Assembly (NCBI GenBank): GCA_963924555.1
Contig: OZ004588.1
Coordinates: forward strand, 6,669,205 to 6,733,204
Reading direction: 5' to 3'
DNA: 64,000 nucleotides
DNA from: Crambe crambe
Taxonomy: Eukaryota > Porifera > Demospongiae > Poecilosclerida > Crambeidae
Shown here: positions 1 to 64,000 of the stretch, in pieces
Layout of the letters: every line of letters begins with the position of its first letter
Numbering within the stretch: the stretch's first letter is position 1
Notes under the pieces: generated by a model
What the model was told of the DNA's origin: nothing
Database searches by the model: none
The model's input: only the letters and a program-made list of their open reading frames with translations
Position numbers and translations under genes: made by a program

Positions 1-251
1 AACTGTAAGGAAATTATTCTGATTCTTGATAGTTGTATTCTAGTAATTAGCCACAGTGGTGAAATTATTTCCATTTATGATACTGCATGATCTTGCAGTA
101 CTGTATGTAGCTAGCTACTCTGCAAGAATTGTATTTAAATAAATTCCCTCCACCCCACCCCATCATAGTTTGCAATGGCTCGATCATGTTTCATGCTGTA
201 CCAATGATGCTGGTTCTGATGGCAGCTATTGCAATCTCCTTCATACTTTAA
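1..251 (+). CDS. 3' part of a six-cysteine GPI-type secreted protein gene (copy A)
   Basis: Only the end of this gene is in the window. Bases 1-4 match the last bases of exon 2 of the complete paralogs and are followed by a GTAAGG donor. Exon 3 is 169-251 after a CATAG acceptor and is 83 nt, exactly as in the paralogs. It encodes a short CNGS segment followed by a hydrophobic tail (residues like MFHAVPMMLVLMAAIAISF) and a TAA stop. The tail resembles a GPI-anchor signal: a small-residue omega region followed by about 20 apolar residues up to the stop. Whether the upstream exons are intact cannot be seen. The downstream flank (about 409-560) is repeated after copy C (about 7246-7370), so copies spread with their flanks. 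Confidence 0.6.
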
Positions 252-3102
252 GGATGCTGTATTGCTATTAACTGAACTATTATAGCATAGTAACTGTTTG
301 TTGTGTGTCATGTAGCTAGTATTATGTATGAGTTAGTGTCTATATAAATTTAGATTATATATATTTTTGAATTATAATAGCTATTATTACAAGAAAAAGA
401 AACCTAGCAGTTGCCCCAGAAAAGTTAAGAGCTAATTATTGTTGGCAGGCTTTTCTGGTTGAAGAGCATGAGTTTCAGATGGAACAGCTACTATGGCCTG
501 TTCGAACATTTTCCAGTTAACATGGGGGAATCTAGTAGGCACTATCTATAGCTAGATAGCTCATGGGAATAGTGTGACAATTTATTAGCAAGCTTTGAAT
601 AACGTTCCCCTATGTAATCTAATTGCAATGCCATACGTGCCCCTTTTTTCTTCGATTCTAAGCAGCACACAACTTGCATGCTTCTATAGCTCTAATTAAA
701 ATATTCAGGCATCCTCAAAGTAAGAATTGTAGTGAATAGGACAATAACTAAATAATTGAGGTTATAGCTGCATGCCTATATTGTGCCCTAGGGCATCATC
801 TTAGATATCTAATAACCTTGCTCTGTTGCCAAGTGTTATGGGCATGCATAATTTGTGGGGTCATAATGAACATATTCAGTTGTTAACGTCACCTTATATC
901 GTAAAGCACTCTAAGACTGTACATACATATGACATAAATATATATCAATACCCCAGCTTCACTTCATTTGCCTAATTTGGTGACAGGTCAGCGCACTTTA
1001 ATTGTTCCCAAAAATAATTACCTTACAAGGTGATCAGAGCAAGCTAGCTATAATTAAGATGAGTTGGGATCTGAATCCCATTTGTTGGCTGAAACTGTTG
1101 AGAATCAGCATAGTGCTGGAAAAAAAAAATTTTTTTTTTTCATTGCAAATGTGGCTGAGCCTGCAGAGAACTTTCCCTGAGTGCAGACAGTCAGGCTTGA
1201 GGGAAACTAGACAAAAACCATGCATGCCAATGATGAAATAGTCTGGCGCTACAAAATTAAACTGGTGGTTTCCCTTTGATGTAGCACTGACTCCAATAGG
1301 CTAGTTATAGCATGCCTTTGAAGGCTGTTATCACCTGAGCCCAGGACCAAGGTGGTAAATTACATACTGCCTCTCAGTCTGGTAAATGACAATAAAGTTT
1401 GTTTGTTTATTTTATTGTTGTTGTTATTGTTGTTGTTGTTGTTTTCTAACCTGTAGCAACCAAGTACAAGGTAGCTATAGGGGCAGAGTAGGGGACAAGA
1501 ATATTTCCACTAAATTCCATTAGGTCCCACTAAGTGACTAGCTTCTGTGAATTAGTACCAGGGTCAGTCCCTTCAAGTTGGATAAGTGACATCCTATACT
1601 GGTCCTCAGTATAATTATAGGTGTACCTGTGGGCTAGTACTTAAGGGGGCTCCGACATGACTACGCGCGCGCGCAACTAAATAAGGACTAATAACAGAAC
1701 TCATTATTGTGGAAAACGAGCTGAAAAACCACAAGAAGGTTAGGAATGTAACTTTGTGCAGGTAGTACATGAGCCATACAAGCAGGAAAAGTAATAATTC
1801 ATTCAATTGCATGTAGCTATAATAGCTAGTATAGGTAGCATTCCTGAAGAAAAATAACGTAGGCAATCTATAATTATTTCCAGCGCCAGATTCAGAGCCT
1901 ATTCCAGAGCCAGTGTCACCGGAAGAGTCTGGCCCGAGCGAGACTAACTCCAGAGCTAATCTGGGCTAGCAGACCTCCGGTACAAAGAGGTGTTGAGATC
2001 CAGACGAGTACGAAGTGTAGCGTTGAGAGAGAGAGAGAGCCAGACTCTCCTGAGTCCAGGATCAGGGCCGCCTCACCGTGGGATGAGCGATCACTCGAAC
2101 GGTAGAAAGAATCGGCATCCTGCCGGATATAGTGGGTGGGGCTATGTATCGGTATACTTGCAGACGCCAGTAAATCCAGAAGAGCCCGTATACTATTACT
2201 TGGCATGTTGTTTCCTCATGGTCTGGGGTAGACAGACAGCTACGGATGGGATTAGGAAATCTTCAAAAACTGAAGTGATCAGCGCTTTCAGCAGTTCATT
2301 CTAAAGCTAGAAATTCGTGTATCTAGGAAGCTAGGTTATATATAGACAATTCGATCCGTAGTTGTCTTATAAGCATGCAAAGGAAGGATGTGAAACTATT
2401 TTCAACATTGTAAGTTTAGCACAAAAAAAGAAGTATTAATTTTAGTCCTTTTAGCTTCAAGCGGTGCTAGCCTCTCGGTAACTGCCCTGTTTTTCCTAGT
2501 TCTTGGGAGATCAGCAACCGTAGATAAGTCCTCCACTGTGGTCTTCGTAGCTTATCTCTGCAAGTGTCGGTAGTCTCGATATCAGTCCCTAATACAATGC
2601 AATTGCCAAAAAGCGGGATCCATGATCCATGGTACCTGGAGCTATGTGGATTGATGATGTTTAAGTGGCCAAGCATCCAGTTTGGAGATTCTAATTCCTT
2701 TTTCTTTGCTGTACCGCTTAGTGCATCCTATTGCACAGCAAAGGCATTCTTCAATACAGCTTCGAAGCTTCTGCCCTCTACGTGAGAACAATTTTAGGTA
2801 AGGATGATCATACCTTCTACAGTATCATGTGACTACACACCCCCAACAAAAAATGGTTTATAGTAATTTAATTGCGATGCCATGCCCCCTTCTTTCTAAC
2901 ATGCTTCCTCTATAGGTACTTGCTTTCAAGCTTAGAGTACTACATGTGTCCTCTTCCCCAGACCGAACACTTAATTGTAGCTATCACTACATGCTGATTG
3001 ATCTACAAGCATTCACACCAGAAATAGTTACTACACTAATAATAGTTCAGTTAGCTAATAGCGTTCAGCAGTTACTGAATAGCAATAGTTATAGCTACAT
3101 CC
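252..3102. other. Gene-free, repeat-derived stretch
   Basis: I see no convincing gene here. The part 830-1610 is a diverged relative of 10,830-13,070: shared pieces include the text around 'caagtgttatgggc', 'aagctgaaactgttgagaa' and 'ttggataagtgacatcctata'. Short T, A and TTG/TTA runs occur at 1128-1140 and 1410-1442. An open stretch on both strands at 1,916-2,304 has no recognisable domain. The part 2,940-3,100 is also found near 9,700-9,780. Confidence 0.6.
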
Positions 3103-3630
3103 TTAAAGTATGAAGGAGATTGCAGTAGCTGCCATCAGAACCAGCATCATTAGTACAGCATGAAACATGATCGAGCCGTTGCAAGCTATGATGGGGGTTA
3201 GTGATAATACATACAATCAATTTAGATATTATAGCACTGAAGATCAGTATCATAGCTATTTGCTAAGTTTCACCACAGCAGCTGAACTATAGAACATTGA
3301 AACAATTCTTACCACTGCTGACTGTATTGGCTAGATCAGCTCTTCCACAAGTTCTGTAAGCACTAATTATGGGATTTATGCACTGCCGATCACTGCATAA
3401 AATTGAGAGCTGTATATGCATACAGAGAACATCTATAACTCTTTCTAGCTTCATGTATAAAACAACCTGACCTATATTAGCTGTAGACTTACATCAGAGA
3501 GCTTGTTAGCGCAGTTAGCCACATTTTGACCAACGCATTGGATTACATCAGGAGTTGGACTTGGAAAAGATTGACAACTGATAGCTGCAAGGACGCAAAA
3601 TAGAACTACTCCACTCAGAAAGATCTTCAT
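3103..3630 (-). CDS. Secreted six-cysteine protein with GPI-anchor-like tail (copy B, intact, 3 exons)
   Basis: The exons are 3630-3493 (138 nt), 3409-3313 (97 nt) and 3185-3103 (83 nt), joined by GTAAGT/GTAAGA donors and CAG/TAG acceptors in phases 0 and 1. The product is 105 aa. Residues 1-19 form a signal peptide (MKIFLSGVV...SC, cut before QS). The mature part has six cysteines at 32, 40, 51, 56, 67 and 80, including the conserved CSDRQCIN and RTCGRADLAN blocks. After C80-N-G-S comes a hydrophobic tail of about 20 residues ending at the stop, as in GPI-anchored proteins. I do not recognise the fold. The equal exon lengths in four copies support the splice model. A surface-anchored disulfide-rich protein is inferred. 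It could instead be secreted if the tail is not processed. Confidence 0.75.
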
Positions 3631-4030
3631 TTTGAGAAACTTAGCTAGCTATAGCTAGCAGCAAATCAAGTGGCCAGCAACGATCATGGGTACCTGTGCC
3701 ATAAAGTTTTGGGGACCCCGCCTTTTAGGGACCCTGTCCCCGGACTCCCGCATATAGGGACCCCGCAGCTAGCGCGATTGTTCAACGTTCAGCTGATCAG
3801 ATCAGGGGTCTGGCGTTGCCGACCCTTTACCTTCCTTTTATTGGGTACCGGGGAAATTAGCGAGCAGTGCATGTTGAAGTTAAACTATATGTAGTGTCTT
3901 TCACCGGCACTGGTTCGCTGGCCTATGTAGCTATATTGTCGTGCCGGTACTGCAAGAGTTAAAACTTCCGTACCAGGGGTAGGAGGCTAGGTGGCTAGGG
4001 AGCTATAGGGCTAGGGCTAGGAGTATACGA

Positions 4031-4130
4031 TTTCTGCAGCATTGCCACTGTAGTGGCCATGTGCTATTGAACGTGCAGTCTGGTTCGAATCCCGAATTGG
4101 TCTTTTTTTTTACAATCTTTGAACATTTTC
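4031..4130 (+). repeat. tRNA-derived SINE-like element
   Basis: The sequence 'gccactgtagtggccatgtg' followed by 'ggttcgaatcccg' resembles the A and B boxes of a tRNA-type RNA polymerase III promoter. It is followed by a T-rich tail and a conserved non-tRNA 3' part. The same arrangement occurs at 7985-8480. It does not fold into a plausible complete tRNA, so a SINE or tRNA-related repeat is preferred over a tRNA gene. Confidence 0.5.
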
Positions 4131-5105
4131 TATGTGTCCTGCCAGTACTGCAAAAGTTAAAACTTCTGTACTGGTGCGTGCCGGTGCAGTATATAGACAC
4201 AGCATAAACTCTATGGTGGCATACGATAAAATAAAAGCATGCAAACGTTGTTGCGAAAATATGGTCTATTTTAGACGATATGGCTACTTTAGACTTGTAC
4301 CTGGCTTGTGGTGAATCAGCTGTAAAAAAGGACAGACGAGTTCTTGGAGGAAGTGGTAATACTTCTGAGCAAAGACACTGCGCTCCTACGGTCCTGCCAC
4401 GACCTGCTCCCTGAATAGATGCTACTCTCTCAAACCACTAGACTATAGAGGGTATAATTGCGAGTAACAATGGTAGTTTCTTCATGTTCCCCCACCCACC
4501 AATAAAAGGAAGGTAAAAGGTCGGCAACGCCAGACTAGTTCAGTGCTTTTGGAAATCCCTAAAGTTGCTTGGTAGTTAGTGATGCAGTTAAAACCCTGCA
4601 TGTATGTAGACATATCCACCTACACATGACTTCAGGTTTGACATCGCTAACTAGCCACAGGGGTGGATCTAGGATTTGAGATAGGGGCCCAGACCAGTAC
4701 AAAAGTACAACATACGTATAGCTACAAGGATTCACTTATAGCTGAGCATGCACCTTGGGTGCAGGTGGTGAACATTTTTGTTTATTGTGGTGGTCATGAT
4801 GGGGGGAGGGGAGGGGCCTGGCCCCCATGGCTCCCCCCTTGGATCCGCCACTGAGCTAATTTATTTTTATTCAAAATAATTTATGTCAACAATCTATAGT
4901 TTATGACTTTCCCTGGTCCTGGGATCATGACATGTACATTGACACACATATATGTGGTCAACAAAAAATTATCTGTTTGCAGCGATGCACATGCGCATGC
5001 ACAGAATTAGTGGGTCTTGTTTCTGGAATAGTTCATACACTTACTCTAGTCTGGTAACTGAGAGTTCATGAGAGCAATTAGTCCATAGCATAGGCATAGG
5101 AACCA

Positions 5106-5132
5106 GGGGGGGGGGGGGGGGGGGGGGGGGGG
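5106..5132 (+). repeat. 27-bp poly-G tract
   Basis: An uninterrupted G run that starts after 'aaccag' and is followed by 'ctacagccccccta'. The flanks match other dispersed copies (for example 52,650-52,690), so the run belongs to a repeated element and not to a unique site. Confidence 0.9.
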
Positions 5133-5989
5133 CTACAGCCCCCCTAAGCATATACTTCCAGACATGATGTGTAATAGCTTATTAACTTCCCAAGAATACA
5201 TGATTAATAAACAATTTATCAGAAGGACAGATGAACTGAACCTAAATGAAATTGCATTAATTATTTCTATAAATTCTACTGTAGATGTTTACAATAATAT
5301 TAATATAGCTAGCAATAGGATTCAATCAGGGTAGAAACTTCTACACAAAACTTCCCAACGTTCCCCAAAAATTCATCATCACATGATGTTTATAATAATT
5401 ATTGGTGACTTAAACCCAGATTTGCCTCCAGATGCAATCTAAGGGGATCTAAACGACAAAATTTTCCCAGGGGAGCATGCCCCCGGACTCCCCTAGATGG
5501 CACACTTTGTGTGCTATGTAGCCTGGCTACTGCCCCCCTAACCAAAATTATCTTCCTACACCTATGCATAGGTGGTGGAACAGGTAAGGCCAGTCAGGCC
5601 CAGGCCTGACCAATATTTAGGGAAAAACTATTAAGTGGCTATCAATTACAAAATACAATTATTATGTGGCTATCAATCAACAAGTATGGGGGGAAAATAC
5701 TTCTGTGAAATGAAAAAAAAGATGTAGCTACTGCTCAAAAAAGTAAGGAAACAAGAAGGATGGAAATGGGATCAATCTAACAATTCCTACATATTATACG
5801 TACATTAATAATCTGGTTACCCGGTACCCGACGTTATATGGGGACCCCTCAGCCCTATATATACCTAGTGATATGGGGATGGGGGTCCATAAAACTAGGG
5901 GGTCCCCATATCGCTCCTACACCGGGCCACACCTCCTTTGCACTTCTAACCTTGTATTGCTTGTTGCTGTCACCTTGTAAGTTTTCTCA

Positions 5990-6115
5990 AAGGGCGAAAA
6001 TAAAGATCTTTCCGAGTGGAGTAGTAAGCAATTTTGCGTCCTTGCAGCTGCTAGCTAGCTGCTAGCTAGCTGCCAGTCTAATATTCCAGCTCTTCAACTC
6101 CAATGCGTTGGTCAA
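5990..6115 (+). pseudogene. Exon-1 relic of the six-cysteine GPI-type family (copy F)
   Basis: The bases match exon 1 of copies B-D ('aagatctttccgagtggagtagt', 'gcgtccttgcagctgc', 'ctccaatgcgttggtcaa'). The start codon has become ATA, part of the signal region is lost or replaced by a CTAGCTAG expansion, and no exon 2 or 3 follows. It is dead as a protein gene. Confidence 0.7.
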
Positions 6116-6270
6116 TCATATGTAGCTATAAGGGTCTTAGCTTCAGAGTTAACTAAGTCTAACTCTAAGGTTGACCATGCAAGGAATGTGCTCCACGAAC
6201 ACATCTTTGCACCTTGACACATACTGAAGTACAGTATAAAAATGCTGTAGTCGCTATAATTATTATATCA

Positions 6271-6426
6271 CACTGTTAAAAATGGTGTGTTCTATTGCAC
6301 TTTACACTAGCGTGTAATACAGCAGTTGCCATGACAACCTTTGATGTATTACTATGGCAACCTTTGATGTTTAGTATTACACACCAAGTGTGTTACATTT
6401 AAAGTAACACCATTTTAAACAGTGTA
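6271..6426. mobile_element. Small inverted-repeat transposon (MITE)
   Basis: About 156 bp bounded by inverted repeats: 'cactgttaaaaatggtgt' at the left and its near-complement 'acaccattttaaacagtg' at the right. The inside holds a second pair (gtgtaatac / gtattacac). It has no coding capacity and sits about 70 bp upstream of copy C. Confidence 0.7.
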
Positions 6427-6496
6427 TACCACTTCATTTTATACAGGGTCGTTGCTGGCTACTTGATTTTCCTGTAATTTTTCTCAAAAGGCGAAA

Positions 6497-7059
6497 ATGA
6501 AGATCTTTCTGAGTGGAGTAGTTCTATTTTGCATTCTTGCATCTGTCAGCTGCCAGTTTCCAACTCCAACTCAAGCTGAAATTGAATGTGCTGGTCGAAA
6601 TTTGGCGAGCCTTGGCACAAGCTAACAAGTTCTCTATGTAAGTCTATAGCTATATATCTCAACTTGTTTTATGCATGAAGCTAAAGAGTTATAGATGTTC
6701 TCTGTATGCACATACAGTCCTCAGCATTATGCAGTGATCGGCAGTGCATAAATGCCGTAATTAGTGCTTACAGAACTTGCGGAAGAGCTGATATAGCCAA
6801 TGCATTCAACAACTGTAAGGAAATTGTTCTGATTCTTGATAGTTGTATTCTAGCAATTAGCCGCAGTGGTGAAACTTAATTTCCATTTTATGATACTGCA
6901 TTATCCTGTACAGTGCTGTACTCTGCAAGAATTAAATTCCCTCCCCCTTCCCCTCTCCACCTCACCCAAATCATAGTTTGCAACGGCTCGATCATGTTTC
7001 ATGTTGTACCAATGATACTGGCTCTGATGGCAGCTACTGCAATCTCCTTCATACTTTAA
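6497..7059 (+). pseudogene. Six-cysteine GPI-type gene with premature stop (copy C)
   Basis: All three exons are present at paralog-like positions: 6497-6637, 6718-6814 (97 nt) and 6977-7059 (83 nt), with GTAAGT and GTAAGG donors and CAG/TAG acceptors. Exon 1 begins MKIFLSGVVLFCILASVSC but has an in-frame TAA at 6623-6625, caused by small insertions and deletions relative to copies B and D near the exon end. Exons 2 and 3 keep CSDRQCIN, RTCGRADIAN and the hydrophobic tail. It is either a young pseudogene, a gene with a different exon-1 donor, or a sequence error. The loss is recent because the rest is well kept. Confidence 0.7.
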
Positions 7060-8064
7060 GGATGCATTGCTACTAACTGAACTATTATTATTACAGTAGT
7101 AACATAGTAACTGTTTCTAGAATGCTGTTGTGTGTCACGTAGTATTAGAAAAATTTATGTATGAGTAATTCCTAAGTTACAAGTGTCTAAATATAAATTT
7201 AGATTATATCATTGGAGAATTATGATATTACAAGAAAAGAACCTAGCAGTTGCCCCAGAAAAGTTAAGAGCTAATTACTTTTGGCAGTTGGACTGGCCTG
7301 GTGTAGCAGTTCGAAATTAACATGGGGGAATAGTAGGCAATTAAGCTATCTAGCTAGATAGCTCATGGGAATAGTGCGCCTACACTCCACCATGACACTT
7401 TCACAGCTACACAACAGAAATCTAATAAGCTTATTCCATAATTGTTACCAGGCAACTACTAGCTTCTTAGCAACCACTAGAATAATAGCTGCTATTAGCT
7501 GTGTGCACATGAAGTAGCTATAGGCTCCAATAGAGGATCTGGGACAGGAGAAACATGACAATTTATTAGAATAATGTGAGAATTACCTGTAGTTAGATCA
7601 ATCAGCACGTACAAGTGTTTGGTCTGATATTTGGCAGGTAGCTGTAAATTTAATATTCCATGCCAAACCCTTCATTTCCCCCATCTATCACAGATGAAAT
7701 ATAGCTATAATGCAAGACCTTAACACTATTTATGACACGAGCACTTATCACTGAATGTGTCATTTGAGGATTTTGACGTTCCATTAGTTCCAGGCATCAT
7801 ACACACTCTCCTGAGGGTTTTGTGGTGAGCACTTAGGGTACTTGAACCTTTAGAATTCCACATAATTTAGGGGCTTCTAAGATGCTTATACATTCATGTT
7901 TCTATACATACTTCTCTAGACATCCTTTAGCCTGGCTGGCCAGAACAATGAAAAAGTTAGAAGTATAAATATCGCTTTCAAATGGTATTTTGCAGCGTTG
8001 CCACCGTAGCCCATCGGTTATAGTGCTGCGTGCTATTGATTGTGTGGTCTCGGGTTCAATTCTA
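7060..8064. other. Intergenic flank shared with copy A, then unique sequence
   Basis: The first 300 bp repeat the 3' flank of copy A (252-560). The part 7,735-7,795 ('gagcacttatcactgaatg...ttttgacgttccattagtt') reappears twice at 14,590-14,645 and 14,743-14,790. The left half of a SINE lies at 7,985-8,062. No gene is seen. Confidence 0.55.
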
Positions 8065-8480
8065 GGGATGTCCACATTATGCTAGCATTATTTTGAGCAT
8101 AATGGGCTGACCCTAGCGTACAAGCATAATAGGCTGAGCACACCCAACTTCGAGCATGCTCAGATGGATAAGGTGTGCTAGGATATGGACTCTAGTGCTT
8201 CTCTAGATGCTATTTCCTCAGTCCTAGTTTTACTGCTACAAGTTCTGATGGTTCTGTGAGGTCCCTACTGGATGTACTGAATTGTTCAGCTTCATCTGAT
8301 TTGGCGCGGAAGAGAAGAATTGCTAAATGATGAATATTATAAGCATAATGGGAGCATAATGGGTAATCTTAACTGGAATTTCTGAAAAGCAAAAAATAAG
8401 AATAATGTGGACACCCCTATTCGATTCCCGAATTGGATTTTTTTTTCTTTTTCAATCTTTGAAAAATTTTCTAAGTACTG
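7985..8480 (+). repeat. tRNA-derived SINE-like element, split by a MITE
   Basis: The left part (7985-8062, with 'ccaccgtagcccatcggtta' and 'cgggttcaattc') and the right part (8420-8480, with 'gattcccgaattgg' and a T-rich stretch) together match the SINE-like copy at 4031-4130. They are separated by 353 bp of unrelated inverted-repeat DNA, so the MITE landed in the B-box region of an existing SINE. Confidence 0.6.
8065..8417. mobile_element. 353-bp MITE with TA target duplication
   Basis: The ends are inverted: GGGATGTCCACATTAT at the left, and ATAATGTGGACACCCC at the right. Each end is bounded by TA (8063-8064 and 8418-8419), the target duplication typical of Tc1/mariner-type elements. The inside has no ORF of note. 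It splits a SINE copy, which marks it as an insertion. Confidence 0.8.
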
Positions 8481-8865
8481 GTAGCCTGAACAGACCGATC
8501 CCATTGCCAGGCTGTAGACACAGCCTTATTTTAAAAAGGTCTAGTAAAGTATTATTTTATATCAAGAGAAAGGTGAAGAAGTCGTCAGATACGTAATAGT
8601 TTTTCATATTGGTCATGGGCCTGACTGGCCTTACCTGTTCCACCGCTTATGAGATCGAGAAGTCCCAGCACACCAATAATTGCGCGCCCATTACGTCACC
8701 TCCTGCATGTCGTTAAATTAAAAATTGACGCGCGACTGTTTCCTTTCCTTTAAAACCGCTCGTATGTAGCTATTACTGCTTCGTTTTTGATTGTTGCTGG
8801 CTTCATTTTTGATCGTTACTGCCTGGCTACTTGCTGTCACCTTGTAACTTTTCTCGAAGGGCGAA

Positions 8866-9424
8866 ATGAAGGTCTTTCTGAGTGGAGTAGTACTATTTTG
8901 TGTCCTTGCAGCTGTTAGCTGCCAGTCTATTCCAGCTCCAACTGCAGCTCAACTCCAATGCGTTGGTCAAAATTTGGCGAGCCTTGGCTTAAATAACCTT
9001 TTAGCCTGCAGTTCCAGGATCTCTAATGTAAGTCTTAGCTATAGCGCGCCTTAATTGTTCTTAATACACGAAGCTATGCCCATACAGCCCTCATCGTTAT
9101 GCAGTGATCGGGAGTGCATAAATGCCGTAATTAATGCTTACAGAACTTGCGGAAGAGCTGATATAGCCAATTCAATCAGCAGCGGTAAGAAATTGTCCTG
9201 ATTCAAGAAGGCCTTGATAGTTGTATTCTAGTAATTAGCCGCAGTGGTGAAACTTAATATAATATTATTGATACTGCCTGATCTTACAATGTAGGATAAA
9301 TTCCCTCCCCCCTTCCCCCCTCCACCCCACCCCCATCATAGTTTGCAATGGCTCGATCATGTTTCATGCTGTACCAATGATACTGGCTCTGATGGCAGCT
9401 ACTGCAATCTCCTTCATACTTTAA
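8866..9424 (+). CDS. Secreted six-cysteine protein with GPI-anchor-like tail (copy D, intact, 3 exons)
   Basis: The exons are 8866-9027 (162 nt), 9088-9184 (97 nt) and 9342-9424 (83 nt). The donors are GTAAGT and GTAAGA, the acceptors ACAG and ATAG, with phases 0 and 1. The product is 113 aa. Residues 1-19 are the signal peptide (MKVFLSGVVLFCVLAAVSC). Mature cysteines are at 32, 48, 59, 64, 75 and 88. Exon 2 carries CSDRECIN and RTCGRADIAN. Exon 3 starts with CNGS and ends in a hydrophobic tail (MILALMAATAISFIL) that reads as a GPI-attachment signal. The 5' flank 'gttgctggctacttg...tctcgaagggcgaa' is conserved in copies C and E, so the promoter was copied too. The exact function is unknown. 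The call as a GPI-linked extracellular protein is inference from the tail. Confidence 0.75.
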
Positions 9425-9894
9425 GGATGCATTGCTATTCAGTATAGTAACTGAACGCTATCTGAACTATTATAATAGTAGTAGCGTATAGTAACTATTT
9501 CTAGCATGCTGTGTGTCATGTAGTGTTAGAATAATTCATGTAAGCCCATGTAGTTTTACTACATAATCACATTATATACTGTTGTATTGGTAACCCATTG
9601 GTATACTATTATATGCACATAAAATAGCTAGGCTCCCATGGGATCTGTGAGCATGCTTTCAAGCTTAATTAATATAGAGATATTTTAATTACAGGCATCC
9701 TTCCTCTTCCTCCACCTGTGCCCAAACCAAACATTTGTAGCTATCACTACATGCTGATTGATTTACAGGCATTCCTCACATCCTCACAGTGCATGTCGTT
9801 ATTCAAAGCTTGCTAATAAAAGTGATACATCTCTGTCGTATTCCGCGTTTGGGCTGGGCCTGTAGACTGCTCCAGAGCAACCCAGGACGCCAGA
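9425..9894. other. Intergenic, no gene seen
   Basis: This contains a stretch (9,700-9,780) shared with 2,940-3,010 and otherwise unremarkable AT-rich sequence. Confidence 0.5.
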
Positions 9895-9990
9895 ACCCAA
9901 CAACCCTAAAGTGGAACATTTAAGAGTTTTTGGATGTGATGTTTATGCTCACATTCCAAAGGATGAGTGAAATCCTTAAGTTGATAGAGG
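9895..9990 (+). mobile_element. Relic of a Ty1/copia-type integrase region
   Basis: One frame reads PNNPKVEHLRVFGCDVYAHI then PKDE before a stop. The HLRVFGC.VYAHIPK block is the well-known conserved segment downstream of the catalytic core in Ty1/copia integrases. Stops follow at once and no other domain could be found nearby, so this is a short decayed fragment. Its presence shows copia-type elements besides the Ty3/gypsy element at 35-40 kb. Confidence 0.7.
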
Positions 9991-10508
9991 ATGCATGTTA
10001 GAAAGAGCTAAGTTGTCGTAGTGCAGCTTAGAAACAGGAAGAAAAAAGGGGCATGGCATCATGCACGATGAAATGTAAAGGGTTTGGCTGGAATATTTTT
10101 GAATCCAAGTAAAAGCAGATATCTAAGATGCACAAAATAACCTCTATTATTTAGTTATTGAGTGTGGACCTTATAGTAATTTAGAGGGTACTAAAGTTAG
10201 CAGTTTGTTTGTGCTAGTATTTGGCAGATATTAATATTTATAGCTACTTAATTATTATTTTGCTCTAAAACACACTGCAAAAACAAGAGTGTAAGTCAAG
10301 ATGCCAGCACTTGACAATGCAAGGGCTAGGGATAATAATAACTGCATGCAGCCTATAATTTATTGTGAAACCCTATATTATGCTAGCATATTAGCCCCAT
10401 TGCATGCCCGTACCTACTTCAACAAGATGATAATACTACAGGGAACATTCCTTTTGTATAAAGTACACAGCACCAAAATTGATACAGTTGGATTGCAGTG
10501 ATCTTGCA

Positions 10509-10645
10509 ACATGAAATTCAGAACACCAAACCAAAATTTACATATACGTAGCCTCCTTTCAAAGGACTTAGCTAATTGTGGCTTTAGAGTTGGGCTACTT
10601 GAAAGGAAGCTACATAAATTTTGGTTTGGTGTTCTGGATTTCATG
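10509..10645. mobile_element. Foldback/MITE element, about 137 bp
   Basis: The left end 'catgaaattcagaacaccaa' is repeated in inverse at the right end ('ttggtgttctggatttcatg'), with further complementarity inward ('accaaaatttac' and 'taaattttggt', 'cctttcaaag' and 'cttgaaagg'). A diverged copy lies at 13,080-13,175. Confidence 0.7.
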
Positions 10646-10830
10646 ACTGCAATTCACTGTAGCTACTTGTGTGTGCATTCTGAGTGAGTTGTTTGTTTTT
10701 TATTTTTTTATTTTTTTATTTAAAAGCATCTTTGGGGATTAGCAAGAAAACAGATCAATGTGTGCATTGGGATAAAATGGCATGCAGTAAACACTTTCGT
10801 TTTTACAGTGTACAAAAAGTACTCTATATA

Positions 10831-11320
10831 TTTGTCAGATCCCAAGAATAACTCTCATCTTAAATTATAGTTAGCTTGGTCTAATTAGCTACCTTGTAAG
10901 GTAATTATTTTGTGAACAAGTAATGTGCTGACCAAATTTGGTGAATGAAGTGAGCCTCTATTTGCGAGCAAAGCGGGGGTGTTACTATTATATTTATATC
11001 TTACGTAGCTATATAATGTTCTTCTAGTTTTGTGATAAGGTGATGTCAACGACATTCATTATGACCCAACGAAATGCCCATAACACTTGGCAACAATCAG
11101 AATACACATAGAGGCAGATTGTAGGCTCTTGGCTTATCTAAGTGCTTGTGGTAAGTATTACACCGAAAAACTAGAAGAACATAGCTACATGTTGCTCGCA
11201 AATAGAGGCTCACTTCATTCACCAAATTTGGTAGTACATTACTTGTTCACAAAATAATTACCTTTGATTAGACCAAGCTAACTATAATTAAGATGAGAGT
11301 TATTCTTGGGATCTGACAAA
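10831..11320. mobile_element. Long inverted-repeat element, about 490 bp
   Basis: The left arm 10,831-10,971 and right arm 11,192-11,320 are complementary for about 130-140 bp ('tttgtcagatcccaagaata' with 'ttcttgggatctgacaaa', 'ttggtgaatgaagtgagcct' with 'ctcacttcattcaccaaa'). A further pair inside (11,008-11,030 and 11,167-11,184) extends the stem. No ORF. Pieces of the same family occur at 830-1100. Confidence 0.7.
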
Positions 11321-12324
11321 TATTATATAATATAGCTAAATTATAACATGCCTTCTGTATATGATTTATAGAGGTGAAGGTTTGCTATAACTCGCCTGGT
11401 AAAATTAATGTTTACATAGCTACATCATCTGTCCAAGCTGTATCTATAGGCAACTAATTAAGGTATGCAGCCTATAGTAATTTTAGGCAAGCCAGCTGCA
11501 CTAGTGTTGTAGCTTGCTGGGTGATATCTGAATCTAATTGAATCTAATTGAATATAATTATTAAGAAGCTGAAACTGTTGAGAACCAATTATTTTTGCAT
11601 AGGGCTAAAAAGATTTTTTTCATTGTAAATCTTGCTTTTCGGAATAGCTAAATGGTGGCTGAGCCTGCAAAGAAAAAATGGAACTTTCCTGAGCGATAGT
11701 CACTTATTTCTCAACACTAGCCTATTGGCTGCATCAAAGGGAAGCCACCAGTCATGGTGCCAGACAGTTGATTGCCTATGAATTGTATGCATGGCTTTTG
11801 TGATAGTATCTAGCTAGGTAACAACAGCTTCCTGGGATGTATCAGGCCTGCCTGCCCTGGAAATTTAGATTATTGATGGTGCACTCAGTTATCATGATCA
11901 AAATTTGGGAGCTATGGCGGGCCTTCAGTTCTTCCCCCTATGTCATTACTGATGGCTGGCTTCTAGCCATCTCAGGACACTGCTGTTATTACCTGCATGA
12001 GCCCAGGGCAAAGGTGATAAATTATATACTATATACCTATAGGCTATTGGGTGAAGGAAGATGTCTTTGACTGGGGGGGCACAACAAATGTGCAGCCAAA
12101 GGCTGCTGTGAGAAGAGTATGTGTTTTAGGGGAATGATTGGGGAAAATTATTATAATTATAATCCAAAAAATTTTTCCTTCTCTCATTAACTAATATAAA
12201 TTCATGTGCTACTTTTGTTAAGTTGATGTTATCAGTTTTATCCTTATGAAGGTGTAATAAAAAGACACTATTTAAATGCGTTTGTTGCAACATGCATGCC
12301 CCCTGTGCCCCCAGTCCACAAAAT

Positions 12325-12334
12325 GTGTGTGTGT

Positions 12335-12365
<31 letters not shown>

Positions 12366-12376
12366 GGGGGGGGGGG
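12325..12376 (+). repeat. (GT)n followed by 28-bp poly-G
   Basis: GT dinucleotides at about 12,325-12,348 pass directly into an uninterrupted run of G at 12,349-12,376, followed by 'catgtgccccagtgcccccc'. Confidence 0.9.
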
Positions 12377-13433
12377 CATGTGCCCCAGTGCCCCCCTGTT
12401 TCCTTCACCTATGAGGCTATAAGTATTAGAGCAGTGTTTACAATATATACGTATATAGCTACCAGTTTGCTTTTTGTTTGTTTGTTTTTTGTTGTTGTTG
12501 TTATTTTTTCTAATCTATAGCAACTAAATCCAAGCTAGGGCAGAGAGGGGACAAGAATATTTCCATTAGCTAGGTCCACTATAAGTGACTATATATGCAC
12601 TTCATATACTTGCATGTTTTTCTCAAGTAGCCAGCATGATAGCCAGCATGATAGTGGCTAATGTATACCCCCACCCATCCTAGCTCATTCCTGTTATTTG
12701 TAAGCACCATGGCACTCTAGGCTACTATACCTACAGGCTGCAGACTTGTTGCATCATAAGAATGGATATGGTCTCAGTATATGGTGTACCATTATAACTA
12801 ACTCAAATATGGAGCATTTAATCATAGCTAACACCTAGCTAAGTGCAAGGGCAGAGGAGGAACAAATATTTCAAAGGGTCAGTCCCATGAATTCTATTCA
12901 AGTTGGATAAGTGACATCCTATACTAGCACTATTGGTCTTCAGCGTACAAGTGTGGTTGTTATGCTACACCTACGTAAGTGCAAGGACAGGGGAGGGTAA
13001 GAATATTTAGTGTAAAAGGGTCAATCCCACTGAATTCCATTAGGTCCCACTAAGTTGACATCCTATACTACTGCAGTGATAACATGAAATGAACCTGACT
13101 TACCTGTGGCTTTGGAGAGTTGAGCTATAGGAAACTATGTTTGGTGTTCTGAATTTCGTGTTGTAAGATCACTGCAATCCACTGTGGCATGGTTCACCTA
13201 GCTAGCTAAGTGCAAAGGCAGAAGACTGAACAGTTAGAATATTTCCATTCAGTCCCACTAAGTTGGATAAGTGACATCCTAGCACTATTGGTCTTAGTAC
13301 AGTGTACAGTGTCTCCAACAGTCATGAGTAAGCAATGGCTAACCATGGATATGAATGCATGCAGAGAATTTAATCAAACTATCACCACTCACCACTCAAT
13401 CCCTTGATACATATACCAGCTTGCATTTGCATT

Positions 13434-13689
<256 letters not shown>

Positions 13690-14018
13690 CTCATAATGTC
13701 ACATAGTCATTAGGCCATTGGGATAGACTAAAGTATTTTAAGATGTGTACGAGAAAAACTGATTCATGCTAGGGCAAACAAAAGTATGCTGAAAGGGATA
13801 TTTTTCTGGGAAACACCTAATGTGTATCCATACAGTTGAAGCAATGAATACATTCCACCCACATGTCTCCTTCTTCATCATCTTCCTCTCCAAAACAACA
13901 AACAACACACACTTCTTTATCAGTTGAAGTAGGTTCACCAACAGCTGTAACAAATGTGGGTTAATTCACCAGTTGCTGCAACTATTGTGGATCCACCAGT
14001 TAACAGATGTGTAGTCTG

Positions 14019-14093
14019 GCGTAGCCAGCCACACCCCGAGCGCAAACTACAACTACACATCGCACTTCGCGCTCGGGGGTGTGGCTATGCCGT
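14019..14093. repeat. Short GC-rich inverted repeat
   Basis: 'ggcgtagccagccacacccc' plus 'gagcgc' is followed about 20 bp later by 'gcgctcgggggtgtggctatgcc', giving a stem of about 25 bp inside the GGATCCACC mini-repeat region. Confidence 0.6.
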
Positions 14094-14411
14094 CGTGGAT
14101 CCACCGGCTAATGTGGACCCACCAATTGTGAATCCACCAGTTATTGTTATAGCTAATGTGGATCCACCGTAGGCTATAGCTGTTATGGATCCACCAGTCA
14201 GGCCTATAGCCAGCAGGTGGCTCAACGGGCTTGAGTCCCCCCTTTGATTTAGGAAATAATTATAGCATAAGAATAGTAGCTAAGTATTAATTTGCTTCAT
14301 GTGCTCAAGAAATTATTGATCAGCACAGTGGTCAGCATGTGGAGTGCATATAATATAATGCGTGAACACCATGACCTTCACTTTCATCCTGACATTCTAA
14401 TCAATAGCTAT

Positions 14412-14536
14412 TTCTTCTGTGATAGATGAATTGCTAATGTTGATTCAACTTTTCAGGAATCGTTGAGTCAATAATCATGGCCACAATTCCTGGAAAGTTG
14501 AATCAACATTAGCAATTCATCTATCACAGATGAAAT
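14412..14536. repeat. Inverted repeat, arms about 50 bp
   Basis: The left arm 14,412-14,460 ('gatagatgaattgctaatgt', 'tgattcaactttt') is complementary to 14,485-14,536 ('aaagttgaatcaacattagc', 'aattcatctatcacaga'), with a loop of about 24 bp. No coding content. Confidence 0.75.
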
Positions 14537-14579
14537 AATTAGAGCTAATGTAGCTAAGACCTTAACACTATTCATGTTC

Positions 14580-14810
14580 ATATTGATACGAGCACTTATC
14601 ACTGAATGGGTCAGTTGAAGGTTTTGACGTTCCATTAGTTCCTCAAGAGACCAGAAACATTTCCAGACCAAACCCATCATCATACACACTCTCCTGAAGG
14701 TTTCGAACACTATATATTCATTTTCATGTTGACACGAGCACTTATCACTGAATGGGTCATTTGAGGATTTTGACGTTCCATTAGTTCCTCAAGAGACCAG
14801 AAACATTTCC
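14580..14810. repeat. Imperfect direct duplication
   Basis: The segment 'acgagcacttatcactgaat' to 'caagagaccagaaacatttcc' is present at about 14,586-14,668 and again at 14,730-14,811. A third partial copy lies at 7,735-7,795. Confidence 0.7.
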
Positions 14811-16555
14811 TATCAACAACAGGCATCACATGCTTCTCTAGACATCCTTTAGCCTGGCTGGCCAGAACAATGACATGGCATCGTCTGATAATCATATGAT
14901 CTGGTTGAAGGCATGAAATAGTCTGCATGCACAGTACAGTGATCTAAGACCCCTGCAGGCCACCTGCCTTATTTTTATCCTTTTATTATAGAGACCGCTC
15001 TCAATCCAGTTCCCATGTATCACACCAGGGTTTCATCTACTGTTGGGGGGAGGAGGAGGAAATGCTCCAGCTTCCCTTCCCAAATATTTTATAGCTATGA
15101 TATAGCATGAGGTCGTTTAGAAATACTTGGGGCCTCATCTCTGAGACGTCACTAGAACAAGGAGAATTAGGCCTAGGCCTTCTAATAACTAATCTGTCCA
15201 AGCTCAACTAAAGCCACTGTCTTAGCCAGACCACAGCTACTTAATGGTCAGGCCTAAGATGATGTGTGGTTTAGTTCATGCATAGTAGGGTTTCACCCAA
15301 GAAAAAAATCCTGGCATTTGCTAAAATGGTATAGGAGAATTAGCCAATAATGAGTCACCACAGTAAAATTGCTATCTATGCCTGACCAGTTATAACCTAC
15401 ATGATACCTAGTCTTGCCAGATCATTAATTGCAAGACTGTCAACACCACCCTCGGAGAATGAAAATTATAGCTGACAGACTTAGCTAATAAGCTATTAAA
15501 TTTGTTTAGAAATTTATTCTGGCTTGTGATCCTCCTCAGGTCAGGGGTGGTTTGAGGACTGCCTCATATCACAAAACATCAGTGGGCATGCTTTAGGGTG
15601 TGGTTAAGCAAAAGTGGTCATGGCCATGAAAAATTTTTCCCCACACAAGTGCACGGATATCCTTCAGCCACCCCTTTTCTAAAATCCTGGCTACAGCCCT
15701 GCCAGTTGCCGTGGCTGTCGTGGGTCCACCAGTTGCTGTAGCTAATGTGGATCCACCGGTTGCTATAGCTAATGTCCACCGCATACCCTCCAAGTGTCCC
15801 CGGAACCTCCGGAGCTGTCCCTTATCAGAATCTGTCCCGCACGCGGATTTGGTGTTTTGTCCCGGTGTCAAGTAAAAATGGGGACCCCCACAAAATGGGG
15901 ACCCCCATCCCCATTTTTAAGTAATTTTGGGGACCCCCATGCCCAAATTTATCATAAATATGGGGATCCCTCAAGAATTTTAGGGACCCCCGTATTTTTA
16001 AGGATCCCCATGCCCAAATTAATGGGGATCCCTCAATAATTTTGGGGACCCCCTGATATGGACAAGATATCGATATTAATGATTTTTTTATCTGTAGCTA
16101 TAGCTACTTAGCACAATACCAATCCTTTTTTTTTTTTTTTTTATTCTTCCAGAAAACTGGTGGTACATGGGCACACCGATTAGGAAGGCTATCATATACA
16201 TTGACAGTCCTCAGGAGAACTATCACCAGCTAGCTATAGTTATCCAGTGAGAGCCATACACATTCAGGCAGTCCCTTCTCTGAATGTCAAATCCACTGCA
16301 CTGCAAGTGAAATGGGCTGTAATCCTTTCATATTTGGTGAGAAATTTAGTACCAGCTGCATCAGTAAGCCACTTGCCCTGTAGTAAGGCAGTTTTGTCCT
16401 CATCAAATCCTTCTTCCAATATTGAACAGGCTTATAAACAAGATCATTCTTTCTACAATAAAATTATTCATGAGTTTACGTTGACATGTTCCAACCTGTG
16501 GAAAACTTTAATACAAATGAATTGCTTAGCCACGATAGCTATTAGCTATAGCTAC

Positions 16556-17037
16556 ACAAGTGAATGCAAAAAATTTTCTTCGAAATAAAAATGTGAAGTA
16601 GGGATGACCACAAATTTAGCACATAATAATTATTATAGCTATTATAACTGCAGCTTCATTATGAAAAACAAGTACTGCAGCATCGAAGCAGTATGGCCCA
16701 AAAATCTAGCTGGAATATGTATTATAACTGCATGCAAGAGAGTGAACTTAGTGAAGTGACCCTTACCCATCATCAAGTACGAGATACTATTCCTACTTCA
16801 CTCCCTTGGCCCTTGATCATGGGAGTGAAGTAGGAATAGTATCTTGTACTTGATGATGGGTAAGGGTCACTTCACTAAGTTCACTCTCTTGCATGCAGTT
16901 ATAATACATATTCCAGCTAGATTTTTGGGCCATACTGCTTCGATGCTGCAGTACTTGGTTTTCATAATGAAGCTGCAGTTATAATAGCATCCCTACTTCA
17001 CATTTTTATTTCGAAGAAATTTTTTGCATTCACTTGT
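16556..17037. mobile_element. 482-bp near-palindromic foldback element
   Basis: The arms 16,556-16,805 and 16,820-17,037 are complementary almost throughout, with a 14-bp spacer. The left arm has about 30 extra bases near 16,607-16,640. Outer ends read 'acaagtgaatgcaaaaaa' and its complement, next to a 'tagggat' motif. Related ends occur at 17,457-17,520 and 43,490-43,620, so it is a member of a dispersed family. The arms differ at only a few sites, so the duplication or the last gene-conversion event is recent. Confidence 0.8.
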
Positions 17038-17815
17038 TTGCATTCTTTTTCTTTGTGATTATGAAAATTGATAGACACTAAAGGCTTCCTTGATTGAACT
17101 AAATTTATTTAATGATCAGTATTTCATTCTGTTCAGGGAGGAGAGTTTGAAGGATGATCATCTGCAGTGTAATGGAGTACTGAAAGGAGTGAACATTTTA
17201 AAAAGTGAACAGCATTAGCTAATTGCTACATATGTGATCACTGAAATAATTATTGAGATGGTACGTATGTCTTGCTTGAGGGAGGAGTATGGGGAGTTTA
17301 TGCATTTGGTGTAGTGATCATAATAGTGGATGCCATCAAATGGCCACATCCTGTGCAGGTGTTATATGAGGAGAACTGCTATTAATTGCCCCACCCCTTT
17401 TATGAGGTAATATCGCGAAGATTTTTTTCATACGAGGCTGCAGCACATTATAGATAGCCCAGCTAGATTTTAGGCTATCCCTACTTAACCTTTTTATTTT
17501 TTACGCTCACTTGTTTCTATCCTTTTTCTTAGTGCTTGAAGTTGAATGAGGGAGGCCACAGTACAGTACTATACAAAGCCAGCTCTACATAAACCTCTTT
17601 TGTAGGTACATACAGTGTCTCTGGTTGAAGAATTTGTTTAGCTATTTAAGTTTTGTTGATATAAAACTTTACAGCAACAGCAATGTAAATGACATGTACA
17701 CGGCATGGTGAAGTGAGCTGACTACACTACAGCCAAGTACTGGCTATAATGCTACTATAGGATGAGCATCTGTACTGTAATTCAGCAAGGAGTGACTGGA
17801 ACATCATCAGATAAT
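17038..17815. other. Intergenic, no gene seen
   Basis: AT-rich. Positions 17,457-17,520 match the end of the foldback family and, inverted, 43,500-43,600. Confidence 0.5.
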
Positions 17816-18403
17816 CATAGTTGCCAACCGTCCCGATTTGGCCGGGACACTCACGATATTATACCTCTTGTCCCGGTCCCGCCCGACATAGTGCTTTAAC
17901 AATGACTTGTCCCGACAGATAGAGCTACAAGGTAGTCTCGCGGGCCAAGGAAAGAATCGAGTCTGTTCCGCGAGACTACTTCAGCTGTAGTATTATTATG
18001 CACGCTCAGCACACATCATGTGATCTGAAGTTATAAACAAATGACATCATGAAATCCAGCGTGGCTTATTTTTCAGTGTGAAAGTCTTCTTATAAGATGT
18101 GAGTAGATGACAGAAAGATACCTATCAGCATCTCTACGGGCAAACCATGGTTCTACCCTGATCTCTCAGTTCTGCTCGGTTTTTTCTATCGGTTTTGATA
18201 CCTAACTTGGATCTACTTACTTAGTTTAATAGTTAATTACCTAGTTCTTACAACCTGCATCTTTACTTATTACTTAAGGTCTACCATTCCCAAGTTTAAT
18301 CAAAATGGGCGTTTTTAATAAACAAATGGGCGTGGTCTAGAAATGTTCGCGCGCGCATAGCTAGCCTGTCCCTATATTCTATTTCCAGAAGTTGGCAACT
18401 ATG
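17816..18403. mobile_element. Inverted-repeat transposon, about 588 bp, non-autonomous
   Basis: The ends are CATAGTTGCCAAC at 17,816-17,828 and its exact complement GTTGGCAACTATG at 18,391-18,403. GATAAT lies just outside both ends and may be the target duplication. There is no transposase ORF. Inside (about 17,935-17,975) is a smaller unit, 'gtctcgcgggcc...gagtctg...cgcgagacta', also seen at 24,475-24,540, and a looser version at 21,405-21,453. Confidence 0.65.
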
Positions 18404-18544
18404 GATAATGAATGAAGACCTTGGCTATAGCTAAACTTAAGCTTACGTGGCTCCGCCCATAAGCCCCGCCCCCTTCAAAATGGCGTAGAAAGATTAGCAG
18501 CTGTGTTCCGAGTGCTATCGAATAGTGAAGTAGAGCCTTAGTCA

Positions 18545-20440
18545 AAACTAATAGCAAAAGATCAGCCTCTAGGTGCCGCTCTAACAGATGGCCAAAGCAG
18601 AATTTTGATGACTATAGCCAGTAAGCCGGTGTCAAAGTCACGGATGACTCCCCCCGGAAAATGACTCCCCCAGTCATTCCTGCCTAAGGCATAAATGACT
18701 CCCCCCTGGTGAAAATGACTCCCCACACGGTCATTCCTGCCTTGGCGCCTGATCACAATAAATCATGTAGCTAGCTAATTTATCTCAGGAAGAAGTTGAT
18801 GCTGAAGAGGATGATGAACCTGTGGGACAATTTTTATGTATAGCTATATAGCTGGCTAGCAACAAAAATGGTGTCATGGATTTACTGCTCCTGTCAGATT
18901 CTGCATATTGTGACTGCCTGCATGATGCCAGAGATATGGTGGAATGTGAAGATTGCTTGAACTGGTTTCACCAAAACTGTGCATATTTTATTATAACTGT
19001 CCTTTGTGTAAGCACTATATATGATGCATCTTCCTTTGAACTTTAATGCATGCATATTCTGGTAGTCATTCATGCCTAGGATGGAATGATTCTCTTCCAT
19101 GGCTATAGATTTTCAGGGAGTCATTCATGCCTAGGATGAAATGACTCCCCTTCAATCATGCCGAGGATGAAATGATTCCCTTCCATGGCTATTAATTTTT
19201 CAGGGAGTCATTCATGCCTAGGATGAAATGATTCTCTTCCATGGCTATAGATTTTTCAGGGAGTCATTCATGCCTAGGATGAAATGACTCCCCTGGAGTC
19301 ATTCATGCCAAGGATGAAATGATTCCCTTCCATGGCTATAGATTTTTCAGGGTGTCATTCATGCCTAGGATGGAATGATTCTCTTCCATGGCTATAGATT
19401 TTCAGGGAGTCATTCATGCCTAGGATGAAATGACTCCCCTTCAATCATGCTGAGGATGAAATGATTCCCTTCCATGGCTATTAATTTTTCAGGGAGTCAT
19501 TCATGCCTAGGATGAAATGATTCTCTTCCATGGCTATAGATTTTTCAGGGAGTCATTCATGCCTAGGATGAAATGACTCCCCTGGAGTCATTCATGCCAA
19601 GGATGAAATGATTCCCTTCCATGGCTATAGATTTTTCAGGGTGTCATTCATGCCTAGGATGGAATGATTCTCTTCCATGGCTATAGATTTTCAGGGATTC
19701 CCATGGCTGTCATGACTCCAACTATGCATGCATGGGGGGAGTCCATCTATCTTGATTCAGGGAGTAATTTCTTCCTAGGCACAAAAGATTCCATTCACTC
19801 AATTTCATAAGCAACTATGGTATAAATTCTTGACTTATTATGATTTTGCATGCAGCAATGCAATGAATTGGGACTGGTGAGTCTTTTTTCAGGGGCAGAC
19901 AAGTCAGAAATGACTGGGGAGTCACTCAGACCTAGGCGTGAGTGACCGGGAGTCATCCACGCCTAGTCAAGAGTGCTCGGAACTGGGGAGTCATTTTTTC
20001 CAGGGGGGAGTCATTATAGACTAGTCAGAAATGACCGGGGAGTCACTCAGACCTAGGCGTGAGTGACCGGGAGTCATCCACGCCTAGGCATGAGTGACCG
20101 GGAGTCATCCACGCCTAGTCAGGAGTGACCGGGGAGTCATCGCCGAGGGGAGTCACCGCTGACTATGACACCGATCTTATTATTATTATTATTATAAAGA
20201 AAAAGAACGAAAAGTCAATTTTAGAACTCGTTTTTTTCTTATGTTGGCGAATGAATTTTTGGCTTTTGAACATTCTCCTCTCTTCTTTGTAGATATAATA
20301 ATTCACTGTAGCCTTCTGAGAACCTGTAGAGTAAGGGTAGAAGAGAAAGAAGAGTTTTTAGTTTATACTGTCCTATGGACTTTGACCTGCCATCCCTACT
20401 TAGAGAGTGCTACCGCACTCTCTGATAGGTTGAAATAATA
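18545..20440 (+). mobile_element. Dispersed element copy carrying an internal minisatellite
   Basis: The flanks 18,545-18,632 ('aacagatggccaaagcagaa', 'gactatagccagtaag') and 20,165-20,440 ('aaagtcaattttagaactcg', 'agaacctgtagagtaagggt') match, in reverse orientation, one continuous element of about 365 bp at 43,025-43,390. In that copy the two flanks are joined with only a few bases between them. Here about 1.53 kb of tandem repeats lie between them. No transposase is encoded. Confidence 0.75.
18640..20165 (+). repeat. GGGAGTCATTCATGCCTAGG minisatellite array
   Basis: The core word 'gggagtcattcatgcctagg' and its near-palindromic partner 'atgaaatgactccc' recur dozens of times, with variants (ATCCACGCCTAGG, GAGTGACCGGGAGTC) at 19,900-20,150. 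Within it, 19,074-19,651 is a higher-order repeat: a 289-bp block built from units of about 57 bp occurs twice and starts a third time (19,074, 19,363, 19,652). There are no unique spacers, so it is not a CRISPR array. Confidence 0.85.
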
Positions 20441-21055
20441 ACCAGGCCAATAATATTTTTTACAGACTAGATCATTGGTTCGGTGCGGCTATCATCATGA
20501 ATAGTTGCAGCATCTTCAACCTGCCATAAGCTTGGATTAAGCTCGAGAATTTGCCTTACCTACTGAAATACAGTCATATAATCGCCTATAGACATAAATG
20601 CCCTGAACATGGCTATAAACTCTACCCTCATAGCTATAGGGCTATGGAAATGTTAGTTGTGCACCAATTCATGGGTTGTTAATGCACCAGGGTCTCATGA
20701 CTTTATTGAAGGGCTCCCTCCCTCCCTCCCTCCCCCCTCTCTCTCTCCATGGATGATCAATATAAGCCTAAGGGCTCATAGCTAGCTACATACATATTAT
20801 GAAACAAGGCTAGCCGCATGCAACTGTTGTTTAATATTATTGCTTTATTATAGTAGACAACTATTATGCCCCAGTTAGCTCACCAGTACAGATCAGCCTC
20901 TTCAACATGAAAAACTTGCATTTTTTTTTTTAGTTTGTCACCCTTTTCAAAGCTGGCATACGCATGCGCATGGGGTCCCTAATTTTACAGGGGGGACCCT
21001 GATTTTACGATAATTTTGGGGTCGGGGGTCCCCAAATTTATGGGGTCCCTAAATT
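20441..21055. other. Intergenic, no gene seen
   Basis: Unremarkable sequence, then GGGGTCCC-rich text from 20,970 that leads into the tandem repeat at 21,060. Confidence 0.5.
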
Positions 21056-21059
21056 TACG

Positions 21060-21320
21060 TGACACCGGGTCCACTTTTTTCCCCTGCCAAAAATGGACCT
21101 GCCTGGATTTTGACAGCGAAACTGGATTGGGTCCACTTTTTTCCCCTGCCAAAAATGGACCTGCTTAGATTTTGACAGTGAAACTGGACCAGGTCTACTT
21201 TTTTCTTGACAAAATTGGACCAGGTCCACTTTTGGCAGAAAAAAGTGGACCCCCCCCCCCCCGTCCATTTTTTCTGCCAAAATTGGACCGGGGGTCCACT
21301 TTTTTCCCGGTCCACTTTTG
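21060..21320. repeat. Tandem repeat of about 62 bp
   Basis: The unit begins 'gggtccacttttttcccctg' and includes 'ccaaaaatggacctgc'. There are two good copies (from about 21,067 and 21,129) and two or three degenerate ones up to 21,320. The many short open frames over this stretch on both strands are repeat artefacts. Confidence 0.75.
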
Positions 21321-21708
21321 GGATGACAGGTCCACCAGTTGCTGTAGCTAATGTGGATCCACCGGTTGCTATAGCTAATGTCCACCGCTAATGTGGATCC
21401 ACCGTAGTCTCGTGAATCAGCCCATTCTATCATCCGGGGGCACGCGAGACTAAGTTCACCGGTTGCTGTGGCAGTTGTGGATGCCTAGCCAAACAAGGTT
21501 GTCTGCACGGTTCTTGTTTAGCGTAATCATTAATGTCATGTGACTTATCCCCTCCCCCAAACGTCAAAAAATGACGTTTTATTGTCCAAAAATAGTTTGG
21601 AGACCCCCCCCCCCCCCCTAAGTGGGAAATGGGCGTAGCCTGACCCAGTGCATCGCTTATATATCCATGATCGTTGCTGGCTACTTGATTTGCCAAGTTT
21701 TCTCAAAA

Positions 21709-22001
21709 TGAAGATCTTTCTGAGTGGAGTATACACGAAGCTAAAGAGTTATAAATGTTCTCTGTATGCATATATACAGTTTTCAACGTTATGCAGTGAT
21801 CGGCAGTGCATAAATGCCGTAATTAATGCTTACAGAACTTGCGGAAGAGCTGATCTAGCCAATGCAGTCAGCAGCGGTAAGAATTGTTCCAGCGTTCTAT
21901 AGTTCAGCTGCTGTGGTGAAACTTAGCAAATAGCTTGCTATTAATATCTAGAGAGTAGTATTAAAAATTGATCGTATGTATTATCACTAAATCCCCTTTC
22001 C

Positions 22002-22033
<32 letters not shown>

Positions 22034-22126
22034 ATCATAGTTTGCTGCAACAGCTCGATCATGTTTCATGCTGTACCAATGATACTGGTTCTGATGGCAG
22101 CTACTGCAATCTCCTTCATACTTTAA
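21709..22126 (+). pseudogene. Six-cysteine GPI-type gene lacking most of exon 1 (copy E)
   Basis: The start ATGAAGATCTTTCTGAGTGG is followed after 21 bases by what is intron 1 sequence in the other copies, so the end of the signal peptide, the first two mature cysteines and donor 1 are deleted. Exon 2 (21,780-21,876, 97 nt) and exon 3 (22,041-22,126, 86 nt, one extra codon giving CCNSS) are otherwise intact with good splice sites. The promoter-like 5' flank is also kept. A functional secreted product is unlikely. Confidence 0.75.
22003..22033 (+). repeat. 31-bp poly-C tract in intron 2 of copy E
   Basis: An uninterrupted C run 7 bp upstream of the exon 3 acceptor. The paralogs have only 'ccctcccccttccc' there, so the pyrimidine tract of the acceptor has expanded. 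Confidence 0.9.
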
Positions 22127-24539
22127 GGATGTATTGCTATTCAGTAACTGAACGCTATTAACTGAACTATTATTATAGTAGTAGTTAGTCTCGGTGCTAT
22201 ACCAGTTTTGTTGCATTCCCCAGGAATTTGAACTACAACATCTTATAGATTGTCATGGCTTGGAAAATGGTTGCTGTGATGTTTATGCTTTCAAATCCTG
22301 GTGACCAGGTAATTTTTTGCACCAATCTGAACAGAGGCTTTCGTGGTATTATAAAAACAATTACATATGTATCATAACAGTACAGGTCAATTCCTCATAT
22401 GAAGTCGTACCATGCTCGTGATCAATGTGTTACACCTCAAGTGCAAACAGCACTGGAGTCCTTTTTGATTATTGAGAAGACCTCAGTAAATCACAGCAAC
22501 ATTTTCCTTGCAGCATCTTGCAACTTTAAAAGAGTGGGAGGCTCAAGATAGTCAGTTGCACTATAGACTCTCGTGACTTCAATTCTTTTGCTGATCATTA
22601 AATGCTCTATCATCTACACTGATTTTGCATGTCATGTTGCTCCTTAGCCTCCTCCCAACTTCATGGGAGGGGCCTGGGGGCGAGGCTAGTTGCTCTTATA
22701 CTTCTTGCAATACCTCCACACTATAAGAACTGGTAGCTAGAAGAACCTGCTGTTCACTATCAGTTACAATTGCTTTTCATTTATCTGTTACACTTAAACT
22801 ATCATTATGATCCCTGAACTGTTCCAAGTGTAGCAGGTTTAATGTTACACATGATATATCCAGCAGCAGCACATTCTTACAAACATCCACCACTCTTTTG
22901 AGAGACCATGAGTCAGTGCAGAACGTACAAGTCGCTGCCGCAATGTACAAGTGAAGCAAGTTCAGCAAAGAATTTGTAAAGGAAAGCATTATGCTCCCAA
23001 TATAATTGAAGATAGAGAAAATTGGAAAGAATTATCCAAAAGTAAAAAAAAACAAAAATTACCAGATTAGCTACACAATTCACCATTGGGAAATGTCCTT
23101 TACTATGCCAACAACATTTCAAAACTTCCTCATTACAGTGATACTGAACCTCATTTTATATGGTCTGATATTCAACTGAGCAAGAGCAGCACCAGCAAAA
23201 ATAAGATGAGTATTGAAAAGTTGAAGGGAAAGTGGAAATGTTCAACTATTGTGTGTAAAGGGGTTTAAAAATGCAATGAATGTAACCATGTGGTTCCAAA
23301 CTCAAATACCTATAAACAAGTGCTGAACTCATAAAAGTGAGACTGGACTACCCGTAGAATTTGTATATATCTTTCCAACCAATTTTATCTGACCACATGC
23401 AGGAGATGGTTTGGAGGTGTAATTTGATCAACTGTTTCACCAGTTGAAAATTTGCATATAGTCATCCTATAGGCCTACTACACAAAGCTTGAGCTGTTTA
23501 CTCCCCAAGCATATAGCTAACCAGTCATTTGATTATCCATACCTAAAAACAGTACTGCTCAGGAGTTAGGATATCAGCTGATGCTGCTGCAAAACAGCTA
23601 TAGTAGATTGAACAGTCACAGGAAAAAAATCTCTCAAAGAATCGGGATTGAATATTAAAAGTGTTAGCTAATCATAACAGAAATGAAAAAAATCGCAACA
23701 AGGTCGATAAAATTAATGGGATAGTGAAGTTGAAGGGTCACCTTCTATATCTGAGCTATGTTGCACTTGGCCGGCCTTACATGAGAGATAATGGTATAAT
23801 ATATCGCCAAATTTCTCATACCAATTCTTAATGAGTCCTCTCATGACCAAGCCACTTTCTGAAGCAGCAGACATGATAATTCTGACCTGATTTATCAACA
23901 GTATTTGACTAAATGGCCTGTCTTGGCAAGGATGTGAGTAAATAAAGAGAATTCTGACACAGTATTGTTGTAGTTCCTCTGTATATTACATGTAGCTATA
24001 CCTACTACAGCCAAATGTCAGGCACATGGTAAGTAAATTTTTCTCTCTTGTGTTTATTGATCATAAAGGAAAAATTATACGCTGATTGTTAGATGGCGTA
24101 AAAATGTGTCTTTATGTTTATCATAATAAACACAAGGTGTTCGTCCACCAATGTTCCCAGCGTATCAGCCTCCCGTTAGGTACCTAACAAAATACTTGGC
24201 GTAAAAATTTCCCTTTAGGTATAAAGCAGTAATTGGCATAAAATTTTCCCTTTATGCTAAAGAAATTTTCCTCTTTTTTACACCAATGTCTACACGACCC
24301 ATTAGAGCTGTTAATCAAGAGGGAAATATGGTAAAGGGTCGACTACGTCTTGACTGTATGTACGTATACGTCACACACGTACGTACACGTACACACAGTA
24401 GCGGTTGGTACGTTGCGTCATAGTCAAAATTGATGCTGAGTCGGCACAAACGAAACGTCCAATGCAGTTTGGCCAGACTCTTTCTTTCCCCCGCCGGCCC
24501 CCAAGAAAAAGGAAAGAATCGAGTCTGGCCCGCGAGACT

Positions 24540-25010
24540 ATTTATATACTAGGGCAATGTTCAACATTCAGTTGACAGCGAGCAAGCAAGCAAGTATTCA
24601 ACTATTTAGAAGATTTTGCTGTTTATTTTATATGTACAACTACTACTTTAGCTTTAGACAGTGAGTAAGTGAGCATGATAGGCTCCAGTGCTTGTTATTG
24701 CTGTCAGAGACAAGAGTCATGTAAGTGGTGGTTCCAACCAGAAAGCTCCATGCATCAAAAGCTGTAAATACTTACCACAAGCACTTAGATAAGCCAAGCA
24801 CCTACAATTCACTTTTACTTTAGCTTTAGATAGTGAGTAAGTGAGCATGATAGGCTCCAGTGCTTGATATTACGTCAGAGACAAGAAGTCATGTAGGTAA
24901 GTGGTGGTTCCAACCAGAAAGCTCCATGCATCAAAAGCTGTAAATACTTACCACAAGCACTTAGATAAGCCAAGCGCCTACAATTCACTTAGACCCTTTA
25001 CCAACTCAAA
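24540..25010 (+). repeat. Dispersed element with internal 175-bp tandem duplication
   Basis: The segment from 'gctttagacagtgagtaagt' to 'agataagccaagcacctaca' (about 24,651-24,820) is repeated directly at about 24,827-25,000 with few changes. The whole stretch, including the 5' part 'caatgttcaacattcagttg', has an inverted relative at 43,660-43,995 without the duplication. Confidence 0.75.
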
Positions 25011-25518
25011 AGGGTCTGGCTAGCCCAAGAGCAAAACCAAGTGGAACAAGACAGCAGCTGAGAAGCTCCTGGAACACAACTGGCATTGATAGGCCCTGAT
25101 CACCTTACTGCGCATGCGCGCTCGGGAAAATGGAATAGATGCACCGCTGGTGACTCAACTGATTATAATTGGGACATGCACAGTCATAATATATGCCTGG
25201 AGTAGACCTAGACATAATTCTTCTACTTCCATGAGTCATGATCTGAGAGTCAGCTTGCTTGCTGCACATGCGCTGGCTTGCTGAATTAAGCTATGTAGCT
25301 ATGTATATGGTTAGGCCACTATTTGTTGATCATAAGTTTCTCATCAGATGGTTTTGCTCAGACTGATGCTGGCGGGCGGCATAATATAAGCCATTATGTC
25401 ATTATTTTGATAGTTCTTTTCTTGGAAAAACCACAGGAGTTGATACAGTCAGAAGTGATGCGGTATAGAAATTCAATTATAATGGCCAAATCCTGTAGGT
25501 AGAGTAAACTAATGCGGG

Positions 25519-25519
<1 letters not shown>

Positions 25520-25552
<33 letters not shown>
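25520..25552 (+). repeat. 33-bp poly-G tract
   Basis: Uninterrupted G run after 'aatgcgggc'. Confidence 0.9.
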
Positions 25553-25553
<1 letters not shown>

Positions 25554-26521
25554 GAGAAACTTGTAATCAACCAATAGTGGCCTTATACAAGCAGCATTGG
25601 ATCACTGTCATGATGAGGAAGATGAAGAGTACAGTGGAAAAGCACATCAATGACTAGTAAGTGATTTTGTTTGGAGCTATAATTATTGTATTCACTAGCT
25701 ATAGTACATTATCACTAGCTATGGTATTAGCTACATTATAGTGAGTCAAAAGAACATCCACTGGAAGTGATGCAATTGGCAAAATGGAAAATCTTTTACC
25801 ACACATCCACAAGAGATTTAAACACGCTGATATGGCTCAGTTGGAGTGTCTGTATGTGTGAGGAAGGAACTGCCGTGGGACATGCCTGTTCCCTCATCAC
25901 CATCATCAATCCCATCCATCTGGGAAACAAAAAAAAAATCTTGAAAGATTAAAACTGTCACTATAGCCGCTAGTATACATCACCAAGATCACCACTGCAC
26001 AACCACCTCATCCTATAAACATAAACAGGCCATTTTATGGAGAACAATACTGATGATGAAGGTGTATAATGTACATCAGTTTGAAGTTGCAAAATTTTTT
26101 GAGTTGAACCTCCTGAACATAAAAATCCTATAATTAAACGCTGGCTCATTGGGCTATTCATAGCCTCGTTCCCATACAGGCCTATTTTTTTTTCGGAGGC
26201 TAAGGCTATTCAGAGAGAACGAGCAAGATAATATGGCAGGCAGTAATGATGCATGCATCTGAGGGTTGCCTCTTGCCTGGTGGACCCAGCACTAGACATA
26301 GGTAGGGGAGTGTGTGTTGGCTGAAACATCCTCCCAAAACTAGGGGTTTATTCATTGTCCCCCTTGTAATTTCACACCCAAGCGAGTGTAGATCAAAAAC
26401 AAATTACATTATAAGCACATATGTACATTTTGGAATAAATAACTATTAGCTATAGGAAGTTATTAGCTAGCTACTGTTTTATTTTTGATGTTCTAGCTAT
26501 AAATGTTCTTCTTGCTGACAA

Positions 26522-26902
26522 CTATCCACGATTAATGAGATAGCTGATAACCTTTGGAGCAACAGAGGCAAGTATGGGAAGAAGCACTGACAAAACTGCT
26601 TGTTCATCAGCTTCCACACTTTCTTGGTTTTCTCCAACGGCACCAGTCCCACTTTTACCAGAGTGGGAACCCCTGAGAGCCCGAGACTCTATAAACTCAA
26701 TCCCAGCCCTACTAGGACTTGCATGTGCTGCTTTGACCAACTTCTTGAGTGTTTCCTCCTCAATGGAGGCCAATTTATTTTTGAATTCTAGTTCAGCTAT
26801 TTCAGCAAGCAGTTGTTTCTCGTCATATCCTTGAATAGTAGGTGCAGAATACCCCACAATGAGAACAGATGCAAAAACAAGAAGAAGAGCAATCCCTTGC
26901 AT
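26522..26902 (-). CDS. Secreted precursor with hydrophobic C-terminal peptide (bridging member)
   Basis: Single exon, 126 aa. Residues 1-19 are a signal peptide (MQGIALLLVFASVLIVGYSA). The pro-segment (about 27-60, with KQLL.EIAELEFKNKLASIEEE and LKKLVKAA) matches the pro-segment of the genes at 32.7 and 40.4 kb. The C-terminal part has an acidic EADEQ block followed by an apolar, probably helical tail (AVLSVLLPILASVAPK and on to INRG), matching the EADEQ/QADEQ plus tail of the 27.8-kb gene and of the plus-strand array. This gene therefore links the two groups. It ends in Arg-Gly, a possible amidation substrate. TTTTGGGATTTTCC with TTTTAAAA lies upstream (27,015-27,040). A membrane-active or signalling peptide is possible. 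Function is unproven. Confidence 0.75.
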   Translation of the reverse strand: MQGIALLLVFASVLIVGYSAPTIQGYDEKQLLAEIAELEFKNKLASIEEETLKKLVKAAHASPSRAGIEFIESRALRGSHSGKSGTGAVGENQESVEADEQAVLSVLLPILASVAPKVISYLINRG

Positions 26903-27802
26903 ATTTGTTCAATTCAATTAAACAGCAACAGTTGATAAGTTTTATTAGATGTGTCTCTCAGCTGCTGAAGATTTCAGAGTTGTCAGCTGTAATAATGCAT
27001 GCAGGTGCCACTTTTAAAAGGAAAATCCCAAAATTGTTGTTTTATTACGTTTCAAAAGAAATGCATGAATGCATCCATCAAGTTTGAAAACTTGTACATA
27101 TTCTATGAACAAACTTGAATCATGACTTTTAAGAACTCAAATCCCCTTAGGACCTCATTTGACATTCATAGCCTTATTCAGCGATGTAATGTTATTGAAA
27201 ACATAATTCAATCAAGCTATTGTGGCTCTTTTTCGGCATCATGGCTCAGTCTAACTTTCCCAATTCAGACTATAGTAACAAGTTTTACAGACAAGACCAC
27301 TATAGTAATCTATAGTAATCTATACTCGTGCAATAGCAGCAAAAAGAAGCATCATGAAGCAGCATCATCATGATAGTGCCCATCACTATTCATTATAGTT
27401 ATTATTGTAGCCCCTTCTATTAATGGGTTCGTTTTCTTCAGTCAAAACTACCTTCTATCATAATTCTATCAATGGTCTTCATTGATACTTCACACAGAAA
27501 GTTTTCATTATTGCAACCAAAGAAGTGGAGGGGCAGCCCCCCACACTAGTGATGATGACCTTTTGCCTGCATAGCTAGCTAGCTATAACGTTGCAGCTTC
27601 TGCGGTATTTGTGATAAACCGAGCGTGCATGCTTGCCCCAAGAATTAATGCTTGCATTTCCCTAGTAGCTAGTGATAAACTAGTACAAAAGGATTAATAT
27701 CATGTACAGTAGCTGATGAATAACATAGTAAAAATGTACACACAATTTATAGTCTGTTTATCAGTTGCAGTTCAATTAGCTATTATTGTACATTACGGCT
27801 AC
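26903..27802. other. Intergenic with promoter of the 26.5-kb gene
   Basis: Apart from the promoter-like motif near 27,015-27,040 (minus) there is no recognisable gene. Open frames on the plus strand are unsupported. Confidence 0.5.
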
Positions 27803-28243
27803 TTAGCCACTGTAATTGGATGCTATCAACTCAATCAACTTCGGAAGAATCATTTTAAGTATGGGAAGTAGCATTGAGAAATCTTGCTCATCAGCTTCCA
27901 TCTTTCTCTCATTTTCATATTGACGAGAGAGGAGCTCAAAGAACTTATTTCCTTTAACCCCAGCCACCTTTGAACTTGGAGTCTTCACAAGCTCCTTGCT
28001 GATGAGATCAAAAATCATGTTTCCGATATTCTTTTTTTGTTTGATATCATCGGTATCGGATTCATCAGGCTTCAACCATTTGAAGCCAACACGTAAGAGA
28101 TCCATCAAGTCTAATTTCTGTTCTCGAATCAGATTCGATGGCAGAATGTTCTCTTCAATCACAGCCTTGAAGTCTTTTTCCCCCACGGGTGCAGAAAAAC
28201 CCACGATGAAAACTGACGCAATCACCAAAAGAACCCCTTGCAT
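27803..28243 (-). CDS. Secreted precursor with EADEQ block and hydrophobic tail
   Basis: The frame is open to 28,327, but the start at 28,243 is chosen because it gives MQGVLLVIASVFIVGFSAP, the family signal peptide; product 146 aa. The middle contains a Lys/Asp-rich pro-segment and the family motif AGVKGNKFFELLSRQ (compare AGV.RGN.FLELLSGQ in the 44-50 kb genes). After KMEADEQ comes an apolar tail with two Pro (FSMLLPILKMILPKLIELIA) ending in SNYSG. The C-terminal Gly would allow amidation. The alternating Leu/Ile/Lys pattern is like amphipathic, membrane-active peptides. That likeness is only compositional. Confidence 0.7.
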   Translation of the reverse strand: MQGVLLVIASVFIVGFSAPVGEKDFKAVIEENILPSNLIREQKLDLMDLLRVGFKWLKPDESDTDDIKQKKNIGNMIFDLISKELVKTPSSKVAGVKGNKFFELLSRQYENERKMEADEQDFSMLLPILKMILPKLIELIASNYSG

Positions 28244-29706
28244 GCTTGCGATCGACTTTGAGATAAAATTCAGCAGCACAATAATAATTAGTGAATCAGA
28301 GTCTTCAAGATGGCAGCTCAATTTCACCTTAGTAGCTGGCTAGCTGGGATGTCACTATTTTATAGCTGTAGTGGTTATACAAGCAGTCCCAATATTCCAA
28401 TCAAATTTTTTGGGACACAGCAGCTATGCATGATTATAGCTAGTTGTTTTCATTTATGTCATTAACTATAAACTTTTATAGGGTGTAATAGCTCAAAGTT
28501 TGTCAAGAGAGAGTCATGCGTGTGCATCCAACGTCATGACCTCTAGCTATTCATGTTAAGAAAAAAAATTGTGATTTTAAGTAATCCCCCGAAGAAAAAC
28601 TTGATTTGTCCTCCTTCATTCAGTGAGTAGCTTTCATAAACACATTCTTAGCTGTTATCAAAAGCCAACTAACTTTCCCCTGGATAAATTTTTTGGTGAG
28701 TAGAGTTTTGAATATATAGTTCTATGTGATTTGTGTATAGTTATTTTCACGAAACGCATCATTCCTGTTTTCGAAAGCAATTCAATTCAACTGATTTTCC
28801 CCCTGGATAAATAATTTGATGAGATGACTATTCCCAACCATCATCACTGTCCACATGCTTTTAAAATAACTAGAATGCACATGTTGTTATCTGACCACTA
28901 TAATAATGTACAGTAGCTAGCTTTGTAGAGTCATTTATGTTATACAGTGGAACCTTTGATAATTACGGGACACTCTGCTGAAAGAGGACAAAAAGGACAA
29001 CACATCATCCATGAATTATAGCGTCCTTTATACAAAGGTTAAAAATGCTGGCAATTTTAACATGATAATAATTGGTCCCTGGCCCAACAATTATCCTCTC
29101 CAGAGTGTCCTTATTCAGAGGTCTCACCGTAGCACAAAGGGGACAAGCCTGCTACATGCATGTTATTATGGCTACCCCACAATGAAACTGACGTACATAG
29201 TCACCAGTAGAATGAGAGCAAACCCTTGAAAATTTGGCAAGATAGTTGGTAGCAATGAAAATTTGAACGGAAAAGCTGTTCTTCCTGTATCGTATATAGC
29301 ACAGTAGCTTAATTGAGCATTTTGCTGCATCTTGAACAGACATAATTATAGCTACAGAAACCCCCAAAATCCCAAAGTTTCTAGAAGTACAATAGCTAAA
29401 CTCAGCAAACTATTCACAAAGTTAAGGGTGCCAATACATCCCACCCACACATGGTTGCTATGGAAAACTAACATTATTTTGCAAAAAGATAATCTATCTT
29501 GGACCAAGTTAATTATTACATTAGCTACTATAGTTACTACACATGCACACACCAATAATGAAGAGTGAATGTCTGATGAAAATCACAGATGCTACAACTG
29601 ATATCATTCTCAATTACGATTCTCGAGATTTGCACAATACAAATCTGGATAATATTTCACACACATACTTTATAAAAATATAGCTAGTTATAGTTTGTTC
29701 ATTTAT
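28244..29706. other. Intergenic, no gene seen
   Basis: Upstream region of the 27.8-kb gene with a CTATAAAATAG motif on the minus strand near 28,360, then AT-rich sequence. Overlapping short frames at 29,011-29,568 have no family support. Confidence 0.5.
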
Positions 29707-30389
29707 CTATTTGGTGCACACGACACAGGAGAGTTCATTACCTTCTGCATAAGGAGGACACTTAATGCCTTGGCAATACACTTCAGTGAAATAAAATAGA
29801 GCTCCATTGTTGTTTGAAACACTACCAGGAATGGATTCTGCATTCACATCCACACACGTATAGGACATTCGTTGACGGTCAGTATAAGTAGCTTCTGTCA
29901 TGAGGTAGCCATGGTACTCTCTGGTCCATGAGGAGGGACAGTTGACTTTCCCTGGGATCATGATCTTTGCACCACGTGCTGAAGTATAACATGCAACACA
30001 GGGAACATTATGATTTACAAGATTGCCAAATGTAGGAGGACTTTTGCTCGCATGTGTTTCATACTCAGCACCATACACTTTGGCATGACCACTTTGATGA
30101 CCAGTGGTAACTCCTAGAAATTCTGGTTGATCAGGCAGACACAAATAATCAGATCCTCCTCCTTTATGGTTATAAAAGGATCCAGCTGCTACTCCACTAT
30201 AGACTAGCTGGGTTCCCTCTGTGTCAGGACACATAGTCCTCCCCCAACGAATGTAGTTGGCACCTCCTGCAAGGAAACAGGAATCTAACTACACTAGCAA
30301 GCTATTTAGCCTCATCCCCATCAGGCTCTTAATTTCCCCTCATAGCTATAGCTAGATATGAAATGAACAGCTACAATATGTAATCCTTG

Positions 30390-30423
<34 letters not shown>

Positions 30424-31256
30424 ATATTATATTAGCTAATCACCTGACCTTGAGTTTGTCCCTTAGTTTTTCCTGTGAAGAGTACCACGGTATTTATAAC
30501 CCTGGTTACTCCGTTGTCATTGATCTGAGTGTCTGTCTGATATTTAACATTGGGTGTCTCTCCACGGTGCCGTACGGAGGTGGTACCATTATCAGGAACA
30601 GCATGGGCATTAGCTGTACAAGGTGCATGTACAATTCTGCATGAATAGTCAGTGACCTGTGAACTAGCTACATAGCAGTCAGTGGTAACCTCTAACATGC
30701 TTTGATGAGGTTGTCCTGAACTACATACATACATGGAACAGTGGAGTAGGAATAGGAAATTTATTGAGGGGGCAGGAACGAATCACAGTAATAGCAACAA
30801 ATATCCAGAGTAATTGTCATTACATTGAGCATATGCATTAGATAACAGTCAGCAAGCAGCAGTGAAATTGCTGACATCATGCAATGACAGCATTCATGCA
30901 TGTAATTGCTTGGTGCTTGGTCCTTGGTGCTATATTTTTACTTTCAAAATACTCAAGTTAGCTGTTCATATTATTGGGGGGGGGGGGGAGGGGGGGGGGG
31001 GCAGTGCCCCTCCATCTATAGTATTGGGGAGGCAATGACCCCCCATCTATAGTATTGGGGAGGCAATGACCCCCCCCCCCCTGCCCCCCTATTCCTACTC
31101 CACTGTAGAAGTATATATACTCTTGAATTCTATTCTACATGTATGTATTGTATACCTATACTACAGCAGACATGTGTACGTACCTGTTTCACTCAAGATG
31201 TTGATCATGAGTACTAGCGATGCCATTATTGCTCCTGCTCTGATGTATGCCATCAT
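29707..31256 (-). CDS. Short-chain collagen C4-like secreted protein (3 exons)
   Basis: The exons are 31,256-31,184 (73 nt), 30,715-30,449 (267 nt) and 30,266-29,707 (560 nt), with donors GTACGT and GTCAGG, acceptors TTCAG and TGCAG, all junctions in phase 1. The product is 299 aa. Exon 1 gives a signal peptide (MMAYIRAGAIMASLVLMINI). Exon 2 is a 89-residue variable region with few cysteines that ends in a Gly/Gln-rich stretch (GKTKGQTQGQ) where relatives carry Gly-X-Y repeats. Exon 3 is the conserved C-terminal domain: GANYIRWGRTMCP, LVYSGVAAGSFYNH, GGGSDYLCLPDQPEF, NHNVPCVACY, CPSSW, EYHGYL, CVDVNAE, GALFYFTEVYC and CPPY. This domain is common in sponges and some other invertebrates, in proteins named short-chain collagen C4-like. 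No collagen triple helix is visible here. Role: extracellular matrix or secreted recognition, inferred. Confidence 0.8.
30392..30422 (+). repeat. 31-bp poly-G tract in intron 2 of the collagen C4-like gene
   Basis: An uninterrupted G run on the plus strand, hence poly-C on the coding strand, about 25 bp downstream of the exon 2 donor. A second interrupted G tract is at 30,976-31,001 in intron 1. Confidence 0.9.
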
Positions 31257-31442
31257 GTGTTAGAACCAGCTTGCTATATTATAGATGTCTCTGAAAGGTC
31301 TCTGCAGCTAATGATCTGGTCAAATCCCTGCATGCAAAATACGGTGGGAACCATGTCTTTTATAGTAATCAATTAATATAATACAGTGAGTATAATTATT
31401 ACATACAAGTATTATTCCCCCAACCAATTTATACATGATATT

Positions 31443-31605
31443 ATGCTGCTGTGTCAGCCAATATTAATAGCCGCTATACATAAAGTTTTAGCGCAGTGCA
31501 CAGCACTTTAGTGACCCTTGCAATTATGCTGTGTCAGCCAATATTAATAGCCGCTGTACATAAAGTTTTAGTGCAGTGCACAGCACTTTAGTGACCCTTG
31601 CATGT
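31443..31605. repeat. Tandem duplication of about 80 bp
   Basis: 'gctgtgtcagccaatattaa' to 'gcactttagtgacccttgca' is present twice in a row, differing at two or three bases. Confidence 0.85.
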
Positions 31606-31865
31606 CATTGAGTTTTGTAATACATACATGCATAACATTTTAACTGGACACCTGGTGAAGACACCTGGTGAACTGACCCATCCATGGTATTCATGGGAAG
31701 ATATATAAAAGATCACTTATATTGCATCGCTGCTACTACAAGTAGCATTAAACTTTAAACTGCATTGCTGAGTATACAACTTAACCCATTGTCGTCATAA
31801 GACTAGCTATGTACTTAAGCAATAGTGCCATAATTTTAATTATTAGTGGCTATGAATACATAATT

Positions 31866-32348
31866 GGAATGGGGGGAAAGGTGACTCCACTAGCTACATC
31901 ACTATTTGAATGGAGGGAAGGGTGACACCACTACATTACTACATCAGTACTTCAATATTAATTGCATGGAATGGGGGGAAGGGTGACACCACTACATCAC
32001 TACATCAGTACTTCAATATTAATTGGGGGGAAGGGTGACACCACTAGCTACATCATGCAGTACTTCAATATTAATTGCTGGAATGGGGGGAAGGGTGACA
32101 CCACTACATCACTACATCAGTACTTCAATATTAATGGGGGGAAGGGTGACACCACTAGCTACATCAGTACTTCAATATTAATTGCTGGAATGGGGGGAAG
32201 GGTGACACCACTGCATCACTACATCAGTAGCTACTTCAATAGTAATTGCTGGAATGGGGGAAGGGTGACACCTACATCAATATTAATTGCTGGAATGGGG
32301 GGAAGGGTGACACCACTACATCACTACATCAGTACTTCAATATTAATT
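31866..32348 (+). repeat. Minisatellite, unit about 55-60 bp, 8-9 copies
   Basis: The unit contains 'ggggggaagggtgacaccac', 'tacatcactacatcag' and 'tacttcaatattaattgc'. Copies differ by small deletions, and the open frames over it are repeat artefacts. Confidence 0.9.
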
Positions 32349-32463
32349 CATTTCATATGTACGTAGCTACATATCACCTGACAATCTCCTGTGTAGTTAT
32401 GATTAGCTCCATGACTTTTCTTTCTTGTCATAAGTTTGTTGAATGATGCATTATTTCAAGTGA

Positions 32464-32466
32464 CAT

Positions 32467-32499
<33 letters not shown>

Positions 32500-32525
32500 C
32501 TCTGTCTATCTGTTTCTTTGTCTAC
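32464..32525 (+). repeat. (TGTC)n microsatellite
   Basis: About 60 bp of TGTC/TGTT units with a few changes. Confidence 0.85.
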
Positions 32526-32744
32526 TTTTTTTTATTTTGAGGTATATGCTTATGATATGTATGGCCTGGATAAAATTATAATGATGGACACAGAACACAG
32601 ACACTATAGTCTTTCACAAACATGTACAACATAATTTATGATAAAGTCTGATAGCCATAATCACTATAGCTAGCTACTATTAAATGGCACACTTATTTTT
32701 GTCCGATAAAATTAATGGTTCTGTATAGTCATCAACCTGTGTAG

Positions 32745-33602
32745 CTAGTCAAACAAGAGAAACTTTAGCAGCTTCGAATAAATGGTGCTTAGAGGCACTG
32801 AAGGATCAGTTTCAAAGAGGTTCTTTGGAAGCCTTTGGTCTTTGACCTCGTCATATGCAGGGAATTCCAATGGGATCTTTTCTATGTAGCGTCTCATTTG
32901 ATCTGGAGTTAAAGGTCGCTGCATACTTCTGGTAGAATCGTCCACTGGCATGTAACGTTTCATGTGCTCTGCCATCTTGTTGGTTGAAGATCGCTGCATA
33001 CTTCCAGTAGAATCGTCCAATTTCAAAGAATCCACTGACATGTAACGTTTCAATTGATTCGCCATCTTGTTGGTTGAAGATCGCTGCATACTGCCGGTAG
33101 AATCATCCAATTTCAAAGGACCCACTGACATGTAGCGTTTCATTTGATTTGCCATCTTGTTGGTTGAAGACTGTTGCATGCGTATCTTATGGGACAGAGT
33201 GTTTCGAGCATATTTCCTCAAGAGCTTCAAGAAACTTCCAGCTAACTTAGCCTTTTCAGTTTCCTTTGACCATGGGTATTGTGGCAGCATGTCACCATAG
33301 CTTTGTATCTTCTTGAGTAGGCGAAATTGACTGAAGTTGTTTTGTGTACTGAAGTTGTTTTGTGTACTGAAGTTGTTTCGTGTAGTGAAGTTGTTTGGTG
33401 TAGTGAAGTTGAAGGTTGCATTAAATGCTGCTTTGACCAATTGCTTCAACTTTTCATGTGCAATGGAGGCCAATTTATCTTTGAATTCTTGCTCAATTAT
33501 TTTAACAAAGAGTTGTTTCTTATTGTCTTCTCGTGCAGTGGGTGCAGAATAGCCCACAATGAAAATAGCTCCAACAACCAGAAGAAAAGCAAGCTTATGC
33601 AT
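32745..33602 (-). CDS. Secreted repeat-containing precursor, MHKLAF group
   Basis: Single exon, 285 aa. Signal peptide 1-19 (MHKLAFLLVVGAIFIVGYSA). Pro-segment KQLFVKIIEQEFKDKLASI and LKQLVKAAFNATF, shared with the 26.5- and 40.4-kb genes. Next comes an Asn/Thr/Phe stretch with repeated NNF(S/T)T units that offer several N-glycosylation sequons. GSFLKLLRKYARN matches the (G/V)..FLNLL.NYAQN block of the 44-51 kb genes. Then about three long repeats, each with SSTNKMANQMKRYM and LKLDDSTGSM. The end is VPLSTIYSKLLKFLLFD, almost the same as in the 40.4-kb gene. Promoter-like CTGCATTTAGC (inverse of the TATA-type box) is at 33,724-33,734. Function unknown. Confidence 0.75.
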   Translation of the reverse strand: MHKLAFLLVVGAIFIVGYSAPTAREDNKKQLFVKIIEQEFKDKLASIAHEKLKQLVKAAFNATFNFTTPNNFTTRNNFSTQNNFSTQNNFSQFRLLKKIQSYGDMLPQYPWSKETEKAKLAGSFLKLLRKYARNTLSHKIRMQQSSTNKMANQMKRYMSVGPLKLDDSTGSMQRSSTNKMANQLKRYMSVDSLKLDDSTGSMQRSSTNKMAEHMKRYMPVDDSTRSMQRPLTPDQMRRYIEKIPLEFPAYDEVKDQRLPKNLFETDPSVPLSTIYSKLLKFLLFD

Positions 33603-34835
33603 ATCTCTTAATTGGAGAAGAATTTAGCAGCACAATCAATAATACTGTGTATAGGTATAAGGTGGAAAATGAACTTGTGTAACTAACGAAATAGGCAGCT
33701 GGCTAGCTACTGCAGATTTAGTCCTGCATTTAGCTATATAGTCAGAGTCAAAGTGAAAATGAATTCAAAGTATATTTCTAAACAGCTAGTCTTTAATGAA
33801 AAGAAGTCAGCAAAATTGTTTTGGTAAGTATCTATTGTATCTTTTATCCCCTAGAAAAAACATTCTTTTGTTGAGAAAACTGTGGCCATTTTTACAGCAG
33901 ACTGAGTAGCTAGAAGAGGCTGTCTTTCTTCAAAGACAAACTGAAATAAACAATCATGCAGTCATGTGATGGTCTCTGGAAGATAGCTAAGTTTAGTAAT
34001 TGGCCAATTCTCAAATGTGCTTTGGTGAAATTGTCTCAATTAAGAATTAAATTTTGTCATGGGGTGCAGTGAATTACAAAGCTACAGCAAGTATAAAGAA
34101 GTGGCAAAACATGAGAACCTCCGCTCTGAAATAGAACAAACCTCTCAACAAAAGACAATCTCTTTATACTCTTTACAAAATAACTTCCAAAAGAGTCAAG
34201 GATAAGAGGATGAGTCCCAATTGTGTCTATTATTCGGAGGTTCTTTACCAATCTTATCATGGCAATATAGCACTTCAGTGAAATAGAATAGAGCTCCATA
34301 TTCCCTAATGCAGGAGAACTTCGGCTGGCAGATTAACTATACACTTGTGGTGACCAGCATAAATTCTGGTTTACCAGGTAGACCCTAATACTCAGTTTTT
34401 CCTCCTTACTGGGTATGAAAGGATCTAGCTGCCAGGTGGGGTGATTGCCCCCCCCCCTTTTTTTTTTCTCTCGCAGGTTTGACATTGTCCTACTTTCCAG
34501 GACATGTATCTAATCCTCCTTCCTGATTAATGTAGTTGGCACTTCCTGCAAGAGAAGCAGGGGAAGCAGCCCCCCCCCCCCAAACAGTTCAATTTTCCCC
34601 CCCCCCCCCAAACTAACCCAACTTTTCCCCCCCCCCCCCTAATTTTTTTGTAGGCTACTTCCTTTAGCAACCAAAGGTTGTTACACGTAGTCACCAAAGG
34701 AAGTAATTAGGACCAATTTGGGATACTTCAGAGTAGTATGCATTTTTGGCTTCCCACTTCGTGCTGGAGGTCCCTTAAAATTAATTTTCCTGTGAAGATG
34801 AAACAGTCCATCACTACAACAATAATTAATATAGT
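33603..34835. other. Upstream region and decayed collagen C4-like copy
   Basis: 5' flank of the 32.7-kb gene, shared with the flank of the 40.4-kb gene (42,160-42,420), then the pseudogene listed at 34,250-34,560, then poly-C-rich text (34,570-34,640). Confidence 0.55.
34250..34560 (-). pseudogene. Decayed fragment of a collagen C4-like exon
   Basis: In reverse, 'aatgtagttggcacttcctg' and 'tcctccttactgggtatgaa' plus 'ggatctagctgcc' match the start of exon 3 of the intact gene at 29.7 kb (ANYIRWG and AAGSFYN..GGG.). 'cacttcagtgaaatagaata' matches its end (ALFYFTEV). The middle is deleted and frames are broken. It lies about 4 kb from the intact gene, so this was a local duplication. Confidence 0.7.
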
Positions 34836-34840
34836 ACGTG
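34836..34840. repeat. Target-site duplication, left copy (ACGTG)
   Basis: ACGTG directly precedes the left LTR. The same five bases follow the right LTR at 40,018-40,022. A 5-bp duplication is usual for Ty3/gypsy integrases. Confidence 0.9.
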
Positions 34841-35171
34841 TGTAGAGGACCCGGAGCGGGAGTTTGCAAGTATATTAAATTTTAATTGATAGAATAACAA
34901 ACGACACTGACTAGAGCACAAATTCTCAACTAACTATCCAGTTCAACTAAGCTCCTATTTATACAAAAAGTACTAAAACAAGAAAAAACACGCACAACCA
35001 AGTAAAACAGGAAAAGATATGCACAAAACCAATAACCACTATCCCATTACATAATGCACAAATGACAAATCTAGAAACAAGAAAAAGCCTGTCTCAACAA
35101 AAAGCACACACAGCACAAAAGTAATTAATTAATGAAAATGATTGCACAAACTAACCCATCAATCCATTACA
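34841..35171 (-). repeat. 3' LTR of the retrotransposon
   Basis: Begins TGTAGAGGACCCGG and ends CCATTACA on the plus strand, so it has 5'-TG...CA-3' ends. 331 bp, same as the other LTR in all blocks compared. Confidence 0.92.
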
Positions 35172-35190
35172 TTTCCCCCTCCTTTTCCAG
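35172..35190 (-). other. Polypurine tract of the retrotransposon
   Basis: On the minus strand the sequence just before the 3' LTR is GGAAAAGGAGGGGGAAA, the expected primer for plus-strand DNA synthesis. Confidence 0.85.
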
Positions 35191-35211
35191 CATCAAACTT
35201 GTTTGATGCGC

Positions 35212-38200
35212 CTATGGTGATCGTGAGAGGGCATCAGCATTAGCATTTCTCTTTCCTGGACGATATTCGATATGAAAGTTATAACTCTGGAGGAACAGAC
35301 TCCACCTGGTTAGTCTAGCATTGCTATCTTTGATTCGGTCTAGCCATTCGAGAGCTCGATGGTCAGTTTGGATTAAAAAATACCGGCCAGTAAGATATGT
35401 TCGGAAAGCGTGAATTCCCAATTTGATAGCCAAGCACTCCTTCTCGATAGTTGCATATTTTTCTTCTCTCGGCAACAATTTTCGGCTAAAGTAAGACACG
35501 GGATGGTCCATACCATCTTCATCCAACTGACTGAGGACAGCACCTATCCCCCTATCTGAGGCGTCAGTCTGCAGAATAAATTTCTCATCAAAATTCGGGC
35601 TTTGTAGTATGGGAACTGAACATAGAGCATTCTTTAACTTCTGGAAGGATTCGGCACACTCTGGTGTCCAGACGACTTTGTTTGGTTGGCTTTTTCGGGT
35701 GAGATCAGTTAGAGGGGTGGCTATGGTAGCATAATGCGGAATAAATTTCCTATAATACCCTGTAATACCCAGGAATGAACGAACTCCTTTCTTTGTTGTT
35801 GGAGGAGTGAAGTCACTGATAGCCTGTATCTTTGCACGTTCTGGTTGCACTTTCCCACCTCCAATCACATGTCCCAGGTAGACACACTCGGCCATCCCTA
35901 GTTGACATTTCGTTGGTTTTGCTTTTAGTCCAGCCTGTACCAGACGGTCCAAAACAATCTCCAAGTGATTCAAGTGTTCTTTCCATGTTTTACTATAGAT
36001 AATAACATCATCAATGTAAGCATTAGCAAAATCACCAAGTCCGTTTAAAAGCCGGTCCACCATTCTCTGGAAGGTGGCGGGAGCACCTTGGAGACCAAAC
36101 GGCATCCGTGTGAATTGGAAGAGTCCGAAGGGAGTGGAAAATGCAGTTTTCTCCCGATCTTTCTCGGCTACAGGTACCTGCCAATAACCCTTAGTAAGAT
36201 CTAGTGTACTAATAAACTTAGCTCCGCCCATCTGATCGATCATGTCATCTACACGAGGCATTGGATAGGCGTCCATTGTAGAAACACTGTTTAAACGGCG
36301 ATAATCGACACACAGTCGGATGGTGTTGTCCTTCTTTTTCACAGGAACTATTGGTGATGCCCAGCTGCTTGTGGATGGTTCAATTATACCGCACTCCAGC
36401 ATTTCATTGAGCTCCTTTCTCACCATTTCCTGATAAGCCTGTGGGAGCCTGTAAGGAGGTAAACGTACTGGTTTAGCATCACCTGTTTCAATTTTGTGCT
36501 CAGCCAAGTCTGTATATCCTGGCTGCACTCCAAACCCCAGTTTGAATTTCACCAGTAGCTCACTCAGTTCCTCTTTCTGAGACTCTTGCAGCTGCTCTCC
36601 TAGTTTTGGCCTGCCTTCCTCCTTGTCATCATTCCATGATGGGATGTCATCTGCCATCTCCTCTGAATTTCCATGGTGAATCTCTTTGGTGAGGTAATTT
36701 GGACTTGACGGGGTATGCCATCGTCGCAGCATATTAACGTGAAGAATTCTTGTCTTCTTTCTGCGGTCATGCATCTGCACCTGATAATTCACCTTCCCAA
36801 CTGGCTTTATTATTTCATATGGGCCTTGCCACTGAGCTAACAACTTGGAAGAAGATGTGGGTAATAAAACTAGTACCTGGTCACCTTGTTGGAATGTCCG
36901 TTGACGAGAGTTCTTATCGTACCAGGTCTTTTGATTGTGGTTGGCTACTCTCAGGTTATCCTGGACATGATCCATCATTGACTGTAGTTTCTCCCTCATC
37001 ATCGTAATGTAGGAGAGGACATTCTCATCACTCTTTTCTGGTGTCTCCCAGGTCTCCTTAAGAACATCGAGGGGGCCTCTGACCTCTCTCCCGTACAGCA
37101 ATTCGAAGGGAGAGAATCCTGTAGACTCCTGTGGCACTTCCCTGTAGGCAAATAAAATATATGGTAAGAGTTTATCCCAATCCTTGCCCTCTTCCTTAGC
37201 AGTCTTCCGGAGCATCTCCTTCAGGGTTTTGTTGAATCGTTCGACGAGGCCATCACACTGCGGATGATAAGGACTGGTTCTCAGTGCCTTGATGTGGAGG
37301 AGACGGTACATCTCTGCAAGCAACTTGGAAGTAAAATTACTTCCTTGATCTGTAAGTATTTCACGGGGTATTCCCACTCTGGAGAATAATTTGACCAGTT
37401 CCTCGGCCACGTTTTCGGCATCAATCGACTTCAGGGCAACTGCTTCGGGGTATCTTGTGGCATAGTCACAGATGACTAGCACATATCGATTGCCAGCTCG
37501 GCTCCTTGGGAGAGGTCCCACAATGTCCATAGCAATTCGTGCGAACGGCTCATCCACTATCGGTAGTGGAATCATGGGGGCTTGTGGCGGTTGTTGACGT
37601 CTGAATTTCTGGCAAGTCTCACAGCTTCGGCAGTAGTCAGCTATGTCTCGGTGTAAAGTTGGCCAATAAAATCTACGAGTGATCCGTTCTGTAGTTTTCT
37701 TCTTGCCTAAATGTCCTGCCAGTGGTATTGCATGAGCCAGCTCCAACACTTTCTGTCGGCATTCCTTTGGAAGAATAATCTGATCCACTTCTTCTTTCTC
37801 TTGTCCCCTGGGCTGCCATTTTCGATACATCAGTCCATCTTCCCAATAAAAGGAATTGACCTGGGGGGTGGTGGTCTCGTTAGCCATCTCTCGTACAACA
37901 GCTAGGGTTGGATCCTCCTTCTGCATTCGTTGAAGGTCATCTTTGGTCACCTTATCGGGATTGTTGAGGGAGGCTTGTCGCCTTGGCTGGTCTTTGGCCC
38001 TCACCAGTCCATGCTTGTGTCTTTCCTGTCTTTTCTCTCTCCTGGTCTTCTTCTCTCTGGATCGACCTGGATGGAATAAATCATCAGATAAATTACTGCC
38101 CAGCATCTCCACTCCTGACCCAACACTTGGTTGATCTGGACAGTCTGTTATCTCTTCTCTCCTCTGTTCTATAAGGGGATTAGCTTGCACTCCAGACTCC

Positions 38201-39651
38201 TCTTCCTTGGATCTCTGAGTGGCCTCTTCATCCTCCTTCCTCCTGGCTTGTGCTCTGGTTATCACCATGGCTTCTTCAATTTTCCCAATGTTACTATTTT
38301 TAGCAGCTGTACCCAGCAACTGGATCAACTCTGGAACATCAGTCCCCAACAAAGCTGATACATGTAGGTGATCTGAAACTGCGGCTATAGTCTCAATCCT
38401 CGTTCCACTTAGCTCCATCTCCACCTTAGCTAACGGGTAGAGGTCCATATCTCCATGAGCGCATCTGATTGTGACAGCTTCTCCCTCCAGTAGCTTCTCC
38501 TCTGCAACTAGATCCTGCCTCACCATTGTCCTAGAGCATCCAGTGTCCAGTACAATGTCAGGTACTGCTGTCCCCTCAATCACTCCGCTCTGTGTAGACC
38601 AGTCTTCAGCACTGTTACTGCAAAAAAGAGCATTACTAGGGCAATTTGTGGCAATATGACCAGTCTTGCCACAGTTGTAACACTTGACAACCCTGTCTCC
38701 CTTCTCCTTCTTTGTAATAACTGGTATAACTGGTTCCTTTAGACGGTTCTCCTTTGGTTGGCTCTCCCCATCTCTCCTGATGCTGCAATTGCGAGCCAGA
38801 TGGCCTTCTCGTCCACAGGCGTGACACCTCCTTGTCTCACTCCTGGTAGCGTCCTTCTCGTGATCCCTCCTCTGAACTCCCTCCTTGGAGTTGCCTGAGC
38901 CTACTCCCAGTGTTGACTTCCTGGCCTGTTCGTACTGATCTGCCAGCTCTCCAGCTTCCGATGTTGTCTCTGGTTTCCTTTCTCGGATCCACACTCGAAG
39001 ATCCGGGGTCAGTGAGTTGAGAAACTGCTCCATGACGATGACATCTCCAATCTGCTCCACTGTAGAGTACCTTTGCATCCATTTTTGCCGTAGGTCTTGT
39101 AGCCTCACCACCAGTTCTCGGTGTGACTCGTCACTCTTCTTTCTGGTGCTTCTAAAACGCTGACGATATGTCTCCTCATTTATGTCGTACCGTTTGAGTA
39201 TAGCCTTCTTCAATTGTTCGTAGTCATTGGCTTCGGCGGAGGGTAGGGCAGCATAAGCTTTCTGTGCTCGACCTGACAGTTGAGGAGCAAGTTGGCATGC
39301 CCATTTTCTCCTTTCCACGCTATACGCTTCCATCAGCCTTTCAAAAGTGGTTAAATAGGCTTCAATGTCATCCTGATCAGTCAGCTTAGCGACTTTCACT
39401 TTTTCGGTCACTGTAACGGTCGTCGGTGCGGCAGCAGGAGGTGCACGCCCGACGGAGGCTTCCAGTAGGTTCATCAATCGTTGCATCTGTTCTTCCCGTC
39501 GTTCTCGATCGGCCATGAGTACCTTAACCATATCTCCTGCTGAACTAGCTGTATCCACTGATTCCGATTCCGTCATATTGATATTCTCGGGACTTGGCTT
39601 CCTGTACGTTCGTCCAGATCTTGTAGTCATGTACGTGTGTCCTATCTTCAA
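35212..39651 (-). CDS. Gag-Pol polyprotein, Gmr1-type (Gag-PR-INT-RT-RNase H)
   Basis: A single frame of 1,479 aa without stops. Gag (about 1-270) has a helical, SCAN-like capsid region around 80-250 (LTTFERLMEAY, YEQLKKAILKRY and similar). Two CCHC zinc knuckles are at 276-289 and 324-337. Protease: DTG at 369-371 (VLDTGCSRT). Integrase: HHCC finger about 635-680 and catalytic D709, D768 and E804 with 35 residues between the last two, followed by a GPY/F-type module (WQGPYEII). Reverse transcriptase from about 1065, YIDD at 1212-1215. RNase H from about 1355 (QTDASDRG) to the end (NANADALSR). All visible catalytic residues are present, so it could be active. Gag and Pol are fused in one frame with no shift site evident. 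It may start at MKIG or at a later Met in MTTRSG. Confidence 0.93.
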   Translation of the reverse strand: MKIGHTYMTTRSGRTYRKPSPENINMTESESVDTASSAGDMVKVLMADRERREEQMQRLMNLLEASVGRAPPAAAPTTVTVTEKVKVAKLTDQDDIEAYLTTFERLMEAYSVERRKWACQLAPQLSGRAQKAYAALPSAEANDYEQLKKAILKRYDINEETYRQRFRSTRKKSDESHRELVVRLQDLRQKWMQRYSTVEQIGDVIVMEQFLNSLTPDLRVWIRERKPETTSEAGELADQYEQARKSTLGVGSGNSKEGVQRRDHEKDATRSETRRCHACGREGHLARNCSIRRDGESQPKENRLKEPVIPVITKKEKGDRVVKCYNCGKTGHIATNCPSNALFCSNSAEDWSTQSGVIEGTAVPDIVLDTGCSRTMVRQDLVAEEKLLEGEAVTIRCAHGDMDLYPLAKVEMELSGTRIETIAAVSDHLHVSALLGTDVPELIQLLGTAAKNSNIGKIEEAMVITRAQARRKEDEEATQRSKEEESGVQANPLIEQRREEITDCPDQPSVGSGVEMLGSNLSDDLFHPGRSREKKTRREKRQERHKHGLVRAKDQPRRQASLNNPDKVTKDDLQRMQKEDPTLAVVREMANETTTPQVNSFYWEDGLMYRKWQPRGQEKEEVDQIILPKECRQKVLELAHAIPLAGHLGKKKTTERITRRFYWPTLHRDIADYCRSCETCQKFRRQQPPQAPMIPLPIVDEPFARIAMDIVGPLPRSRAGNRYVLVICDYATRYPEAVALKSIDAENVAEELVKLFSRVGIPREILTDQGSNFTSKLLAEMYRLLHIKALRTSPYHPQCDGLVERFNKTLKEMLRKTAKEEGKDWDKLLPYILFAYREVPQESTGFSPFELLYGREVRGPLDVLKETWETPEKSDENVLSYITMMREKLQSMMDHVQDNLRVANHNQKTWYDKNSRQRTFQQGDQVLVLLPTSSSKLLAQWQGPYEIIKPVGKVNYQVQMHDRRKKTRILHVNMLRRWHTPSSPNYLTKEIHHGNSEEMADDIPSWNDDKEEGRPKLGEQLQESQKEELSELLVKFKLGFGVQPGYTDLAEHKIETGDAKPVRLPPYRLPQAYQEMVRKELNEMLECGIIEPSTSSWASPIVPVKKKDNTIRLCVDYRRLNSVSTMDAYPMPRVDDMIDQMGGAKFISTLDLTKGYWQVPVAEKDREKTAFSTPFGLFQFTRMPFGLQGAPATFQRMVDRLLNGLGDFANAYIDDVIIYSKTWKEHLNHLEIVLDRLVQAGLKAKPTKCQLGMAECVYLGHVIGGGKVQPERAKIQAISDFTPPTTKKGVRSFLGITGYYRKFIPHYATIATPLTDLTRKSQPNKVVWTPECAESFQKLKNALCSVPILQSPNFDEKFILQTDASDRGIGAVLSQLDEDGMDHPVSYFSRKLLPREEKYATIEKECLAIKLGIHAFRTYLTGRYFLIQTDHRALEWLDRIKDSNARLTRWSLFLQSYNFHIEYRPGKRNANADALSRSP

Positions 39652-39665
39652 ACAAGAGACAGTTG

Positions 39666-39684
39666 GATCCCACCGCTGCCACCA
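39666..39684 (-). other. Primer-binding site, complementary to tRNA-Leu
   Basis: Two bases inside the 5' LTR the minus strand reads TGGTGGCAGCGGTGGGAT. Its complement ATCCCACCGCTGCCACCA fits the 3' end (including CCA) of animal tRNA-Leu of the AAG/TAG type as I recall it. The match to the host tRNA should be verified. Confidence 0.7.
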
Positions 39685-39686
39685 AA

Positions 39687-40017
39687 TGTAGAGGACCCGG
39701 AGCGGGAGTTTGCAAGTATATTAAATTTTAATTGATAGAATAACAAACGACACTGACTAGAGCACAAATTCTCAACTAACTATCCAGTTCAACTAAGCTC
39801 CTATTTATACAAAAAGTACTAAAACAAGAAAAAACACGCACAACCAAGTAAAACAGGAAAAGATATGCACAAAACCAATAACCACTATCCCATTACATAA
39901 TGCACAAATGACAAATCTAGAAACAAGAAAAAGCCTGTCTCAACAAAAAGCACACACAGCACAAAAGTAATTAATTAATGAAAATGATTGCACAAACTAA
40001 CCCATCAATCCATTACA
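39687..40017 (-). repeat. 5' LTR of the retrotransposon
   Basis: 331 bp, same ends and sequence as the LTR at 34,841-35,171, and followed by the second ACGTG at 40,018-40,022. It should contain the element's promoter. Confidence 0.92.
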
Positions 40018-40373
40018 ACGTGCCATAATTATTAATTACTTATTAGTGGCTATGAATAATTGCCCGCACTAGCTATGGCTACTTGTTATTTCAACATAAA
40101 TTTTGTTGTAACAACAAACAAACATCTTTCGTGCTACTGTATTATTTTTTCAAAAAATGTGATTTATTATTTTGAACCCCTGGGCCCTAATGATAATACT
40201 AATGCAATAATGTGTGTATATGGGCCTGGATAAATATAGTGATAGACACACTTTCAAAGTTCACAAAAACATGGTAGCTACAAACATCTAGTTAGCTACT
40301 AAATAACTAATTATGACACACTTCACACTTTATTGTTGTCCGATAAATGGTTTCGTAGTCTTCAACCTCATAG

Positions 40374-42158
40374 CTAGTCAAGCAAGAGAAACTTGAGTAG
40401 CTTTGAATAAATGGTATCAAGAGGCACTGAAGAATCAGCTGTCTCACCAGTTTCTTTATCTCTTGCAGCATCTGATTCAGAACCAACTAGAAACCTGAGG
40501 AACTCATTATCTCCTTCGATTCCAGCCTTAGGACTAAACCCCCTCATAAACTTCTTCATAAATAACTTAAAGATCGATTGAAGAATTTCTTTGCCTTCTC
40601 GATCTTCATCTGTGTCAGTTTTACTAGGACTTGGTATCAATCTACTAAATCCATTAATTAAATTGAGTAATGTCCCCGCTAAGTTCGAATCCCTTTGATC
40701 TTTAACAATATCATATCCAGAAGGTAGCCATTGGGACACTCTCTCTCCTGTAGACTCGTCCAATTTCAATGGATCTACTTGCATGTAACGTTTCATTTGA
40801 TTCGCCATCTTATCGGCTGAAGATTGCTGCATACTTCCAGTAGAATCATCCACAGGCATGTAGCGTTTCATTTGATCTGCCATCTTGTTGGTTGGTTGTG
40901 CACTTCCTGTAAATTTCATTCGATCTGCCATCTCATTTGGTTGTGTACTTCCTGTAAATTTCATTCGATCTGCCATCCTGTTGGTTGGTTGTGCACTTCC
41001 TGTAAATTTCATTCGATCTGCCATCTCATTTGGTTGTGTACTTCCTGTAAATTTCATTCGATCTGCCATCCTGTTGGTTGGTTGTGCACTTCCTGTAAAT
41101 TTCATTCGATCTGCCATCCTGTTGGTTGGTTGTGTACTTCCTGTAAATTTCATTCGATCTGCCATCTCATTTGGTTGTGTACTTCCTGTAAATTTCATTC
41201 GATCTGCCATCTCATTGGTTGGTTGTGTACTTCCTGTAAATTTCATTCGATCTGCCATCCTGTTGGTTGGTTGTGCACTTCCTGTAAATTTCATTCGATC
41301 TGCCATCCTGTTGGTTGGTTGTGTACTTCCTGTAAATTTCATTCGATCTGCCATCTCATTTGGTTGTGTACTTCCTGTAAATTTCATTCGATCTGCCATC
41401 TCATTGGTTGGTTGTGTACTTCCTGTAAATTTCATTCGATCTGCCATCTTGTTGGTTGGTTGTGTACTTCCTATAAATTTCATTCGATCTGCCATCTCAT
41501 TTGGTTGTGTACTTCCTGTAAATTTCATTCGATCTGCCATCTCATTTGGTTGTGTACTTCCTGTAAATTTCATTCGATCTGCCATCTCGTTGGTTGGTTG
41601 TGCACTTCCTGTAAATTTCATTCGATCTGCCATCCTGTTGATTGGTTGTGCACTTCCTGTAAATTTCATTCGATCTGCCATCTTGTTGGTTGGTTGTGTA
41701 CTTCCTGTAAAATCATCCAATTTCAACAAATTCATGAGATATCTTATTCCTTTGTTGGTTGATTGCTGCATATTTAGCTTATGTGACAAACTGTTTTGAG
41801 CATAGTCACTTAAGAGCTTCAAGACACTTCCAGCTAACTTGGCATCTTGTTCCTTTTCAGCTTCCTCTAACCATGGGGATCTTGGCATCATGTCACCAAA
41901 GCTTGGTATCTTCTTGAACGATTTAAGCAGGTGAAATAGACTGAAGTTATTCGGTGTACTGAAGTTGAAGGTTGCATTAAATGCTGCTTTGACCAATTGC
42001 TTCAACTTTTCACGCTCAATGGAGGCCAATTCATCCTTGAATTCTTGCTCAATTATTTTAACAAATAATTGTTTCTTATTGTCTTCTCGTACAGTGGGTG
42101 CGGAATAGCCCACAATGAAAAAAGTTCCAATAACCAGAAGAAAAGCAAGCTTATGCAT
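40374..42158 (-). CDS. Secreted precursor with 17 tandem MKFTGS...MADR repeats
   Basis: Single exon, 594 aa. Signal peptide MHKLAFLLVIGTFFIVGYSA, pro-segment KQLFVKIIEQEFKDELASI, and the block GSVLKLLSDYAQN as in paralogs. Then 17 units of 15-16 residues of the type MKFTGSTQPTNEMADR (variants A/T, E/R/K, with or without one Thr), then two MKRYM(P/Q)VD units like those in the 32.7-kb gene. The C-terminal part has AGIEGDNEFLRFLVGS (family AGV.RGN.FLELL motif) and ends VPLDTIYSKLLKFLLLD. Repeat copies are near identical in DNA, so array length is probably polymorphic. Each unit has a single MADR/MADQ site but no dibasic site, so it may be a structural repeat. Promoter-like CTGCATTTAAA (inverse) at 42,265-42,275. 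Confidence 0.8.
   Translation of the reverse strand: MHKLAFLLVIGTFFIVGYSAPTVREDNKKQLFVKIIEQEFKDELASIEREKLKQLVKAAFNATFNFSTPNNFSLFHLLKSFKKIPSFGDMMPRSPWLEEAEKEQDAKLAGSVLKLLSDYAQNSLSHKLNMQQSTNKGIRYLMNLLKLDDFTGSTQPTNKMADRMKFTGSAQPINRMADRMKFTGSAQPTNEMADRMKFTGSTQPNEMADRMKFTGSTQPNEMADRMKFIGSTQPTNKMADRMKFTGSTQPTNEMADRMKFTGSTQPNEMADRMKFTGSTQPTNRMADRMKFTGSAQPTNRMADRMKFTGSTQPTNEMADRMKFTGSTQPNEMADRMKFTGSTQPTNRMADRMKFTGSAQPTNRMADRMKFTGSTQPNEMADRMKFTGSAQPTNRMADRMKFTGSTQPNEMADRMKFTGSAQPTNKMADQMKRYMPVDDSTGSMQQSSADKMANQMKRYMQVDPLKLDESTGERVSQWLPSGYDIVKDQRDSNLAGTLLNLINGFSRLIPSPSKTDTDEDREGKEILQSIFKLFMKKFMRGFSPKAGIEGDNEFLRFLVGSESDAARDKETGETADSSVPLDTIYSKLLKFLLLD
40875..41735 (-). repeat. In-frame 45/48-bp tandem repeat inside the 594-aa gene
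   Basis: Units contain 'cctgtaaatttcattcgatc' followed by 'tgccatc' on the plus strand. The length alternates between 45 and 48 bp, always a multiple of three. This keeps one antisense frame open as well, which is a by-product. Confidence 0.95.
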
Positions 42159-43024
42159 AGCTATCTCTTAATTGGAAAAGAATTTAGCAGCACAATTGTG
42201 GCAATAAGGTGGAAATGAGTTTATAGCTAGCAAAATAGCTATGTAGCTATAATACTGATTTAGTCTGCATTTAAATAGTCAGAGTCAAAGTGAAAATATA
42301 TATTCAATGTTTCTTAACAGTGCAGACAATGTTTATATTGAAGAAAAGAAGTTAGCATAAGAAAGAAATTGTTTTGGTAAGTATTTATTGTGTCATTTAT
42401 CCCCTAGAAAAAATAGTCCTTTTCAAGGGGATGTAGGATTTAGATAACTGTGGCCATTATTAGGCCCTGCCATTATTATATTATTCCCAATTTCTTTCCT
42501 TTTATTCTATTCTTTTATTCTCAAAAAGTTGGTATTATTCCCCCCAAACCTCTAATCATTCCGGCAAGAAAGGCTATTATTCCATCAAATTCTATAGTGT
42601 GACAGTAAAACTATGTCATATTATCACTGTAACATGTGAGGATGCCATAAAATTGCTGGAAAGAATGGGGAAAAAACACATTTTAGGGACAGGAATCTCT
42701 GCATCCATCGCAAGAGTTTACCTTTATTGATAGAAGAAAGATACTGATCAAAATTCTTTAATTCTAGATGAGAGAGACATTCTGTGGTTCAAAAGAAGCA
42801 GCACCCTTACATGGATTGGTTTGTAACATGCTAAATCAGATTCTCTTGGGCATTTCAATCTATCCAGAAGGCAAGCAACAGCTCTTGAACTGGAATATCT
42901 TCAGAAGCCATTGCAGGCCAAGCTATGCAAGCTCAGCTATTCTAGCAATACCAACAAAAATAATATCAATAGCCAAACCAATTTAGCTAATTATCCCCCC
43001 AAACTTTCCAATTATTCTAGAATT

Positions 43025-43390
43025 ATTCTATTATCGAGAGTGCGTTATTCTCTAAGTAGGGATGGCGGGTCAAAGGTCATAAGACTGTATAAACTAAAAA
43101 CTCTTCTTCTCTTCTACCTTTATTCTACAAGTTCTCAGAAGGCTACAGTGAATTATTACATCTACAAAGAAGAGAGGAGAATGTTCGAAAACCAAAAATT
43201 CATTCGCTAACATAAGAAAAAAACGAGTTCTAAAATTGACTTTTGTTCTTTTTCTTTATAATAATAAGGATAATAAATATAAGATCGACGTACCGACTTA
43301 CTGGCTATAGTCATCAAAACTCTGCTTTGGCCATCTGTTAGAGCGGCACCTAGAGGCTGATCTTTTGCTATTAGTTTTAACTAAAGCGCT
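43025..43390 (-). mobile_element. Dispersed element copy without minisatellite
   Basis: The reverse complement of this stretch matches both flanks of the minisatellite at 18.5-20.4 kb as one continuous unit ('aacgagttctaaaattgact', 'gccatctgttagagcggcac'). It has no coding content. Confidence 0.75.
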
Positions 43391-43659
43391 ATTTCACAAA
43401 TCAGTGATATCGATAGCATACTGCAACGCAGCAAGAAGTGTCAAGAAGATCATCAGATAACAATAAATAATGATTAAACTTACATTCAATTTCAAGCACT
43501 AAAAAAAGGATAGAAACAAGTGAGCGCAAAAAATTTCTTCTGAATAAAAAGTTAAGTAGGGATAGCCTAAAATCTAACTGGGCTGTATAATGTACTGCAG
43601 CCTCGTATGAAAAAATCCCTACATTTACAACAGCCCATAGCTAGCTATTTGTCATAGAG

Positions 43660-43995
43660 GCGTTAGGCTTATTTAAATAGATTGTAGGCGCTTGGCTTAA
43701 CTAAGTGCTTGTGGTAAGTATTTACAGCTTTCTATGTATGTAGCTTCCAGGTTGGAACCACAACTTACATGACCCTTGTCTCCAACAGCAACATCAAGCA
43801 CTGGAGCCTATCAGCTGCTCACTTGCTCACTGTCAAAATGCAGCACATTGCTATAGTAGTCGTTGTAGAGGCTCTAGGCTTATTTAAGTACTTTGTTACA
43901 TATAAACTCAACAGCAAAATTTTTTAAAGAGTTGTAGCACTAACTTGCTTGTTCGCTCGCTGTCAAAATTAATGTTGCACATTGCCCTAGTAACT
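43660..43995 (-). repeat. Inverted copy of the 24.5-25.0 kb element
   Basis: 'aagtgcttgtggtaagtatt', 'ctccaacagcaacatcaagc' and 'cgctcgctgtcaaaattaat' correspond to the complement of parts of 24,540-25,000, present once here. Confidence 0.7.
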
Positions 43996-44127
43996 GACAA
44001 TAACAAGAGCTAGCACATTAAATCTGTTACAAAAATCAATAGCTACAAAGTTCAATGTTCAAGACAGACAAGTTGAGTTTAAATACAGTGGGTTAACTGT
44101 TCTTTTAAGACTGTTGTCTTCAACCTC

Positions 44128-44667
44128 TTAAACCACAAAGAATGGCTGACTTGGGTATGAATATCCACGAAAGTATGCCTTCCTGTTTTCTACAGCAGCA
44201 TGTGTACCACCTTGATCAGAGAGGAGCTCCAGAAACTGGTTATGTCTTTCTATTCCAGTCTCAGGACCGTAGGATTTAGATGCTTCAGTACTTAAAAAAT
44301 TTAAAAACAGGGTTAATGTTTTCTTTAAAATTTTCTGATCTTGAGGCAAATTATGACTCTTAAACACAGTATCAAGGAATATCTTTATAAAATTTAAGAA
44401 TGGACGGAAGAATCTGTGAAATAAAAACTTGTCAGTAAACATTTGCTGCTCCTGTGATTCAGGAGAGAGTCTGTTTTGAGCATAATTGTTGAGTAGGTTC
44501 AGGAAACTTCCAACTAGTTCCTCAACATCCTTTTGTTCCATTTCTGCTTCTTCAATCCCACGACGAAGACCAAGTGACATTTTTTCACTGCCTTCTTGAG
44601 TAGTGGGCTTAGAATAACCCACAATGAATACTGACACTATCACCAGAAGAAGAGAAAACCTTTGCAT
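44128..44667 (-). CDS. Secreted precursor, IEEAEMEQ group
   Basis: Single exon, 179 aa. Signal peptide MQRFSLLLVIVSVFIVGYSK. The acidic segment GIEEAEMEQKDVEELVGSFL and LNLLNNYAQNRLSPES are shared with the 46-51 kb genes. Then comes a Phe/Leu-rich middle (FHRFFRPFLNFIKIFLDTVF) probably helical, then the family motif TGIERHNQFLELLSDQGG. The tail after ENRK reads AYFRGYSYPSQPFFVV, aromatic and Pro-containing, in the place of the Pro/Tyr-rich tails of the paralogs. Unlike most relatives it does not end in Gly-Arg. Upstream, AAAATCCCAAAG (44,817-44,828) and GCATTTAAA (44,798-44,806), inverted, give the shared promoter pair. Confidence 0.75.
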   Translation of the reverse strand: MQRFSLLLVIVSVFIVGYSKPTTQEGSEKMSLGLRRGIEEAEMEQKDVEELVGSFLNLLNNYAQNRLSPESQEQQMFTDKFLFHRFFRPFLNFIKIFLDTVFKSHNLPQDQKILKKTLTLFLNFLSTEASKSYGPETGIERHNQFLELLSDQGGTHAAVENRKAYFRGYSYPSQPFFVV

Positions 44668-46017
44668 GTTACGTAGTGACTTGATAATATAGTTATATGC
44701 AAATATTGTAACTGTACGTATAAGTAGCTCTTTCGATAGATACTCTCCCAGTTGATCTTAAAAAGCTAGAAAGGAATCTAACAATGTATTGTGTTTGCAT
44801 TTAAACTTGAACATATAAAATCCCAAAGTTTTTTTCCGCTATAGCCGTTGTCTTTCTCGTTATATTCTTTTTGGAAACTTTAAAGTCATTGTTGTTATTT
44901 CAGTTACAGTGTTCAAAGGTGTGCATGTACTTGTGGTTTTTAGCTGGAGGACATTATTTTGAGGAACTTCAAACTCAAACTCCATGGAACCTCTTGTAAC
45001 TGGCACATCTGTAGTATATACTGTACTTGCATGCAAAAGAACCACAAAAAACAACTTCGGGGATCATCTCTAAGCAAAAAATGGAATGGCATCATAATAC
45101 CCTAAACACTGCATGGGCCTGTAAATGAGAGCAATTGAAAACTTCATGTTAAGAATAGCTATATCTAGTGCATATTGTGTGCATTGAGAACTAACTTTTC
45201 ATTATTAACTGCCGAGTCAACTGGTTGGTTTATTCAGTACAAAAAGTGACTTGTGGATACTAAATGAAATGAGCATCCACAAGTGAAAGTCTTACATAGT
45301 GTCAATCCCTGTTAAATCTTATTACTTTTTTGCTTGATCTCGTAGCTAATGCTTGTGAGTCTCCTGATCGAGAGCTGGAGGGTACGTAGGAATAATAAAG
45401 TTGAATACAACTAAACACCTCCTCAGAGGAATGACTTTGACATGATAATATAATGCAAGATAAAGAGACTTACTCACGCGACTAAATGTAATGACACACA
45501 CACAAAAAAAAAGAGGTTGGGGGGGGGGGGGGGGGGGGGGGCATGACAACTTGCTTTGATGGAACTGTCTCATACATTTTGATTTCTATGAACCTGTCAC
45601 ATCATCATCATGGGACTGATAGCTAAATGAATAGAACTAGCTGCGTATGTTAAAACTGTAGCTAGTACATAATAGTGGGTTTTTTTTATAGATTTATTAA
45701 TTTGTCAAACTACTTGTATTTTCAAATCATGAAAAAAATATTTGTAGCTGCTACTGCCTATTAAACACAGAGACAAAAGATGTAGCTACGTATTTGCATT
45801 CACCTGGCACCTTGATCATTCACTATAACTAACTATTATAGCTTTCTCGATTTTTCTAATGCATGAACTCTCTCTGCTGGTATTTGAAATTTGAAGTTTG
45901 GTAAAGTTATATATATGATCAAGGTGCCAGGTGAATAGACTTTTAGTAAAATTATTTAGTTCCATGCAAGGTTATTAGTGACACACAAGACTAGTCAATT
46001 CTTCTTAACTGCTGTAA
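44668..46017. other. Intergenic
   Basis: Promoter of the 44-kb gene, a 23-bp G run at 45,519-45,541, and an imperfect duplicated text 'gatcaaggtgccaggtgaat' (45,915) with its complement at 45,800. No gene is supported. Confidence 0.5.
45519..45541 (+). repeat. 23-bp poly-G tract
   Basis: Uninterrupted G run after 'aagaggtt'. Confidence 0.9.
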
Positions 46018-46590
46018 TCATCTTCCACGATAAAAAGATGGACGTTGGTATGGGAATGACGGGTACAAGTTAGGGGATATTCCACTAAAGACTTGTTTCA
46101 TATTTTCTGTGGAAGCATTGCAACCACCTTGACCAGAGAGAAGCTTGAGAAACGGGTTGCCTCTTTCAACTCCAGCCACTTGACTGTAGTTTTCGGACAC
46201 TTTCATCATCGCATTTAATAATTCAAACATCCATTGCTTCCACCCATAAAGCAAAGTATGGTCCTTTTTATTTTTGAGCATTTCCCTCATAAAAGGTACA
46301 AAACATTTAGTAATAAAATCTTTAATTTTTATGCTCATTTCTTGGGCTTTGATACCTCTGATCAAAGTTTGCTGCATCTGTAGCTCAGGAGATGGTCTAT
46401 TTTGAGCATAATTCCTCAGCAGGTTCAGGAAATCAACCAATTTCTCGATATTTTTTTGTTCTGTTTCTGCTTCTTCTATGCCATGATGAAGAGGAAGTAT
46501 TATTTTCTCACTGCCTTCTCGAGTAGCAGGTGCAGAATAACCCACGATAAAAACTGACACCATCACAAGAAGAAGATAAAGCTTTTGCAT
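46018..46590 (-). CDS. Secreted precursor with Pro/Tyr-rich tail ending in GR
   Basis: Single exon, 190 aa. Signal peptide MQKLYLLLVMVSVFIVGYSA, then PATREGSEK. Acidic block GIEEAETEQKNIEKLVDFL and LNLLRNYAQNRPSPEL, as in neighbours. The middle differs from the paralogs (Lys/Met-rich, MREMLKNKKDHTLLYGWKQW). Family motif VAGVERGNPFLKLLSGQGG. The tail after ENMK is Pro/Tyr/Phe-rich (VFSGISPNLYPSFPYQ, then RPSFYRGR). The final Gly-Arg would give an amidated end after removal of Arg. Shared promoter pair, inverted: CTGCATTTAAA at 46,673-46,683 and AAAATCCCAAAG at about 46,693-46,704. Confidence 0.75.
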   Translation of the reverse strand: MQKLYLLLVMVSVFIVGYSAPATREGSEKIILPLHHGIEEAETEQKNIEKLVDFLNLLRNYAQNRPSPELQMQQTLIRGIKAQEMSIKIKDFITKCFVPFMREMLKNKKDHTLLYGWKQWMFELLNAMMKVSENYSQVAGVERGNPFLKLLSGQGGCNASTENMKQVFSGISPNLYPSFPYQRPSFYRGR

Positions 46591-47992
46591 ATTTGTGACT
46601 TAATGATTATATCAATGGCAGATGTGCGTACAATAGCTCTTTCAAGTTATTTTCCCAGTTAAATTAGAACAGCTGCATTTAAACTTGGACGCAAAATCCC
46701 AAAGTTTTCACCATAGCCACTGTCTTTCTATTTCATTGTTATTGTTATTTCAGTTACATATTCAAAATGTGTGCATGCAGTTTTTAGCTAGAGGACATTA
46801 TTGAGAAACCTCTAATTATCACGATTGTAGAAACTCTTTACTGTAGCTACTTGGAGTTAGATACGTAGCATTATGCATGCAAAATACCTCTGAAACAACT
46901 TTGGGATAAGTTCTAGTCTGTCTTTCTTAATCATCAAACATGAATATAATTATATAGTAACAAGTGAAATCTCTACACACATTTAGCTAAGCCCAAGTGG
47001 AATAATGTACAGCACTTAATTATTAAGGAGGGCACTTTGTAATGCATGCATGCTTATGGTTTACTAGACTAACCCCATGCAAGTATGGTCACTCCTTCAT
47101 CACCGTTAGCTACTGCAAGATAAAAATCACACATATGTCACTTTTAACTACTGACGTATGGCTTATTCCAAGAAGGAATGTACGTACAAGCACGCGTGAC
47201 ATTGTGTGATTTTGTGTCATTAACTTTATGGTTGTGTGGATTGAGAGGGTTAGCTTTTCATTTCTTACAGCCAACTAAGCAGAAGTTTCTTCAGAGATAA
47301 AGAGGAAGGTCATCACAGTGCATAGGTGATGGAACAGGTCAGGCCAATCAGGCCCAGGCCTGACCAATATTTTGGGGAAAATAAGTTGATTTATAATGAT
47401 ATATCGGTACTATCAATCAATAACAAAAGAAATTGTCCTATAGATGGTCAAGTATAGCAAATTGTATAGTGCTTCAGTGGTATGGGGGATTACATTTCAA
47501 TTTCAGGCCTAACCAATCATATCTTGCTTCCAACACCTCTGTCAGTATGAAACTGGTCTTAAATTTATCAAGCCATTACTACATGCTTTGTTACTATAAC
47601 ACTTTCTTGCCACTTCATTTGGCCAATTTTTCATACTGTCTTTAGCTCTGCTGAGCTGAAAATTTGGTGTGGAGATGGCTAGTCCAACCATTATAGAGCA
47701 CACGACAGAAGTATTGGACAAAAGCACTTAATTATTTTTATTTCATAAGCTTGACAATGCTGCCACTGCCAACAAAATTAATTTTCAAATGTGAAATTTC
47801 CTGCCATACAGCTGCATAATAATAATGAGGACACAGAAAAACACAACATCAGTAAGTATGGTAAAATATAAATACAGCTAGGTTCAATGTTCTGTACATG
47901 GTTACTATAGCTACAGTAATAATTATAGCTAATGGCATCACAAGTTATTCTATGATAACTGTTACTACTGCAGCAGTTTTGAATATTAGTCG
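46591..47992. other. Intergenic
   Basis: Promoter of the 46-kb gene. A copy of the dispersed 'aggcccaggcctgaccaata' repeat is at 47,320-47,380. A weak open frame at 47,433-47,727 overlaps on both strands and is unsupported. Confidence 0.5.
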
Positions 47993-48586
47993 TTATCTTC
48001 CACCTCTATAAAAGTATGGGAGCAATGGACGTCTGTGAGAGAATGACGGATAAGGGGAACCGAAAGAGACTTGCTTTCTCTTTTCTGTGGAAGCATCAGA
48101 ACCACCTTGACCAGAGAGGAGCTCAAGAAATTTGTTGCCTCTTTTAACTCCAGCCTCTTGACCGATGGATTTGGATGCCTCTATCATCATATCTAGAAAA
48201 ATGGATGAGAATCGCTTGAATATTTGTTCATCAGGAGACAAAGTCTGTTTCTTATCAAATAAACTTTTGGCATATTCCTTCATTAAAGTCAACATTTGAC
48301 GGAAAACATTAGGGAAATCATCCATTTCTCGAGCTTCAAGCCCTCCGGTCAATGTGTGCAGCACCTGTGGTTCAGGAGACGGTTTGTTTTGAGCGTAATT
48401 GTTCAGCAGGTTCAGGAAACTTCCCACCGATTCCTCGATATTTTTTTGTTCCATTTCAGCTTCTTCAATGCCATGATGAAGAGAGGGCAACACTTTCTCA
48501 CAATCACTGTCTTCTCGAGTAGCGGGTGCAGAATGACCCACAATGAAAATAGACACCATCACCAGAAGAAGAGGAAGCCTTTGCAT
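47993..48586 (-). CDS. Secreted precursor with KR site and Pro/Tyr-rich tail ending in GGR
   Basis: The start at 48,586 gives the family signal MQRLPLLLVMVSIFIVGHSA; the frame is open 51 bases further but those residues are not signal-like. Product 197 aa. Acidic block GIEEAEMEQKNIEESVGSFL, then LNLLNNYAQNKPSPEP. Middle: helical, Lys-rich (MLTLMKEYAKSLFDKKQTL). Motif EAGVKRGNKFLELLSGQGG. Then STEKRK, a dibasic processing site, followed by a tail SFGSPYPSFSHRRPLLPYFY ending RGGR. Processing at KR and amidation at Gly would give a Pro/Tyr/Ser-rich peptide of about 25 residues. Promoter pair, inverted: CTGCATTTAAA 48,695-48,705 and AAATCCCAAAG 48,718-48,728. Confidence 0.8.
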   Translation of the reverse strand: MQRLPLLLVMVSIFIVGHSAPATREDSDCEKVLPSLHHGIEEAEMEQKNIEESVGSFLNLLNNYAQNKPSPEPQVLHTLTGGLEAREMDDFPNVFRQMLTLMKEYAKSLFDKKQTLSPDEQIFKRFSSIFLDMMIEASKSIGQEAGVKRGNKFLELLSGQGGSDASTEKRKQVSFGSPYPSFSHRRPLLPYFYRGGR

Positions 48587-49035
48587 ATTGAAGATTATTA
48601 ATGAGATGACACAATAGGTATGTAGTTCTCTCTCCAATTGTTCTCCCAGTTAAAGTGTAGCTATGGTACGAATAACTAGTGGCATGTATTGCAGCTGCAT
48701 TTAAACTGGAAACACAAAATCCCAAAGTTTTTCATCATATAGCCACAGTCTTTCTATTATTCCTTTGTTCTTTTAAACAACAGTGTTCAAAAACCTTTTT
48801 ATTATTGTTTGGTTAGTGTTATAGTGTGCATGCACTTGTGGTTATTAATTAGATTTGAGAAACCTTGAATCCATTGATTTAGAAACTCTATGGAATTGTT
48901 ACAACCCCCCCCCCCCAAAAAAAAAAAAAAAAAAAACTGGGCCTGAGAAGTTACAATAGCGAGCTACTTAAAATAGTTACATGTGAACAAATTTAGTTTC
49001 ATATTTTACACATGCTTGAATGATGACCTTTGTCT
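48587..49035. other. Promoter region and A/C homopolymers
   Basis: 5' flank of the 48-kb gene, duplicated at 50,723-51,050. Poly-C then poly-A at 48,905-48,936. Confidence 0.55.
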
Positions 49036-49382
49036 TCAATCTCTGATGGTGGATGATAAAAACCTGAAAATAAGCCTCATAAGCTGTTTGATTTCTCCTT
49101 TCTTTTTTGGAAAACTTATCAGTAGTGTACAAATATCTTGAACCGCTTTATTATCTTCAACTTTTCTGGATGAAGGTCTCTGCATTCGTGGTTCAGGAGG
49201 CAACCTATTTTGAGTGTAATTGTTCAGTGAATTCAGTGAATTTCCAGTCAACTCCTTTATATTTCTCTGTTCTGTTTCTGCATCTTCAAAATTATTGAGA
49301 TCAGCAAATACTTGTTTTCCCGCACTATCTTCATGTTTTGTGTGTAGGGAATGGCCCTCACAAGAAGAACAAGCATTTGCAT
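49036..49382 (-). pseudogene. Broken copy of the 51.3-kb precursor gene
   Basis: The sequence aligns with the 133-aa gene at 51,325-51,726: the start MQMLVLLV, the block NSLNNYTQNRLPPEPRMQR and the end KGEIKQLMRLIFRFLSSTIR are present. A deletion in the signal peptide region shifts the frame (49,330-49,375), and further deletions remove part of the middle. The final Gly is changed to Asp. It is next to the 48-kb gene just as 51.3 kb is next to 50.1 kb. Confidence 0.8.
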
Positions 49383-50135
49383 GGTTGTGACTTTAAAGAA
49401 GCTTTGTAAATGATGGAAGATGTGACAAGATGTGTGCACGATAACTTGTGGTTTTCAGCTATAGAGGACATTACTTTGAAAAACATCTAGCTAACCCATG
49501 ATTGTAGAAACTGTTTAGCTGCTGTAGCTGCTCTTGGAGTTAGGTAACATTATATACATGCAAAATAATACCTCCAAAACAGCTTTATAGTTTGTGTTAA
49601 AGTACAATACATATAGCTAGACTACATTGGTCCCCCAACTTTTATTTTGCTTCCTCCACCTATGATATAACAGAGGTTTACCAAGTAGCAAAAGAATTTA
49701 TTGAACTAAATGAACGTAGGAAGAATTATTTCGGTATCTATTAGAACTTACTGTTACATATGTACATAACTTGTTTGTGTTGACTGAATTTTTGACTTAA
49801 TTAAATCACAACTATTGTCGGGTACGCATGGTTTGGGGTTGGCCCCCTCCCCCCCCCCCCCCCCCCCCCCCCCCCAGGTAAATTTATGTTCCTCCAATTA
49901 TGCTTCTTTCATACTATCTTTATAGCTCCCAATAGGACAATGTTATCAATAGCACTTATTAAAGTTCATAAACTTGAAAACACAACATACCGTACAGTAA
50001 GTATGGCAAAATATAAGTACAGGTCCAATGTTCTATCCATGGTTACTATAGCTAATGACACACAAGGTAATTCTTCTTAACTACAATAACTGTTACTGCA
50101 ACAGTTTTGAATAGTCAGCTACGTAAGTATGACTG
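49383..50135. other. Intergenic
   Basis: No gene seen. A 27-bp C run is at 49,849-49,875. 49,900-50,100 resembles 47,800-47,990, in agreement with a segmental duplication. Confidence 0.5.
49849..49875 (+). repeat. 27-bp poly-C tract
   Basis: Uninterrupted C run before 'aggtaaatttatg'. Confidence 0.9.
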
Positions 50136-50722
50136 TTATCTTCCATAGTATGGGAGTGATGGACGTCTGTGTGAAAATGACGAATAAGGGGAATAGGCTT
50201 GCCTTCTCTTTTCTGTGGAAGCATCTGAACCACCTTGACCAGAGAGGAGTTCAAGAAATTGGTTGCCTCTTTTAACTCCAGCCTCTTGACCAAAGGATTT
50301 GGATGCCTCTATCATCATATCTAGAAAAAAAAAAGAAGAATGAGAAACACTTTTTCACCAGGAGATAAAGTATATTTCTTATTAAATATACCTTTGGCAA
50401 ATTCCTTCATTAAAGTCAAAATTTGACGGTAAACATTAGTGAAATCTCCACTATCATCCATTTCTCGAGCTTCAAGCCCTCCGGTCAACGTGTGCAGCAC
50501 CTGCGGTTCAGGAGACGGTTTGTTTTGAGCGTAATTGTTCAGCAGGTTCAGGAAACTTCCAACAGATTCCTCGATATTTTTTTGTTCCATTTCAGCTTCT
50601 TCAATGCCATGAAGAAGAGAGAGCAACACTTTCTCATGATCACTGTCTTCTCGGGTAGCAGGTGCAGAATGACCCACGATGAAAACAGATACCATCACCA
50701 GAAGAAAAGAAAACCTTTGCAT
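50136..50722 (-). pseudogene. Frameshifted duplicate of the 48-kb precursor gene
   Basis: The first part (50,722-50,321) reads MQRFSFLLVMVSVFIVGHSA, IEEAEMEQKNIEESVGSF, NNYAQNKPSPEP and so on. The second (50,318-50,136) reads MMIEASKSFGQEAGVKRGNQ, FLELLSGQGGSDASTEKRRQ and a Pro/Tyr tail SLPYYGR. The two frames meet at an A10 run (50,324-50,333), where the 48-kb gene has a shorter A run and extra bases. This is a homopolymer-associated shift or small deletion, or a sequencing error. If the reading were continuous it would be a normal member with KRR site and Gly-Arg end. Promoter pair kept (50,837-50,847 and 50,859-50,869). Confidence 0.7.
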
Positions 50723-51324
50723 GTTGTATCGATGGATGATATGTGATGATATACAGTAGGTATGTAGTTCTCTCTCCAATTGTTCTCCCAGTTAAAGTGT
50801 AGCTAAGGTCAGTATAACAAGTGTCATGTATTGCAGCTGCATTTAAACTGGAAACACAAAATCCCAAAGTTTTTCATCATAGCCACAGTCTTTCTATTAT
50901 TCCTTTGTTCTTTTAAAACTGGCGACACAACAGTCTGCAGTGCCATCAAAAACTTTTTTTAGTTTGGTTAATATTCAATGTGTGCATGTACTTGTGGTTA
51001 TTAGATTTGAGAAACCTTGAATCCATGATTTAGAAACTCCATGGAATTGTTACAACCATGCAGATCTTTCTTTTTCATAATAGGATTTAGACAACATTAT
51101 GCATGAAAAAAAGAAAACTGAAAAGACAACTTTGAGATCATACATCTCTATACTAGTTTGTTAATGAATTAGCTACAGCTATAAGCAGTCATATCAAGGT
51201 TATTACAAAAAAAAACTGGGCCTGAGAAGTTACAATACTTAAAGTTATGAAAAGTCCATGTATACATGTACACAAAAAATTGTTTCACATCCTTGAATGA
51301 TTATTATATGTATGACCTTTATCT
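50723..51324. other. Promoter region of the 50-kb locus and spacer
   Basis: Duplicate of 48,587-49,000, with the inverted CTGCATTTAAA and AAATCCCAAAG pair. No gene. Confidence 0.6.
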
Positions 51325-51726
51325 TCAACCTCTGATGGTGGATGATAAAAACCTGTAAATAAGCCTCATAAGCTGTTTGATTTCTCCTTTCTCAGCACTA
51401 TCAGAAGAACTAAATTTTTTGGAAAATTTATCTATAAAGGTCAGTAGTGTACAAATATCTTGAACCGTTTTATCATCTTCAACTTTTCTGGATGAAGGTC
51501 TCTGCGTTCGTGGTTCAGGAGACAATTTATTTTGAGTGTAATTGTTCAGCAAATTCAGTAAATTTCCAGTCAACTCCTTTATATTTCTCTGTTCTGTTTC
51601 TGCATCTTCAAAATTACTGAGATCAGCAAATACTTGTTTTCCCGCACTATCTTCATGTTCAGTGGGCAGGGAATGGCCCGTGATGAGCACTGATGCAGCA
51701 ATCACAAGAAGAACAAGCATTTGCAT
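51325..51726 (-). CDS. Short secreted precursor with basic amphipathic tail
   Basis: Single exon, 133 aa. Signal peptide MQMLVLLVIAASVLITGHSL, cut before PTEHEDS. Family block DAETEQRNIKELTGNLL and NLLNNYTQNKLSPEP, then RTQRPSSRKVEDDK. There is no AGV.RGN motif. After a Ser/Lys stretch (KKFSSSDSAEKG) the protein ends with EIKQLMRLIYRFLSSTIRG, a basic amphipathic segment with a final Gly that could be amidated. The gene is at the end of the minus-strand group and its upstream region faces the plus-strand group. Function unknown. Confidence 0.72.
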   Translation of the reverse strand: MQMLVLLVIAASVLITGHSLPTEHEDSAGKQVFADLSNFEDAETEQRNIKELTGNLLNLLNNYTQNKLSPEPRTQRPSSRKVEDDKTVQDICTLLTFIDKFSKKFSSSDSAEKGEIKQLMRLIYRFLSSTIRG

Positions 51727-53734
51727 GGCTGTGACTTTAAAAAAGCTTTATAAAATGATGGAAGATGTGACAAGTTAAAGCTAGAAAATTTTGAATTGAA
51801 ATTCAAATCAGCTACCTTTTATAAGTAGCATGCTATATCAGAATGCTGAAAACATCCTTTTTTTCAACACATCAGTAAATTTTTAAAACAAGATTTTAGT
51901 ACATGCATTGTAAAGTGCACAATAATGCAGTGCCATGTGTCATGTCTTGGATCGTGATCTACACACATGCATGACATTGTTTGAGAAACATTTATTGTAA
52001 ATTTGTAAGAGTTACAGCTAATTCCCTAGAGAAAAATCAAGAAGACTTAGTATTCATAATAAACCATTCAGTGATACCTGCTGGTATGGTATATACACAA
52101 TTTTATCCAAACCATGCACATATTCAGTTAATCACTTGAGACTGAAACTTGATATGAAAAATAGAATACCTGACAGAACACATGTTCAGTTGATCACTTG
52201 TGGCCTTGAGACTGAAACTTGAAATAGTAGAATACCTGACAGAACACATGTTCAGTTGATCACTTGTGGCCTTGAAACTGAAACTTGATATAGTAGAATA
52301 CCTGACAGAACACATGTTCAGTTGATCACTTGTGGCCTTGAAACTGAAACTTGATATAGTACAGAACACATGTTCAGTTGATCACTTGTGGCCTGACAGA
52401 ACATTGGGACTAGCTATTCAATCAAAACATGTTTGTAATTTTTGAATGGGATGCATGCATGGGACGTATACATATGTATGTACATAGCTATTATTATATG
52501 ACATGGGAGGGTAGCATGGGGAAATATTCAGTTTGAGGCTGGCAGTATTGGCCCGACTGCAGGAAGGAACAATACAGAAACTGAGAACTGGATATGCCCC
52601 ATAATTATTGCCAGACCCAAAAGGAATAGTTTATTATAATCATAGGCGGAGGAACCAGGGGGGCCAGGGGGCCATGGCCCCCCCCCCCTAATTTTCCAGC
52701 TACACAGTTGTGAGCTGAATTACTGACAAACACTAATGAAAGTAACGAGTGGCCAACCCCAGGAACATCATAACCACTAGAATGTCATGACATATATTAA
52801 CTGTGTACAAGAAACTAACCACTTCTAGGCTGTATTGCCCTAGAATTTAGGGGGAAATATTACCTTCTAATTGACCATGTGATATGACTAGTGGTCAACT
52901 GCCACATCGAAGATGACACTTTACTACCAAGTTCATGGGACAGCATCAGCTGACCACATCCTTTTTATTGTGAGCGAAGTGAGCCTCTACTATATATCCA
53001 GTTCCGTCCTTTGTGATGTCAGTGGCCAAAGCTTCACTTGCCACAATGCTTTGCATTTCCCTAGTAAGGCCAAACCAATTGAATTTCCTGTTTCTCATCA
53101 AGAAAAAAAATACAAGAAATCAATGCTGACATGCAAAAACAGAAACAAAAACATAAGCACTGACTTTCAGCTGCATTTTAACATGTAGAGCTGTGTATCT
53201 AGCTAGCTAGCTACATGCCTCTAAACGCCTCTAAGCTAGCCACACTCTGAAAGTGAAAGTGTTTACTGTGTACGTTCTCTCTAAACAGTATAAGGTGTAC
53301 CTTTACTGTTCACTGTACGTAGCTATGTATACAATTGATATACTCTTGTTTTTGCAGTGCATCAAAAGGACATGTAAACACTTCAGAAAGTGGCTGGCCA
53401 TTTTGCACCAAGGACCAGCAGTTATTTTAACTCTGGGCACAGCAAAGAAAGGAAGTTTGTTTGTATTTTACAAAGTGTGATAATCATGTGATATTATGCA
53501 CAGAAAAAAATCACTATAGCTTTTCCAAAGAATGAATGAGAAGTCACGTAGCTATAATGACAAATGACTGGAGTTTGATCAAAGACAAGTGAGCTGTCAT
53601 AAAATAAAAACTCATTCATCTGATTCACAAGAGCCCATTTCCAAGCAGAGATAGCAGATGGAAGAGCCTCCCAAATGCTTTCATTTTTCATTCCGAATAA
53701 TTTTATGATGATCTTGGAATACCGTTGTCCTTCC
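51727..53734. other. Divergent spacer between the two precursor groups
   Basis: Both groups point away from this stretch. It holds a 66-bp tandem repeat, a dispersed element with a 'gaaccaggggggccaggggg' motif (52,645-52,695) and AT-rich sequence. Open frames at 52,913-53,188 and 53,253-53,480 have no family support. The frame at 53,494-53,691 minus is also unrecognised. Confidence 0.5.
52124..52400. repeat. 66-bp tandem repeat, about 4 copies
   Basis: The unit includes 'catgttcagttgatcacttg' and 'actgaaacttgatatag'. Starts at 52,181, 52,247, 52,313 and 52,369 show a 66-bp period with a 10-bp deletion in the last unit. 66 is divisible by three, which explains the open frame on the minus strand. 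Confidence 0.9.
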
Positions 53735-53745
53735 TATAAATGCAG
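53735..53745 (+). promoter_or_regulatory. TATA-type core promoter box (TATAAATGCAG)
   Basis: 120 bp before the start codon of the 53.9-kb gene. The same TATAAATGCAG, usually preceded by CTGCC, occurs at the same place before the other plus-strand genes. Confidence 0.7.
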
Positions 53746-53854
53746 CCAGCTACTTCAATACTTCTCCACCAGAATATTTTATCAGCTGTAGCTACACCAA
53801 TTCTTCCTCCACCTGAAGCTACGCATCTCACGTCCACAGCCACTACAATTCAAG

Positions 53855-54622
53855 ATGCAAGGGCTTGCTCTTTTTCTTATAGCATCATTCTTCATCGTGG
53901 GCCACTCTGCTCCAGCAGTGCAGAAAAAGGCCTCAAGCAATGGACTTAATTTTGGCTACACCTATCCACTTGCAAAGGAGAAAGCACAGGCTGAAAGTCC
54001 TTTGAGTTTACCATTCAAAAATGCAGAAGAAGAGAGGTTTTTTCCATTCAAGAAAGCGGCATTCAAGAAAGCGGAAGAAGAGAGGTTTCTTCCATTCAAG
54101 AAAGTAGAAGAAGAGAGGTTTTTTCCATTCAAGAAAGCAGAGGCTGAAGGTTGGAATATTGGTTACTCTCGTCCGTTGAAAAAAGCAGAGGCTGAAGGTT
54201 GGAATATTGGTTACTCTCGTCCGTTGAAGAAAGCAGAGGCTGAAGGTTGGAATATTGGTTACTCTCGTCCGTTGAAGAAAGCAGAGGCTGAAGGTTGGAA
54301 TATTGGTTACTCTCGTCCGTTGAAGAAAGCAGAGGCTGAAGGTTGGAATATTGGTTACTCTCGTCCGTTGAAGAAAGCAGAGGCTGAAGGTTGGAATATT
54401 GGTTACTCTCGTCCATTGAAGAAAGCAGAGGCTGAGAGTCCTTTGAGTTTTCCATTCAAGAAAGAGGAAGTAGAGAATCTCCTGGATATGTTAAGGGGTT
54501 TCCGTAAATCACCGGCCAATGCTGAACAAGTCGACCAGATTCCAAGTGGTGGCAAGGGAGAGCAAGCTGATGAGCAGTTTCTTCCACTAATACTTGGGTC
54601 ACTCTATGGTGGCAGAAAGTAA
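53855..54622 (+). CDS. Multi-copy peptide precursor: six KK-AEAE-GWNIGYSRPL units
   Basis: Single exon, 255 aa. Signal peptide 1-18 (MQGLALFLIASFFIVGHS). Residues 20-94 hold Pro/Phe-rich units between acidic and dibasic spacers: SPLSLPF, then FFPF, FLPF, FFPF, each bounded by AEEER or VEEER and KK. Residues 95-190 are six exact 16-residue units AEAEGWNIGYSRPLKK. Then AEAESPLSFPFKK and a C-terminal region with GKGEQADEQ and the apolar FLPLILGSLYGGRK. Dibasic cleavage followed by Ala/Glu dipeptide trimming is the logic of yeast mating alpha-factor precursors; here the likeness is in architecture only. Six copies of one decapeptide strongly suggest that GWNIGYSRPL, or a trimmed form, is the product. 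Processing and receptor are unknown. Confidence 0.85.
   Translation: MQGLALFLIASFFIVGHSAPAVQKKASSNGLNFGYTYPLAKEKAQAESPLSLPFKNAEEERFFPFKKAAFKKAEEERFLPFKKVEEERFFPFKKAEAEGWNIGYSRPLKKAEAEGWNIGYSRPLKKAEAEGWNIGYSRPLKKAEAEGWNIGYSRPLKKAEAEGWNIGYSRPLKKAEAEGWNIGYSRPLKKAEAESPLSFPFKKEEVENLLDMLRGFRKSPANAEQVDQIPSGGKGEQADEQFLPLILGSLYGGRK
54137..54424 (+). repeat. 48-bp in-frame tandem repeat, 6 copies
   Basis: Units start 'gcagaggctgaaggttggaa' and end 'cgtccgttgaagaaa'. DNA differs at only two or three silent positions across copies, so expansion or conversion is recent. Confidence 0.95.
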
Positions 54623-55778
54623 TAGGTGTGCATCAATAAGAGACACTCAAGGCTGCATAGATTTTAACACTATATAGCTAGTGTGGAACCAACTGCATCA
54701 TAATAATCACATAACGCATTATTCTGTGTGTGTCATTATTACTTGTAAATATTATTCCAAAAGTCAAGAGTGTTATAGCTAGCTATTATTATATAGCTAT
54801 AGCTATTATTATATAGCTATAGCTATTATTATATAGCTATAGCTATTATTACATAGCTATAGCTATTATTACATAGCTATAGCTATTATTACATAGCTAT
54901 AGCTATAGCTAACTAGCTAATACAGTGGAATCAGGCCTAGGTATTACTCACTCAAGTCAGCATGTCACCTCGAGATGCATACTGAAGTCCCAAAGAAAGG
55001 ATCTGATATTAAATTTCATACTATGAGGGATACCATACATAGAGAAGCTATTATGTTGTACACTGTGGCCTTGGGGCTGAAATTAGATATGCAAAACACA
55101 CCCATTATAGAACACCTGACAGGAATTTGGGACTATTTCATCGATGCACATCTGAGAAATGGCTGAATGGGGTGATTTCTACCTGTCCATGTATGGAGCA
55201 TGGAACTGTCATAATGCAGCTATTGATATAGTGATAGCCATCAGCTGACCATATGTCATGAAAATGCTGTTGAATGCTGAAAAAAAAAAAACCTCTCATG
55301 AGATGGTGCATGTTATTATTAAATTAACTATTCCAAAGAATGCGATACATTGTCTATGGGAAATTAAATGGCAGAGAGTCATGAACAGCTAAATTCTCAT
55401 GAGATAATCAATAAGTGACTGTACATAATTATGTAGAGCTATTCATCCATTCACCCAATTCACAAGAGAATCATGAATGCGATTCCCAGATACTGATGCA
55501 CTAACTGTTAGAGAATATTTTAAAAAGAGTGAATGGTAGCTTGCTACATGCTGGCCAATAATTATGAAAAGGCTTCATTATGTGACGTCATATGATCATG
55601 ATTGGTAGAAAGATTATGAAAATCTTCAGAGATGTTGGAAGCAAGATTTGATTGATCGGGCCCAAAATTGAAATGTAATCCCCAGACCAAAATCCACTAC
55701 TACCTGTTATTGATCGAGGCCTGGGCTTGACCGGCCTGACCTGTTCTATCGCCTTTTTGGGATTTATTTAATTCTGCC
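54623..55778. other. Spacer of the plus-strand array
   Basis: Contains a 20-bp tandem repeat at 54,780-54,910 and sequences repeated in each later spacer ('gtcccaaagaaaggat', 'ctcatgagataatca', 'cacaagagaatca'). An inverted copy of the 'aggcctgggcttgaccggcc' dispersed repeat is at 55,705-55,750. No gene. Confidence 0.6.
54780..54912 (+). repeat. 20-bp tandem repeat (AGCTATTATTATATAGCTAT)
   Basis: About six copies, with ATT-ATA to ATT-ACA changes in the last ones. Confidence 0.9.
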
Positions 55779-55789
55779 TATAAATGCAG
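55754..55789 (+). promoter_or_regulatory. Core promoter: TTTTTGGGATTT ... TATAAATGCAG
   Basis: TTTTTGGGATTT at 55,754-55,765 and TATAAATGCAG at 55,779-55,789. This pair, in the same order and spacing range, also stands upstream of the minus-strand precursor genes (there TTTGGGATTTT and TTTAAATGCAG). Confidence 0.7.
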
Positions 55790-55926
55790 CAAGCTGCTTT
55801 ATACTTTCCCACAGGTGAAGAAGACGGTTATAATAGTGATGACATTTCATCAGCAAATATAACTGTATCATTTCCTCCTCTGCCTGTAGCTTCTTCGCAT
55901 CCACACTCCACTCATTACAGTTCAAG

Positions 55927-56559
55927 ATGCAAGGGCTTGCTCTTTTTCTTATAGCATCATTCTTCATTGTGGGCCACTCTGCTCCGGTGATGCAGAAAAA
56001 GGCCTCTAGCAATGGATTTTCAATTGGCTTTCCCATGTCCAAGGAAATTGAAAACGAAAAGGCTTCAAGCAATGGATTTTCTGTCAGCTTTCCACTTGCC
56101 AAGGAAGAAGAAATGGGAAACAAAAAAGCCTCGAGCAACGGGATTTCTATCAGTTTTCCAATGGAAGCAGAAATGGAAAAATATGACGATATTGTTAAGA
56201 AACTGTTTAACTTCATCCTGGATCGCATTCAACCCAAGGAAGAAGATGCTCAAAGTACTTGGAACATTCCTCTTCCACGTCCATTCAAGAAAGCAGAGGC
56301 TGAAGGCCCTTGGAGCATCGGTTATACTCATCCACTTAACGAAGCAAAAGCTGAGAGCAGTATCTTTTCTCCGTTTCCATCCAAAGAAACAGAAGCAGCT
56401 GAGCAAGTTGAATCACAGACTAATGCTAAACGAGTTAAGCAGATATTTAAGATCCTCAATGGTCTAGGTGGTGGCAAGGGAGAGCAAGCTGATGAGCAAT
56501 TTTTTCCACAACTCATTGGGTCACTCCTTCTCTCAAAGCTTTCCGAAGGAAAAAAGTGA
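55927..56559 (+). CDS. Multi-peptide secreted precursor, type I C-terminus
   Basis: Single exon, 210 aa. Signal peptide MQGLALFLIASFFIVGHSA, then PVMQKK. Three repeats of the ASSNG type follow: ASSNGFSIGFPM, ASSNGFSVSFPL and ASSNGISISFPM, each preceded by KK or EK and followed by acidic Glu/Met spacers. A helical part YDDIVKKLFNFILDRIQ comes next. Then a second peptide set: STWNIPLPRPFKK, AEAEGPWSIGYTHPL and SSIFSPFPS. The WSIGY..PL unit resembles GWNIGYSRPL of the 53.9-kb gene. The end is GKGEQADEQ, then FFPQLIGSLLLSKLSEGKK, with Gly-Lys-Lys as a possible amidation signal. No introns. Confidence 0.8.
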   Translation: MQGLALFLIASFFIVGHSAPVMQKKASSNGFSIGFPMSKEIENEKASSNGFSVSFPLAKEEEMGNKKASSNGISISFPMEAEMEKYDDIVKKLFNFILDRIQPKEEDAQSTWNIPLPRPFKKAEAEGPWSIGYTHPLNEAKAESSIFSPFPSKETEAAEQVESQTNAKRVKQIFKILNGLGGGKGEQADEQFFPQLIGSLLLSKLSEGKK

Positions 56560-57086
56560 GGCTGCATTGGAGTGTTGAACCAACTACATAATAACATGCA
56601 CTGTATATGTAACTGACTAATATTATTTTGTGTGTGTCATTAGCTGTAATTATTCCAAAATTTAAGATTTAAGTGTGTGCTATTATTATTATTACTCTAA
56701 TAGCTAGCAAGCTATACATGCGAAATGATCAGCCAACCTGACTTATCAGCAGCCTCCCTCTCCCTCTCTCCAGAGTTAGCAGGTTACCTAAAGATGCATG
56801 AAAAAGTCCCAAAGAAAGGACCTGCATAATAGCTATTAAACGTCATTAATTTTATTCCAAATAATTATTGTCTGTCATGAGATAATCAATTATAGATAAT
56901 GATAAAGTTCAAGTGATATAATTCACAAGAGAATCACAGATGCAATTCCCAAGCAAATTATGTAGATACTGTAAAAAAGAATAACAATACATGCTGGCTA
57001 ATTTGAGGGTGTCCCCAACTCTAATATTTACAGTATGTCATGAGTTTTAAGATTATGAAAATTTGGGGGATATTTTTTATTCTGCC
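56560..57086. other. Array spacer
   Basis: Nearly identical to 57,961-58,551 in its first 400 bp, as expected from tandem duplication of gene plus spacer. No gene. Confidence 0.7.
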
Positions 57087-57097
57087 TATAAATGCAG
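57087..57097 (+). promoter_or_regulatory. TATA-type core promoter box (TATAAATGCAG)
   Basis: Preceded by TTTGGGGGATATTTTTT; 139 bp before the start codon at 57,226. Confidence 0.7.
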
Positions 57098-57225
57098 TCT
57101 GCTACTCTTACTTTCCCACAGGTGAAGAAGGTTAGCAACGACATTTCATCAGCAAATATAACTGCATCATTTCTTCCTCCACCTGTAGCTTTCTCACATC
57201 CACACTCCACTCATTACGATTCAAG

Positions 57226-57960
57226 ATGCAAGGGCTTGCTCTTTTTCTTATAGCATCATTCTTCATTGTGGGCCACTCTGCTCCAGTGGTGCAGAAAAAG
57301 GCCTCGAGCAATGGATTTTCTATCAGCTTTCCCATGTCCAAGGAAATTGAAAACGAAAAGGCTTCAAGCAATGGATTTTCTGTCAGCTTTCCACTTGCCA
57401 AGGAAGAAGAAATGGGAAACAAAAAAGCCTCGAGCAACGGGATTTCTATCAGTTTTCCTATGGAAGCAGAAATGGAAAAATATGATGATGGTGTTAAGAA
57501 ACTGTTCAATTTCATCCTGGATCGCACTCAATCCAAGGAAGAAGATGCTCAAAGTACTTGGAACATTCCTCTTGGAAATCCATTCAAGAAAGCAGAAGCT
57601 GATAATCTTTTGAATATTGGTTTAGTTCATCCACGTCCATTCAAAAAAGCAGGGGCTGAAGGCCCTTGGAGCATCAGTTACACTCGTCCACTTAACCAAG
57701 CAAAAGCTGAGAGCCCTTGGAGTATCAGTTTCAAGAATGCAGAAAATGCAGAGGAAGAGAGTATCTTTTCTCCATTTCCATCCAAAGAAACAGAAGCAGC
57801 TGAGCGAGTTGCATCACAGACTAATGCTGAACGAGTTAAGCAGATAATTAAGATCCTCAATGGTCTAGGTGGTGGCAAGGGAGAGCAAGCTGATGAGCAG
57901 TTTTTTCCACAACTCATTGGGTCACTCCTTCTCTCAAAGCTTTCCAAAGGAAAAAAGTGA
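57226..57960 (+). CDS. Multi-peptide secreted precursor, type I C-terminus (longest copy)
   Basis: Single exon, 244 aa, closest to the 55.9-kb gene. Signal 1-18. ASSNG repeats at 26-37, 46-57 and 68-79 (ASSNGFSISFPM, ASSNGFSVSFPL and ASSNGISISFPM). Then VKKLFNFILDRTQ and an enlarged second set: STWNIPLGNPFKK, NLLNIGLVHPRPFKK, GPWSISYTRPLNQ, SPWSISFKN and SIFSPFPS, separated by AEAD/AGAE/AEAE-like acidic spacers. C-terminal RVKQIIKILNGLGGGKGEQ, ADEQ, then FFPQLIGSLLLSKL and KGKK. At least eight distinct short units could be released. Single amino acid differences between copies suggest paralog diversification. Confidence 0.8.
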   Translation: MQGLALFLIASFFIVGHSAPVVQKKASSNGFSISFPMSKEIENEKASSNGFSVSFPLAKEEEMGNKKASSNGISISFPMEAEMEKYDDGVKKLFNFILDRTQSKEEDAQSTWNIPLGNPFKKAEADNLLNIGLVHPRPFKKAGAEGPWSISYTRPLNQAKAESPWSISFKNAENAEEESIFSPFPSKETEAAERVASQTNAERVKQIIKILNGLGGGKGEQADEQFFPQLIGSLLLSKLSKGKK

Positions 57961-58551
57961 GGCTGCATTGGAGTGCTGAACCAACTACATAATAACATGC
58001 ACTGTATATGTAACTGACTAATATTATTTTGTGTGTGTCATTAGCTGTAATTATTCCAAAATTTAAGATTTAAGTGTGTGCTATTATTATTATTACTCTA
58101 ATAGCTAGCAAGCTATACATGCGAAATGATCAGTCAACCCTGCATAGAATCAAACCTGACTTATCAGCAGCCTCCCTCTTCCTCTCTCCAGAGTTAGCAG
58201 GTTACCTAAAGATGCATGAAAAAGTCCCAAAGAGAGGACCTGCATAATATTAAACATCATTAATTTTATTCCAAAGAATGCTATGCATTGTCTATGGGAA
58301 ACGGCAGAGAGTCACGTACAGCTAAATTCTCATGAGATAATCAATTATAGATAACTGTACATATATATAGCTCAAGTGATATAATTCACAAGAGAATCAC
58401 AAATGCAATTCCCAAGCATGTGTAGATACTGATATTTAAAAAAGAATAACAATACATGCTGGCTGATTTGAGGGTGTCCCAAACTCAAATATTTACAGTA
58501 TGTCATGAGTTTTAAGATTATGAAAATTTTGGGGGTATTTTTTATTCTGCC
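57961..58551. other. Array spacer
   Basis: Duplicate of 56,560-57,086. No gene. Confidence 0.7.
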
Positions 58552-58562
58552 TATAAATGCAG
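58552..58562 (+). promoter_or_regulatory. TATA-type core promoter box (TATAAATGCAG)
   Basis: Preceded by TTTTGGGGGTATTTTTTATTC; 142 bp before the start codon at 58,694. Confidence 0.7.
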
Positions 58563-58693
58563 TCTGCTACTCTTACTTTCCCTCAAGTGAAGAAGAAGGT
58601 TAGCAACGACATTTCATCAGCAAATATAACTGCACCATTTCCTCCTCTGCCTGTAGCTTTCTCACATCCACACTCCACTCATTACGATTCAAG

Positions 58694-59368
58694 ATGCAAG
58701 GGCTTGCTCTTTTTCTTATAGCATCATTCTTTATCATGGGCCACTCTGCTCCGGTGGTGCAGAAAAAGGCCTCAAGCAATGGATTTTCTATCAGCTTTCC
58801 CATGTCCAAGGAAATTGAAAACGAAAAGGCTTCAAGCAATGGATTTTCTGTCAGCTTTCCACTTGCCAAGGAAGCAGAAATGGGAAACAAAAAAGCCTTG
58901 AGCAACGGGATTTCTATCAGTTTTCCTATGGAAGCAGAAATGGAAAAATATGACAATATTGTTAAGAAACTGTTCGATTTCATCCTGGATCGCATTCAAC
59001 CTAAGGAAACGGAGGCTTCAAGCAAGGGAATTTCTATGATCAGGTTTCCACTTGCAAGGGAAGAAACAGGAAATAAAAATATCTCCTACAAAGTTGATTA
59101 TGCTAAGAGATTTATCCGTACCTTTGTTGATCAGATATGTGATATCCTTACTGTCATCTCTAGCACTCCAATGTTAAAGGAAAATCAAATTAAAAATCTT
59201 GAAGCTCAAATCGGTTCCATGGTTCATGCGATATACAAGTTCCTAAGTGGTCTAGGGCGTAGCAGCAACTCTTACCAACCCAAGCCGGAAGAGCAAGCCG
59301 ATGAGCAGCTTTTCCCGGAACTCATTGGGTCATTGATTCTCTCAAACTTAGCTAAAGGCAAAAAGTGA
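58694..59368 (+). CDS. Multi-peptide secreted precursor, type II C-terminus
   Basis: Single exon, 224 aa. The first 110 residues match the type I genes (signal, ASSNGFSISFPM, ASSNGFSVSFPL, and ALSNGISISFPM, then VKKLFDFILDRIQ). After that the sequence differs: a fourth repeat-like unit ASSKGISMIRFPLAREE, then a helical domain of about 70 residues (AKRFIRTFVDQICDILTVIS, NLEAQIGSMVHAIYKFLSGL) with a single Cys. The end is QADEQ then LFPELIGSLILSNLAKGKK. The shared front and last 25 residues with a replaced centre suggest exchange between paralogs. The final Gly-Lys-Lys again permits amidation. Confidence 0.8.
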   Translation: MQGLALFLIASFFIMGHSAPVVQKKASSNGFSISFPMSKEIENEKASSNGFSVSFPLAKEAEMGNKKALSNGISISFPMEAEMEKYDNIVKKLFDFILDRIQPKETEASSKGISMIRFPLAREETGNKNISYKVDYAKRFIRTFVDQICDILTVISSTPMLKENQIKNLEAQIGSMVHAIYKFLSGLGRSSNSYQPKPEEQADEQLFPELIGSLILSNLAKGKK

Positions 59369-59971
59369 TTGATGTGCAAGGCCAGCTGCTTTGGAATACT
59401 ACATAATAAAACTGATAGTCAGACATATTTAGTGTGTGTCATTAGCTTTATAATAATTACTATTCCAATATTCAATTAAGCTATTTCTCTGATATAATAA
59501 TAGCAGCTTAATTGGCTATACATGTGACAACCCTGCATAGAATCGCACTTATTAGCAGCCCCCACCCACCCCCCTCCCCCAGAGTTAGCAGGTGACCTCA
59601 AGAAATCATAAAGAGAGGACCTGATATTAAACTTCATGAATACTATTATAGAGGTCACTTTTTAAAAGGGCCATGTAGCAGAGAGTCACGTACAGCTAAA
59701 TTCTCATGAGATAATCGATAGGTGACTACATAGTTCAAGTGAGCTATTCATCACCCAATTCACAAGAGAATCATGAATGTGATATTCCCAGATACTGATA
59801 CAGTAACTGTTAGAGAATATTTTAAAAAGAGTGAATGGTACGTACGTAGCTTGGTACATGCTGGCCAATATGAAAAGGCTTCCCAAACATCAATATTTAA
59901 GTGACATCATGTATGATCATGATCGGTAGAAAGATTATGAAAATCTTTTTGGGGATTTATTTAATTCTGCC
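59369..59971. other. Array spacer
   Basis: Repeats the flank of the 53.9-kb gene (54,900-55,780) better than that of the 57-kb gene ('ctcatgagataatcgatagg', 'catgctggccaatatgaaaa'). No gene. Confidence 0.6.
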
Positions 59972-59982
59972 TATAAATGCAA
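59972..59982 (+). promoter_or_regulatory. TATA-type box (TATAAATGCAA) of a pseudogene
   Basis: Preceded by TTTTTGGGGATTTATTTAATTCTGCC. The gene behind it has lost its start. Confidence 0.6.
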
Positions 59983-60075
59983 CAAGCTGCTCTATACTTT
60001 CCCACAGGTGAAGAAGAAGGTTAGCGACGACATTTCATCAGCAGCTATTAACTGTATCATTTCCTCTTCTACCTG

Positions 60076-60645
60076 CTCCTGCGGTGCAGAAAAAGGCCTC
60101 AAGCAATGGATCTTCAATCAGCTTTCCCATGTCCAAGGAAATTGAAAACGAAAAGGCTTTAATTAAGCAATAGATTTTCTGTCAGCTTTCCACTTGCCAA
60201 GGAAGAAGAAATGGGAAACGAAAAAGCCTCGAGCAACGGGATTTCTATCAGTTTTCCTATGGAAGCAGAAATGGAACGATATGCTCAAAGTACTTGGAAA
60301 ATTCCTCTTGGAAATCCATTCAAGAAAACAGAAGCTGAGAATCTTTTGAATATTGGTTTAGTTCGTCCACGTCCATTCAAAAAAGCAGAGGCTGAAGGCC
60401 CTTGGAGTATCAGTTTCAAAAATGCAGAAAATACAGAGGAAGGAGTATCTTTTCTCCATGTCCATCCAAAGAAACGAAAACAGCTGAGCGAGTTGAATTA
60501 CAGACTAATGTTGAACGAGTTAAGCAGATATTTAAGATCCTAAGTGGTCTAGGTGGTGGCAAGGGAGAGCAAGCTGATGAGCAGTTTTTTCCACAACTCA
60601 TTTGGGTCACTCCTTCTCTCAAAGCTTTCTGAAGGAAAAAAGTGA
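60076..60645 (+). pseudogene. Multi-peptide precursor without signal peptide (type I)
   Basis: A deletion joins the 5' leader ('cctcttctacctgctcc') directly to codons after the signal peptide ('gctcctgcggtgcagaaaaa'), removing the start codon and signal. Further in, 'aaaaggctttaattaagcaa' has an insertion that shifts the frame and creates stops, and there is a one-base difference before the C-terminal part (60,430-60,445) and again near 60,600. Downstream pieces keep the known units (ASSNGISISFPM, NPFKK, FKKAEAEGPWSISF, and GKGEQADEQ). Confidence 0.85.
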
Positions 60646-61504
60646 GGCTGCATTGGAGTGTTGAACCAACTATAACTGACTAATATTATTTTGTGTGTGT
60701 CATTATCAAGATTTAAGTGTGCCATTTATTATTAGCTACTCTCATAGTTAGCTATACAATCATGTGAAATGATCAGCCAACTCTGTATAGAATCAAACCT
60801 GATTTAGCTGCCACCCCCCCCCCCCCCCCTTCCCTCTCTCCAGAGTTAGTGTTGTTTTTTTAACCTAAAGATGCATGAAAAAAGTCCCAAAGAGAGGACC
60901 TGCACGATATTAAATGTCATTAATTTTATTCCAAAAAATGCTATGCATTGTCTATGGGAAACAGCAGAGAGTCACGTACAGCTAAATTGTCATGAGACAA
61001 TCAATTATAGACATAATATATAGCTCAAGTAAGCTATTCCTATATAATTCACAAGAGAATCACAAATGCTACTGATATAGTTTTAAAGAATGTTTAAAAA
61101 CACTGATATAATTTCTTTTTCCTTAATAATTGATGGCTATACATAATATATAGCTCAAGTGAGCTATTTATAAGAGAATCACAAATGCAATTCCCAAGCA
61201 TGTGTATAATAGATACTGATATAGTTTTTAAAGAATGTTTAAAAACACTGATTAATAATTGATGGCTGTACATGATATATAGCTCAAGTGAGCTATTCCG
61301 AAAATTATAATTCACAAGAGAATCACAACTGCAATTCCCAAGCATGTGTGTAGATATAGTTTTTTGAAAATGTTTTAAAAAGAATAACAACATTAGCTTG
61401 ATACATGCTGGCTAATTTGAGAGCGTCCCAAACACTAATATTTTATAGTATGTCATGATTGATAGAAAGATTATGAAAATCTTTTGGGGGGATATTTTTC
61501 TCCC
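60646..61504. other. Array spacer with 120-bp repeats
   Basis: Matches other spacers, expanded by the repeat at 61,000-61,390. A C run lies at 60,814-60,829. Confidence 0.65.
61000..61390 (+). repeat. Tandem repeat of about 120-130 bp, 3 copies
   Basis: The unit contains 'tatatagctcaagtgagcta', 'aagagaatcacaaatgcaat' and 'gtttaaaaacactgat'. The other spacers have the unit once. Confidence 0.8.
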
Positions 61505-61515
61505 TATAAATGCAG
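61505..61515 (+). promoter_or_regulatory. TATA-type core promoter box (TATAAATGCAG)
   Basis: Preceded by TTTTGGGGGGATATTTTTCTCCC; 142 bp before the start codon at 61,647. Confidence 0.7.
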
Positions 61516-61646
61516 CAAGCTACTCTTACTTCCCCACAGGTGAAGAAGAAGGTTAGCGACAACATTTCATCAGCAGCTATAACTGCACCATTTCCTCTTC
61601 CACCTGTAGCTTTCTCACATCCATACTCCACTCATTACGATTCAAG

Positions 61647-62282
61647 ATGCAAGGGCTTGCTCTTTTTCTTATAGCATCATTCTTCATTGTGGGCCACTCT
61701 GCTCCTGCGGTGCAGAAAAAGGCCTCGAGCAATGGATTTTCTATCAGCTTTCCCATGTCTAAGGAAATTGAAAACAAAAAGACTTCAAGCAATGGATTTT
61801 CTATCAGCTTTCCACTTGCCAAGGAAGAAGAAATGGGAAACAAAAAAGCCTTGAGCAACGAGATTTCTATCAGTTTTCCTATGGAAGCAGAAATGGGAAA
61901 ATATAAGAAACTGTTCAATTTCATCCTGGATCGCATTCAATCCAAGGAAATGGAAAACAGAAAGGCTTCAAGCAAGGGAATTTCTATGATCAGGTTTCCA
62001 ATTGCAAGGGAAGAAACAGGAAATAAAAATACCTTAAGCGATGATGAAGTAGCTCAGGGAGTGATCGGTACTATTGTTCAGGTCATATATAACACCCTTA
62101 CTGCCATCTCTAGCGCTCCCTTTGATGAAAATGCAATTGAACGTTTTCAAGCTGATATTGGTTCCAAGGTTTATGCAATATACAAGATCCTAAGTGGTCC
62201 AGGGTTTAGCAACGACTCTTACCAACCCAAGCTGGGAGAGCAAGCTGATGAGCAGCTTTTCCCGGAACTCAAACTTAGCTAA
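61647..62282 (+). CDS. Multi-peptide secreted precursor, type II, shortened tail
   Basis: Single exon, 211 aa. Signal peptide MQGLALFLIASFFIVGHSA. Units ASSNGFSISFPM, TSSNGFSISFPL, ALSNEISISFPM, and ASSKGISMIRFPIAREE. The type II helical domain follows (VIGTIVQVIYNTLTAISSAP, IERFQADIGSKVYAIYKILS). QADEQLFPEL is intact, but a deletion of about 25 bp joins it to 'aaacttagctaa', so the usual apolar tail and the Gly-Lys-Lys end are replaced by KLS and a stop. The N-terminal peptides could still be made, but the amidated tail is lost. Expression would show whether it is on the way to a pseudogene. Confidence 0.75.
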   Translation: MQGLALFLIASFFIVGHSAPAVQKKASSNGFSISFPMSKEIENKKTSSNGFSISFPLAKEEEMGNKKALSNEISISFPMEAEMGKYKKLFNFILDRIQSKEMENRKASSKGISMIRFPIAREETGNKNTLSDDEVAQGVIGTIVQVIYNTLTAISSAPFDENAIERFQADIGSKVYAIYKILSGPGFSNDSYQPKLGEQADEQLFPELKLS

Positions 62283-62841
62283 AGGCAAAAAGTGATTGAT
62301 GTGCCAGACATATTTAGTGTGTGTCATTAGTTGAAATAATTATTGTTCCAATATTCAATTAAGAGTCTAAATAATAGCAGCTTAATTGGCTATATAAGCA
62401 GCAAACCCTGCATAGAATCGCACTTATTAGAAGCTCCCCTCCCACCCACCCCTCTCCCAGAGTTAGCAGGTGACCTCGAGAAGTCACAAAGAGAGGACCT
62501 TATATTAAATATCATACTCACTTATTAAAAGGGCCATGCACTTCTCTATAGCAAAGAGTCACATACAGCTAAATTCTCATGAGATAATCAACTATAGATG
62601 GCTGTACATATATATATAGCTCAAGTGAGCTATTCCTATAATATTCACAAGAGAATCATAAATGTAATTCGCAAGCATGTATGTGTAAATATACTGATAT
62701 AGTTTTTTGAAAAAAGAATAACAACGTTAGCTTGATACATGCTGGCTATTTTGTAAGGGCGTCCCAAACTCTACAGTATGTCATGAGTTTTATGATTGAT
62801 AGAAAGATTATGAAAATTTTGGGGGTATTTTTTATTCTGCC
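62283..62841. other. Array spacer
   Basis: Same elements as the other spacers ('agagttagcaggtgacctcg', 'ctcaagtgagctattcc'). No gene. Confidence 0.65.
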
Positions 62842-62852
62842 TATAAATGCAG
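62842..62852 (+). promoter_or_regulatory. TATA-type box (TATAAATGCAG) of a pseudogene
   Basis: Preceded by TTTTGGGGGTATTTTTTATTC; 142 bp before the former start at 62,984. This promoter is as well kept as those of intact genes. Confidence 0.65.
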
Positions 62853-62983
62853 TCTGCTACTCTTACTTTCCCTCAAGTGAAGAAGAAGGTTAGCAACGAC
62901 ATTTCATCAGCAAATATAACTGCACCATTTCTTCCTCCACCTGTAGCTTTCTCACATTCACACTCCACTCATTACGATTCAAG

Positions 62984-63652
62984 ATGCAAGGGCTTGCTCT
63001 TTTTCTTATAGCATCATTCTTCACTGTGGCCACTCTGCTCCAGTGGTGCCTCGAGCAATGGATTTTCTATCAGCTTTCCCATGTCCAAGGAAATTGAAAA
63101 CGAAAAGGCTTCAAGCAATGGATTTTCTGTCAGCTTTCCACTTACCAAGGAAGAAGAAATGGGAAACAAAAAAGCCTCGAGCAACAGGATTTCTATCAGT
63201 TTTCCTATGGAAGCAGAAATGGAAAAATATGACGATATTGTTAAGAAACTGTTCGATTTCATCCTGGATCGCATTCAATCCAAGGAAACGGAAAACAGAA
63301 AGGCTTCAAGCAAGGGAATTTCTATGATCAGGTTTCACTTGCAAGGGAAGAAACAGGAAATAAAAATACCTCAGGCTATGTTGATACTGTTAAGGAAGCG
63401 ATCCGCACCTTTGTTGAGCAGATATAATATGAGACCCTGTCAGCTCTCCGGTGCCGTTTACGAAAACTCAAATTAATATGCTTCAAGCAAATATTGGTAG
63501 CCTGGTTCAGGGGTTATACACGATCCTAAGTGGTCTAGGGCGTAGCAGCAACTCTTACCAACTTGAGCCAGGAGAGCAAGCCAGTGAGCAGCTTTTCCCC
63601 GGAACTCATTGGGTCATTGATTCTCTCAAACTTAGCTAAAGGCAAAAAGTGA
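62984..63652 (+). pseudogene. Multi-peptide precursor with frameshifts (type II)
   Basis: The start MQGLALFLIASFF is present, but one G is missing in the codons for VGHS (63,023-63,028) and the QKKA codons are deleted (about 63,045), so the frame is lost. Further shifts occur near 63,338 and 63,425 and a C is inserted near 63,598. The family units (ASSNGFSVSFPL, ASSNRISISFPM, ASSKGISMIRF) and the ends are still readable in pieces. Confidence 0.85.
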
Positions 63653-64000
63653 TTCATGCATTGGAGTGCTACACAATAAAACTGTATAGGACTAATAATA
63701 GCTAGTCATGTGTGTCATTAGCTGTAATAATCATTTTTCCAAAATTCAATTAAGAGTCTGTGCTATTTTATTATTACTCTGATGTAATAATAGCAGCCTA
63801 ATTAGCCATACATGTGAAATAATCAGCCAAACCTGCATAAAATTGCACTTATTAGCAGCCCTTCCCCCACCCCCCTCCCACAGAGTTAGCAGGTGACCTC
63901 GAGAAGTCACAAAGAAACTTTATACTATTATAGAGGTCACTTTTTAAAAGGGCCATGCACTTCTTTATAGCAGCTATAGTCATACTTTATTCAGTCCCAA
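63653..64000. other. Array spacer, cut by the window edge
   Basis: Begins like the other spacers ('agttagcaggtgacctcgag', 'aaaagggccatgcacttctt'), so the array probably continues beyond the window. Confidence 0.6.

Follow-up and report, generated by a model that had tools for sequence, protein, structure and literature searches.

Can an animal without neurons carry a gene that is designed for the release of one peptide in many copies? The question is raised by an open reading frame (ORF) of the demosponge Crambe crambe, which lies at positions 53855..54622 (+) of the 64,000-nucleotide stretch of DNA analysed here (the window; C11:6669205-6733204). In the part of PMC12166358 that describes the published assembly odCraCram1.1, the genome has 143.20 Mb in 124 scaffolds; C11 corresponds to its chromosome 8 (7.66 Mb). 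The genome searched in this study has 143,139,886 bases in 119 contigs and must therefore lack, or differ in, a few small pieces. The ORF is a single open frame for 255 amino acids without an internal stop. The original prediction had located six identical GWNIGYSRPL units in it, with KK before each unit and an AEAE spacer, and had pointed out that the animal is nerve-less; the coordinates, the sequence, the exactness of the repeats and the nature of the animal were all confirmed. I consider that the gene product is probably a multi-copy peptide precursor that is secreted, largely disordered, and cut at KK. A gene apparently built in this way in a neuron-less animal gives the exact molecules to look for.

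The putative signal peptide region (MQGLALFLIASFFIVGHSA) occupies 53855..53911, its cut site being placed by eye. It is followed by a single unit, LNFGYTYPL (53945..53971), which has KK-ASSNG before it and AKEK after it and resembles WNIGYSRPL. Next come SPLSLPF (53996..54016; between K-AQAE and KN), a first copy of RFFPF (54035..54049; between KN-AEEE and KK), RFLPF (54083..54097; between KK-AEEE and KK), and a second copy of RFFPF (54116..54130; between KK-VEEE and KK). Repeat finding and unit comparison placed the six 48-nucleotide units (KKAEAEGWNIGYSRPL) at 54131..54418, and the exact copies of GWNIGYSRPL start at residues 99, 115, 131, 147, 163, and 179. SPLSFPF (54437..54457; between KK-AEAE and KK) precedes the tail (54458..54619), which has a conserved ADEQ stretch and short helices predicted with low confidence. 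All of these features lie on the plus strand. The original prediction had covered neither LNFGYTYPL, SPLSLPF, RFFPF (twice), RFLPF, and SPLSFPF nor the membership of the gene in a tandem family. A TATAAA box is found at 53735..53740 (+), 120 bases upstream of the start codon, and at -139 to -148 in the four open downstream relatives compared, as consensus matches only. Shortly past the gene, a 20-base repeat (TAGCTATTATTACATAGCTA) is present in 6.3 tandem copies (54780-54906).

Do the repeats look like a set of peptides to be cut out? Tandem Repeats Finder gave the six-unit array a score of 596 with 98% matches, which excludes a chance origin; variation between the units is confined to two bases and is silent at both. 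Past the signal peptide, the protein has 12 KK and two RK sites, no KR or RR site, 13% lysine, and 13% glutamate, and the whole precursor is devoid of cysteine. Ten of the 11 internal KK-bounded segments end with Pro-Leu or Pro-Phe, the exception being AAF. With the units collapsed to one, seven Pro-[Leu/Met/Phe/Ile] endings lie at most one residue from a lysine or arginine; 10,000 shuffles gave 0.89 on average and never more than 6. The four downstream relatives show less of an excess, with 4, 4, 4, and 3 such endings where shuffling reached at most 4 in every case, and this weakens the precursor reading.

The protein might instead remain uncut as a repetitive secreted component of matrix, adhesive, or mucus, with its Lys/Glu-rich repeats acting as a polymer. 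The AlphaFold prediction, made from an alignment of just 7 sequences, has a mean pLDDT of 36, and the disorder predicted in this way would suit a polymer, as would the content of lysine and glutamate and the existence of a sister ORF with about 18 tandem 16-residue repeats and no KK units. However, the same type of flanks surrounds cores of 5, 7, 10, 11, and 13 residues in the six-unit gene and two relatives, and the Pro-hydrophobic-KK ending is kept across these lengths. Constant flanks on cores of different lengths are easier to reconcile with cutting than with a polymer of fixed period, and the lack of cysteine also argues against a structural role. I regard an uncut polymer as quite unlikely. 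The sister ORF itself (40374-42158 (-), 594 amino acids) has the same type of signal peptide; its repeats have a period of 48 nucleotides at 40866-41711, and the units resemble KFTGSTQPTNEMADRM. Two Pfam matches of this ORF above the cut-off, PDC10_C and Phage_CP76, were taken as repeat artefacts because no stretch passes alone.

Is the six-unit gene a solitary one? It was found to be a member of a tandem family. With up to three mismatches allowed, the window has seven occurrences of the 24 bases that open the ORF, where none is expected. Five more open relatives have the signal peptide of the six-unit precursor in common, four of them downstream and one inverted. The downstream relatives, all on the plus strand, encode 210 amino acids (55927..56559; one KKAEAE-GPWSIGYTHPL unit and three ASSNG units), 244 amino acids (57226..57960; KKAEAD-NLLNIGLVHPRPF and KKAGAE-GPWSISYTRPL), 224 amino acids (58694..59368; ASSNG units and ISMIRFPL), and 211 amino acids (61647..62282; a shorter tail). 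Two broken relatives lie on the same strand, one at 60073..60672 with several frame changes and no start found, and one at 62984..63652 with frame changes. The minus strand has nine more distant ORFs whose signal peptide is similar (26522..51726; start codons at 26902, 28243, 33602, 42158, 44667, 46590, 48586, 50722, and 51726), and one of the nine is probably truncated. The six-fold unit looks like an amplified version of the unit that is found singly in the relatives.

The inverted copy lies at C11:6627235-6627903, about 95 kb from the six-unit gene. Its signal peptide is identical to that of the six-unit gene, and it has four units, the first of which reads GWNIVYSRPL. In the protein database, a four-unit protein (P0001) from a contig of 529,602 bases is identical to the inverted copy from residue 16 onward, and a version with five units (P0002) comes from a contig of 1,385,853 bases; the two contigs presumably represent other assemblies of the same species. 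Thus, the number of units varies, being six in the window gene, four in the inverted copy, and five in P0002. Pairwise comparison of the four downstream relatives showed that aligned codons 1 to 90 are conserved in each of the six pairs (dN 0.02-0.04). Past codon 90, one pair has a dN of 0.04 and the other five have values of 0.24-0.69; these rates are rough because gaps are frequent in this region of the alignment. No sign of selection could be read from the repeat units, since the changes are few and the comparisons are not independent.

DNA encoding KKAEAE was found at 18 sites in the genome, 13 in the precursor family and five elsewhere (C6:9016788, C8:2597373, C8:2631793, C16:6635557, and C17:223169, coding for it in some frame); the reversed control gave 0. 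A Pfam search on nine family proteins, including the six-unit precursor, gave no match above the cut-off, the ORF at 26522 having a weak match to NPFF (12.6 bits versus a cut-off of 27). A PDB sequence search gave no relative (best E 0.077). Two protein searches, with 7,997 candidates scored in each, revealed none beyond the gene family itself: one returned three proteins and the other eight at E ≤1, four of which were the window's own. Rfam and tRNA searches found none. The missing selection signal on the units and the restriction to one gene family in these searches both weaken the precursor reading.

The original prediction had likened the build to that of yeast alpha-factor and had proposed that, after a cut at KK, the AEAE spacer is removed by a dipeptidyl peptidase to free GWNIGYSRPL. 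How far does the comparison go? In yeast, the alpha-factor peptides come after KR and then EA or DA; STE13 cuts past the A, and its motif is XA or XP, as stated in the relevant part of PMC6339444. Both precursors have a signal peptide (recognized by eye in the sponge gene), repeated near-identical peptides, and a dibasic site with a short spacer before each peptide, which is KK before each of the six units. To this extent the likeness stands. The spacer does not follow: X-Ala or X-Pro dipeptides stand in alpha-factor and Ala-Glu in the sponge gene, and the dibasic site is KR in the former and KK in the latter. The same part of PMC6339444 gives KR and RR as the KEX2 sites, with KK in a lesser role; the lack of KR and RR sites in the sponge protein weakens the precursor reading.

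The register of the spacers decides this point. Units were defined by a pattern of KK, a four-residue spacer starting with Ala or Val, a core, and a Pro-hydrophobic ending; 30 such units were present in a set of five sequences, in which one gene is represented by two versions. With a cut behind KK, the dipeptides of the spacers are AE-AE, AQ-AE, AE-EE, VE-EE, AE-AD, or AG-AE, and alanine or proline stands at spacer positions 2 and 4 in none of the 30 units. Thus, an alpha-factor route to GWNIGYSRPL is not supported, and STE13/DPP-IV trimming after KK does not fit the register. The even length of the spacer, four residues, and the presence of DPPIV_N matches at two places in the genome would suit trimming exactly as in yeast. 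If the cut fell between the lysines, 21 of the 30 units would fit X-Ala trimming, but EGWNIGYSRPL would be the predicted result, and the enzyme would stall on spacers that read AEEE or VEEE. The yeast-type route is, on this evidence, extremely improbable. An acidic residue stands directly before the core in 24 of the 30 units; the other six are three ASSNG units and three rows starting with AAFK, which hold an AEEE unit out of register.

Several N-termini are conceivable for the main peptide. The spacer may be kept, giving AEAEGWNIGYSRPL; a cut after the acidic residue may give GWNIGYSRPL; a cut between the lysines followed by X-Ala trimming may give EGWNIGYSRPL; or dipeptidyl peptidase I may trim beyond the start of the core. 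Dipeptidyl peptidase I (cathepsin C) removes X-Glu dipeptides in secretory granules. By its stop rule, this enzyme would leave the exact core for five of the seven distinct cores, and shuffled cores gave this result nearly as often (P 0.08); with one core per type, three of five were exact (P 0.26). The same rule would cut GWNIGYSRPL down to SRPL. Cathepsin C is thus a weak candidate for the trimming enzyme, not significantly above chance on seven cores. The cathepsin C set of this sponge is expanded, with 10 exclusion-domain matches at about eight places (C5 ~6614408-6616980 and C3 ~6687213-6879063). The catalytic domain beside one of these matches corresponds to dipeptidyl peptidase I in the PDB (1.4e-101).

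Does the genome have the enzymes that a multi-copy precursor would need? A search for furin/PC and DPP-like enzymes, as proposed in the original prediction, revealed genes of the furin, carboxypeptidase D, and dipeptidyl peptidase types. The convertase P domain has seven matches at six places, one of which lies within a 6,350-aa frame and may be something else. One locus combines a P domain with a catalytic domain of the furin type (PDB furin, 2.1e-72; kexin, 2.1e-41), and many Cys-rich repeats were recognized in it by eye. There are 19 matches to Peptidase_M14; two frames are alike, and the one compared with the PDB corresponds to carboxypeptidases D, M, and N. DPPIV_N has four matches at its two places, one adjoining Peptidase_S9 matches, and Cu2_monooxygen has 32 matches in the genome. 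The 7tm_1 receptor family has 126 matches, many in tandem arrays, e.g., C10:996505-1087788; by contrast, the part of PMC12716839 that deals with bilaterian rhodopsins states that sponges yielded no orthologs of these. Convertases and carboxypeptidases of another sponge, A. queenslandica, are covered in part of PMC6850559. The enzyme genes make processing possible and are not proof of it, and a link from any one enzyme or receptor to the precursor would be hypothetical.

It may be assumed that the protein enters the secretory pathway through the signal peptide seen in the sequence, that a kexin/furin-type convertase cuts at KK, and that a carboxypeptidase D/E-type enzyme strips the lysines. Six copies of (AEAE)GWNIGYSRPL and the single related peptides ending with Pro-Leu or Pro-Phe would thereby be released, with the N-terminal spacer kept, lost through a cut past the acidic residue, or lost through a dipeptidyl peptidase. 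The penultimate proline may shield the C-terminus, which has no amidation glycine. The linear peptides would then be freed as small signals or defence peptides; gene duplication would add to their variety and unit duplication to their dose. The precursor reading is favoured by the six exact units, the PL/PF endings, the constant flanks, and the varying unit number, and likewise by the concentration of KKAEAE in the family and the presence of furin-type, carboxypeptidase D-type, and 7tm_1 genes.

Are similar precursors known from other animals? Preprohormones have basic sites C-terminal to each peptide and often acidic residues N-terminal to it, and the section of PMC8638164 on this subject states that such features are known only from Placozoa and Cnidaria. 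For Nematostella, part of PMC11087051 reports KK cleavage by mass spectrometry, as well as some N-terminal cuts that have no basic residues and are preceded, at a distance of one or two positions, by acidic ones. KK is also the site type of the sponge gene, and its cleavage in Nematostella favours the precursor reading. Like the cnidarian and placozoan preprohormones, the sponge gene has a signal peptide, several copies, a basic site after the peptide (10 of 11 internal segments end with PL or PF before KK), and an acidic residue before it (the 24 of 30 units mentioned above). In contrast, glycine for amidation precedes KK in none of the 11 internal segments, and the main unit starts with GW instead of Gln or X-Pro, X-Pro being present in the SPLSFPF and GPWSI cores; no homology with these preprohormones was found. 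The layout is closer to cnidarian and placozoan precursors than to yeast precursors, and the sponge gene resembles the former in outline without being filed as a member.

Phoenixin and nesfatin are, to the knowledge of the authors of PMC9004410, the first neuropeptides identified in sponges, as worded in part of that paper. Their sponge precursors are secreted with a predicted release of peptides, as proposed for the Crambe precursor; they are conserved across animals, whereas the latter has no Pfam match above the cut-off. The open-licence literature yielded no account of this gene and none of a multi-copy sponge neuropeptide precursor, and the exact peptide string had no match in open-licence papers. 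Ribosomal peptide precursors of sponges are already reported for proline-rich cyclic peptides (Lin et al. 2024, as cited in parts of PMC11382151, PMC12858407, and PMC12716839).

Might the cores be excised and closed into rings like these macrocycles, with defence metabolites as the products? Sponge hosts excise proline-rich cyclic peptides from ribosomal precursors (PMC11382151, in part), and SPLSFPF, SPLSLPF, RFFPF, and RFLPF are short, hydrophobic, and proline-containing. The two kinds of precursors are alike in being sponge-encoded and ribosomal and in having short peptides with proline, but the main core, GWNIGYSRPL, has only one proline. Lin et al. (2024) are said to have described precursors with signal peptides and many repeats each. 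I consider cyclization unlikely and return to linear peptides cut at KK.

For the predicted peptides, signalling and defence are both conceivable roles. Signalling is favoured by the identical copies, the variable unit number, and the many receptor genes; defence is favoured by the proline-rich cyclic peptides of sponges (PMC11382151, in part), the small hydrophobic cores with proline, and the small secreted ORFs nearby. That the sponge has a true multi-copy peptide signalling system, with an acidic residue before and a basic pair after each peptide and a Pro-Leu/Pro-Phe family diversified by duplication, seems rather unlikely at present. If true, the layout of peptide-signal precursors would exist in neuron-less animals beyond Cnidaria and Placozoa. 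The gene would show either multi-copy peptide signalling without nerves or the same precursor design serving the chemical defence of a sponge.

Other small secreted ORFs were found around the family. Those at 26522-26902 and 27803-28243 of the window (-) end with an EADEQ stretch and a hydrophobic tail (e.g., LLPILKMILPKLIELI), an arrangement reminiscent of a membrane-active peptide that is preceded by an acidic pro-part. At C11:6637197-6642438 (+), a tandem group of small secreted ORFs (loci L015), each acidic in the middle and ending with a basic tail rich in Cys and Arg, appears similar to host-defence peptide precursors. The window also has a gypsy-type retrotransposon frame of 1,502 amino acids at 35212-39720 (-) with a SCAN-like capsid match. 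Its Pfam matches run in the order of zinc knuckle, aspartyl protease, integrase, reverse transcriptase, and RNase H, so that the integrase precedes the reverse transcriptase.
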